Source: Struthio camelus
Lineage: Eukaryota; Chordata; Aves; Struthioniformes; Struthionidae
DNA length: 64,000 bases
Reading direction: 5' to 3'
Assembly (NCBI RefSeq): GCF_040807025.1
Contig: NC_090942.1
Location: 39,448,911 to 39,512,910, forward strand
The translations under genes and the position numbers were made by a program. Below are positions 1 through 64,000 of the stretch, piece by piece. The notes below the pieces were generated by a model. It made no database searches. It had not been told where the DNA came from and saw nothing but the letters and a program-made list of their open reading frames with translations. Numbering within the stretch: the first letter of the stretch is position 1; each line of letters opens with the position of its first letter.

Positions 1-1112
1 GAGATAACAGATCTTCTGTAATCATAATAAATACAGCATTTTAATCTTTGATGCACAAGATTTTAAGTAAAAAAAAAGTTTTGAATGTTTCATGATACTG
101 ATACACGACAAAAATCCCGACACAAGCAATCCTCTGAAAAGGTTCAGAAGAATTTTGACTAGGAGGGTAGGAAGAGAAAAGATAGCTAGGTGAAGCCTTT
201 TTTCCCCCTCCTGCCTCCTTAATCTTACTTTTCCCCAAATGACTCTTCTTTGCAGGAGGCCAGAAACCACAATGAAGTGGTCTGACCTTATGCCAGAAGC
301 TACAGTGCAAGGTGATGCCAGGTCTTCCTCCCTTTACCCCAACCCCGCTAGCCCCTGTGCCATCTCCTCCCTCAACAGAGGATACAAAACTCTCCAACTC
401 AACACAGTTCTCTTAGGGGAAGAAGAGGGGAAAGATGAAGATGTTTGTTTCACTTGCAGATCAGCTCTGCTCCACTGCAGCATGTTAGCGGAAAGTGCCG
501 TATAAGAAAGGGCACTACTAGCTGTACTGAAAGGACAGCACAGCTAGCTCACTTCAGGCTTGTACAGTTTCGGTTCTGGATCACAGAACTTTTCAGGTCT
601 GGAAAAAGGCAGGAAATGAAAGTGAAATGGAATGAAGCCAGAGAAGGCCAGAAAGACTAGCGTTACCATTCTGAATCAGTAACTAATAATCTTGTATCAT
701 ATATGTTCAGAATCCTAATATTGACATTGTATCATTATATAAACAACACAAAGCTGTTTAGCACCAGCACAAAAAAAGTGAGGAGAAAAAGGGATATTAA
801 ACACATTGCTGTAGTGCAAAAAAACCCACAATCTTTTTTCTTGTTATTGACACTCCAATTACCTGTGGTACAGAAGAATTACAGAAATTACTATTTGCGT
901 TTAATAGTTAAAGGGGGTTCAAAATCCAGCTTCCCCCCTTGATTTCCAGGTGTTTGCTGACCTCATATCACTGTCACTGAAAATTTCAAACAGAGGATTT
1001 ATTATCACTTTAGTCACATCTGGGAATCTCAGGTGGCAATTAGTATAATATATTGGATTCCTTTTCCAATTTCTGTAAGAAATCAGACAATAAAAGGATG
1101 ACAATCACTTAC
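1..1112 (-). other. TMBIM4 intron 4 (partial)
   Basis: Non-coding. I looked for the next transmembrane exon here on the minus strand and did not find it. The open frames present have no recognisable content. Confidence 0.7.
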
Positions 1113-4100
1113 CTGTAATAGCAACTGTCAGTGCTTCCAAAAGGGTCTACAATAGTAGAAACAAAAAATTGAAAGGATTAAAAAAAAAAAAAATCACATG
1201 GGAACTCCATGTACAACAAGTCCTATGCTGCTACACAATCCCAGTATGTATTACATAAACATGTTAATACATAAGAAAACTTAACAAGAGGGCTACATTT
1301 TCAACAAAATAATGGCAACCATAACTGTCTTATGTACTGTCTTTCTACTTAGGAAGAACAGGACATAAACTGAAAATGAATCAGAAACATTCCCTATAGA
1401 AAATTGTCATTTTGGTCTTCTACTCAGCACACAGCATTTAGTGTGCTTATCACACTTACAAACAATTCAAGGGGCTATAAAATTTCCTCAGAGCTGCTGT
1501 TATTAGAAATGAACTATTTTCAGCTTTCTGTATACTTTTCGGTATTTGAAATACTGTCATCCAACAATCTTAAACCCTTAGTAGACCGCTAAGTATCTGC
1601 ATCAACTCTCCCATCCACACTTGTTTTGAAACAGAACTGTAAATCAAATGTATTATTGATGTCTGGGCACAAGGCTTTTATGGGCCATAAATTTTTCCTA
1701 AAAAGCAGTTTCAAATTAAGTTTCGTTACAAGAAAACATGAAAAAAGTATTTATGGCAGGAACCAAGAGGCCTGAAACAAAGCTTTCAACCCATATCTTG
1801 TCTAAGCCAGTGGGAGCAGCAAAACGGGTAAAAAAAACAAATAAGCCCTTGCTGAATCTAATATTCAAGCTCCAATATTCTTCCTAGAAAGAAGAGCTAG
1901 AGACTATCTAGGAACAACCTGTGGACAGAACATCCAAACAATAATTCAACTTTTTATAAGTATACAGGAGATCATGCAAGAAATAAACAAAAAAAACCAG
2001 CCACCCGTTTGATTCAAGGAGTTGATCAAAACGAAAGATATTCTAAAGGACAATTAAGAATTGAATTTATATAGATACTTACAAATCCAAAAAGGAGGTA
2101 TAAATTAACAGGATGCTGGTGTCTGTAAAGTGTCAATGCTAAGATTATAGCCAAAGAGCCAAACGCAGATATCAAAAGCAAGGCAGGCCTGTAAAGTTTC
2201 ATACAACAAAAATCATCAAAACTCAAATAAAATATCTGGAACACTAAGGAAAATGTCATATCAAACAAAGTTCTTAACTGATCATCTGGATAAAGATATT
2301 GCTTTACGTATCCAAAGTAAATATAAAGGAGGTTTTACAGTAAAACCACTCCAGAACATACCACCATGGATACTTGGGTAAAAATAGTACAGCTACAGGT
2401 AAAGATAATTTTTTCATACTGAAGTTACAAATCATTCAATCACCTGGAGATGAGCCCGTAGGAAGAGGAAAATATATCTACACCAAACATACAGTTTTAA
2501 AATATATATGCAATATTGTGCCTATTTTAAAACTCCACATTCAGGGAACTGTTGTTTATAAGCACCCGAATGCAACAAGCATGGGCACTAATTTCAGCAA
2601 AGAAAATCAGTACTGACCAATAACTACTGCTATAATTAAACCACTCAAGTAGCCCTTCAAGAAAAAAACTAGACCAAAACCAAACACAAAACACAACAGT
2701 TCCAAGTGAGCAGAAGGATCTTCAGTGTCCAGATTAAAGTATAAACTGTAGTTTTACAAACTCTGTTGTATACACTTATACAGAAACTTTCATGTAACAT
2801 TCGATGCCCCTTTATTAGAGCTATGAAGTAAGTGAAAGTAAAAGCAAGGTCTGCAAGCGCACTGGGGAAAGTGAAATGAAAACAAACTGCATTCAATGCT
2901 CTCCCTTTTCCTCTAGTCTGTTCACCACAGTTTATTCCTTTTGAGATTTGTTCTTTTTCTAACTCATGGCAATTTTAGAGGCAAGAAGTAAATCCATAGG
3001 AATTTTAGAAGACCAGTTTCATGGGGAAAAAAAGAAAAAAAATTTGGGGCGGGGAAGAAATGATTTGGCGGTTTGGAACAAGTGCCTAAAAGCAACAGTA
3101 TTCCAAACAGACTCTAAGAGCAGATATTTAGGAAGACCATAAAATAAGAAATGTCATTAACTGAGATGTACTGCAACTGATGTATGTGTTTTCATAGCAT
3201 AAATATTAATCACTAATCAAGAAATATTAATCGCTAAAGTCACTAATCACTAATTAAACAAATGAAATAAACTCTGGTATCTACACAGAAAACAAGAATT
3301 GTCAGAGAAGAAAGGTTATGTCCTAATCAGGTTCCAAAATTTCTATTACAGAATCAAAACATTGATTAGGAACACAGAAGTGTTCCAGAGTGACTACACA
3401 AACTACCTGTTACACACTGATAAATAGTTCCATTTCATTTCAGTATCTACCTTTCATGCACAAATGTCTGAACTCCAGTACAGTACAGAAAAATTGCAGA
3501 TGTGACGGTGGTCAAAAGAACTTGAACTGAAAGAATGCTGTAAACTTTCCGCAGAAAAGCTAGAATAAGACAAATAAAAATGAGATCAGTTCTGAGTTAC
3601 ACTTACAAACTTCAACAGTAAATCAGATACAAGTTTGCTCTGTGATATATACCATAAGAAAGTGTTTATTTATTGAAAAAACACAGAGAAAAGTCATAAG
3701 AAGCCATTTTTTCCTAAAACTCTGACAGTATTCCAGGAAACATTACATTTATTTCTGGGGGTCAATATTTAAACAATAAGGATGATAAAAGGAATAAAAT
3801 AGCATTTGGGAGAAATTTACCTTGGACTATTTTTAAAACTACATAGACATAATCTGACTAAGAAGCTACTAAAAGTACACCTTCTCCATTACTTTGCAAG
3901 GTCCATCTGAAGGACCTAAATGAAGAAGGATTAACTTGGAAGTTGCACGGGAGACAGACAGCTATATGTTTTTTAAAAAGGAAAAATCTTTATAGTAACA
4001 TCTATTAGATTGGCCTTTGGCCATCTTAGATGTCATTTACAATAATTTGGAATTTTCATTGTACTGCATGGATTTCCTCAGATACACACTGCTACAAAAT

Positions 4101-5339
4101 CCCACAATTAAGCTAACAGGCTTCATAATTTTTGGGTGGAAGAGTGGTTCAGGGCACTCCATGACTGCATGTCATACAGACGTTCTCAGTTTAGAATGGA
4201 AGGAAAGCGAGTCCATTAGGCAAAAATGCTCTGAAAAGAAGAATAAGTTTACAGTGAGAATCAATTCAGTCTTGAATGACACAATCTAAACATGTTTAAG
4301 TGCACATACAAGCTCAGCAGGGCTACTTGCAGCATGTAACCTTAAATATACTTGTAAGCCATGAGGGACTGGATCCTACTTTTGTTGTAGCAAACAGAAT
4401 AAACATAGAAGTAGCCTGCTAGCTAAGGTACTCTGCTCCCTGCATTAAATGCAGCAGCAGTTTTGCTAATGGCAAGGCCTTCTCACACATTTCCCATGGT
4501 ATCATTTTTCAAGCAAGCTCGAACTGTATTTTGTGTAGGGAAAGGTCTTCCACCTAACTGAAACCTCTAATAAAAAATTCACAGCACAAAGCCATATTTG
4601 ACCAAGATGCATCCAGTAACACTACAAGGACTGCTGAGGAGACACTTGCTACAAGAATATTTAACATGTTTCAGACCCACGTATTAACAGCAGACCCATA
4701 TTTCATGGCCACTAATACAATCTTTTAGCACCTAAACACTTAAGCTGAAGAGACAACATTTTAACATCCACCTCGGGGGTAACGAAACTACTCTAATTAC
4801 GGACACCAGTTCTAACACTGATACCTCTTACATATCAAAGTTCAAGCTTCAAAAGGAACCAGTGTGAGGAAAACCAAGTCTGAACGTATACAGGTTTAAT
4901 TCGTCTGCTAAAAAGACCCACCCACCCCTCATACACTGAAAGGATAAAATCCCACCCTTTGCCGACCACTGATCTTTCTCGCACCCTCCATGCCCTCAAG
5001 CGGATTAAACGATACCCAGGCTGCCCACACGTTCAGGCAGCCCTTACCCAGAAGGTGAAAAAGGCTGCACAAAACCTAAACTAAGCTAAACTCAAGAGCG
5101 ATGGGGTGAGTAGAGGGGAAGCCCTTGGACGCACGGTAGCGCTACACCCCCGGGACAGCTGAGCAAGGGGAGGCAGCAGGGGCCTCTCTGCAAGCCCGGG
5201 GCGGGGGGGACCTTGCTCATCCCTCCCCGCCGCAGCCCCTACCCATGCGGATGTGAACGCTGGCCGAGGCCACGTTGCTGCCATAGTTGAAGTCATCTTC
5301 GATGGAGCTCCGCGGGTAGCGCTGGTCCGCCACCGCCAT
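1..5339 (-). CDS. TMBIM4: TMBIM4 (Lifeguard 4 / Golgi anti-apoptotic protein), 5' part of gene, exons 1-4
   Basis: Multi-pass BAX-inhibitor-1 family protein; family members sit in Golgi/ER membranes, modulate Ca2+ release and restrain apoptosis. Four coding exons are visible on the minus strand: 5339-5243, 3559-3451, 2188-2083 and 1146-1113. They join in phase (1, 2, 0, 1) and all have GT/AG borders. The N-terminus [20 protein letters not shown] is nearly the human one. Next come the first hydrophobic segment ([20 protein letters not shown]), the second ([20 protein letters not shown]), then [15 protein letters not shown] and [11 protein letters not shown]. The start is the ATG at 5339-5337; no in-frame ATG lies upstream in the island. 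About 115 of roughly 240 residues are present; the remaining exons should lie left of position 1. No defect is seen, so the gene looks functional. Confidence 0.95.
1113..1146 (-). CDS. TMBIM4: TMBIM4 coding exon 4 (34 nt)
   Basis: A very short exon, too small for ORF finders: acceptor TATTGTAG, donor GTAAGT, reading [11 protein letters not shown] plus one base. It matches the start of the segment that follows FGF in the human protein. The next exon is not found between 1 and 1112, so it should lie left of the window. Confidence 0.88.
2083..2188 (-). CDS. TMBIM4: TMBIM4 coding exon 3
   Basis: 106 nt: acceptor TTTACAG, donor GTAAGT. Reads [20 protein letters not shown], then [15 protein letters not shown]. 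Carries transmembrane segment 2, a short basic cytosolic loop and the start of segment 3. Ends in phase 0. Confidence 0.95.
3451..3559 (-). CDS. TMBIM4: TMBIM4 coding exon 2
   Basis: 109 nt with acceptor ...TTCTAG and donor GTAGAT. Completes the Ala codon and reads [20 protein letters not shown], then [15 protein letters not shown]. It contains transmembrane segment 1 and the following lumenal loop. Enters in phase 1 and leaves in phase 2, matching its neighbours. Confidence 0.95.
5243..5339 (-). CDS. TMBIM4: TMBIM4 coding exon 1
   Basis: 97 nt encoding 32 codons plus one base: [16 protein letters not shown], then [16 protein letters not shown]. The donor follows as G|GTAGGG (phase 1). This is the cytosolic N-terminal tail. 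The ATG context on the minus strand is GCGATGG, which is favourable. The 5'UTR just upstream carries a GGC trinucleotide run. Confidence 0.95.
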
Positions 5340-5356
5340 CGCTGCTGTTGTTGTCG

Positions 5357-5379
5357 CCACCGCCGCCGCCGCCGCCGCC
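5357..5379. repeat. (CCG)n trinucleotide run in the TMBIM4 5'UTR/promoter
   Basis: About seven CCG/GCC units lie 17-40 bp upstream of the TMBIM4 ATG; read as GGC on the transcribed strand. Such 5'UTR runs are often length-polymorphic. Confidence 0.85.
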
Positions 5380-5681
5380 TCACCCAGCAACGGCCGCAAC
5401 GCCTCGCTTCCGGGCGAGGCAACGGCGCTCCGCAGCGCCGAGCCGCCCACGCAGTCGAGCGGCCGAGCTCATCGATGGCCGCCGCCGCTGCCTTGCCCAG
5501 GGGGGCGCTGTGGTGGCGGGCGTGCCCCGAGGGCGGCGGGCGGCGGGCTCCGCGCTCCCCGCCTGCCGCCGAGCCGCTGCAGGGCCGCCGCCGAGGGGCC
5601 AGCAGGGCTGAGGAGATGGGGGGCGCGCCTTGGGGGGCGGCGGCACCGCCGGGCCGCGCCAACGGCCGGCGGCGTAACGGC

Positions 5682-5699
5682 TGCGCGCGCGCGCGCGCG
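5682..5699. repeat. (CG)n dinucleotide run
   Basis: An uninterrupted alternating GCGCGC tract of about 18 bp at the outer edge of the TMBIM4 CpG island. Alternating CG is a potential Z-DNA former. Confidence 0.85.
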
Positions 5700-5765
5700 G
5701 CCTGGTCTTGGGGCTGGGTGAGGAGTGAGCTCGGGGGCCGGAGGGGACGGCGTCGTTTCGTTTGT

Positions 5766-8700
5766 ACGTGAGAGATTTTGCTTGAGTAGGGGTAGTTTTT
5801 TGTTTGGTTGTTTTGTGTTCTCTGCGCAAATCGCTTCATTAAACGGAACTCTTATTGACCCAGGTCTGCCCTGCGCGTTATCCGGGAGGGCTTAAGGAAG
5901 CGTTGTGTTTGTGTTTGTCTTAAACTCATTTTCCTCTTTCTGTTTTGAGGGCTGAAATGTCGAAAAGGAAGTTCCTCTGGCTAAAAAAAAAACAAAAAAA
6001 ACAAAAAAAAACCCCCAAAACAGCCCTCTGAAATGAGTCACCTCTACCTGCTGTGCAGAAATGGTTCTCCAGCAGACCAGGGCTGCCCGTGGCTATGGTC
6101 ACGTCGCTGGGTTCAGCAATAAGTGATAAAGGCGGCCTCGGGCATTAGCATTTGCTGTCATTATATACCACCGAGAGCTGGGTTGAACTGCTTTAAATGT
6201 TTAATGCAAAGTAGAATCTTATTCTGGCTTTCTCCTAATTATATGTCTTATCCTTCAAAGTAAACTCATCTTAATTGACTGGCACACAAAGGTGCTCAAC
6301 GTTTCTCAGAAGTCACTTAGCACTTTGCACAATCAGCAGTAAGAGTTGATTCCTTATAATTATGGAATTACCCCAGCAAAGTCACCCAAAATTGTAATTT
6401 CCCATTTACGAATCCACTAAACATACAATTATGGGTGATGTGACGGGGAATGCAAAATGTTATTTCTTACCTTGTGAATATTACCAAAAGCACGCCAAGA
6501 AACTGAAATGACAGACACTTCAGAAATGTATGTAATAGATTCTACTCAAATAAAGTGGTTTTGAAAATTGAAAAATTGTGGCTTCTAATGTACTCAGTGT
6601 CTCAGGGGAGAAGTAAATAAATTATATGATTCTGTGATGAAATAATTCTGAGCAAAGTTCTTCCAATGAGTTGACTTAAGATATTACATTTCAGTCACCA
6701 ATACAAAAATTATGAACATTATTTTATATTCCAGGAAGTATTTATGGCTCTCCTAATGTCATTTTGCATTTTAGCCGCTGTAGAGCAGGATCTTTCAGCT
6801 TTAATCTTGAATTCTGAGATTTATGTACTGTTTGCACTGTTGAATAGTAACTCGGTTGAAATAATTACGCTGTCAGCTTTATTGTGAATCCCTTTGTAGA
6901 GAACACCAGTGATGTTCTCTCAGAACAACGTTTAGAGTTCTGGGCAAGCTTCTGGTGATGCTTTCTCCTGATACATACGGTGCAATCCTTTAAAACACCA
7001 ATTACCAGAATCCACTTAATTCTGTACCTAGACTAGTCACGTCTCGTGACTATTATCCTGACCTCTCAGCCTTTGTGTGTTGGGTTTGGGAGCAAATGCT
7101 GTTTTCACACTGATGGAATATAGCTGCATGCTGAGGAGGAGAGAACATTTTTTACTGAATACAGAGATCCTGACGTGTTAACGTCCAGATGGTGAAGCAA
7201 ACAGGTTTATAATCATACAGCACTTTGGCTTTGGCCATCAGCAGCTGTGGTGCAGAGGCGGTATGCATGAAGGAGAAGGAAAATGAAAGCTGTGAGCTAC
7301 TTGTGATGGCTGTTTCTTGGCGAGAAAGTGGAATACCATTTCAGGGCACTCAGAAATTAGTGCTGATCCAAAGGCAAGTATCATGCAAGGATCCAGAGCA
7401 TCGCGCTGGCAGAGTTTGCACATGACAAAAGCCTACAGATTCTTAGTGTCAGCTCTCACATGTGCCCAGGTGACACCACATTAGCATAGGTTCACAGCCC
7501 CCTGCAGCTAAGTCTGGACCTTTATGTTCCCAATTAGGTATCTTGGTGATGCTCTCCTACCTTTTTCTCAGTGCTAGGTATTATTGGTCAGCATAATCAG
7601 TGTTCCCTGGTGCAAGTCAACATCAGAGCCATCATGTACTAACTTTGCCACCCCGGGTACTGGTCATCCCCAGCAACTGGCTAGTCTCTTGGTAGTCTGT
7701 ACACTGGCTGCCAGGAAGGTTACTTCGGATGCACGCTGCTGGAAGTTTTCATGCTATAGGTCAGAACCATTTTGTGGGGCACAAGACATTGTTTATGGGC
7801 TTATATCATAGGGGCTGCTGAACTGTATGTTTATTCATGGCCTCAAGCCTTCAAGTTGATTAGAAGAAAAGAAGGGTTTTCGGTATTGCTCCCAAGCCTG
7901 ACTGAAAAGCAGCAACGTAAGGTGAGCTAAAAATAACTGCGGTGATAAGCTGTTGTGAAACTCCTACTTTTTTCATTAAAAAACAGAATTTTTGCTATCA
8001 GGACTATGATGAACTTGACTGAAGTTTCAGTTCTCCTGGTTAATCGGAGAGGCTGTTTATTCTCTGCTTCTGTGACTTAAAAGGGCCTTCTCTTACATAT
8101 TGGTGTAGCAAAAGATACTTGCTCAGCAGTAACTGCTACATGACGTGGTAGCATGCTTTTGGGAGGCTGAAAAAAGGTGCCACTTTATAATGAAGCTGAA
8201 AACTGCTGTGCACCATTTACCTCATATGATAATTGCTAGCTATTTGGCAGAATCTCATGAAAACAGTAGACAGCTTCACTTCTGGTTGAGAAACCAAAAA
8301 TTTCAGAGCATTACAAAAGAATGGACTCCTGCAAACTGTTGCAAATAGTCTGGGCCTAGGGTAAGTTTTGCTGAGCGTGCGTACTTGAAAGCTAGCATCT
8401 GAAAACAACGGACGGAGATTGTTAATGCTTTGTAGGATATCATAAATTTATGTATACCAATTCAGTGGTAGGGTTTTTAATGTTCTAGTTGAGTTTATCT
8501 GTAATATTTTATTTGAAAATCAATTTTATTTTGCTTAGGAGGAAGATGTCATTCCAAGAAATGTTAGCATGCTTCTCAAAGACAACCTTAACAAACATCA
8601 AACACTACAAATAATAACAACATTTGCTTAACAAAGCTGTACTAATTTTTACCTATATAGATATACACTGTTACATAAAGCAGCGCAAACCATACAAACT

Positions 8701-8859
8701 TTCTGCAGTATCACATTGTGTGTGTGTGGAATACATGTCTACAAATGTGAATTGAATTCACAGTGTTTGTGATTTAAGGATATAAGCGTGGGGAATTTCT
8801 GCCTGAAAGCTTTGTCTCGGGCTTAGGCTAGCAAAGAACAAAGATACCGCTTCAACTGT
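5766..8859. other. Intergenic, TMBIM4 to IRAK3 relic
   Basis: No gene supported on either strand. It holds an A-rich run with C interruptions (about 5981-6015), which could be a retro-element tail without a recognisable body. Otherwise it is AT-rich unique sequence. Confidence 0.6.
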
Positions 8860-8869
8860 AGCACCAAAG

Positions 8870-8990
8870 GCAGAGTCCCTGAGTTTTCTTCACTTTCATG
8901 AGGTAGGAAAAGAGTCGGATGTGCTGGACATGCAAGAAGGACGGTCTCTCCTGGTGTGGGGCGCGACTGGGCTGGGAGGGATGGGCTGGA
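8870..8990 (+). pseudogene. Possible IRAK3 exon 1 relic
   Basis: Weak candidate. One frame reads ESDVLDMQEG, and the next frame continues DGLSWCGARL. Together they resemble the human exon 1 stretch with AVLDSCDG followed by LGWRGLAERL, requiring one frameshift. Local GC and CpG are raised (to about 9070), as for a former first-exon island. No start codon is assigned. Confidence 0.28.
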
Positions 8991-9869
8991 GCTGCTCACT
9001 CACGCGCCCTCCCGCACGCCTGTCTGCCTTCGCGTTGGCTTCAGCAGCCGCTCTCGGGCTCAGCTCTCCTTAACTGTCTGGTTTTCTTTCTCTTTACAGG
9101 AGTTTCTTTGTTCTTCTTGCTGTTTCCTGTATCCATCTGTCTTTTTCCGGAAGAATATACCTCCTTTCCTCTGTTTTCTCTGTTCTTTTCTGTGATATTA
9201 TTATTCAGTGATCACCAAGCAACACATTGGGATAGTTTAGCTTAAGAAAGAGAGGACTGAAGGGGAGACGTAGGAGTCTTCAAACACTTTACAAAAGGCT
9301 GTTGCAATTCTCCGGCTCTGTAGAAAGTATCAGTTAAGAGGCGGTGTGGCTTAAACCGTAGTAAGGAAAATTCAGGGTGAAAAGTTGAAAACTTTCCAGC
9401 AGTAGGCAGTGTAAAGCAGTGGGATAGTTTGCCTGGGCTTAGGCACAGTTTGAGAGCTAGGAGTTTGCAGGAAACAGACACACCCACGTATGCACTTCCG
9501 GGCACTCACCTTCCCCGTGGAAGATGTTAGTCTGATGTAGGCCCCAAGAAGCAGTAAAGAGCTTATTCAGAAAGGCAAGAGCCAGAGCAGCAAACGATGC
9601 AATGGGGGTTACTCAAAAGTATAATCTGCCAAGGTTGCTGCAGAACGGGAAGGGAAAAATTGTTTACGGCTGTGATACTGATAAACCCTGCAGTTTTCAT
9701 GTCAAAAGAGAGCATCACCCTTGTCTTAAGATTTTTTTCTCTGACTTGCAGGCACAATGCACTGTACAACGAGCGCTGCTTTGGAGTGACTGTACTGAAC
9801 TGAGGTTTAATAACACTGAGTCTCTCTGCCTGGCTGAACGCTTTCAATGTCTATGCAATTTTCCATTCC

Positions 9870-10709
9870 TCACTTTGGAAAGTATACCTTATAAAACGCT
9901 AAATATACCTTATAAAAAGCAAAGTATGTTTTACATTGCCTTTCTCTTCTGTATTTGATGTTTCCATAAACATACCTCCATTGCACTATTTTTATTTGAA
10001 ACCGCTGCAGTCCTACAGTGCCTTGTTTAGAACCGGGGAGACGCCACCACTCGAAGAGCCTGCAGGGGTGAAAGAGCTTTCTGTTCTCCAGGCCCTGCTT
10101 TGGGCTCCTGCGTGAGGAAAAGAAGCTCTTTCTCGCTGAAGCCCTGGTTAAGGAACCATGGACTCCTCTGTGCCTTTTGTCCACGATATGCATAACTTGC
10201 TGGAAAAATTCCATCTGGCACGCGGAGGTACTTGGGGAAGGTACTTGGAGCATTGCCAGGATTCTGCTCCTATCCAGAGGTTTGTTTTTAAATAATTGTG
10301 CCAGAGCCCCTTTGTTTGCTGCGGCTTTGAGCAGTGTTCCCAGAGTGACCCCTCTCAGCATCACTTTGATATACATCTGTGTATCTTCACAGAAGCACGG
10401 CTGTTGTGACGGCAGGACTAAGCCGTCACCCCTCCCCAGCCTGCAAAGTCCATGACCCCTGCGTGCCTCCGTACGAGCGCGTGAGGCATGACTGCTGTAA
10501 TATTGCTGAAGGCGGGGTGTGCCGTTGCAGGAGCGGGTAGTCACAAACGGGGCCCCATGGCTGCCTGCCAGCGTCTCGGCAAGGAGGTAACATCCGGTCA
10601 ACTTGTGTTCAAAACCGTACAGTGCGCGCAGTGCAGCCATGAAGCAATGTGGGGTAACAGAGGAGAGAGGTTCATTTGTCTGATTATATGGGCACATCCA
10701 CCTAGCCAT
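9870..10709 (-). other. 279-codon open frame without recognisable product
   Basis: The longest open frame outside named genes apart from the GC-rich HELB array; begins MARWMCPYNQ. It contains no domain, signal peptide or transmembrane segment I recognise. It lies in a moderately GC-rich patch (10.0-10.6 kb) inside the first intron of the IRAK3 relic. The end of the frame includes a near-duplicate (YFAFYKVYLAFYKVY) caused by a short DNA repeat at 9885-9925. A chance frame or an old unclassified insert is more likely than a gene. Confidence 0.2.
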
Positions 10710-12589
10710 TTATCATTGATTTATCCCAGAATGAACTTTGTCCACTTCATTTCGAAATAGATTATGGAATTTACAGTAGCTGGCTAGTTAAGTTTGAAGG
10801 ATAATTGCGTTGTGTGATCATGAGAAATCTTCATCTGGAGAAACAAGCGTTACAGTGAAATTACCCTCTCACTCAAAATAAGAAGTTCTCTGTGAGAAGT
10901 GGAAACAACCTCACAACTGCAAAGTTCTTCTAAATTATATCTCTAAATGTACAGGACACAGTAGCTGCTAAATTGTAACCACATTCTTACAGGGCAGGAG
11001 AATAACATAAAGAAACTCAGGGACAGATGTGCCATCTGTCTGTTGCTCTAAAATCCCGAATGGTGAATTTTGAAATCCACAAACCAAGGAAAGAGAGTTT
11101 ATCTTCTTTAATATGTGCAGTCTCATGAGAAAGGCTCTACCCTTTAGCAATCAGACGAGCAGGCTGACCTTTCATTATTCCAGGATGAATTAGCTCTCTG
11201 AAAGTTCCTTCAGTTTCCCATACCCCTTAGCTTTGCCTAGTGACACATATATTCTTTTTCCTATTAGGTCTCATCTACATTATAGAATATTTATTTGTAC
11301 ATGACTGCACTGTAACTTGATTAACTCCTCTTTTTTTTTAAATGTTTGCACATTGTTTATAAGACATGCCAGGTTAGGTTTGGGTCTTGGACTCGCAACA
11401 CGCCAGACGTCTCAGATGCACTAAGATATGGGTTATAGCTGGGAACTGAGCTTTCTGGTGGCACCGGGCTATAAATGTGTGGGCTACAAGCCTACCTGCT
11501 AGAGAGCACGATGTGGGAGTTAACTGGCTGCACTGACTGTATATTTGCTCTAAGGACTGTGAATGGCCCTTGAACAGATATTTGAGTTTGAATTATGTGT
11601 TTTTTGTGAACCTCTTTGAATGTAACCAGGGCAGGTATGTTTCCATTTGTAAACATGACTTCAAGGTCAACGTATCTGCAGTTAATAGATTAGTGCTAGT
11701 AGTTAATAATCTAATCCTAGCATTGAAAGTCTTCTCCCAAGGTGTCTGTCCATTTATGTAAGTCTCTTGAATATGTTTCAAGGATGCAATTTTATTTTGA
11801 CAAGCTGAGGTGTTTATATTTTGAGGTCAGGATCAGGCTGAAAGTGCTTTCTTGCCTATTATCCCATCTTTGTTATTCTAGTAAGTGCTGAAGTTGAGAA
11901 AAGAGCGTTACTATTTTATGCCATGTATAAGATTGAATCCTCGGGTAAATACAGAGTGCTACACTGACAGCCCAATTACAGGTATTTCTTCCTTTTTTCT
12001 GTTCTTTTACATGGGGGTGATGTTACAAACTAAACCAATTTAATAGCTGTGCTGCCTTGTGAAATAGAAGGGGTAGCATTCTGGAATTTGTTTATCTCGA
12101 GGAAGCATTGAGCATACCATGGTTTGGGTCTGATATTGTTTTGTTCGATTTCAACTTAGCAGGAAAGACTGCTTGCATTTTGGGAAAGCCACGTGGAATC
12201 TGTTTATAAAAAATTAACTACTCTTTTCATACAAATTCTAGTGTGCTTTAATTGTTTTCTTTGGACAGCCAACATCACCTATAGTGGCTAAAATCATCTA
12301 AAATCTGTGTGTACTTCTGTAAATTAATATATCTAAACCTTTGAGCTTATTTTCTCATTAACGCTTTTAATTCTTAACCATTTTCCCTTGCATTTGGAAA
12401 AGCTGAGGTCAGATTAGCTTATTTCTGTTTCTGAGTGTCTAGGGCAATAGGATCCTGATAAGAACTCCCACGTGTAACAATAATAGTTTGCATGCTGTTA
12501 AAGGAAAAAATCCTAAATTTAAAATAACAATGGCTTTGCAGCTGTTTGTCATGTCTACTCTGCAGAGACTGAAGAGTGGGATTCAGCTC

Positions 12590-12850
12590 TAGCTGAAGAC
12601 AACCGCATTTAGGTGTCTATAAATAGGCATCTACATGAGTGCTAAGTGTCTAAGCAACCATGATTGCCGGTGGAAACAGGGATGGCATTCAGGTACCTAA
12701 ACACAGGTGCCTGGTGCCATTGTATGGCCCTTAGGGTATCTACCTCACCTCTGCTTGCTCCTCCAGAAAGGCACTGGGTTTCTGTGGATCCTCTGCCATA
12801 TCTCCAAAGCCATGCAGATGCCTTAGACACCCAAGAGTTTCCTAAAAGGC
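12590..12850. repeat. Probable old interspersed repeat fragment
   Basis: Repeated short motifs of the type TAGGTGTCTA/GGTACCTAAACA/GGTGCCT occur here. A similar vocabulary reappears at about 41270-41420 (GGCACCTGG, AGGCATCC, AGGTGCC). This suggests two decayed copies of one unnamed repeat family. Confidence 0.3.
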
Positions 12851-13649
12851 ACCACGTGTCAGTGTTGAAGCAATGGCACCCTCCCCCGTAGAGAGCCATT
12901 CAGAGGCCCAGGAATCAGGGGCAAGACAGAGCAGCAGTTTAAAAGTATTGAAGTATATTTACATAAATCTAAAGTGATTGTCTGGTCAGCAAACCTTCTA
13001 ACAAAGGAGTGACTGCATACTGTATTCTCTTCTTGCTTCTAGGGTCTTAATGTAGTTTTGGTTACTAATTCTCCTTTTTCTACTTTCCAAGCAAGATAGT
13101 AGGAATCATTTAGAAGGAAAATGCTTTTGTGGAACAGCCTGTGGTAATGTAATCTGACCGGAGAAATCCAGGAAGAAGTGAATAATGGAAAAAAAAAAGG
13201 GACTATGAAGCACATCAAAATTAGGGGGGCACTGTGATAGCCTGTTAGTATTTGGGAGGCCTAAATAATGCTTGTCAGAGAGTAAGATAATCCGGGTTCC
13301 TAGGCTGTGCTGCCTATATGCAGAAAGTTATACCAAAGTAGTTAAACGAAAGCTGTCCTTGGAAAATGAGCTTAGAAGACAATGACTGCATTTACAAATA
13401 ATTTAAAATAGTTCTCTTTTATTACTAATGTCAACTGCAGCCCCACAGTCAGTCCTTACCACTGTTGGAGAGGACTGCGGTCTCCAGCCCAGCCTCACGC
13501 CCTGCATGGGGCTGGTGCCATTTGGTCACCTCTCCTCCTACTGCTAGTGACTTGCTGCTCCCCAGCTGTCTGCCTAGCTTGGTCCTGCCCTGCACATGCT
13601 GGCCACCTCGCCTGGCCTCACATCACCCTGGCCATATGGGTCCATGAAG

Positions 13650-13862
13650 GGGCGCTGAGTGGTGAGGGGGTGTTGGGAGGTGAGGGGTGATTGAGTGTTG
13701 AGGGTCCATTGAGCAATGAGATGGCTGATGGGTGGTGAGGGACTGTTAGGTCTCACAGGGGCAGTGGATGATGAGAAGGCATTGAGCAGTGAGGGCTTTA
13801 CTGGGCCGTGAGGGGCCAGTGAGTGGTGAGGGGGCAGTGGACAGTGAAGGGCTATTGAGCCA
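13650..13862. repeat. Degenerate minisatellite (about 20-bp unit)
   Basis: Tandem variants of a G-rich unit resembling GGGCCATTGAGTGGTGAG, about ten copies with drifting spacing. It directly abuts the CR1 3' end at 13894. Confidence 0.75.
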
Positions 13863-13893
13863 TGCAGGGCCATTTCCCACTGAGCAGGCTCCT

Positions 13894-14340
13894 TCACAGA
13901 ATCACAGAACAGTTTGAGGTCGGAAGGGACCTCTGGAGATCATCTAGTCCAACCCCCCCGCTTAAGCAGGATGAGCTAGAGGAGGCTGCTGAATACGCTC
14001 TCCAGACGGCTTTTGGATATCTCCAGGTGAGGAGACTCCACAACATCCCTGGGCAACCTGTTCCAGTGCTCAGCCACCCTCACAGTAACGAAATTTTTCC
14101 TTATGCTTGGATGGAACTTACTGTGTTTCAGTTTGCGCCCGTTGCCTCTCGTCCTGTCACAGGGCACCACTGAAAAGAGTCTGGCCTTGTCTGCTCTGTA
14201 CCCTATACTCCCATCAGATATTTAAGTTCGTGGATAAGATCCCTCTCAGTCTTCTCTTCTCCAGGCTAAACAGTCCTAGGTCCCTCAGTCTTTCCTCACA
14301 TGAGAGATGCTCCAGTCCCTTCATCATCTCAGTAGCCCTT
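13894..14340 (-). mobile_element. CR1 LINE, 5'-truncated 3' end
   Basis: On the plus strand it starts with CACAGAATCACAGAAC, then GGAAGGGACCTCTGGAGATC and ATCTAGTCCAACCCCC. This is the reverse complement of the well-known avian CR1 3' terminus. It continues with the usual CR1 text (GGGCAACCTGTTCCAGTGCT, CTTCTCTTCTCCAGGCTAAA) to about 14340. Non-coding remnant, better preserved than the other copies here. Confidence 0.93.
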
Positions 14341-16510
14341 CCTTCCTGCCTTCCTCCTCCCATTCAGGGTCCAGCAGAGAGGGCAGGGGGTGTAGTGGGA
14401 GAAGAAGTGGTGGGATGAGCATGGAGGCACAGGTGGTTTCCTGGGGACAAATGTGTGTCTCGTGTTTGCTGAGAGGAGGGACAGTTGTTCACAGACTTAC
14501 TTGCTGCTTCAAAAGTGTGGATAGAAACTACCTCATGACAGTGGAAAAAATTATCCAACTGCGACTGCACACTCCAATTAAAGTTAAGCTTTCAGTTATG
14601 TAAGGTTCAGCTTTACTGCTGTTGAATTCTAAGGGATGGTCTCCCATCCTGTCCTTTGCCCCAAGGACAGCCTTGGGCCCCTATTTTTCCCATTTTTGCT
14701 TTCCACAGCTCAGCGGCTTTCAAGTGATTTCCTGGAGCTTCACGGCATTGAAAAATACGCAGAGAAAGACAGAAGTGGTCTAAGAGATTTGGTGCTGGTG
14801 AAACAAAACTGTTGACAGTCTGATGCAGGTTCCTCAGGAAATGGGTCGCTGGCAAGCCCTTAAGTTCTTCACAAGGTTAATTATCTACTTGTATGAAGCA
14901 GCCCAGCTTTAAATCTCAGGATGCAGGTGCAAAATATATAGTTACTGCCCGTTTTGCATGAAGGCAGAAACAAAGATCATGACTCCAAACACAGCAAAGT
15001 AACACCACACCATATCAAGCCACCTTTCTTGAACAGCAGCTGAGAAAAGAATACTACAGCACCCTCAATGCAATACTTGGTCCAGGCTATTGCAGCAAAG
15101 GAGAAAAGAGTTGAAGACAGGTCTCTCACCAGTTTCCTACTGTTGATTCCAAAATATTCATATACCATTTTTTTTTATAGACCGTTCCGTGGGAATGTCA
15201 TGTAATCTTTTCATTTTCAGAAACTAACAGGAAGAACAGTGGTTTATGTGTCATCCAGAATTCTGAATAAGCACTATTGGATTTTCAGCTAGATGTTCTT
15301 TTTTAAAATTACTTTTGAATGATGAGCCTCAGAACTACTATCATGTGTTTGTGGTACCTTTGTAGTTATGGGCTGGGCGATCATCATCGTTAAATCCAGC
15401 CTTTTTCCAGTACTCTTGTCTGCATCATCCCCGTTTGTGCTGTTGAAAGTACAATAGATTTGTAATCTTGGTCTTGACTGCTAGTCCGCTGCCATTTGGG
15501 ACCAAAATATCTACTCTGTGGTTAATAAGGGCCAATTTTAGGATATCTGCTGGTTGAATGGGCTGTATCATGTAGCTCCTGTGCAGGTCAGATCTTCCCA
15601 GACAACACAAAAAGGTCCCATGCGAAGATGCCAGCCCAGCTTGGGCGCTCTCTCTCCAGAAAATGAGGAATCTAAGTTGTGTAAACAGGGTAGATGCATA
15701 AGTCCATGCTGAGACATACCCTATATGTCTTGTGCATGTCTTTTGGAGAGCACAACCATATCAAATTGGTAGACTAGGAACATTTATTTAATTTAGAGGA
15801 AACTATTTTTGACAGCAATGTTTGGGTTTAAGCCTCTTTTTGAAATGCGTGATGTAAGCATGCACAGCCAGAATGCAGTGATAGTGCTAGTAATGCTAAG
15901 AAACTGAGTGATTCAGGTACGTATCTGCTGTAAATCCGTGAAGGCTGCCTGAATTTGGCATTTTGTCATCTGTATGAAATTTTACTCACCGTTCTGTAAA
16001 CAGGCATCATCTGAAGCACTCTGCATTATATTACATCCTTATGCATTTATCCAAATAGTGCTTTTGATTTTCAGAGATCCTTGCTGAGAACGATGTATGT
16101 TAATATGATTTTAAAGGATGGTCATCTGTGTATATTAATGAATCAGTCAGTAAAGTGATTGATACATTAAATCGAATACTTCAGATATTAGATGTCAAAT
16201 CTAATTAGAAATCTGATACCTCTGGTAAAATATTAAACTTATTCATTAGTACCTGCCAACAAAATCATTGTAATTATAAATGAACTCCTTTCATAGTGCT
16301 TTCTTGATTCCTGGCCAAAACAAATAATTGTTCATAATTCTTGCGAAAGTACTCTAAAGCACTAGGCTATGTTATAAGTTAGCAGTGATTTTGTAGATAA
16401 TACCACTTTTCCTTAACCGAAAATCGCTGCTAGGGCTGAATTCTGCTTGCTCATCCCTGTGAGGCATCTACAGGGCACAGGGCCAGAAGCAGCAGATAAA
16501 CTATTAACAT

Positions 16511-16556
16511 AATTGTAGTTATTTGTAGTTATTTACGGTTGTTTATAGTTATATAG
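16511..16556. repeat. Short tandem repeat, TGTAGTTATT-like units
   Basis: Four imperfect 9-11 bp units (TGTAGTTATT, TGTAGTTATT, ACGGTTGTTT, ATAGTTATAT) about 200 bp upstream of the death-domain relic. Confidence 0.6.
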
Positions 16557-16749
16557 AAAAGACTAACATGTTCTGACAACAAGTGTCGGGGAACCTAGCC
16601 CTTTACATTCAAACATTCATTTCTCCTTTTTCAAGAATAACTGTCATATGGAGAGAGTCATCTGTCAGCTGCATTCTGAAGCATCAGTGCCAAGGTGTTT
16701 TCCAAGTGTTGCAACTCGGTCTCAAGTCTCCCGTACTCTGTTACATGGT

Positions 16750-16855
16750 AGGACTGAAAAGTCTGGTTTTGCATGGCCATGACACAAGTCGTTCCAGGCA
16801 AAAATTCCAAAAATGGGCACAAAACCACCATAAGCTCCTCTGGCAAATAAAATAA
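16750..16855 (+). pseudogene. IRAK3: IRAK3 death-domain exon relic
   Basis: The open frame reads TSRSRQKFQKWAQNHHKLLW. It aligns with the human death-domain stretch KSGTRELLWSWAQKNK..DLL; the WAQ core, the preceding Ser/Arg and the LL are kept, with about three residues lost. The frame closes at a TAA (16853-16855) shortly after. Upstream residues (VGLKSLVLHGHD) fit only loosely. Position before the kinase relics supports the call, but the exon edges are not defined. Confidence 0.5.
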
Positions 16856-18663
16856 AATACTTTTATAAAAAAACCTTAAAGATCTTCACACAAAGTCAGG
16901 CTCAAAAGCCCTCTACAGTGCCTCTGGGATAGTTCCTTAAATACAAGTAGACTCTCCACAAGCAAACCACACAGGATGGACTTTAACTCCTGGGACTGCC
17001 CAAGCAGACTCCGTGTGAGTTTCCTAGGTCAGTGGAGGGCTTCTTTGCGGAAAATTTCCTTCCCTAAAGCATACCCTCCCTCTGTCACAACCGAGTGGCT
17101 GCACCTCTGTTGTTAAGTCAGAGTCTACCTTATAGTTAAACTACTGATATTTTTGAAGTGCTTTGCAGTACACATGCCCACTCAGATTATTTTGAAGCTC
17201 TCTGTGCTTTTTTGAGAACACAGAATAGGGTTTGAGGTCCATATTTGGGGTTGCTTGAATCAGAATTTTTTGATTTACAGTCCCACCTTTAAAAAAAGGC
17301 TTTCATCTCCAACATTAAACAGTTCTTTCAACAGATTTTGCACGTACTTAGGACTGAAGTTACAGCTTTGCTCTCTCCTAAACTGATTTGTTTATTTGGG
17401 TTTTATATAACGATTTGTTTACAACTAAACTTTATTCCAGGTCAGAAGAAGTGTGTATTGAAAGCACAGCAGGTCATCCTGAAGAACTTCAGGATGAAAT
17501 GGACACTTTCAAAGATGAATTTTAAAAGGCACCATTGTTTTGGTGTAAATCTCTACTGAATAACATGTGCAGATCAGTGTCAGTATGAACTGATGTTCCT
17601 GGGGACTGTTGTGTCTGCTCGCCAAAGGAAGGGGATGGGAACGTAATGGATGGGGCAGGGAGAGGGTATTACCTTTTTGAGTGGCAGACTCTTAAACCAA
17701 TTATAAAGTCACAGTTTTAGTCACTGTTTGGCACAAACTATTTCCTTTGTGGATATCACATGTTATATGATATATAATACTCCTCTGCAGCAGAACTGGA
17801 GCTCTCTCGTACATGCCAGGGTATTGGTAAGCAGTCAGGTACCAGTGTGTGTCCAGTGCAGAGCAGATGACAGAGGTTTAGGATTATCTGGAATATGAAT
17901 TTTCCCTTAAACCTTCTCCAAATTTGTGCTGCTCTGTTAGTCAAGTTCCTCTGAAATTTCCGTGCACCTGAGAAGCTGCACTGATAACTGTTGTGCTAGG
18001 GAAGCACTTAGGAAGCAGTTGATGGTGTCGGTCCCATCTGAGATCATTAGGGGGAAGGAATCCCAGCACAGAGCTCCTCATCCTAAAACACGTCTGTAAC
18101 ATTTTCAGATGGGTATGATTTTGTTGAAGAACTGTGGGGAACAAGAGTTTCTGACCTCATGATATTTTTGTCTTTATAATCCAAAAAAATCAGAGTTGAC
18201 GTTGCATTGCCTGGAAAATGTTGCCTAAACCGTCTTTGTATCCAGTACTCCAGGAAAGAGGGGGCATCATCCATCTAAATTTATTTTGTATTAATGGCAT
18301 TTTAGGGCAATAGTTATTAGGGAACATTTTTGTGTCTACTATGCATTCTAGAAATATGGAACCTGCATCAACCACAGCAAATATCCTGTTGCTTTTTTCA
18401 AGGAGATGGGTAGAAGCAAAGATTAGGGCAAATATTTGTTCTGTTTGGGGTAACTGTTTTAGTGATGGTTATGAGGATCTGGCTACTTGTAGGCAAGAAC
18501 TTTCCAGAGGCCAATTTATAATATACTCATTCTTTTATCTAATATTAATATCATTTTTAATTGAGTTGTGTGGTGCTATATTTGATAAGGTAAGCTATGA
18601 AATTCTAGTGAGTTACGGATAAAAAATATGTAGCTCAACTGTTTCTTTCTCTTTTTCTTTCAG

Positions 18664-18705
18664 GAAAGCATTAGGGTAGTATGCACTCGCGATCTCATCA
18701 TTAAG
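18664..18705 (+). pseudogene. IRAK3: IRAK3 small linker exon (42 nt) with good splice signals
   Basis: A long pyrimidine tract ending in TTTCAG precedes GAAAGC, and AAG|GTAAAA follows. The exon is 14 codons, ESIRVVCTRDLIIK. It weakly resembles human ETANVTVDNVLIPE (E, V, L, I kept), the short segment between the linker and the kinase domain. Splice signals are better kept than the coding content, and position fits. It could instead be an exon of an unrelated non-coding transcript. Confidence 0.45.
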
Positions 18706-20570
18706 GTAAAAAATATTTAAATATGCTTTAATTGACAGTTTCTAGCAGCATCGATGTGGGAAAAGATGCTTTTTTCAGCCACGCATATAATTCTCACTGA
18801 AATTCTTTCTGTAAATAGATTGTTGCTGGGAATATAGTTTGAGAAGCTCACATGCTTCCCTGAAATGTATGTTTCCCATGATGACAATAAATCACAAAAC
18901 TCATGTTAAGTGCCTTCTAGTTCTCAGAATACAAATGTAGATTTTTCTTTCAGAGGCTTACTGTCATTTTGCAACTCTGAGGTCTGTTACTTCTACACAG
19001 AACAGAAAACAAATATAAAACACTGCTGCACTTTTGTGATTGTATATATGTCTTAATTTATCAACAAACTAGCCACATGTAGTTACCATCTGTGGTATCA
19101 TAGATGGTATTTCTAAATACAGACTAACTTTAGCACAGTTTTGTTTTGGTTGTCGGGCTGTAGTTTCACGTCTTAAGGAATGATATCAGCCTAAACAGTA
19201 AATGCATTCAGCCGTTGTACCGCTGTGTCCCATCCCACTGGTAACACCATCCTGAAGTAACAAAGAACAAAGTTTCTATTTTAGTTAGTAAGTCTCTGGG
19301 AATGTGTTTTTCTGTCATAGAAAAATCTTTCACATGAAAAGCTCTTGATTAACAAAACCCCGATCATTTTTCTGACAACAGAGAAAGTGGTTTTATGTAT
19401 CCAAAAGTATTTGTTGCTTTAAAACATGGAAAATGTTTTAAAATTAATATTAAAAATTATGTAAGTTTTAAATATCCAAAAAAAAAAACCAAAAAAAGTT
19501 TTCACTTTCCTGATAAGTCCATAGCCAGTTCAGCAACATCACTCCTGCAGCACAGGCAAGAAAACAGAGCAGCATAGGCCCTTGTTAAATGTCGTGGATG
19601 TTTACACCCAAAGGACAGAAAATCATCCACTGTACCTCCATCAACATAAAAATTATACAGCAAGGAATAATGCTGCTTTGTTTACATCAGTTTATAACTT
19701 AGCATTTGGTTCTTTCTAAAAATGCACTACCACTTCATTATTATTTTTTATTTTTGTCATAAATCTTGTTTTGGAGATTGCAAATGCAGAGACTGAAGAA
19801 GTGGTTTTTGCTGTTAGAACTCAGCACTTTTTGACAGAGCACTGGCTGACACCATCCTCTCAGGAGGGGTCTGGGGGCCTTTAAAGAGGTCAGAAGTAAA
19901 CTCAGAATAATACTCCAGTTGATACTCCAGGCATTGCACCCTGGTGAGGAGAGAGCTTCCCTTTGTGCCGAACTGCAGGAGCCATGCCAAGCTCTCCCAC
20001 CCCCAAAGCCAGAGTTTTTTCTCACGCTTTAACTGTGCGAGGAGAGGGAAGAGTATCAGAAGCAGCTACTCACTGCTTGCTTGAGCCCACAAAGGGCCAT
20101 GGGAAACAAGGAAAGCCGGAGCATCTTTGAGCCTGATCTCATTGGTGCTGGCGATTGCTCGAGAGCTCAAAAATGTGAATAATACAGAAGAGACTTAAAG
20201 TTTCCCATATGTCTTCAACACTGCTCCTGCATTCAGCACAGAAGTAGGTGGTGAATTCCCAGCCCTTGCCAGCGGTGCTGACTCAGGAACACCCTACCGC
20301 TGCTCAGCGTTGCGGTATCTAGAGAGATGGAAAACCCCCTGCAAAACAAGCTCACTTCTCCCTCTGCTTGCTAGGTCTAGAGACCATATAATATTATTCA
20401 GCATCCTTGTCTCACTCTGCTTTCAATTTTTTTTTTTTTATTATTTCTGTGGACACGGCAGTGAGAAGAGTGTAATAACGGTGACAAAAAGGGGGTAAAA
20501 AACATAAGGATTTGTAATTCTCTAAGTGGTTGATAAATAGTGTTCACATTTCTACGAAAAACTTGCACCC

Positions 20571-20699
20571 CAGCTCACAAACATCAGAGACACAACAGAA
20601 AATTTCGGTAAAAACTTGGTGGTTGGACAGGAAAAGTTCTTTGAAGTCTACAAAGTCAATGCTCGGAATCAAACATATGCAATCGAATTTTTGAAGCAG
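20571..20699 (+). pseudogene. IRAK3: IRAK3 kinase N-lobe exon relic (glycine-loop, subdomains I-II)
   Basis: Stop-free for 43 codons: LTNIRDTTENFGKNL, then VVGQEKFFEVYKVN, then ARNQTYAIEFLKQ. It aligns without gaps to human FQNIIEGTRNFHKDF..IGEGEIFEVYRV..QNLTYAVKLFKQ, about 19 of 42 identical. The lysine of the VAIK-like motif is Glu here (YAIEF for YAVKL), which would abolish nucleotide contact. The former donor after CAG is now GGGTGG instead of a GT. The upstream edge may extend to about 20545. Confidence 0.9.
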
Positions 20700-22926
20700 G
20701 GGTGGACTAAAAATATTGCCACCGCATGAAAGCAATGTTGTCTCCTTACTGAGGTTTTGCCTAATATTTCTTTTTTTCTCGGTTTAAACAGTCTTAACTT
20801 TCTCAGGCAATGCATGTAGAACATGGATAAACTGGGACTTCCAGAGAATGGTTTGATCTTGAAGATACTGATGAGATAGTCTACCTACTATTATTTGTGG
20901 CAGTGTTTTTCATCTGCACTAGCTTTATGACTATTACCTGTACAACTTTCAAGGACGTCATTTGGAAGTCTTGGACTGGATCTAACACCAGGTAATGGCA
21001 AAGCAGTCCAAAGTGTGTGAAAAATAGAAATACATATAACAGAAATGATTGTGAAATAAGGCTGAATTTTGGCTTAATATTGACATTTGCATGGTTTAAT
21101 AATGCCTATGTGCATATCATTGCAGAGTATTTCTCCTCCTTGATGTCCAAAACATCCATTTTCTGCATAATTCCTTTCAGGAAAAGTATTTTTTTCTAGC
21201 TTTCTTTATTTGCCAGTGCTTAGGAATACAGAAGCCTAGAGACTCACCTCGTGCGTGATTCAAAGTACGTTAAGGAGCAGCTTGAATATCTTGGAAACAG
21301 TGCTGGTTTGAGCTATAATGTTTCAAACTTCCTGGTCATGTCAAGGTTTGATTTGAGTGCGCTTTAGATAATAGCAGTTTTCCTGAAGGCCCAGTTAAAA
21401 AGAAACATCATGAAACCACATGAAATAACACAGTTTTTCTGAAATTCTGGGTGAATATCTTTAACGATGAGTACAAACCAGGAAAGGGACTTTGAGCCTA
21501 CTCTGCCTGTACTGATGGGAGCTGAGACAGCTATGCAGAAATCAGTAGAAATATGCCTTTGTACTCCATTGTGTGCATGTGCAATCTTTGGGTGCGGACA
21601 GCGGCTACCCCTTGAGCTGGTATGTGCTAGTATGCGTTAGCAGGCGAGGCACGTGGTGTTATATGTAATCTTAGTTTTGTAAGTGTTAAGTTTTATCTGT
21701 TCATTCTGGTGTGGTTTTTGAAGGCTGCTGTGTGACTTTAATGGGAGGAAAATTCTAACTAAATGAACTGAAATTCCACTCCGTAGGATAAATGTTTAGA
21801 ATAGAACAAAAATAGAAGGGATAATTAACTTGCATTTGGCTGTCAAGAGTGCTGTGAATTGGCTGGTGATGTTGAGACGTCAGAGATGACGGAAGATATC
21901 TGCACATGTTTTTATTTAAATTATGTGCATATGGAAATATTGTAATAATTTTCCTGGGTTTTCTTATGCAGTGATGCCTATTACAATTTTATGGACATGA
22001 CTGAGAAACCAAACTCCCTGCTATTGAAGCTAAAGAGACACAAATTTTTTGTATGCTTGTTTTTGGGGGGTACTTGCTGTCAATCTGATTTCTGCTAAAG
22101 ACTGTGTGCTAATTAAAATCTAATTGCACAAGAAATGGTTTTAATTAACATATATACATTTCCACAAAGTGTAGCTTATTAGAACACAGAAGATTACAGC
22201 ACAGCCCACTCCTTTAAATTCCATTTCCATTCGTTATGGAGAGAACATATACTGGCTCTCTTACAGCAGCCCTGGAAGTGCTCTGAATGCAAGAGTGCTT
22301 CTGGGACTTTGTGCCTATCTACAAGCAGAGGAAAAGGAAAATTCTTTGGTATCTTCCCTGGCATATGTTTATTCTTGCCTTTTACTCTGACAAAAGCACC
22401 CCTTCTTGTGCGCTGTGGCCCTGGTATTTAATGTAAGTGAGGCAGATGACTTTGCATTGTCCCTTCACTACGGAGGAATTGCATCCCACATCAGCAAGTC
22501 TGAAGAACATATGTGCATTGTAGCACGCATATTGATTGTATATGTTTCTTGGCTAATATATAGGCAAAACATATGACGAAAGAATGGAAACTGTTTCATT
22601 CAGAACCTGAAGCTTTACAGTTGTGAGCAGATTTTATGTTTTAGCTTTTCCTTTTCACATTACCTTCTTGCCAAGCTGCATGTAAACCTTCTTTGTCTAG
22701 AAAATGTAACCTTTTCAAGAGTCAAATATTCCAGGGGTTAGCTGAAACCGGTCTTAACAGTGCAATTCTTCTGGCTTCGTGCCTATGAAAGTGGTTAATG
22801 GTTGGAATTTATGTCACAGAACACATAATAATTTGTCAGAAGAAACTGGATTCAGTCACAGCACAGGCATTTTTCTCTTCCTGTCATTATAGTTTGTGAG
22901 GACTTACTTATTTCGTACAATCTTAG

Positions 22927-23103
22927 CCCATGTGAAGAAGAAAATGATAAAATTTCTGAATAATTTTTCTGAGAGTACATTTATACTCCAAATGACCTTT
23001 GGAGTAAAATTGAACTATGAGATTTTCCCACATATTTATAGCTATGGCTGTGCATCTTTGCCAGCAAATCTTTCAGACTTTATCCACCAAACATTTATTT
23101 ACA
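22927..23103 (+). pseudogene. IRAK3: IRAK3 kinase N-lobe exon relic (subdomains III-V)
   Basis: Acceptor CAATCTTAG, then HVKKKMIKFL aligns to human QCKKHWKRFL. FILQMTFGVKLNYEIF aligns to NILELAAYFTETEKF, and HIYSYGCASLPANL to LIYPYMRNGTLFDRL (hinge region). A deletion of about five residues lies between the first two blocks. The frame is still open across the whole exon. The donor ACA|GTAAAA at 23104 is plausible but not certain. Confidence 0.72.
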
Positions 23104-25479
23104 GTAAAAAAGCAATTTACACTTGGAACACTGTACAAAGTGATCAAAGGATCATTTGAAGTTAAGCTTTTTTCTGTATTACCCTGAGCCAATGTTATAT
23201 TCAAATTTATAACAAATTCGTAACAAATTTCCCTAAGATGATTGCTTGCTTCATTTAATTCCTGTCTATGTTCCTAACTGTTGTCTGTAAAAGTCATTTT
23301 CCTGAGAATACAATGGCATATATAAAATATCAAGCTGCTTCTTCTACTGAGCAATCATGGATTCAATCTTTCTTATGCTTAGGTTTCTTCTTTCAGGCTT
23401 ACTTGAACTGAAAGGATATTTTTCGGAAAATGGGCTGTTCTGCTTGGTCTACCTTTACGTAATATGCTCTTTTTGAGCAATTACATTGTTTAGTAAGTCA
23501 CACTGCTGTACAACAAGGGAACGCCATGCTGGTAATGACTCTGCTTTATATTAAGAAAGAAATATTATGGAAGTCGTAACTTACAATTAAATGCTGGCAA
23601 TTCCATTTTGTATCAGATGTTATCAATATATTTGCTTATACTAATAGGTAATCTTACCTATAGGTAATTACTTACAGGTAATTAAGAGGTATTTTAATGA
23701 TGATTACATTAAAATACACTCCCAGGGAAAACTGTTTGTCTGGTAAAATTTGACTACTAATGTACTTTTGGTCCAATAATGTGATCTAAATTTGTGTGTA
23801 GGATTTTCTATTATTTTCATCGGAGGCTATGTAGTGCTGTGTTCATCTTGGCATGCCATGGGACACCAGCCGTGCTCCTCAAGTGCTGAACATGCTTGTG
23901 TAAGTTACATTACTTCCATCCTGGACAATGAAATCGATGGAAGCTGGTTCTCAGTTAACATTACTGAATTACACTGCTGAAGAAACCTGGGACATAAAGA
24001 AAAGATGAACAGTTGTGTGCTATGGAATAAAAGCCTCTGTAGAACAATACGTAGGTGTTAGGAAAGTCAAAGTGGACAGAACACGTTCAGTAATACAGTT
24101 GTATTATTGAAGTACAGGATGGAGGAAGTGCTACTCTCAGAAGATTTACATTAACTCATGATTTCCTTGAGCAATGACCGTGAAAATGTGTCAAGGCCCC
24201 AACTCAACAGCATCAGTAAGAGCTATTTTTTCTAAATGTACCTTTAAATCAGGTCTCAAAATATACATTTAAGCACTTTACTGAACTGCGGATTAAAGGT
24301 AACATCTGTGTTATCTTATACACTCGGTTTATGTACCAAAGCTGTTGAAGAGGGTCAAATGGGAGACCATTTATCCTAATTACAATGACGTAAGAGGAGC
24401 AGCAGGGAGTAGGGAAGCAAAAATTCTTTAATCCTGGTGTGTACAGAACAAAAGTATTTTCAGCACCCTTTCAAATGTGTGATTGTGCATAATGTCCCAG
24501 GTCTCTCTCAGTCCTTCTGTAACTGCACTGCAAATGGATTTCCTCTGTCAACATTAGTTGAGAAACCCTTGTTGCCAGTAACTGAAACCTGGAATAGGAA
24601 CAGATTTTTTCTAAGACTAAATGGGCTTTGAGAGCCTCCAGTACAACTCGGCGTAAAACATTCTCCATTATCCATTGGTCTTTGTAACCACCCATCTCTT
24701 CAGTGTCTGTTGTAAGTATTTCTTCTTTGTAAAAGTAAGAAAAAAAATGTGTTGAAAGTCTTGGTATTTCAAATATATTTGTACTTCTTGAATTATATTG
24801 TGATTATCTTGTACTAAGAAAGAGTGATATAAACTTAAGCCCTTTGAATATGTTACCAGGTTATTTCTTGATTTTAACTACAAAATTCAATTGTTTGACG
24901 TTCAATGAAGAAAAACAAAACCGACTATTTAGGAGGAAGGAACGCGTAGTAGACTGTATATCAAAGTGCTCTGGGGAATACCCAGTCTATATTCAAAAAG
25001 TAGGTTAGCAATTATCATATAATTTTTTTTTTTTAGGATTGTGATTTACTGTTGTACTTTTTGAAGTGGAATTTTTGTATTATACAAAGTACATAGTTAC
25101 AGTGCCTGTTTTTAGAGTGACAACTATCCTGACAAACTTGTCTCAATATGTAATTAAGAAGAGCTGAAGCTGTTGAAGCTATGAGAGCATGCTATTGAGC
25201 CGTGCCCTGTCGTCTGTGGCAGTGTAATAAGGTAAATCATAGACATGACATTTCCGTAAATGCTGTATAGTAACGTATACCTGGACACAGAGCAGTAGGA
25301 ACAATCGCAGCATGAAATGTATTTAGAATATAACTGCTCAGTAGAGCATAACCGTTTAATTCTGTTGGAAATTTTTGGTTTTCAAGCACATGGCTAAAAA
25401 ATATCTGGCTTAGTGTTGCCTGGTTGCCTAGTTTTGTGAGGCATTCTTAGTATTATTAACGTAGACACAGTAAAGTGAC

Positions 25480-25625
25480 GCAGGGCTGCATTAGGGGTGT
25501 CCGGGTCCTGAGGGCGCCAGCCACCCTCCCCGGGCCTCTCTCTGCCCAGCCCCATGCCCCACCGCAGCGGCGCCGGCTCCAGCCTCGCCACGGCCCGGCC
25601 CCCGCCCAGCTTCCACCATCCTTTC
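25480..25625. other. Isolated GC-rich, CpG-containing patch
   Basis: About 145 bp of high GC (GGCGCC, CCGCAGCGGCGCCGGC) in an AT-rich intron of the IRAK3 relic. No coding frame or promoter motif is recognised. It may be a small orphan CpG island or the trace of an old insertion. Confidence 0.4.
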
Positions 25626-26021
25626 CAGCAGGAAAACAGCCGTGCTGCAGCAGGCTAAGGACTACAGTAGCATCCGCAGATGTCTGCATCACTGTAGATG
25701 AGCAGCTACAGTAATTTATGAGGTTTCCAGCTTGAGCTGAAGCTACAAGGAAACTGTGTTCTGTCGCCGGGGGGCTGCATGCGTGCAATGTTTTGAGGCT
25801 AGTACTTGAACAACTCAGCTGTGATGGTCCCATGTCAGCTGTGGCCACTTAGACCATTCCATGCATCAGAAAACTGAATTTAGAAATTACGTTTATGACA
25901 GAACTGGCTACAGAAACAGGTGTACGTATAGCAGACCTTACAGCAAAAACAGCTTGTAAATCTTGTTCTTCTTAAGCAGCCTGCAGTGCCTCACTTAATT
26001 TGGCAAATTTGTCCTTTTTAG

Positions 26022-26122
26022 ATACCTTGGGGATTTTCAATAATTGCAGTCAGTGAGGATGCTCAGCCCTTCCATGAACTTCAGAAGGGTGAAACCTTGA
26101 TCCTACGCAAATTTTTGTGAAG
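26022..26122 (+). pseudogene. IRAK3: IRAK3 catalytic-loop exon relic (subdomain VIb)
   Basis: Acceptor CCTTTTTAG. Reads IPWGFSII, then AVSEDAQPFHELQKGETLIL. It aligns with human LPWHIRI..GISKAIHYLHNVQ..VI and, in nucleotide pattern, with the IHGNIKSS-type loop of other IRAKs. A TGA stop at 26118-26120 interrupts the frame, and the donor is AAGCTCAGC with no GT. The 101-nt length gives phase 2, exactly what the next exon needs. Confidence 0.8.
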
Positions 26123-26773
26123 CTCAGCGAGTCTGTGAGTGGAAGTAATAACACACCTACACATGGTTTGTTGTAAATAAGTGGCCGAATTTTGCAATTT
26201 CAGCCATAGTTGAAACTGCATGGCCATTTTAAGTTATATGAATTAAAAAACTGAGCTGGAGTTCATGGAAATAATTTCTAGCTTTTCCACATAACCTAAA
26301 TTCAGGTAAATAGATTTTACAGGAATTCATATACAAAGATTAGCGTTTCATATGAGGCTGAGTGTATGGAATTTGAGGCCAAAAAGAAATTTGGTTTTGG
26401 AAGTTAGAAACAGCTGAAGAGAGAATTTAGAATGGAAGCAACTATTGCCATACATTAGCACTGCACTGCTAAGAATAAATACACTGATCTAGTGTATGGT
26501 TATTGTAAACACGTGCTCAACTTCCAAAACTGTAAGGAATCTCACTGACTATGATAGACTTATTCATCTTATTCTTACAGTGCACGCATAAATGGCTTTG
26601 CTGCACTAGAGCCATAATACACAATAAAATATGTATCTGATGAACAGGAAGAATTTAATGTGTTAGAAAAATGTAAGCACTGAATTTTCTTCACCTAATT
26701 TTTCTCCCTCTCCCCTCCCTCCCTCTGCTCTTCCTTTTTTTCTCATATGTAATAAATATATATACAATTCCAG

Positions 26774-26958
26774 TAAAAACATACTTTTGGATGACCACAA
26801 TCAACCAAAATTATCAGATTTTGCCGTCTTCTCTGTGATCCCCTATGGTACTTCAGAACAGCATTGTAAGCATGGATACTAATAAGTTCTGGAGATGCAA
26901 GCTAGAGAAGTTATTGAAAGAGGGTAAAACAGCTATGGAATAGTATTTATAAACTTTT
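26774..26958 (+). pseudogene. IRAK3: IRAK3 activation-segment exon relic (NILLDD..DFA), frameshifted
   Basis: A long pyrimidine tract and TTCCAG precede it. Frame 1 reads KNILLDDHNQPKLSDFAVF; human has ANILLDDQFQPKLTDFAMAHF, including the IRAK-M-specific DFA in place of DFG. That frame ends at TAA 26880-26882. One frame over, WRCKLEKLLKEGKTAME aligns with human LWYMPEEYIRQGKLSIK and then hits TAG at 26941. So this exon has one frameshift and at least two stops. The former donor is TTTTGTAAAA at the end. Confidence 0.92.
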
Positions 26959-27198
26959 GTAAAAAAAGAAACAAATCTTTTTATCCGATCAAGTCATCAG
27001 ACTGGGTAGGGCGAACTTAATCTTTTCGTAGGATTTGATTTCATGTTAAATATTGTGCAAAGATGTTACTGTTACAAAGATGTAAGCAATAAAGAACAAT
27101 ATTTTCAAAAAATGAAAAAAAGTTAGTTTATTACTCATGATTTATTAGTATTTTATGATCTCAAAAAGTAGCCGAACTTTATTTTGTACTATTTTTAG

Positions 27199-27261
27199 GA
27201 CATAATGGAAGTTTTGACAGGCTGTGAAGCAGAGGTAAAGAGTTCAAAACGCATTCTGTTG
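27199..27261 (+). pseudogene. IRAK3: IRAK3 C-lobe exon relic (IMEVLTGC)
   Basis: 63 nt with intact acceptor (ATTTTTAG) and donor (GTAAGA). Reads DIMEVLTGCEAE, then VKSSKRILL. Aligned gap-free to human IMEVLTGCRVVLDDPKHIQL it keeps 11 of 20 residues, with IMEVLTGC identical. This is kinase subdomain IX, after the DVYSFGI segment. No lesion inside this exon. Confidence 0.93.
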
Positions 27262-27333
27262 GTAAGAGTCACAGTTCAAAAAGGCATGCTATGTTTCTAA
27301 TTCTTTTTTTGAAGTAATTCCTACTTTTTCTAG

Positions 27334-27443
27334 AGATAGAGATGTGATGGCAGATGTGATGGAGAAGAGTAGCTTTGATTCCTGCCTTGCAAGTGCTTGG
27401 ACTAGCATTTCAATGCACCTTATATGTAAAGCTGAGGCCCACA
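27334..27443 (+). pseudogene. IRAK3: IRAK3 C-lobe exon relic (MEK..DSCL)
   Basis: Acceptor CTTTTTCTAG. Reads DRDVMADVMEKSSFDSCL; human RDLLRELMEKRGLDSCL. Then SISMHLICKAEAH against human NFSAKLFCLAGRC, after a deletion of about seven residues. The entry phase is off by one base relative to the preceding exon, a further sign of decay. The frame runs on open to 27763 without recognisable sequence. Confidence 0.85.
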
Positions 27444-28008
27444 GTGGGGAGAAGTTTGTATCAGAGGGTAACTTTTATGTTAAAAATGATATCTTACCAC
27501 AGGGAGAGAAAGCCAAGAACAGGATCAAGCTGGGCACAAATGACAGCATGGCTTGTGCCATGAAGAGATTACAGTCAATTAACAGCAATAGAAGATGTGG
27601 ATATGATCAAATATATATAGTATCAGCATTTATATTTAGTGGTCTTTTCAAAACCCCCATGCATTTTCCCCAGCTGCCTCTCTTTCACATGCTCTCTCAG
27701 GACCCTGTGGACTCAGGTACCGGTATGGCTAGTGTGCTGCTCGACACAGAGGTCTGTGTGTGAGGGTGGAAGAGCTCCCTGCCTTGCTGTAGATGCTCTG
27801 GAACAGTGCGTGTGGACCCTGGGCTCTGCAAGAGTTATCTAGCATCCTGGCTAGACAGACTGCAGGCATTGTGGAATACCTTCCCTTTAGCTGGTTGTTT
27901 TGCTATTCTCAAGTTAGATTAAGGTAGAAGCAGCTAAAAATGTTTTTGCATGTGGAGATCAAATAGATCACAAAGCTACAAAGACCTATGAAGACACAAG
28001 TGGCTTCA

Positions 28009-28482
28009 GGATCATGGAATCATGGGATAATTTGGTCTGGAAAGGACTGCAAGAGCTGTCTAGTCCAAACTCCTGTTCAAAGCAGGGTCAGCTGTGAGGT
28101 CAGACCAAAAATCTCCAAGCATGCAGACTGCACAACCTCTCTGGGCAACCTGTAGCCTAGCCACGGTGAAAAAGATTTTCCTTATATTCAGTCTGAACCT
28201 CGTTTCAACCTATGCCAGTTGTCTCTCGTCCTTCTAGTGTGCACCACAGTGAAGAGCCTGTCTCTGCCTTCCTGATAACCTCTTCACAAGTACTGACTAC
28301 TGCTTTTAAGTCCTCCTGAAGCCACCACTTTTCCAGGCTGAACAAGCTCAGCTCCCTCAGCCTATCTGCACAGAGCAAGTGCTCCAGCACCAACTGTTTG
28401 TGGCCCTCTGCTGAACTAGCTCTGGCTTATAGATGCCTTTCTTGTATTGGGGCCAAAACTGGCTGCAGTATTCTAGTCTAAA
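28009..28482 (-). mobile_element. CR1 LINE 3' fragment, old
   Basis: Plus-strand text GATCATGGAATCATGGGATA, GGAAAGGACTGCAAGAGC and GGGCAACCTGTAGC, then CAGGCTGAACAAGCTCAGC, is the reverse complement of a CR1 3' end. It diverges much more than the 13.9-kb copy. It lies in the last intron of the IRAK3 relic. Confidence 0.88.
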
Positions 28483-29625
28483 AAAAGATTTATTTCCAGT
28501 TGGATCAGTTCTCTGATCTGGCTCAACTGGAGGATGCAAAAGCATGAGTGTCAGCAGAATACAAGGAGAAGCTATGTGCTGATGCAGGCAGTGAGCGGGG
28601 AAGAACTGCTCTTTTTGGCAGCAGTGTGTGCTGAGGACAACTTATACCAGTAAGTGTTCATGGCACAGCTCTTGTGTGGAGTTGGAAAAGATGGTTGAGT
28701 CGCTCTGTCAGCCTGGGGCTGCCAATGGGGACCATCACTTCTCCTCGCATTGGCAAGGCTCTTCTGGCAGCAGCAAGCAGTTAAATGAGCTTGGGTTCCC
28801 TTGTCTAACTACACCCCAATTTTTGTACAACCCCTTCCACACTGTGGTTGTATTTCCAGGGGAAAACCTCAGATGGCAGCAGCATTATAACTTTGATAAC
28901 CAGTCCTAATCTTAGCACATTCTTTCTTGTGCCACCAGTTACTGGAATTTGTTAACAAGGGCCTTTGTGCTTAACAACAATATTAGCAAATCATCAGCCT
29001 ATTGAAGAGGAAAAGTGTTCTTTCCTGCCTGATTTAGTGATATGCATATCTCTCGTGGAAGTCCTTCAATATCCATTTTCATGTATTCATGCAAATGATA
29101 CAAATTTTTATATATTCATGTAAATAAGATGAATACATAGAACATACTAGTGGCTCCTGCTGGGGACTAGACGTGATGGTAGCTAATTATTTTGTGTTGA
29201 TAGGGTGTTTGAGTCGAGTTAAACCTCTTAGAACTCTCTCTGAGAGATTTTATGTCTATTTTAAGCTAGACAGTTGTCCATTTGCTGATTTCTTGTATGT
29301 GACCAAAAAGGAGAGAAGATATTTAAAGCATCACTAAAAGGTGAGTAGAGAATACGGTAGGATGGAATTTGGTAGCAGAACAAGAAAAAAAGTTGAAAGG
29401 AATAATCATGAGAGGTGTAGGCAATCAGAGGGAGAATGCTTAAGGGAGGGAAAAGGGTGAACCTGATAGAAATAAGAGTTGTTTCCCGCAGCTCACCTCC
29501 TGGGCTCTTGTACAGCGGCTGTTTTCCTGCACTGTTTCAACATATAATGTGGTGAAGATTAGCTCTGTGGTTTGCTTCCTTGTCACTTACTATGGCTCTG
29601 TCTCTACAGCTGATTGTTTTTTTAG

Positions 29626-30047
29626 GCATTGGACACTAGAAAATTCTCTCTATACTTTGAGTTTCACTGACAGTCAGCCAAGATCATTAATGTTTCCTCT
29701 TTCAGACTTCTGCCATTAAAGCATTCCTGTGGAAAATGATGAGCAGCAAGATTATCTGTTCTCTCCTCTGAAAACAGACAATAGAGCAAAGAACACTTCT
29801 CTTGAGCATAATGTATTGAAATCACGTTCCTGCAATTGAATAGAAAAAAAAAAAAAAAGGTTTGGCAGAACATATTATATTGCCAAGGAACAGAATTTTC
29901 ATTGAAAAGGGACTGGTAACAGGTCATTTTTTCAACCCAGACCTGAAAAGTCTGTTCTTCCTGATACCCACCAGAGCTTCTGATCTTCTGTTACTAGAAT
30001 GTAGCATTAAAACAAGATTGTTATGGTCTTGTGGGAGTGAAGAATGA
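29626..30047 (+). pseudogene. IRAK3: IRAK3 last-exon relic (C-terminal tail)
   Basis: Acceptor TTTTTTTAG. Reads TLENSLYTLSFTDSQPRSL, which aligns gap-free with human TLESTQASLYFAEDPPTSL (8 of 19). After a short deletion it reads FPLSDFCH-stop-SIPVENDEQQ, against human SPLFLENVPSIPVEDDESQ. The stop is TAA at 29717-29719, in the same frame on both sides; a second stop, TGA, is at 29837-29839. Further on, EHIILPRN resembles human KYIVPSQD, and ECSIK recalls the SSCSSK near the C-terminus. The right edge is approximate. Confidence 0.85.
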
Positions 30048-33000
30048 ACAGAAAATGACTTCAGTCCTTCCTGCTCTGGAAAATAAAGAAAGAAAATGGC
30101 AAATTTCTGCTGTTTTAATAGACTTTGATGTATTTTTGGTACATCTGCCACATTTGATAGTGATTATAGCAGTGTCTTTGATGCTGCAGTGTCCATCTGT
30201 TCATTTAATGCCTTGAACTAGTTTAGACACAGGTAAAGTAAGCAATTATTTGGAGAAGCACATGGGTGCAAGGTGACTGAAGGTCTGAGTAAGGGGAAGT
30301 CCCACTCCCTGCTGCTTATTTTAATTGTGCTTTAATGCAGAGAAGAACTACGGCCCTAGGAGTTGCATATCCTCTCTGCCCAGTGGTAGGATGAGAGACA
30401 GGAGAATAGTTTGCATCCACATGTACCATCTCCTGCTTTGTGGACTTCACGACAGGAAGGAACTGATGGTACACTAACTGCCTGCATTGGTGTAGCGATT
30501 TCAGGGACTGCTGCCAAGTATGGGTTAATGCTACCACTCAGCACCATTTGCAGAGTGCAGAGAAACTCTGCATCTCCAGAAAGCAGAGAAATTAAAAGGG
30601 CACGATGCCATGTAGTGCTGAGATGCAGATGGCATCCCAAATCTGGCACTTTTTAAAGGATTGTGGGTGATCTCTATAAGTTGGTCCCCCAGGTCAGCAT
30701 CCTACAAACACTGCATCACGTCGTGCAGTAAGCGGATAGATGAACAAGGAACAGGTCTCAGGTGCCGCACCGTCTGAGATACAAGCAATGCTCATTGAGC
30801 ATACCAGCCTAAACACAGCCTGTGTTTTGTGCTTTTGCTTATTTGGCGGCAGTACAGGCATAGTCTCACACTCTATCTAGACTGAAGTCATACCTGAGCA
30901 GATCCTGCTTGCATCCTGCTTGCTCGATCAGCCCGGCTCCGGCCCACCAGAGACCCGATTGTCATCAGCAGGGCTGCACACGCTGCAGCACTGCACTGCG
31001 CTGTGGCACAGCTGAGCACAGCTGCAGGATCACAGGGACCCCACGCGCAAGCTCTGCTGAACCCTGATGTAAAGCGGAGCAGGAGTCTAATTCCACTGTC
31101 ATCTGCTGAGCTTATCCTCCCCCAGCATACCCTCAGTCAGATCAAGGGTATTCTCCCTGGAACCATTAATCGTGGTATATAAGAAATACTAACATTTTCT
31201 TTTGGCAAGTTTGTAGGTGATTTTGAATTGCAGGTGAAGTTTATAAGACTCAAGTTGTTTCAACAATAGCAAGAATGGGGCAAAGAGTTAAAAAAAAAGC
31301 TTATAGTGGCATTTACCTCCATAGAAACAGTTTGCTAAAAGCTTCAGAGTTATTTCCAAGTAATATACATATTAAAAGCCCTTTTAAAAATTAATTATTC
31401 ATGGGAGATGATTTTATGTCATTTTATAAATGCACAGCCTAATTAAAGCACAATTACTGGTCTATTAAACACCTGATTTAACAGTTTTTTTAGTGTCTTT
31501 TATCACAAAGCACAGTATTTTAAACTGTGAATTGACCTCTACAGGATTTAAATTATTGTATAACTATTGTTTTTGCTTATCGTTTTTGTGAGAAGAATTC
31601 TAAGATTTCCCTGGACAGCCTAACGCATGTTTTAAATTAACTGATTGTCTGCAGCTTTAACCTTGCATAACTTCTTTCAGTAATAGTTGCAAAACTATGA
31701 TTATAATAAGGCTATAGTTACATTAATTGTGTAGTTATCGTGCAGCCAAAGTTTTCATCAGTGTACTAGTCATACACTGATATCTTTAGCCCTGTCTGTG
31801 CTAAAAATGCCATGCAAATTGGCACCTTTATTTAGTTTTGGTCTCTTGCTAGGTGGTCTGTGCTCTTACACACTCTACCCAAAGTATTGGTGTTTAGGAA
31901 AAGATTCTGTACAGCATCTATAACGCATCAGTAAAATATGTTCAAATCTAAGCAGGCTTGGGGATTTGGGGAGTGGAGAAAGGACTGAACTCCTGATAAG
32001 AAGTCAAACTGAACAGCAAATAGAAAGAAGAAAATGCTGATAGGAAAGAGGAGTGAGGAAGATCAACGTTTCAGGCCTTCTCTACAGGGGAAACTTTTAG
32101 AGCCGTTCCTAGCAGTGTGGAAACTACATTTGTGCTTAAAATGGAGCAAATACTGCTGTAGGCAAACTTCAGGTGCTTTTATAATGTGCCATGGGAACCT
32201 GTCCAGATCAGGTCCCCACATCCCAGGGGATTGGCAGGGCTACAGGGGTGGGAAGTTCAAAAGGAAAAAATTAGGCAAACAGATTTCATGTTGCCTGACG
32301 CAGAAAGCACAAGCCTTTGAGACCCGGGAGAAAGTGCCAGGAGTTTCATAGATGACCAGCATATGACCAGTTGAAAGCAGCAGACACGGTGTATATGAAC
32401 CTTCAGGCCAATATGGCCCAACAAACTGCGCAGATGATTTCAAATACACAAATACTCCCTCTGACTTCAGCAAGAGCTCTCAAATAACTCGTATTTCAAG
32501 CAAGTTTTAAGTGTGCGCCAATGTCACAACACCGTGACAGCTTGACATCTCACACATGACTGATTTTGACAGAAGTGGCAGAATGGCTAGGTGATTTTAA
32601 AGGATCTATTTTTCCTTTCCTTCCTCCTCCTCATGGTGGGGCAAATCTCTCCAGAGAGGCTTGGGTTTATAATCATTATTTTATTAGTTATGGACATGCA
32701 ATGATAATCAGTGCACAAACGCATATACTTGCACTTTATTTTTTGTCTATTTCAATTATTGTATTTAGTTTTCATACACCTACGGAGAAGCAGCACAGCT
32801 GCAGAAATGCAGTCCAGAGAAACAAATGAGGCACACAAAAGTTGAAAGTCTGTGGCCTTGAGTCACAGAGAGGTGTAAGAATTTCACTGATTTCAGTGAG
32901 GCCGCACATAAATTCTTTGCAAATCAGGATTCTAAAAAGGGTTTAGTGGGAAAAGGAAGACATGAGGAAAAAACAAATAGCAAAAAATTAGTAGAGCACA

Positions 33001-33954
33001 CAAATCACTGTATGCTAGCACAGATCCTGAGAGAGAGGTCCACATGAAAAATATTGGGAAAAAATATCCACTTTTCAAAACCTGCAGAGAGTGAAAGTAG
33101 CTATGTAAAATCCACAGTTCAATACACAGCACATCACATCATATAGCTGCAATTAAAGCTGCCCGGTAACACTGGTGTGTAGTGCTGAATAGAAATGGAC
33201 GAGCAACTGCACAGCAATATCCTATGCCAAAAACGTGTCATTTAGTACATAGTCTAGACAAATAAACAAATTGTGTACACTAAGACAAGATGCACATCTC
33301 AATTTACAATGGAGCAGTGTCAAGCTAAAATAATCTTATCTTGATGAAACTTTCACTAACTGTAAAAGCCAAGTGAACAAAATGGTAATTACAACTCTTG
33401 GCCAGGACGCGGTTGTGCCAGGCACACTATGAACAAAGGCTCTCAAAGCCTGGTGCCCCATAGAGTAAACCAGATGTTAGAAATCAAATCTTCAGGCACC
33501 GAAATTAACACAAGATCTTGCACTGATTTTGGTGAGGCTGAATATCAGCCAGGCTATCTGCACAGTGCAAGAATAAGCTGAATAGGTCTAAAGGCCAGAT
33601 AAAATCAGTGTGTTATCTAGTCTTCTCTTCTCCATAATACAAGATTTAGGATTTCCATAAATTCATTACTTAAAACCCATTAGCTTCTATTGACCTAGAG
33701 CGTATCTTTTAGGCAAACATGCCTTTTTAATGCCTAAACTTTTAGTGGTAAAGAACTCACTGATTTCCTTAGGAATAGACCTACTCAACAAAGGTTCCCT
33801 TTCCATCCTGAGATCAGCCAGTGCTTAATCCATTTAATGCATGACGTGTTTGCATCTCTCTAGCTGCTTAGTCAAAATGTCATGCTAGGTCATGTGCCAC
33901 ATAGAAATGCACATATGTTACATTAATACCATTCGCTTTGCCAACAAAATTTGT

Positions 33955-33987
33955 AAAAAAAAAAAAAAAAAGAAAAAGAAGAAGAAA
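33955..33987. repeat. Poly-A / A-rich tract
   Basis: About 16 A followed by AGAAAAAGAAGAAGAAAG. Simple low-complexity sequence; possibly an old retro-element tail, but no body is recognised. Confidence 0.8.
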
Positions 33988-34411
33988 GCACTATTTTCTT
34001 CCTAAGTCCATGCTGATTGCATTCATGATGTAATCCTCCAAGTCGAGAGCCAAAAACAGGTTCAGCACTACAGTGACAGAAAGCCAGAGAATCTGCAGGT
34101 CTGCATTAGTCTGTGAGACTTCAGAAGACCACTGTAAAATTACAGTATCTCCTAGCAATCACTGGTGGAATATAACAAAATCCAACAAAAGATTTTTTCA
34201 GCTCCAGATGCCAAAGATCTCTTTTGTCAAATTAAGCTGGGTGCAGGAAGGAATTACCTGGCAGCCTTTTAGCCCTGCATGTGCAGGGGCTGTGATTCAG
34301 AAAGCCCTTGGGAAAGTCAGTCATTCCGATTCTCTGATTCTGATGAAGCCCTAGAGGGTCTGCCTGGGACAAAAGTCACAGAAGATGATCTTTCATAACA
34401 GAGTTGGGAAG

Positions 34412-34438
34412 AACAAAAACAAAAACAAAAACAAAAAA
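34412..34438. repeat. (CAAAA)n microsatellite
   Basis: Four to five ACAAAA units in a row. No gene context. Confidence 0.8.
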
Positions 34439-37400
34439 GATATTACAAACTGTGTGATGCTGAAGTGAGTCAAGAGAAAATAAAATATATCCTGATAAAA
34501 GAGGCAGGAGACTGAGAAATCATTCATTTGCAGACCTAGAGCCTAAATAGCTATCAGAAATTGTGCACTCTGCCTTAGTGGGTAGTCAGTATAATAAATG
34601 AAATGGGTGAATTCAAAAGAGGCTATGAGTCACACACTCTCTGGGTGGGACTGGGGGGTTGGCTCTCATGTGCCCCTGCAACTAATACTGAGTCAAAAAA
34701 GCTCCTACCTTCCCGGCTCACTATCCACCATCCTGCTCTGCGTATACTCCTAGGCCAGCACCCACAGGAGGATCTAGCTCTCTGTGTTTCTTGTGCTGTC
34801 TGTCATGGAGCATCTCAGAAGCTCATCTTCTCAGAGAACAGCTGTAAGTCTTTGACTTAGATGTCATGAGTCCAGTGAAGTGTCCCTGTTTTCATTCTGA
34901 GAGAAATACCAGCCTCTCACATTTTCATATTAGCCATGAATCAGCAATTAGCTGGCTCATGCATTTGAATAACTCCTCTAAATACTGTGCAGGTGCGAGA
35001 TGTCTTTAGGAAAGTTAATCTCTGCCCATTTTCCCTGAGACAGTTGCTACTGTATTCAAAGAAGAAAACCTGCAAAACTGTACTTATTTTTCCTTTGTAT
35101 TGCCTGAGGTGCACATTTGAATGTCAAAACCACTTTTTGTTCTACTATATACACCTTTTCTCTGCCATCATTTTGATCAAAATGAAGTCCATTTACATGT
35201 TAATATTTTCTCCTCATGGATATTTTCCTTTTTTTTGTTGCTGAAATGCTGCATCATAGATTAATATCCTGTCTTTGCCTTGAAATGTTTGTAACAGCCT
35301 CAATAACAGGCTGTGTTAAAAAATTCTGGAGAGGTAGTGTCTAGGCTGCTACACGAACACTAGCGCTATTGGGAGAGATGAGCATGCAGAAGGTCCTGCA
35401 TAAGGGATCGAGATTTATACCAAGATATGCTATGTTATGTGATGTGTCGTTGACATGTTGGCTGATGATTTAGGCTAGCCGTGTTCTAGCCATGCGTCAT
35501 AGTTGGTGTGCTTAACACCCAACTGTCATATGGTACTGTCTCTCCCTTTTGTTGCAAGTGACTAAAATATGTCCAGAGTACGTTAAAAATGCACTTACAT
35601 ATCCTTCGTTATTACTTTTCTTTATAATGTGTATGGTGTGAGAGAAGAGTCAGAGCCCACTTACAAGAAGAGACATTGCGGAGATCTGCTTAGTAAAACG
35701 CCATGGAAATGAAACATCTCTGCAGAGACGCATTTGACATCAGGGAAGGGTAAGGGCTCATGTGCCTCTTTCCAAAGCCATCAGTAGTGGCAGCATCACT
35801 GCACTGTACTACTTGCTTCCCATGCAAGGGTGTGGGGCAGGCGAGTGGAGAGGGCTGCACTGCCGGACCGCTGCCACCTGCCACCATATAGGAGGGCCCT
35901 TTGAGGCACCCCCCTGCTTTTCTGCAGCACAGCATTGTGGCTTTTCCATGCAGGGTCCTGCTGGCCAGCAGATCCAGGTAGCTGGCAGTGCTGGCGTCTT
36001 TGATCTGGAAGCAAGCAAAGATCTTGCAGGCAAAAAGACTCTGGTATTGCACGTGAGAAGGTTATGGTCCTCACTGCAGATGCTTCCCCATGCAGATCCA
36101 GGGACAGAAGATCACTCATAGGTAAAAAGCAAAGGATAGGGAGAGAAAAGGGGAAGTGCCAGGATCTCTGAAGCTTGATAGCCCTGGGCCCTGTTTTTGA
36201 GAGTGGCTTGTATGATAGAGAAGAGAGAGAAAAGTAAACCAAGGGGGAGTGTGGGAGAAGGGGAGGGAAGGGTATGGAGGATGAATCTGATGTGAGACAC
36301 CACTTCAGTCCAGAGGTTTGCTTCCTTGGAGGCTCTTTGCAAAGGTTTCTTGTAGCGCTGGAATAGGAAGCTTTTGCCAAGGCAAAGGCTGAAATGGGTC
36401 ACCTACAATAATAATAGTGTAGCAAGACTAATGAGTTGATAATACCTTAAAGACCACAAATCAGAGCTCTTTGAATGCGTGCTCATTATAAGAGTAATCC
36501 CATAGATAGGATTCTGAATGTCAACAGCAAACTGAATTTTACTATGACCAGCACTGAGAGCTACAGAGGTATGGAACATATCAGGATCTATGATCCTGTA
36601 AGGTGCAGGTCTTGCCCACACAACAGGATCTTCCGTCAAATAAAAGCCATCCATGAACATGATGGCAGGCATCCATCCATCTCGAGAGCTCCAAGGAAGG
36701 AACCTGAGCCAGCTTTTTCCTTGTGACATGTTACAAATAATAAGACAAATCCACATATGTATTACTGAAAGACTAGAAGGTAGGCATAGTGTTTGCCTCC
36801 TTCCATGGAGCTGAGAAATGCCTTGCGCAACCGAGAGGGGGGTAGCGTTCCTACATTTTTGCTTCTTGCCCAAAATGGTAACTGTGCTGGGAGGGCTAGT
36901 AGCACCCTGTTCCTGTGTGTACATAAATATTCCCTGGCTGGGAACATCACACGAGATGGTAATCCATGCTTTCCTTACCCCTCCCTTCCCTTCCACTTCT
37001 CACATCTCTACCAGCACAGCAGATTCCAATAATAAAACCCAGCACTGTGAAAACCAGGTGTCATCCAAATTCATTTGCTGCAGAGTTTGATCTATTCTCT
37101 GCTTTAAGATGCAGGTTTCAGAGTATTTTATGAGATACAGTTCACAGCTTTGTATCATTCAAGACATATTCTGCAGCATTTTATGAGCTGTGTTTTGTGA
37201 ATTTTTTATCAAATATAATGCAGTCTATTTTAGCAATAAGCTCTTTTTTAGCAGAGCAGTTTCAGTACGAGCTTGCATACATATGAAAACGCACACAGAG
37301 AATGGGAGCATCCTCAGAACATTGTTAATCCCTAACCTCCCAGAAGGTCTTTACTGGGCTATTTATTTAATGATGGAGCTTGTGGAGTCCACAAAAAAGA

Positions 37401-40400
37401 TAAAACGGGATTTAAGGCACAGCGACTTCTCTACTATGGCTATCGCTTTACATAGCAGAGATACCTCAGTTCATTCAGTGCTTTCCTCCGTTACAGAGCA
37501 GCTCAGGAGGGACCAGATGCTGAACAGCATTGCTACATATCTCATTGGACTCCCCTCTGCTTTCATAAAGAGGCATCACCTCTGTTACCAGGTCCATCAG
37601 CCACTGACACATCCTCCATTTTGCAAACCGACTGTATCTTTGCCCCTGCAGCTCCTATTCTCTTTGTTGCAACTATTTGTCTTTCCCAAACTACACATGC
37701 AACATGGCCCCTGTCTTGCTTGTGACCATGCAAGTCAGGCAAAGCAGACACTGCCAAGCCCCACTGACCAGCAAGCCATAATCACTCCGCCACCTTGCAA
37801 ATATCCCCGAAGTACCAAATAGGCTCATTGTATCTGGGACCACTCCACCTTTCGTACTTCCCCAGAGTACCAGAAGGGCTCATTGCATCAGAGACTAGGG
37901 CATCAAACAGTTAACGTTCCCCAATAGCGGGAAGAAATTAAGAAGTGGAACTTGAAAACTGTGGCAATTTTTTTGTCATGAAAATGTAATGAAAAAAAAG
38001 AATTTGTCCACTCTCTCAGCTCCTCCTATTCAAACCCATGCAATCCTCCATGTCAGTGATGATGATCACGGTAAGATCCACGGCTTCTCAAGGTCTAGGG
38101 AGGGAAGGGGAGGATATGTGAAGCTCTTGCAGACACACAAAAGAAAGGCCATATGCTTAGCACAGGAGCCCCTTTCTGGTCTGAGGAGAGGAGGAGGAGG
38201 AGAAGGAACTGACTTGAACCTGAAGTGGATAAAATATCCCCTTGGCATGCTCTAGGAGGCTACAGAAAGGTGAAGGAAGTGCAAAGGCCACTCATGGAGA
38301 TCAGTTAGAAACAAACTCCTTGGCTTGAACCCAGCGCAGCCAGGCTTTCCCACAGTGCCAGCAGCCACCAGCCCTGCCTGCACTTCATTTCCAGAGGGAG
38401 CGTGGTCATCCCAGCAGGAGAGTGAAAGTGTTGCCATGTCACACAACCAAGTGCTGCAAGAGGGGGAACTGCTCTTTAGCAAAATGAACAGGATTCATGT
38501 CAGATTTATTATAAACAGAGAGAAACGTCTGGAGAAAACATGTTATCTCCTTGAAACATAATTGTCTAGAGTAGCTTAATTGTCCTAACAAATATGCTGA
38601 AGCAGGAGCAAAGGGAAATTGGTGGGTTTATGGCCATTCATTACAGATGTGACGCTGAGGCTATAGGGCAGTTGTTGTTTAACTTCTTATGACATCCATG
38701 CTTTCACAGGTCCCAGTGTCACTTCTTTGTCACTGCGCTCCCCCCACATAGGCAGCTCATTGTACCATTGCCAGAGAAAGGCTGCAGCAGCAGCACAAGG
38801 GTTTCTGCAAACCAGCAGATGGACATCTGTCTAATATAGCACATCTCTGCCTACCACGAGGGGTCACTTTCTGTATACTTTAATGAGAGAGACAGAACAG
38901 TCCCATTTAGTAAAGCCACTATGAAATATTCAACTTTGTTTTTAATTTTTTAAGTCGCTTACCATTTGTTTAATGGAAGCTGAAACACAGCCATGACCAT
39001 CAAGCCCAGGAGCAGTTTTGTCTTGCCAGATCTTTTTGGCTTTACGGATAATGGCAATATTCATATTTGCATTAAAGAAGCAAAAAATAAAATTGAACAT
39101 GGCATTTACATCTACTGGATAAAAATTAAGATCACTGAACTCAACGTGAAAGTTATTTAAGGTCCTAAAGTTCTATTCTTGTTCATTGCTAGTGCTGTGT
39201 CGTGCCAGTTGTTTTGAAGGGCATGCATTCCTCAGAATGCCTACAAAGGAAAGCAAAAAAATGCTGAAAAATAAAATTGATATACTCCAAAAGAAAGCCA
39301 AACAAAAAGAAATCTGAACAAGAAGAAATATAGCATTTTTCCTCCATTAACCAAGTGAAACAAGCATGCTTTATCCTTAAATTGCTCTCTTTCCACTAGT
39401 TTAAAAATTTATGCTTTTTGTAACTTTCTCCTCAGGCATTGACTGCTAGTCATTGCTTTGTTATGTCAGTGAAAACAAGAAAAACCTCCAGTAATACGTT
39501 CTTCTACTAGAAGACAATAAGCAACCAGACCTTATTCTGTATTCTCTCCATAGCAGAGGACCATAAAATGTATTGGAAGTTCCTTAAAATAAAAGTTGCA
39601 CTTCGTTAAATGTGTGATGTAGGTGGTCACCATGTTTCAAACAGAGATCTGCTCTAAGACCTGCTCTACTTACAGAGTATAGAGCAATTGTGAGTTTTGT
39701 TCATCTCCACAACCTCTGAAAATTTTAGCAGAAATTGTCACTGAGATATCAGAAGTCTGAGGAAAGCATTTTGAAGAAAATTGCCTCTCATTTATTAATA
39801 TAACAAAGTGAATCTGATGGCTTAAACGAAAGAACAACCCTGGCAACTGCTGAGCTCTTACAACCACTATTTTAAATCAAAGGAAAGGAAAAACCCTATA
39901 TATAAAGTCAGTGACAAGGAAGAATCTGTAAAGTCAAGCGTGAGAATGGAACAAAACTTACAGATATTGCAAAGGAAGATGAGAAGAGATATATCACTTA
40001 TGAATGAGGAAAGTGGTTTTCACCGCTTTCTAACAGAGAACCAGTAAATCCAGAGAATCAGGTAAAACAATCATTCTAGCATATTTAGGCTTGTTGTTTG
40101 CACTATTCTCTATTTAACATGAATATATTTAGTCCTCATTAGGTGTTTTGATTACGTGACGGTGGTCACTAATGTAAAAAATACATACAGGGTATTTCAA
40201 GAGCATAGCCAGTCTAGAAGGTCTGCAGATTAACGAAGGTTCCTAGGGGAATAGCCATGATTTCTGTTAAAAAGTGAGGACATTAGTTCTGTGCCCAGGC
40301 CAGTAGGGTGTCAGAGTCACTAATATCCTGATTCCCTGGTACTGCCACAGGAGTCTTCCCATTGTCCCTAATATTGTATGGTCATTTGTTACTCAGTGGA

Positions 40401-41269
40401 AGACAGAAATGTAAGGGATGGTCATTAAAAATGTCAACAATATAGATGCTAACAAGGTAATACATTCTCATGCTTCTCTTGAAACTGAGAAGTATTTCAA
40501 AGCTATGGAAAATTCAGAAATGTTGCTCTGGTCTCTTATAGTGTTTCTAAGACAAAAAATACATCTCAGTGTCTCAAAAATGAGTATATAAAGTAAATGC
40601 TTTTGGCAATTTTGAAGACTCTTCTCAGCACACTGCTTCTACAACTTCTGGCCAGGATTTCACTCCTGCTCAGGAGAAACTCAGTGGCAGAAGCAAGGCT
40701 CTCTGAGCCCTCAGACCTTTCTGCCATTTTAAAGAGTGACCTGCTAGGAGCTAGAGCTACGCCCAGGGGCCTTAGATTTTGGGCACAGAAAGCAAAGCTG
40801 GAGCCCTGCACTCTGACCTAGCCTGGTTTTGAGGCAGGTGCTCTGGGCAGGAATCATGGCCAGCCTATGCACGGAGTGGAGACGTGGCAGGCAACACAGC
40901 ATATCAGGGGCCGTGGATGGCCTGAAACACTGGAGTTACGCGCACGCATTGATGAGGAGCCTGCGGCCCAGGAGAGAGGCATGAGGAATTGCTTTGGCAT
41001 GAAATAGCCATTGGAGATGTCCAAGGAGCTGCTGTCACAGGACGAGACCCCAGGCCCCCCAATACTCTGGACTAACTCAGCAGGCAATGTCAGTCTTTGA
41101 TCTAGCTTTCTTTTCTTCTCTACCCATGAGTTGTTACTTTTACTAGGCCCCTAAGCTAAGCTGGATATTAAGCATAAGCTCAGAGGGCCTGCTAGAGCAG
41201 AGACCATGGGGAGTATAGGAGGAAAAGCACCCTGGTTCCGGATCCTCATCAGGCTTTGGGCCATTTGGA

Positions 41270-41420
41270 CTTGATCCACGTGTGGAGGCACCTGGCAAGC
41301 TTTAAGGCAAATAAGTTAGGCATCCAGGGAGTTTAGATACTTCTGGAGGGAGGGGACTACAGAGGGGCTTAGAGCCGTAATTTTGAATTCATGTGTCTAA
41401 CCTCTACTTAAACTCAGGTG
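41270..41420. repeat. Possible second copy of the 12.6-kb repeat family
   Basis: Motifs GGAGGCACCTGGCA, TTAGGCATCCAGG, TTTAGATACTT and AGGTGCCTTAGAAG resemble those at 12.6 kb. Similarity judged by eye only. Confidence 0.25.
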
Positions 41421-44400
41421 CCTTAGAAGTTTTTAATCTAGTTCTAATTGGAAACGCACTGCTACAAGCTCTTTCCTCACTGTCAGCTGAAAAGCAAGGG
41501 CTCTGGGAAGTTGTCTGGGGAAAGGTAAATCTTTGCTATCACACTGAGCTACTGTAGATGCCAAGAAGAATGAGGCAGCTTTAAAGGATTTTCCTAAGTC
41601 AGCTCAGAAAAAGTGATTATATAGGTTTTATGAATTGGCTCTTCATAAATTTAATAATGACTCATCATTTCCTTCACTTGTGAGACTGCTTAGCACTGAT
41701 TTTGATGCTCCAATAGAGCAGCGTTAATAAGAAGCTGTGTGATTTACCTTGAGGTGATAGCTTATTTCCTGAAGATAGTTCAAAACTCTGATATCAGAAT
41801 GAAGAAAACTAATGCTTGCATAACAGAAGATACAAATAGGGTACAGTCAAGGAGTATTTTAAAACTGCTGTTCTCAGAGCTGTTTCAAATTAATTTGGGT
41901 TCTCTCCTAAATTGTATCACAAGTCAGGGAGACAGCCAAAATGCCCTGAATGTAGGCTCTGATCAGACAGTCTCTTTTAAATCAAGATGAAAGAATTTAG
42001 CAAGGTGTCACCTCCAAACTCTTCTATCTGCTCTCCTAATGGCATTTGGCATGGCTGCACCTCATCTGTGTCATTGTGAGAGCAGGTAATTTAGTTTAAA
42101 CTGCTGATGAAAGATACAAAACTAGACTGACTCACTCTGCACGGGAGCAGATGAGCACTCTGACGGCTTTTCTCCTGATCCATTGGGGTAGAGACTGACA
42201 GAGCAGGAGAAAAAGTGGGCTGTGATAACCTCTGGTCATCTGACCACAGTCCAACTTCATAGCTCCAAAATTTTTCAAATTTTTCTGCCATGGCAACTGG
42301 ACAAAAGTGTGGTTCACAATGAGGTAGAATAGCAATATTTACCAAAATATCAGCATATCAAGGTCTTAGAAGTAAAGAAAGAACCATGAATGAATCATGA
42401 TATCTAATAAAAAAGAAAAAAAGCCTGTTCTGTTCCTGACCTGTACTATCTCTCTTAGAGGGTAAACATCCTGAATCCTACTGAGAGTGTCTTACTATCA
42501 CTGAACGATCCTTTTTTCACAAACAGCTTACTCTTTCAGGCTTGGTAGCCTGGAATATACTGGCACAGCTCAGAATGTGGACATGAAATTTGGGCTTGAG
42601 GTCTACTGTGAAATCTGTTGTAGAAGAATGAGCTGGTGAGTTTGCATGCTTGTTGTCTTTCATTAATTCAGTATTAGGTTCAATATACTGACAAATTCAA
42701 AGTTTCATTCTGATCAACAGTCTGGAAACCCTACCTGGGCTCTGAAATTACCACTGACTATACCTTCATTAGTAACAAAAACACAGATAAAATAGAAGTG
42801 GTGTACCTATTGATATTCTGTAGAGAATTCAGGAGTTTCACTTGCGTACAAATGAATAAGTCAACAAGTAGTAAATTTTGTTCTTCATTAAACCCCAAAA
42901 CATGAATATGGTACCAAGTATACATCATGGAAACAGCTCTCTGAGAGTAATTAGATGAGAATAGTTTGCACTTTTAAAGACTATCATGCTAATACAAAAA
43001 AATTGTGTTATTGTCGGGGCAGCTGTTATAAGAGTAGGCTCATACACACAGAAGCAGGAAGAACAAAATTATTCCATTATTTGTTAGAAAACCTTTGCCA
43101 CTGTATATCATGTTAGTAAATGATTTCCTATGTTTTACAATTTAAAATATGCTTTTCTAGGATCTTATTATTAAAAAAATATTTTTGGACGTAAAGATCT
43201 CACCCTCTACAATATGTGCACCATTGCTGCTTGCAGCATTCTGAACATTTTCTGTGAGTTGTGCTAATATAATAAAAGAGAAAACATGATTCATTACTAG
43301 CTTCATAAGATGTGGGATTTAGCAGTTCCTTCATTCAGTGTTTTGCCTTTCTTCCTGGAAATCTGTAGATGAAAGAAAACATGCTTATAATTATTAATCA
43401 AAACTTTTTCCAGGAGCTAATTGCTAAACGAGCTCTGATGGGACAGTGTTGCCCATTAAGGCTGGAGATTTTCAGTGCTGTTTTTTTTTTTTCCTTGAAA
43501 AACTGTTATGGAAAGTCTGACATCCTTTTCTTTATTTAATGTTGATATTCTACTCTTTCCTTCTGCATCCTCAGAAAGAAAGGACCTTTTTTTCCTTTCT
43601 AATGCTTGCATCTTTCCCCCAAGTCTTCCATAATTTTTCATCTTTTCAAATAGTTCATCATACAGTTGGAAGCAGTCCCTCAGTTTGCCTGGGTTGCTCT
43701 GCCGTACTCTACAACATCTACCCTGGAGCGCCGAGTGGTGGAAGCTACTGGGAGGAGACTCCTACACCCAGTGGCCACCAGTGCTAACTCTTCTATCATT
43801 TATGAGAGAAATCTTGGCTAGGTTGCAAATGTTAGAGCTCTACATTAGACTCACCCTTCCACTTCAACTCCATCTATTTGCCATGCGTCATGTCAAATCT
43901 TACGCTTCAGAGGAAATAAAAAGCTCACTGCAAAAAGTACAAGGACCAAAAACTAGGAAACAGCCCTACAAAAAACAGATTGTGCAACCCACTACCTGTT
44001 AAGATCACTGTGTATCAGTAAAAGGGAAACAAATACATTAGTAAAGAAAACATGTTCCAGTTTCAGAGTCCCAAAGGAATTGCTACATTCAGTTAAAACT
44101 GAAAAATCCTTGAAGCTGTGAAAAATTATCTTATAATGTCATTTCTCAGGTATGACAAAGTCCTGGTTTGTAGTGATCACTAAAGATCTAACATTTCCAA
44201 GTGAAAGAATATTAGCTACAGTACTCTATCAATCTCATAACACACAGTACATTTGTACTATAGTATCTCTTACATTTTTAACCGGAAGGCTCCAAAGGGA
44301 GCTTTATTCTTTCTATCACTCCCATGCTAATAGAAGTTCATTAGCAAATTTGGCTATTGATAGCCAATGCATTCATTTTCCATGAGTATCTTCTGATCCA

Positions 44401-46434
44401 TACTGGAAGTATGAACCAGCATAGTAATATTCTTTTTAGCATTTTAGCTTTTTAATAAGTTCAGGGCTGCCAGAGCTAACATCCCTGTTGTCAGAACTAC
44501 TTGCCTTCTCCAGGTGGTTTATGTAGGATGGAAGCTGGTCACAGAGAAAAGTGCATACTGCCATTAAATCCCAGTGGGTTTAAAATCCTCCTGACCTCTA
44601 TGCCCATTGCTGCTTGAGAGCACCGATCAACAAGATCTTGTCACTTTTCTGTGTTGTCCTCAAAACCTTCACATCTGAGTGCCTTACACAAAAATAAAGC
44701 AGGGTTTATAGTCTGTTATCTATCCAGAATGGAGGTAGTTGTGGGATGGATGAGAGAACTGTAACATGCTCTCCTGTAATATTGGGCTGTATTAGTGTCC
44801 TTTCTCTCCTCCCACCCTGTCCTTTCTCTTCTGTAAATCCTCCTTGGGACACTTTCCATTTTGTGGAATATCTGTTGGGAATGGCTATTTTAGGAAAAAG
44901 AATGAAAATTAATGAGAAGGATCTTTGTGTTCATTAATTTTGTTGTTATAACAGAAGACTAACAGTTGCATTTAAGCAGTTTTTAGCTGTAATCCTAACA
45001 TTTCCATCTGCTCATTATGCTTATAAGACTGCCAGAAGAATATTACATTAACTATATTCCCAGGAATATACAGAAAAAAATGGAGGAACAGTAACAAAAA
45101 AGAGTTAGTGCACAACAGTGATTTATTTATGAAGAAAGATTAATAGCTAAACCCAGGAGCCCAGCTGAAGAGAAATAATTGGAAAGGCTCTCAAAGGACC
45201 CTGTGGGAACTGGCTCAAATCTCAAACTGTAAAAATCTTTACTCATTTTTATTTAGCCCTCAGTTAAAAAAAAGCTCCAGCTAAAAATTAAACGGGGGAA
45301 AGTGTCTACAAATATTTTCCACATCCAAATATCAAGCAAGGCTTCATATAGCTAGTGTGAGCAGTGGCCTTTGGTGGAAAATAGATGGAAAGCCGCAGAA
45401 CTGTATACAGGTAAATAGCTTCTCCTGGAAAGCTTTAATGGCTACCTCTGAATTAGAAAAGAAAATGGCCAGGATCTGCTCTTGGCCTCCTAAGACAAGT
45501 GACTTGAACCAGTTTGTGTCTGAATGGCTCAACTCTCTTCCACCTACCTCAGCCGCATCAGCGAGCTGCCCTTGAGCAGCCAAACTTGAGCGCCTCCAAG
45601 AAGGAGAGGAATGCACCTCACAGCCTGGACATCTTCTGCAATAGTGCTTGTTAGCGTAGTCCAAAGCATGCCAGGGTGCACGCGGTGGTGCGCTATGTGG
45701 GTGTCAGTACGCTTCTGCTTGAGCCTCTGTTCTGGCCCTGGTTAGTTTGCAAATATAGATATAAACTGGATCCAGAATCACATCCTGCCAGTCTCAGGGT
45801 GTCATACAGCTGGCAGTAGGGTGACCCTTCTGTTTAAGAAAATAGGAAGAATGTTACTGAGTGCAGAACACGAATTATAAAAATATATAAAATATGTCTA
45901 ATATATGAGCACAGAATATATGACTTCAGTGAAGTCCTGAAGGAAATACTCCCATCCATACCTCCCTATTATCACAGACAAATAATCTCAAAAAGCAAAC
46001 ATGAGCAGTACACAATAATGTTTAAAACATATTTACCAATATCCTTCTGTTTGACAGACTAAAAAACCAAGGAGTTTTCTTCTTCTGAGGTTTCTTTCCA
46101 TTCTGAGTTTATTACCTAGATTTTTGGTGACACCGGAAATGTAGAGATTACACCGTTACAAAGCAACAAAGCTCTGTAAATTATAAACATAATTTAACAG
46201 AGTCTCGGTTTCTCCTGCAAAAATGCTGACTTTTGCAACTCAGAAACTACTACGCATCCAAACCATTAATTGTGACAGGATAGTGGAGAAACAAGCAAAA
46301 CAAAATATTAACATGGTCATTACAGATACCCAAACTTTCATTACTTTCATTACCAAACAGCACTGCGGGATTTCGGGGAAGTCATAGAAAGGCTGGTCTC
46401 TGATTTTCTGTTGTTGGGTTTGCAGGGGGTTGTT

Positions 46435-46455
46435 TATTTGTTTGTTTGTTTGTTT
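46435..46455. repeat. (GTTT)n microsatellite
   Basis: Five TTTG/GTTT units in intergenic DNA. Confidence 0.8.
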
Positions 46456-47015
46456 TTCTGGTTGTCCTTAGACTTTTCATTAATGAAACACATTGGGATA
46501 ATGCAGTCTTTTCATAAGCCACCAAGACATAGATTCTTTTAGAAACAGCACTGCCAAGTATTATTCTCTACAAAACACTGCTAAAGGAGGTTTTATCTGT
46601 TGCTAGAGAATTTTTTAGCAGTTCTGGATTTCTCTCCTGAGAGACACAAGCCTGCAAGCATTGAGCATGACATGGAGCAAGTTGCATAAATATAACATAT
46701 TAAAATAGAACTTTTTGTACACATATACATGTAATTATAAAAATAGTTACATATTTTTAAAGCCTGTAGCAGCAGCCATTCTATCCAGAAAGGTTTTTGT
46801 GCTTGGGTTACTTTGTCTTCCTTGCAGACAGAGAAAGAAAAGAAACACGTAACACCAGGCTTTTAAACACTCTGCAACAATGTAATTAAGTTAAAGCTAG
46901 CCTCACCTTACAGATAAGGTCACCCCTTCCGTAAAGGTGAAAGATGTGTCGGATGCTGCCAACATTTTGTGGTCTTGGGAAGGAAGGGAAAAGAGATTAC
47001 TCTTCCTGCCACCGT

Positions 47016-47043
47016 TTTTTTTTTTTGGGGGGGGGGGAGAGGG
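47016..47043. repeat. Poly-T followed by poly-G
   Basis: About ten T then about eleven G and GAGAGGGG. Homopolymer junction, likely length-variable and error-prone in assemblies. Confidence 0.8.
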
Positions 47044-50000
47044 GCTAAACTTGCAATGCTGAAGAAGATATTTTTCAATTTGCTTTTAAAACAATAAATC
47101 CAGTATGCCTTTGAATAGCAAATAAACAGCTATAAAGAACCATATCTTCAAAAATACATGTAAGGGCTTGTCAGAGTGTATTTAGGATCGTGGCAATGTT
47201 GAGACTAGAAACTTACTGCTTTTAAAAAGAAAACTTAAACATTCCTATAATAACAAATTTCCAAGATCTTAGGCAAGAGGACAGGAAAACTCTCAGCAAT
47301 GCAACAAATCTCAGCATACTCATGGCAAAACCACCCCCGGGAATACTCAGTCTTACTTAAAATCCATAGGTCCTTGAATCAAGCTATTCCCTCCTGTTCA
47401 CTCAAAAGAGGTAATACTATCGTTTCTCATACGCGCTATACTTAGTATTTTCATGCAGGACACTGATGCTGCTGCGACATGCTGACAAAGCCCTTCTGAA
47501 CAGCTGGAGGAAACTTAGGATGGCTGCATTAATATCAAAGAATAAGATAGGTGTGGCCTTACTCTACGCATTGTACTAGATCCGTAGTTAGCAGCCTGGG
47601 CATGGGAAGAGAGCAACCACACATATTAAGGGTTTGATTAAATCCAATCACAGCTGATCACTTGCTATTTGACACCAAGATTCTGGCTTCTATTTTAAAT
47701 TCCACGTGCCTGGAGGGAATGTTGGAGCAGTTTCTGTCTCATGTTTCTTACGGACAAAAGAATGAGGACATGCTGAGAGACTATATACAAACATATAAAA
47801 ACAAGAACCAGCAGCCAAGGCACAAAAAAGTCACTGCTAAACTTTTCCGTAAAGGGATTTCACTATAGAGAACAAGCTTTATGACATTACTTAACATGCT
47901 TACTTTTTACCTACTTGTTAGAAATCGATCTCTTTAAGTGGGATTTTATGACAGCTATTTTAAAGCATTCGCTCTTCATACTGCATCAATGGTTTGTCAG
48001 TTTTTTGGTTAATGAAAAGATTGCATCAGTTTTTAGATTCTTGTAGCCTTTGGTGGAGACCAGTCCTGTGTCAGAATTTTAAATTAAATGCAAAGAACTT
48101 GTCTTGTTTCGTAATGCTCTGATAGTGTCAAGCACGCTTTCCAACACAGTTCAATGTTATTGTGAAGGTTATGGTTTATATGGGCAGAGTTCCAAGTCAA
48201 ATCATCATATTTGTCCTGGCCAAAGGGATCTGTCCTTCAACCCTCAAGTATTCAGAAAACCTCTGAAAGAATCATTTCAGGCAACAGTTAAGCCCACTGT
48301 AATACAAAGTTCCTATAACAACCCTGAACTTTTTTTTCCCTTAATAGTCACATATGACTCAGGCTTTGCTAGTTCAATACTTAACAGAACTTGTGAGACA
48401 AATATATCTCATTCAAGGCCTTTTGGGCATCTTCTGCAATTCACTGTCTGGGGAAAAAACAGTATCTGTGGAATTACCACTTTCTGCCTTACCTATAGAA
48501 ATGTCATCCAGCTGTGAAGAGATTTCACATGAGAAACTCTGGTAAGTCACAACTTTAATTTACCTGCCGTCAATTTACAACTCCTTTCCACTGTCCACCA
48601 CCCTCCAAAAGCTTCCATTTGTTGGCATCTGTTTATGGGATCCCTGGACCTTCAAAACCGCCATCTCCTAGTGCTAGGCCATGCTAGTGATAGCTGTCAA
48701 CTTCTGGGCCTCCTGCTTCCAGGAAGATCCTTCCTAACAGTGAGGACGACTTGACATTGTTCAGATCCTGCACTTACATTTCTCACCTTGAAAGTCAGCT
48801 AGGCTGGGGTGCTGCAGTCCATAATTTCCCTTCTTCATAAGTATTGCTGTGGAGATGTTTCCTCTGTGGCATCCTGAAAAATCAAAGGGAGCAAAAGGAA
48901 ACCTTTCCATCTCAGGAAGAATGCGAGTTTAAACCTCTCTCTGCTACTCCTGTCTCCTGCTGTGGTAGGTACTTTCATGCTCTGTGGGCTCCTAGGTAAT
49001 GCTCCTGAGCAGCCATCTCATAGGCCTACTTTTGGAGTCTGGCAGACAGGAATCCCTTGAACCTCAGCAGAGTATTGGGGAGCAGTGAACTCCCAAATGA
49101 ATTTGAGATTGAGGGATTCCCCTTATTCTGGTAAGATTCAAAGATGATCCTTTTTAACTCTTATCAAGTTCATTGTCTAGAATATCAAAACAACTGGGCT
49201 CCTTCCCTCTGACAGTCGTATCCCAGTGATTTGAAGTTGGGAAGCTTTAATAGTTCACTTTAAGAAAAGCTGCTGGCTAATGTTGTGCCAAGCTTAGCTA
49301 GAACAGTTCTAACTTTTGCCAGCTGGAACTGGGAATTGTCAGGTGTCCCTCTAAAGGGGGGACAACACTGTTGTCTGTCAAGGGACAACGCTAAGAAAGG
49401 TAGCAAGTCTTCTCAGCTAATTCTAGACACTGGCATTAACATAACTCTTCAGTATAAATGGGACCTGCCAGAATGTTCTGAAAATTGTATTCAAAGTGAG
49501 ACTTCAAATATCCATTTAAAACATGAAGATTTATGGTTGCTTTCTTTTGATTAAGTGAAAAAGTAGCTACTGTGTGTCAAGACACAAAGTAGTAAGAGAC
49601 AGCATGAATCATCTCTCCTTGTTCATTGTGACTATTTCCTTTTGGGTCTTCAGATTTTTTTCAGCCGAATGCAGCAATATTGAGTTCAAGATAGATTTAG
49701 AGATAGATTTTTCCCCATGGACAGCAGAGTAATAACTTCTTTAGTGTCATGTCAGATTATACTCTAAGAATCATGAATTATCATGGCAGTGATAATATAG
49801 TTAGTCCATTAGGAGGTAAAATCATAGGGTTGTCAAAGTATGTTTTCCTTTTGCTGTGCTTTCTCGGCTTCTAGTGTGGAATTTGAAGTGAGATATGATG
49901 GATAGAAAGCCAGTCCCCAAAGCTGATCTAAGATTTCAAAGTATTTCTCCAACTATGATTTAAAACCTTCATGACAGAGTAATTTTTGACTGAATCTCCT

Positions 50001-52093
50001 GGCCTTATATTCATCTAGTTGTTAATGTCTTCTTGCACATACGTGCTGTAAATTTCTAAATCTATAGAACTGCTCATTTATTTTTATATTTCTCACTCTG
50101 ATTAAATTACTTTCATGGGTAAAATCCTTCTTGTATTTAAGTTAAAAGTTTTGCCACTGCCTTCATAGGATCAGGGATTTACTTAAGCTCCCACTTTCTA
50201 AATGCATGAATAGCAGCATGGAGTAAAGGGGAGAAAGGAGAACCAAGCAGAAGGGAACCTTAAATTCGGCTTTGCTATGGAGGCAAACAAATCATGTAGT
50301 GCCAAATGCTGAAAAGGATCCTCCAATTTATATTTCTCAGTGTTTGACTACCCAGCTTTAGGAAAACTGTCCTACTTAACAAAAGCAGCCAACAATCACA
50401 TCTTTGAAAATCAAGGCCTACCTATTTTAAGCTGGGTGCACAGAAAGGCTTTCATAATTAGGATACTTCTAAGTATCTGACCCTCAGTTTACCTCTTCAC
50501 AAACTAGATAGAATATTTCCTTACTGAAATGACAAAAATGTAAGGAAATGTAAGACACCGTACAGGAATTCGGTATTTACAGTATGGATTGCAGAAAGGC
50601 TAGAAAATTCCAGAGTCAGGCTTGCTGAAGTTGATATTATGTTTGCGTCCCAGCTATTCTTTTCAGAACAGACTGGGAGATTCAAACACTTCAGCTTCAT
50701 TTACGCAAACAAATACATAGTTAGTATGACACTATGTGTTTCATGTGAAAAAAAAAAATCTTAAAAGAACTGTTTCGAATGTTTCTCTATATAACATTGT
50801 TAAGCATGCTGATAGTTTAAATTTTCTAAATTAATATGAATCTGTGTCCCCTCTCATGTCTCTCTTTTATAGGTCATGTGCATTTTCAACTTGCTGTGTA
50901 AAGGAGTTATTTTATTATGTGTTAATTCAGGCTGGAGAAAAAATGCCATTCTTTCAAGTTAATTCACACAAGATCTGATAATAACTATTTCATAACTCTA
51001 TGTCTGCATGCTTTGTAGCTGATTTTAAAATCATAAAAGTTGCATTTACATATCTCTTCCTTTTTATAGATACGACTTGACACAGTACTGTAGGTAGCAT
51101 TTCCAGAAATGGAGAAGAGGGAGTGAACCACTCTAGTGCAGAGTGCTCCTGTGTATGATGGAGTTGGAGGCACTCTTGTGATTTTTGCAGGAAGGAAGAA
51201 GGAGAATAGAAGGTCACCCTTTTTAAGGTAGGCATGGGGGGGGGGGTCCTGGGTCATACATAGAAAGGAATCAGGAAACAATGTGAAAAAGGGTTGGATC
51301 TTTTTTAGCTTAGACAAAAATGAAATTTTGTATATTGATGAATTTGTTCTATGTTGTTGTTTCTAAGCATATGTACCAAAAACCATGGATTACTGTTTTG
51401 AAGGGCATTATCTACCCTGCAGACAGTTTCTCAGAAACTGAATAGATGAGCTCAGATGCAGTTCCCTGCTGCTGTGTCTAGACTGGACCACGTATTTTTG
51501 ACAGTGCACTCTGGTTTGGAGTACAAAAACACCCAGTTACTTACTTTCAAACAGAAAGATTCACCAATCTTTGCATCAGTACCTGTTCCTTCGGCCTCTC
51601 CTTTAACCTGTGTGCCAGTATTCAAAAGGGGAAGCAAGACATCCCTAATGACCTGCAGTTCAGTTAACGCAACATCGGTCCAAAGCAAAAAGGAGGAACT
51701 GAAATGGAACTGGAGTTTAAAAAATTAAAAAGTGGGCCTATGAAAACACAAGAGTGTAATCAAAACGACTTTCATTTTTTGAAAATAAACCTTGTCAAAC
51801 AAACCTGATTTAATTCTGTCATGAAAAGGTGTATTAGCTGATCAGGACAAGCATGTAGAAATAAACTGACATTTTGTTAAAAAAAGGTAGTGCTACAAAA
51901 TAACATGGCACATTAGTATGTTAGTACATATTAGCTACTAACAGGTTCAAGGAAAGTTTATAAGAGATACTAAAAAAATTTGCTAATGTGGAATCATCAG
52001 TGAATAGGAGACTTTCTGGTGGGCTTCAGGACAGATCAGTACTAAATATATAATACTTTGGTATGCCATGATATTTTCGTCAATGGTCTACCA

Positions 52094-52152
52094 GAAAATA
52101 TGGAACTATGGAACTATGGAAATATGGAATATGGAAAATATGGAAATATGTT
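52094..52152. repeat. Tandem repeat of ATGGAA(N)TAT units
   Basis: About six imperfect 8-11 bp units (TATGGAAC, TATGGAAA, TATGGAAAATA...) in AT-rich DNA about 0.5 kb before the HELB island. Confidence 0.75.
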
Positions 52153-52681
52153 CGATGGTTTCAGGTGAGCCGTAGTGAAGACTAGCCAGCTCTATCAACT
52201 GTCTGGATCGCAACCAAGGGAAGTAGAAGATCCATCGGTGGTTTCAAGTCTGGGCCTCCAGGAAAATGTTTTACCTATATTCAAGTTATGCTTAGCATTA
52301 CACCGTTTTGGGCGGCAACTGGGTGAAACCACATATGATATACTGGAGAGCTGATCAGACGGTTCTGTAATCTAAATTATATAAAGACATGGAACTATCA
52401 TCTAAATGTATAAAAGCACAGTTTTTAGCAGTTGGATATCAAGGTAACGTATTTCGTAGGGAGAGGGCTCAGGTTTAGGGCTCTGACCTGCTGAGGATTT
52501 TAGCGCTTAACTCTTATGCCTCTGAGAGGCTACGGAGGCGCCTACACACAGTTCTTAATCTCTCTTTCTCCCAGGTGCACAGAAAACCAGTGTCCTGAGT
52601 CCCTTGTCACAACTCATCTTTTTTTTTTTTTCCTGACGTCGCCATCCACAAGGCGCTTCATGAGAGCCGCCGGGAGAGCCA

Positions 52682-52961
52682 CGGCCCCCCGCCGCGACAT
52701 GGCGGCACCCCCTCCGCGGCCCCCCGCCGCGACATGGCGGAACCATCGCCACGGCCCCCCGCCGCGACATGGCGGCACCCCCTCCGCGGCCCCCCGCCGC
52801 GACATGGCGGAACCATCGCCACGGCCCCCCGCCGCGACATGGCGGCACCCCCTCCGCGGCCCCCCGCCGCGACATGGCGGAACCATCGCCACGGCCCCCC
52901 GCCGCGACATGGCGGCACCCCCTCCGCGGCCCCCCGCCGCGACATGGCGACACACCCGCCC
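52682..52961 (+). repeat. 35-bp monomer array (8 copies) in alternating 70-bp unit
   Basis: Monomers start at 52682, 52717, 52752, 52787, 52822, 52857, 52892 and 52927. Each opens with CGGCCCCCCGCCGCGACATG and then GCG. The tail alternates between a CACCCCCTCCG type (A) and an AACCATCGCCA type (B), so the order is A-B-A-B-A-B-A and a divergent last copy. Copies of each type are essentially identical, implying recent expansion. Each carries an ACATGGCG core resembling the YY1 site (AAGATGGCGGC). Confidence 0.95.
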
Positions 52962-53063
52962 TCCCGGCCGGCACCGGGGCCCGCCCCGCACTCGCAGACG
53001 CTCCCTCGCCCGCGGAGGAAGGCGCCCGCGAGCCCCGCCTCGTCCTGCCCTCCCCGCGGCGCC

Positions 53064-53277
53064 ATGGCGAGCCCCGGCGGGCGGCGGGTCTGCCTGCTGC
53101 AGCTGCGGGGGGTGCTGCTGCCGCCGCCGCGGCAGGCCGAGGCCGAGGAGGGCGAAGAGGAGGGAGAGGAGGAGCCCGAGGAGGAGCCGCGCTTCGCGGA
53201 GGCCGCGCTCCTGGCGGCTTCGGGGCTGAGCGGCGACGGGCCGGAGCTGGCCGCCGCGCTGCCCCCGCGCCGAGCCG
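53064..53277 (+). CDS. HELB: HELB coding exon 1
   Basis: 71 codons plus one base, ending at G|GTGAGG. The ATG sits in GCGCCATGG, a near-ideal context. The product has the [11 protein letters not shown] block followed by a Glu-rich tract ([15 protein letters not shown]). The frame is open upstream through the 35-bp array, with in-frame ATGs as far as 52734, so a longer N-terminus cannot be excluded. Homology to the human start favours 53064. Confidence 0.9.
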
Positions 53278-53783
53278 GTGAGGGGCGGCTGGAGCGGGGC
53301 CGGGCGGTGGGAGGAGGACGCCTCCGCCTCCCTCTCCCCATCGTCCTCGTCCTCCTCGTCGTCCTCCCCTCGGCGCGGCGGCCCCGGCTCAGGCAGCCGC
53401 CGGCGCCCGGGAGCAGCGTCGGGGCTTGGCGGGGCTTGCAGCCGCTTCCGTGGGCGGCGCTGCGCGTCGGGGTAGCGGGGTGTGAGGGCAGCTTCTTGGC
53501 CGCCGGTAACGGCCCGGCTCCTAACGGCCTCGTCCTAGAGGGCAGGGAACAACAACTTCTTCTTTTTTTAAATGTAGAGTCTTCGAGTAAATTTAATTGG
53601 GGCCTCCCCACCCCCGGTTACTGGACTTACGGGCAGCTCTGTTGAGTTTGTACCAGGGTGAAAAAAAAAATCTGAAGTAGACAGTAAATGGATAGTAGAA
53701 AGAAGTGCATTACCACCTGGCTGTGTTTTACAAACGTAGGAAAGCATGAACATCTTCCATTCAAATTAATTTCATACAAAAAG

Positions 53784-53821
<38 letters not shown>

Positions 53822-56800
53822 GTGTGTATATATATATATACACACACACACATATTAGAAACATATATAAAATAATACTTCATGTATATAAATATATATT
53901 CTGCTTTTATGACATGTTAAGAGTGATGGCAGTTAAACTTATTGATCCCCTAATTTCTGTTGCTTAGTGCTTAAAAAGGCAGGTGACCCTGGACCAACTT
54001 CTGCCTAGTATAAGTATTTTATCTGAAAGATGTTTCGAAATAGCTAACTTCAGCTAGGTAACTAGGAGAAAATAAAGGTGGAACTGTAGTGTAGGCCTAA
54101 TTTCTGCTGTGACTCTGGTGAGAAAGAGGTCCTGCTAATGTGTGAGGGAGGGAGGAAGGGAAAGCAGAGGCACACCAGACCATCCAAAGTGTTAGAGGCT
54201 TTTTTGTATTATTATCATTATTATTATTATTATTATGTTGAAACTGTTAATTGCTTATAACTTTGGCTATTTCAGTTGCAGGATATGTTTGGCATACAAA
54301 TGTATCTGAAGAGCATGGAGGCACCCTGGTGCAATACTCTGTGTGACAAAATCCTTGAAAAACTCCGCTAAAAATGTAACGTGGCATAAATGGTGTAATA
54401 TTAAAGCACACATCAGTGTCTTTAATTGGCTTGATAAATATTTATAACCAAGTATTATTATGTGCTTCTGACACTTAGAGAGGCACAGTCGGTTTTAATG
54501 CTTGTTTCTGAGATTGGTTGTGTTTCTGTTTTTAGATATTACTGTAAAAACTGACATTAGGAATTTTATGAAAACCTATGCTTGTTTACTCTTATTAATA
54601 TAAGTTATAATACAAAAGATAAAAATAGGCATGAACAACCAAAATCAAACTGAACTTTTTGTCTTTCCAGTTAGTAGTAACAGTGGTTTATTTTTCTTTT
54701 TAAATTTCAGTTACTATACAAGAAGAAGAATCCAAAAAGGAGTATGAAGTAGTTGGACGTTTTCCATTAGTGGGCCCTTGGTGGACAGTTAACGTTAAAG
54801 TTAAGAAAATGGGGTCGAAGTACTTTGTGCAAGGATATCCATCATATTTTCTGCGGACTGATATAGAGGAAAGCAACCAACAAGTCTTTTCACTCTTTCT
54901 TAAGGAATGTGGTGTTCCTGATTTTTTAAAGCAAGAGTTTTTTACTTGGCTTCCTAGGCAGCCTATGCTGAGTTTTAGAAAACTTGAAGAAAAACTAAAA
55001 CAGTTCCAAGTTTCATACTTAGAGAAAGGGAAGAAACAAGGAGACACCAAGGATTTTGATATCTTTCAGTATGTTTTGAAATCTTGTAGGTATATGTGTG
55101 CTGTTTTGATAGTTTTATAAACTAAAGAGTTCTATTTTTAAGATACTATTTTCAAGATAACGTGTCTTTGTGTGAAGGATATATTTAAATGATTTTTTTT
55201 TTAATGTGCGAAGATTCTTGCATTTTTTTAAATTTGAGGACAGTGGGAGATTGCTAACCCATGAAAGGTGTGCTTACCGTTGCAAATATATTTGCAACTG
55301 TATAAGGACTTATCTGAAATCTGTGGGTTGACTAACTAGAATTATCTGTGCTACAGATGCAAAGACACTGATGTTGGCTTTGTATGGTTTACTGCAATGC
55401 AACAAAGGCTTACCAAATGGTTTCAGCTCTTAAACAAGGCAGTATGACTTTTTAGGGCAAGTAGTGTTCAGAAATGGTGTAGCTAGTTCTCTGCAGTGCA
55501 GAGCATGGGCTAGTGAGCTCAGTTCAATCTGAATGAGCTGTGTTGAATTAGCTGTCAAAGTTTATCTGCAGCCTGCTCATTGGATTGGAAGGGCTAGGTA
55601 GCACGGTGCAGAAACACTGGAGTGTCCCCATGTTGCGCTAGTGTGAAACCACTGAGGATCCTGTCCTGGACTCAGTTGGTATAACTACATTAGTGTTACA
55701 GATTGGATCAGGAGTGTGCTTTTGAGGCAAATGTCCCTCTTTTCCCCGGTTATGCTTTGATTCATATTGTGGAGCAGCCTCTGAGGAATAAGGACTGGAT
55801 GAAGCTAACCACAAGATGTGCTCCAGTAGCACACCTAATGTACCACTAATGGCAGTCAGTCTGTGAGGCCAAACTATAGCTAGTCTGAAGCAAAACACCC
55901 TGAAATGGGTGTAGTCAGGATGTCTGAGTCATGCCCTCAACAACAGCTGTTTTGTTTTGCTCTAAAGGTCTGTTTCTGTTATGCCACATTACTTACTAAA
56001 GTAGACATGGTCAGTTCTAGGTTGGTGCTCTATGCACTAAGGTATCAGTACCATGGGACTCAGTACTCTGAAATCCAGGAGGTCTTTTGAACTTTGCAGC
56101 AGCTGTGCATAAATCCAGAGTCAGGTTGGGCCTAGTATTACGTGCAAGCAAATTAAGTTTTCCAATCACAGAATACCTGGATTACTGGGCAGCATCAGGT
56201 CTAAAGATGGAAGTGACTGTTTTAGAGTCAATTCATATCTGACAGGAAAGGCACTGAGCCAGAGCTCATAGCTTCTGCTAGACTTGAGCTGACTTTACTG
56301 CGAATCAAATGTGTAAAGAGAGGAAAAGTGTATTTTCACAATTCTGTAGACATTTTTTTTTGGTAATATTAAAAAAATTCTTAACCACTCTTAATATACT
56401 CCCTTAAGCCTTTTCATGACTACAAAGGGATTGTAACCTGTAGTGCTAAAACACTGATTTAGTTCTCTGCCTTTTAATGGGATATATAGATCATTTCTGA
56501 TAAAGGCTTGTTTAATCTGTTCATAAAACTTCCAGTGAAGAAGCGTGCACAGCGTGTGGAGATTCTCTGCTGTGGCATTTTGAAGATTTTTCCTAATACC
56601 TAACTTAAATTGCTTTGCTGCAAATTAGGCTTTCTTCTTCTCCTTTCTCTCATTGGGCAATGGAAGCAATTACCGCCCTGTATACCATGTTGCTGCTACT
56701 ACTGTTGTCACCCTTTTTTTTTTTTTTTGTCATTAATTGTTCCACAGTCAAGAAGTTTGTGATATTTTTGTTTAGCACTAGTGTGTATTGGTGGTTCTCT

Positions 56801-59800
56801 TTAAAATTGAGCATTTGCTTCTAAGGAAAAAGAAAAGTTTCATATTTGCCTTTCTGTAGGTAGTACAGTTATAAGAAAAAGTACTTAACTGAGAAAAGTG
56901 GGTGTTTGAACTTCTGAAGCTTCCTTAGCACTTCATTAAAAATTGCACTTCATTAAAAGTTTTTTCTTGCATACTAAAAGATAAAACTTTAAAAAGTTCT
57001 CACTTTTTTTACCATCCATTTTTAAAGTGCTTTATGGAGAAAATCAGTTTCATCATCCCCATTTTACAGATTCCAAGACTGGTACACATAGAGGGAGAAT
57101 GGTAGCCTAAATTCAGGGTCATTCAGAAGGCCAGTGGCAGAGCACTGTTTTCCTAAGTGCTGATCTGATATTATAGAATTACAAGTTTGTTTTCTTATTT
57201 TGGATTGCAAATGTTCTTTTGTACATTTGTGTGAAAATTACCTTTAGATAAGAGAAGCAGGCATGGTGAAGTCTGAACTGACTTTCTACAAAATGTTATT
57301 GAGTATACAGTTTAAACCATATATATATTTTCCGAATGAGTATTTTAGTTACTGGTTTTATTTGTTTGTCGTTTTTTTCTCCAAGGCAGTTCAGGGTTCA
57401 TTTAAAAATATTTCTAAAAGAATTGCAAGGAGTAAGAAATTGAAAGATATTAGGTATGCTTTGGATATGGAGGAGGGAGAAGGATAATAGCCAAAGTCTA
57501 TGTAAGTTGCCTTTGCAAATGGCTTTGTATATTATTTAAAACTTTCTTGGTTTATGGTGCATACAGTTGCAGGAAAGGCAGTATTGGTAGCTATGAATTT
57601 TCCAATGGTCATGGAGTTCTTGCCAGTTCTTCTGCCACGCCATTTTTGCTGTCTTTTGGAGGAAGTATGTTGGCAAAAAGATACTGAAAATAACAATGAT
57701 GCAGATGGTGAGAAAGAACATTTCCAAGATGACAGGCTAACAGAATTGAATGAGATATTAAAGAATGAGCCATGGAAACTTGGATTCAGCAAGGTAAGTA
57801 ATATTAAATAGGGTAAGAAATATGACGTTTTTTACCTTTGATCTTCATTAGACCATAATGCTGTTCTTTCAGTTATGTTCACTTTATGAACTGGGCATTT
57901 GTAGTAAATAAGCTTTAGTTAATTTGCAAAAGGATGATTTACTATGCTCAATCTTAAAGTTTATTTCTCAGCTGATCTAAAATAACTCAGTCTCAAAAGA
58001 TTTTAAAAGTGGTCGTGTTACAAACTTTTGTTTAGTCTTTTCTACAAGGAATAGACAATTAAATAGAGGTAATCAGGCCAAAACCAAAAACCTAATTTGA
58101 AATTGTACTTTTTAATTTTATGTGAGCAAAGGAAATGTTCTGTTTTTCAGCCCATATAACAGTATCTGTAAGTAGTGCGTGTGCTTTCATAGCAAAGTAA
58201 ATCCTAGTGACTTAATAAGAGGTCCTCTGCTCTGGTGGTTCTCTCTTTTTTTTATAATGGGACTTGCAGTTGCTGCTTTCCTTCTCTTCTTAGTTTGCTA
58301 ACACGAACACTTGCTGTGCAACTGTGCTGCTGCAGCTCAACTTAGTACTCAGATGTGAGCTAAAGCTTAGTAGTGCAGAAATATGGGTAGTTAATTCCTT
58401 TGCCTCAGCCTACCAGTACTATCACAGTGCCTAATGTTCTAACTTGTCTCTTCCAGTGTTTCGCATCCTTTGCATTACAAAGCTTTTCCTAATGTCTAGT
58501 TTGACTATTCCTTGTTGCAATTTAAACTTTTTTATCTCTTGTTCCCTATAGCAAGACCTATATTCTCCTTGCAGTTGTTTACTACTTGAAGACAGTCATT
58601 TCTCTCTTAGGCTCAGCAAGCCCAATTCTTCTCCCCACCCCCGGCAGTAGTTCGTCTCTTCTGTACATCTCAGTCTTTCACTTTATTCCTCTAGTCTTGG
58701 TAAATTTCATCTCTTCCGTGAAGTACCCTGTCTAAAATTGGATACAGTATTCTGGCTAATGCCTTACCTATGCTCTGTTTCTACAGTAGTTTGTGTCTTT
58801 ATTTGAAATTGTGATAGTTAAGCGTGCATCAAATCAGACGCACAAGTTCTCTGTAATACCCAATTTCTGTTCAAGGCTTTTGATTTTAAAGTTTCAGTAT
58901 TGTAAGGAAGGAAGACAGAGGAGTTATCGTTCCGTCTCATTTTGAAGTATCTTGCTATCATATGGCTTGAAAAGCATTAGAACTTTGTACATTATAAAAA
59001 ATGTATGTATTTTTGTGGACTTCTACCCAGTGAATTGCAATTTGTATTTAGTGGCAGGAATGTTATTCAGCAAGATGCTAATATCTTCTGAAATATAAAA
59101 ATCTATCTTTGCTTTTATTGCTTTTGGGGAGAAGATTACCTATAGGGAACTGAACCTTTCTTATTGTGAAGCAACATGGGCAGCCTTCCATCAGTGCAAA
59201 CGTCTCCTCTGGAAGATTCCCGAATTGCAGAAGAATGCATTAATTCTGTATGATCGGCTCAAGAAACAATGTAGAGAAATGGGACATACTTATGAAGATC
59301 AAGATGAATTAACTCGTTTTGTGTCTAAAGATATGTCTATTGAGCATGCTTGGCAATCTCTTGAATTTTTGAAAGATCAGCATATAGTGATTAGGGAGAA
59401 AAAAATGGTGTTTCTGCCTCATCTTTACTACTCTGAAAAAGACATTGCAATGTATGTCGGTGACCTTTTATCAAACCACACGTGGCAACTAGATGTTGAT
59501 GTGCGACAGATACTTAGTGTTAATGTTTGTGAGACATCAAGAGAAATAACAGATATTAAAAGGAATGTCACCCAGGCTCATGAAATGGAGCACATGAAGG
59601 AAAATAGTTCAGGAAATCATGATTTTGAAAATAGCTTCCTTAAAGAGGAAGTGAAGTCTACATCTGGTACCCAAAGTAAAGCAGAGGTAGACCTAGATCA
59701 GGTGATTGCTATAGAAAAGATTTGTTCTAATCCTGTCACAATCATAAGCGGAAAAGGTGGTTGTGGGAAGAGTACAATAGTTAGCTGCCTTTTTCGTCAC

Positions 59801-62800
59801 TTAAAGCAGGTGGAAATAGAAGTAGAAGCTGCTTCTAAGGATTTTGAGGGAGACCTGGATGTGTCTGAGGAATGGAATACTTTTAATCATCACTGGGAGT
59901 CAGAAACTACTTGCACGAAAAATCTTTTGAATGTATTATTTACTGCACCTACGGGGAGGGCAGCAAGCCTTTTGAGTGAAAAAACTAGATTTCCTGCATA
60001 TACCCTGCATCAGGTAAGGATTTTTTTTTTAATCATCTTCTAATGTCATTCTTGTTTTGGAAAAAGCTTATCATTGACCTTTTTTATGATACTTTTGGCT
60101 ATTAATGATAATTTTAAGGTACGGCCTGTCAGCATTTGAAAATCAGTATTACGCTTTCAGGAATCATAATCCAATCATCTAAAATGCATTATTTGCTGCA
60201 GCTTTTTTTTTTTTTTCCTACTTCTTATGCACTTCTCAAGTTTGTGCCTTTCTAGGGCATCCGATCTTTTTATCTTACCAGTTTTTTGGAACTCTGAATA
60301 ATCTACAGCATTTAAAATTAACTGCAGAGATCTTCCCTAGATTGCAGAGCTGTTCTCCAGTGCCCTGTTGCATATTGATTCCAGGACATTTGTGAAGAGA
60401 CCATAGGCTGGGGTTGAGCAATGAGACAGATTTTATTCATGCAGTGTTTTCCTAAGTACTGTATATGTGGGTATGTATCTTGCAACAACTTTTAGAAAAA
60501 AGTAGAAAGCAAACTGTTTGCTAATAAATTTAAGTTTCCATCGTCCTAGGTAACAGAATGTGCCACAAGCAGGTTGGAGGGGTTCGTGGTTTCTGGACGG
60601 CTACGCGATTGAAAAAAACATTTTTTCCTTTAAAAAGAAAGTTATTTTGTTTAGCTGAACCCGTGAACTGAGAACAAGTTCGGAGTAGCGGTATAGGTTT
60701 CCTTACTTCATGAACGGATTTACAACATCACTTCTTAATTGATAGCAGATAATAATACAATGTATTATGCCTTGTTAAACTATTTACAAATATGCACAGG
60801 AAGCTTCCAGTTAATAACACAAAAAAGTTAATAGGAAGTACAACAAAGAGGTAACCCAGTATTGCATGGGGCAACGCCAGATGATGACATAGGTGGTATT
60901 GTGCTGTAAGGGTGCAGGGTGAGGTGCCCGATCTGACCACGCTGGGTAGGCATGTCAGTTTTCAACACAATCGTGGTATCAGCAGGCCACGGTGGTGAGT
61001 GTGCTGTCTCTTGGTACAGAACCGTAGTATCAGCAGGCCACACTGGTGGGTGTGCCGGCTCTCAGTACAGAGCCGTAATGACTCATGTGTCCATGGTATA
61101 AAGGTGAAGGGGTGGCCGAAAGGATCCTGACAAACTTGATTCGATATCCCAAATCAAGGGGCAGGGCAGGTCTCGAGGAGCGCTGATTCACCGGTCTGCG
61201 TCCCGCCGTTGGCTGTCCAGCAGCTTCAGAGAGGATGATCCCATATCAGCCCTTATCCTTCCAAAAGGCTGCTTGGCCTCTTTGAGCCCTTAAAAGGGTG
61301 ACCAAGGTCTTCTCCAACAGCACTCTTCTCTTCTCACTGACGCCACCACCAAGCCAAAGCACGGCAACTGGTGCTCCTTTTATAGGGCCTAGCCTGCTTC
61401 ATATCAGCTCTACCATTGGTCAGTTTTGGATCCTCGTTCTAATTGGTCTGTTTCTGATCCCTTATTTAAATATTCCAGAACATGCGCTGTGATTGACAGC
61501 GGCAGCTGCTGCCGGCCTGTGGTATCCGTCCACCAATGGTTTCAAACCTGAGTGAGGGGAAGCCTGGCCGGGTTCCCTTATCCTGATGGGGCCCCACGGA
61601 GGGCATCCTTATTAACTTAATATGCATTCATCAGGATGGGACTTTGTTAAACCATAACAAGGGATGGAACAGCTTGTGTAAATAAAAACAACAATTATAC
61701 AAAGCATCCTGTAGGCTTATCTTACCTGTGTTGGGGACTGGGTGGTTGCCTGTACCCCTTCCCCATGCAATGGTGGCCGTTTATTAGGCTGTTTATCAGT
61801 TATGTTACTGAGCAACTTAATGGCTCACCTTATCTCCTGTCGGGTGCTTGGAGGAAAGAAATGGAGTAGCCCTGCTTTGTGGCCTGCCAGTTGTTTCTCA
61901 GAGCTGGTGGGATAATCCTTATAAACAGTCTTCTGGGGCTGTAAATAAAAGGAAGCAGAGCAAGGTGTGACTTGAGCAGCAAGGACGTGACATGGGTTCA
62001 GCAGTGCTGGGAGGGCGAGATGGAGCTTGGATAGCTAACAGTTACGATAATCGCTGAAATAGGTTTAAGGGATTCCCTGCTTACAGGAAGGTTACCGTGT
62101 ATTTAGAGTAAGAGCAATTTCTTCCCGTGTCAGATAGTGGAAAAGTGAAATTTCTACTACACATAAGATTCAGAATTTGACAGGTAGAGGTTCTCAAAGA
62201 GCCCATGCAGCTCTTCCTGCGTTAAGGCTTCGTATTTGAGTTGTGTTTTATTTTTTGTGGGTTTTTTTGGTGCGTTTGTATAAGTGAGTGTTGATCATCT
62301 CAGCTAGAAATGTGTTCGCTGAGGAAAGAAATAAGACCGAATGATTGAGCCTTCTGATTCTGTACAGGTTTAAGTTCAGAACTTCGGATAATACCTCTAA
62401 ATACAACATTAGAAGAGACCATACTTGGGCTACCGTGGTAAGACAGTTGTTTACAGTCGATTAGTTATAGAACTCAAATTATTTTAATTTCTTTCTAGAT
62501 CATCTATAGTTTTAAATCATGGAAGCAGAGTCAGCAAGGACTGCCGTGGAAGTTTTCTACTGTGACAATTCTGGTTGTGGATGAAGGAAGCTTGGTGTCA
62601 GTACATATTCTTAGTTTAGTTTTAAAGCTCTTATGTGAGCATGCTCAGCTTGCCAAACTTATTATTCTTGGTAAGTGAAAAATACACAATTAGGATTACA
62701 TTATATATATGTATATTTAATAACATTATGCATATGCATTATGTATATAATATATGTATTATATATGTGTATATTTAGTAATACACAATATACAGTGTAA

Positions 62801-64000
62801 GCATCAGAGCTACCACTGTTCTTGCTGAGTCTCTAAAATCCCGAGAATGTCACATTGTTCTGTTTTTGGATATCTGCTCATGCATATAGTCAGGTCGGAT
62901 GAGATGGAAAACAGTTGAGGAGTCCAGTCTACTTTAGCTGTCAGTGTGGTATTATTTTCTGTTATTTGTTAGTGCTTTGTCTGTTTCTGAAAGTACTGTG
63001 ACTCCCATTTAGTAGCTTCTTATAATGTCTTGTGACTTGGAAATTTTTCTCATTCCTTCAAGCTTTAAAGAAGTTGTTGTTAACATATGAGTCAGATGTT
63101 AGAAGAGAAATTGTTTCATGAGGATCTTAATGTTAGGATCTACTTGTTTTTAATTTAGAAAGGAAAACAAGTGTAAAATCAGATCTTTCACTTCTGCTGT
63201 CTTGGAGGTTACTTTTTTGGCATTCAATTTTAGGTCTGTAGCTTTTAAAATATGTTTGGATAAGGTGATCAGTATCAGTGTTCATCATACAGAGTCATTT
63301 GCACCTACTAGCAAAGCATTATTCAGTGAAGAATATAAAGGCCTTAAACTACACTATAATTTGATTCTAAGAAGCTTAGGGATTCTTGAAAGTTTCATTT
63401 CACGTAATTTATATTGGGGAAGCATATGATTGCTGTGTCTTACACTATGAGTATTTATTACTTTCAGTGATTTTTTTTTTAAAGATGTTTTCAGAGATAT
63501 TCTGTTGTTGCTCCTCACAAATATTAATTTATGTTTTGTTTAGGTGATACTAGACAGCTCCCAAGCATAGATCCTGGTAATATGCTAGCTGATATCTTTG
63601 AGGGTCTAAAATCCAAAGGATTATCTGTGGAACTGCGAACTAATCACAGAGCTGAATCACAACTAATTGTAGACAATGCAACAAGGTAGGATTTCCTTAT
63701 GTATATAAGAAGCATTCTTGTAGTTCTTCTAGTCCTTTATCTGCAAAACAGTAGTGCATCATGATTTAACTTTCTAGTACTGTTTCTGTTACAGGCTCTT
63801 ACTCAAAACCGATAGCACTGATTTAAAAAAAAAGAAAAGGCTGAGACTCTGCCTGGAGTATTTGTATTGGAGAATACCTTAAAAAATCCAGAAATATGCT
63901 GGGATATTCTTGAGTGCTGTATGGGGTATTTTGCAAAATAAGCCCTTCACTATCAAATACCTTTAGTTGTGGCCAAGTGAATTGTGTTTTCTAATTGCCA
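53064..64000 (+). CDS. HELB: HELB (DNA helicase B), 5' part of gene, continues past right edge
   Basis: Superfamily 1B 5'-3' DNA helicase, recruited by RPA, acting in replication-stress recovery and limiting DNA end resection in the nucleus. Exons seen: 53064-53277, 54711-55089, 57567-57793, 59135-60013, 62499-62670, 63544-63685. The start [20 protein letters not shown] parallels human MARSSPYLRQLQGPLLPP. An acidic N-terminal stretch follows. Downstream come the conserved [21 protein letters not shown] and [12 protein letters not shown] blocks, Walker [10 protein letters not shown], the acidic RPA-binding-type segment [20 protein letters not shown], Walker [17 protein letters not shown] and [15 protein letters not shown]. 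Later helicase motifs and the C-terminus are outside. No stop or frameshift, so it looks functional. The exon 2 to exon 3 junction is not phase-compatible as read; a small exon may be missing. Confidence 0.96.
53784..53856. repeat. (TA)n / (TG)(TA)(CA) compound microsatellite
   Basis: About 16 TA units, then TGTGTG, TATATATA and CACACACACA. Self-complementary and likely polymorphic; lies in HELB intron 1. Confidence 0.92.
54208..54236. repeat. (ATT)n microsatellite
   Basis: About nine ATT units with one C interruption, in HELB intron 1. Confidence 0.9.
54711..55089 (+). CDS. HELB: HELB coding exon 2
   Basis: Acceptor TAAATTTCAG, entering in phase 1 as exon 1 requires. Reads [48 protein letters not shown] and [12 protein letters not shown], then a Lys/Glu-rich end. 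Donor probably TGTAG|GTATAT at 55090; CA|GTATGT about 20 nt earlier is an alternative. Both leave phase 2, while the next exon needs phase 1. Confidence 0.85.
56560..56740 (-). mobile_element. CR1-like fragment, very old
   Basis: TTTTTCCTAATACCTAACTTAAA followed by a TTGCTGCAA-like run is a recurrent piece of CR1 3' ends read in reverse complement. Heavily decayed; limits uncertain. Confidence 0.4.
57020..57165 (+). mobile_element. MIR/L2-like ancient repeat fragment
   Basis: Contains CATCATCCCCATTTTACAGA, then a decayed GAGAAACTGAGGC-type stretch, GGTCATTCAGAAGGCCAGTG and GCAGAGCACTG. This order is the signature of the MIR/L2 tail shared by amniotes. In HELB intron 2. Confidence 0.6.
57567..57793 (+). 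CDS. HELB: HELB coding exon 3
   Basis: Acceptor GTGCATACAG (or TTGCAG at 57573), both phase 1. Reads [32 protein letters not shown] and, after an acidic stretch, [19 protein letters not shown] (phase 0). Human counterpart: [19 protein letters not shown] ... HPWKLGFSK. Confidence 0.92.
57794..59134 (+). other. HELB intron 3
   Basis: Non-coding; contains the CR1 fragment at 58440-58775. No other feature seen. Confidence 0.8.
58440..58775 (-). mobile_element. CR1/X-LINE-type 3' fragment, old
   Basis: Plus-strand text CTTTTCCTAATGTCTAGTTT, TTGTTGCAATTTAAAC, TTGAAGACAGTCATT and TTGGATACAGTATTCTGGC matches the usual order of a reverse-complemented CR1 3' region. No clean 3' end. Confidence 0.75.
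59135..60013 (+). CDS. HELB: HELB coding exon 4 (Walker A exon)
   Basis: 879 nt, phase 0 to 0, acceptor GGGGAGAAG, donor CAG|GTAAGG. Starts [20 protein letters not shown]. It holds the winged-helix-like N-terminal region, then [20 protein letters not shown] with the Walker A at 59750-59773. Next is the acidic segment [12 protein letters not shown], at the position of the human RPA70N-binding peptide, and [12 protein letters not shown] (motif Ib). Ends YTLHQ, as human YTLCQ. Confidence 0.96.
60971..61074. repeat. Two-copy 52-bp tandem repeat inside the LTR-like element
   Basis: GTATCAGCAGGCCAC recurs at 60975 and 61027, with matching flanks (GGTGGTGAGTGTGC / TGGTGGGTGTGC, then GGTACAGA / AGTACAGA). 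Confidence 0.85.
61378..61446 (-). promoter_or_regulatory. Core promoter of the LTR-like element
   Basis: Minus strand: CCAAT at 61446-61442, CCAAT at 61419-61415, TATAAAA at 61384-61378, giving CCAAT-to-TATA spacing of about 30-60 bp. Transcription would start near 61350 and run antisense to HELB. Confidence 0.55.
62499..62670 (+). CDS. HELB: HELB coding exon 5 (Walker B exon)
   Basis: Acceptor TTTCTTTCTAG, donor G|GTAAGT. Reads [20 protein letters not shown], then [16 protein letters not shown] and [14 protein letters not shown]. The VVDEGS block is motif II; its Asp and Glu codons are at 62580-62585. Confidence 0.96.
62671..63543 (+). other. HELB intron 5
   Basis: Non-coding, AT-rich, with a TATATG-rich stretch at about 62700-62775. 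The 75-codon open frame at 63202-63429 shows no HELB similarity. Confidence 0.75.
63544..63685 (+). CDS. HELB: HELB coding exon 6 (motif III exon)
   Basis: Acceptor TTTTGTTTAG, donor AG|GTAGGA (phase 2). Reads [38 protein letters not shown], then [10 protein letters not shown]. Motif III and the conserved Arg that follows the LRTNHR block are intact; the last is close to identical with human. Confidence 0.96.
63686..64000 (+). other. HELB intron 6 (partial)
   Basis: Intronic sequence after the GTAGGA donor; no further exon before the window ends. Confidence 0.8.

Follow-up and report, generated by a model that had tools for sequence, protein, structure and literature searches.

Does the DNA between TMBIM4 and HELB in the ostrich hold the remains of IRAK3, the gene for IRAK-M, and has the gene been lost from this genome? 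The window analysed here is a stretch of 64,000 nucleotides (C1:39448911-39512910 of the 1.45-Gb Struthio camelus assembly; coordinates below are those of the window unless stated otherwise), in which tblastn placed three features:

1117..5339, minus strand, TMBIM4, the left neighbour (first exons at 5339-5244, 3563-3453 and 2187-2083, and part of another to 1117)
14709..29838, plus strand, IRAK3 relics
54704..63686, plus strand, HELB, the right neighbour (exons at 54704, 57539, 59132, 62505 and 63531, continuing past the right edge)

The initial annotation had put an IRAK3 relic at a conserved position between TMBIM4 and HELB, and the tblastn matches of the flanks, their strands and their order confirmed it. 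The synteny comparison was based on the human order, which we take to be TMBIM4-IRAK3-HELB, and the TMBIM4 and HELB queries were the human proteins. The window matches of TMBIM4 comprised three exons with 66-84% identity and one weak match (E 0.26); residues 111-238 were matched in the left-adjoining DNA, giving residues 1-238 overall, in pieces. The single stop within the TMBIM4 window match was intronic, before an exon. Human HELB residues 61-667 were matched in the window and residues 666-972 in the right-adjoining DNA, also in pieces, while tblastn of these two stretches gave no match for residues 1-60 and 973-1087. Compared over its entire length, the 881-residue HELB joined from the exons was 99% identical to that of Struthio camelus australis, which identifies the window as ostrich; the next closest were those of Apteryx mantelli (kiwi; 92% over 76%) and emu (90%). 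Two weak HELB matches (29486-29397, E 0.91, and 60297, E 0.047) were discarded as chance. The matched exons of both neighbours were free of stops in the same assembly that carries the relic.

Residues 1-119 and 141-455 of the human IRAK3 query were confirmed by PDB entries 5UKE, 6ZIW and 6RUU. The profile was made from 52 IRAK3 proteins, namely the human one and 51 mammalian ones among the 120 matches listed of 946; all named rows among these 120 were mammalian and three were unnamed, and the search is therefore uninformative on birds. No reptile or bird IRAK3 candidate was found when the E5 relic piece served as the query. A six-frame scan of the window with the profile yielded nine collinear plus-strand matches in eight exons, which together score 100.5 bits as a chain. 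Among 60 dinucleotide shuffles no chain exceeded 7.5 bits or three matches, and the reversed window gave at best 5.2 bits. Four of the nine relic matches (2.8, 3.2, 3.5 and 5.3 bits) scored below the best single shuffle match (7.5 bits) and are thus supported by their order, strand and splice sites. Another profile match at 34306-34506 (plus strand, 3.4 bits), which fell on the profile segment that E12 also matches, was discarded as chance. E6 was added as a ninth relic exon to the eight of the profile chain. The relic exons, E2 and E5-E12 of a presumed 12, all lie on the plus strand in protein order:

14709..14875, plus strand, E2 (death domain) relic, acceptor AG and donor GT kept
20574..20699, plus strand, E5 (G-loop, F177 kept) relic, acceptor AG kept, donor GT lost
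22564..22622, plus strand, E6 (alpha-C region, W206 kept) probable relic, acceptor, gtgagc donor and phase 2 end kept
23383..23512, plus strand, E7 relic, acceptor kept, TGA at 23474
25188..25231, plus strand, relic of the 3' part of E8 with the CGS motif, donor AG/gtaaat kept, phase 2
26774..26885, plus strand, relic of the 5' part of E9 with the DFA motif, acceptor kept, tandem TAA TAA at 26880-26885
27199..27261, plus strand, E10 (IMEVLTGC) relic of 21 codons, acceptor and donor kept
27338..27446, plus strand, E11 (MEK..DSCL) relic, acceptor AG displaced by 4 nt as judged by eye
29626..29838, plus strand, relic of the 5' part of E12 (SIPVE), acceptor kept, TAA at 29717

The count of 12 comes from the comparison with ostrich IRAK2 and from the human exon structure as we take it to be. 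Eight relics in order and on one strand had been proposed before; order and strand hold, and the count becomes nine. The motifs quoted in support, EKFFEVYKV (E5), NILLDD..QPKLSDFA (E9), IMEVLTGC (E10), MEK..DSCL (E11) and SIPVE (E12), were all present, and tblastn placed the five on the plus strand in the same order as in the human protein. The left boundary given as 8870 did not stand, as the supported relic begins at 14709.

The evidence for the single exons was uneven. E5 gave the highest score (36.0 bits for residues 154-207 at 20571; tblastn E 8e-7, 45%), and at its donor position CAG is followed by GGGTGG, which holds no GT at the junction. E2 was matched by two HSPs in different frames, covering human residues 45-73 and 73-103 (tblastn E 6e-7), and by the profile with 10.9 and 10.5 bits (residues 44-73 and 73-104 at 14705-14876); as judged by eye, two length changes leave it a net 11 nt short with a shifted frame, and a TGA stands at 14799. 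E7 (12.9 bits for residues 210-257 at 23357; tblastn E 0.003) and the 5' part of E9 (15.4 bits for residues 295-319 at 26769; tblastn E 0.001) also stood out. The remaining exons were fainter. E6 had 9 of 15 residues identical by tblastn at an E of 16, and in a targeted profile scan it reached 2.8 bits, a score matched by 8 of 200 shuffles; it ends in the same phase and with the same gtgagc donor as the exon of the live ostrich IRAK2. The 3' part of E8 scored 2.8 bits (residues 282-295 at 25188), with 7 of 13 residues identical by tblastn (E 0.21), and its phase is that of ostrich IRAK2; a TGA lies just upstream in the same frame, at 25182, and a frameshift is probable by eye. E10, at 3.2 bits (residues 364-383 at 27202; tblastn 55% over 20 residues, E 0.005 as a group), has the length and phase of the ostrich IRAK2 exon. 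E11 scored 3.5 bits (residues 382-401 at 27332; tblastn 50% over 18) and is without residues about 402-419, the score at 27399-27446 being equalled by 6 of 200 shuffles. E12 scored 5.3 bits (residues 443-501 at 29636; tblastn E 0.16), and its distal stretch at 29818 reached 6.3 bits, a value matched by 1 of 200 shuffles.

Targeted profile scans gave no signal for exon 1 on the plus strand at 5400-14710 (181 of 200 shuffles as high), no signal above shuffles for exons 3-4 (114 of 200), no recognisable 5' part of E8 (194 of 200) and no distal part of E9, the activation segment (17 of 200).

The disabling stops in supported exon frames are those at 14799, 23474, 26880, 26883 and 29717, and with lesions in many exons the locus has no continuous reading frame. 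Among the four stops named in the initial annotation, those at 26880 and 29717 were upheld; those at 26118 and 26941, though present in the sequence, lie outside any supported exon and were ruled out as exon lesions. It also named a frameshift and lost donors; the frame changes read here are the two length changes in E2, the probable shift in E8 and the displaced acceptor of E11, and the lost donor is that of E5, a GT remaining at E2, E6, E8 and E10. It had concluded that the locus cannot make a kinase: the locus is indeed disabled, but, IRAK3 being a pseudokinase, what it can no longer make is IRAK-M. The relic is unprocessed, with exons spread over 15 kb together with introns and splice sites at the ancestral locus.

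To which IRAK gene the pieces belong was assessed by comparison with IRAK3, IRAK1 and IRAK2; IRAK4, found elsewhere in the genome, was outside this comparison. IRAK3 was the best family in 11 of 11 pieces, with a summed score of 648 against 345 for human IRAK1, 335 for ostrich IRAK2 and 311 for human IRAK2. Identity to human IRAK3 over these pieces was 126 of 246 aligned residues, a value (51%) that is biased upward by the choice of the pieces for matching. In the PDB, E5 matched IRAK3 first (E 5.3e-6; IRAK1 0.17), E9 matched IRAK3 first (E 0.035) with a photosystem chain next (0.053), and the first half of E2 had IRAK3 as its sole match (E 0.18). F177 (GQEKFFEVY), CGS (VVCGSV) and DFA (LSDFA in place of DFG) are kept in the relic; according to the accessible text of Lange et al. 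(2021, PMC7955167), these are active-site deviations of IRAK3 that are conserved in vertebrates. The live ostrich IRAK2 shares with the relic the phases at E6/E7 and E8/E9, the acceptor of E6 and both boundaries of E10, in a comparison that left out E1, E3, E4 and the donors of E7 and E9. Position, family scores, motifs and exon phases thus support the assignment of the relic as the ortholog of IRAK3 (IRAK-M).

Human IRAK3 was also searched against the whole assembly, as the initial annotation had proposed for window and assembly alike. It gave 32 matches, 10 of which fell in four IRAK places:

C1:34.60 Mb, IRAK4, 3 matches, a 63-residue piece matching IRAK4 chains best in the PDB (E 4e-26)
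C14:0.87-0.88 Mb, IRAK2, 4 matches, assigned to IRAK2 by tblastn
C38:0.14 Mb, on an 824-kb contig, IRAK1, 2 matches, best PDB match 6BFN (E 2.3e-15)
this window, E5 relic of IRAK3, 1 match (E 0.012 in the genome search)

The other 22 of the 32 matches, which were not individually named, included no place with two within 100 kb, unlike what would be expected for an intact IRAK3. The search caught one of the nine relic exons (E5), a sensitivity at which a decayed second copy could be missed and live IRAK genes are visible. Within the limits set by this sensitivity and by the completeness of the assembly, the human query found the relic here and no second IRAK3, and the DNA of the E5 relic occurs once in the assembly. 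Kinase-domain and C-terminal exons of IRAK1 are present; tblastn did not reveal its death-domain exon in the 9.9 kb examined. Many of the 30 tblastn rows were proline-rich chance matches.

Almost certainly, the interval is where IRAK3 of the ostrich became a unitary pseudogene, decayed in place and with no other copy in the assembly; a true loss of the gene, as opposed to an assembly gap, is well supported for the ostrich. Since several pieces are short, they might be taken for kinase-like sequence arising by chance or for remains of a different IRAK gene, yet this can hardly be true: the chain of 100.5 bits against at most 7.5 bits excludes chance, and IRAK3 was the best family in every piece. 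There is just as little to be said for a working gene whose stops and frameshifts stem from errors of assembly. The lesions are known from one assembly, but they extend across many exons; exons 1, 3 and 4 can no longer be recognised, nor can parts of 8, 9 and 11, and in the same assembly the matched exons of the neighbouring genes are stop-free.

A dead duplicate at this site, with a working IRAK3 elsewhere, for instance on a GC-rich and poorly assembled dot chromosome, is very improbable. Hidden genes are real, IRAK1, reportedly absent from birds, having been found here on an 824-kb contig. Against this, the relic lies at the ancestral position and is thus the ortholog, and a search that finds exons of IRAK1, IRAK2 and IRAK4 shows no other IRAK3-like gene. 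A separate loss of IRAK3 in the ostrich lineage, later than in other birds, is the least improbable of these alternatives and is nevertheless unlikely. The relic was compared at one bird locus, that of the ostrich, which leaves room for such a loss; Aves as a whole are reported to be without IRAKM in the accessible part of Gosu et al. (2012, PLoS One, PMC3498205), and one older loss is simpler.

Under the unitary pseudogene reading, IRAK3 decayed between its ancestral neighbours with its intron positions and splice phases retained, and the decay took the reading frame, one splice donor and the recognisable copies of several exons. Because an absence of IRAKM in Aves has been published, the loss may by parsimony be older than the palaeognath-neognath split. 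We consider it somewhat more probable than its contrary that a single loss on the stem lineage of living birds removed IRAK-M, with IRAK1 retained on a small GC-rich chromosome. If this is true, all birds run TLR/IL-1R signalling on IRAK4, IRAK1 and IRAK2 without a pseudokinase brake, which would be a clade-wide change in the limiting of inflammation and in endotoxin tolerance. Since the ostrich has IRAK4, IRAK1 and IRAK2 but presumably makes no IRAK-M protein, the simplest model would be a Myddosome that lacks this brake, restraint being left to other regulators. Mice without IRAK3 reportedly show stronger inflammation, and a widely used knockout line may still produce a splice variant, according to extracts of PMC7955167. 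How birds limit endotoxin responses without IRAK-M is a question that is now testable across the clade.

The question of whether the loss had already been described for birds, left open in the initial annotation, has a divided answer. The accessible text of Gosu et al. (PMC3498205) states that Aves are without IRAK1, and that IRAKM is missing from Aves, reptiles and amphibians alike; the loss is thus in print, but as an absence from the sequences surveyed, with no relic described in that text. No description of an IRAK3 relic in birds was found in the literature covered, a scope outside which most subscription papers and supplements fell, and an earlier one may exist. IRAK genes are unmentioned in the main text of a survey of avian gene loss from 2026 in which an ostrich assembly was used (PMC12954441), the term IRAK does not occur in PMC10700341 and PMC8449477, and the accessible parts of PMC9573974 and PMC6763605 contain nothing on bird IRAK3. 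The literature covered describes neither the relic and its lesions nor their contrast to a retained IRAK1; the reported absence of IRAKM in Aves was already known.

The present result agrees with that of Gosu et al., as far as their text is accessible, in that IRAKM is absent, and differs in that a decayed relic is found in the ostrich. The published absence of IRAK1 from Aves fails for the ostrich genome, in which IRAK1 exons are present; this corrects, for the ostrich, the other half of the absence statement. The relic and the IRAK1 exons speak against both ideas in the available text of that paper, for the line leading to the ostrich. Claims of genes missing in birds have often been wrong since GC-rich genes were overlooked, according to two papers (PMC5470226, PMC9516821). 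A relic at the old address means that IRAK-M was once present in the line leading to birds, which goes against the view of IRAK-M as an essentially mammalian gene; the ostrich case is settled in that IRAK-M existed and then died. The excerpted text of Lange et al. (PMC7955167) describes IRAK3 throughout vertebrates, from 134 orthologues. Mammalian IRAK3 combines a death domain with a pseudokinase, and the ostrich relic resembles it in keeping F177, CGS, DFA and the place between TMBIM4 and HELB; the mammalian gene is intact, whereas the ostrich locus lacks a continuous reading frame. The nearest precedent is STK33, described in the accessible text of Lautwein et al. (2015, PMC4509753) as a unitary pseudogene in neognaths that is intact in palaeognaths including the ostrich. 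Both are kinase-family genes decayed at their ancestral bird locus, STK33 with deletions, indels and stops; in contrast to STK33, which is intact in the ostrich, IRAK3 is dead there.

Two repeat-like features were noted in the window. Between relic exons E11 and E12 of the decayed IRAK3 gene, the sequence at about 28000-28400 may be a retroelement, as it looks similar to the CR1 type. The other is a GC-rich minisatellite, located upstream of the first exon found for HELB:

52678-52957, repeat unit of 70 bp (3.9 copies, 100% matches), alternatively read as 35-bp units

Elsewhere in the ostrich assembly, the junction of IRAK2 exon 5 with its intron reads GAG|gcaagt (minus strand, at about 6873 of L023, the stretch carrying the live gene), and this intron is apparently of the GC-AG type. 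Many kinase matches were paired across contigs C40 and C41, with equal or near-equal scores and a fairly constant offset, a pattern expected from weakly differentiated Z and W chromosomes or from two haplotypes.

The kinase-domain and C-terminal exons of IRAK1 were present at C38:136000-145900 (pieces L012, L018, and L025), part of a small contig (824,070 bases) with a high GC content. No death-domain exon was found within these 9.9 kb. The exons that are present run contrary to the statement of Gosu et al. 2012 (PMC3498205) that IRAK1 is absent from Aves. On IRAK3 in non-mammalian tetrapods, that paper and Lange et al. 2021 (PMC7955167) are in conflict, and the ostrich relic supports the wider distribution.
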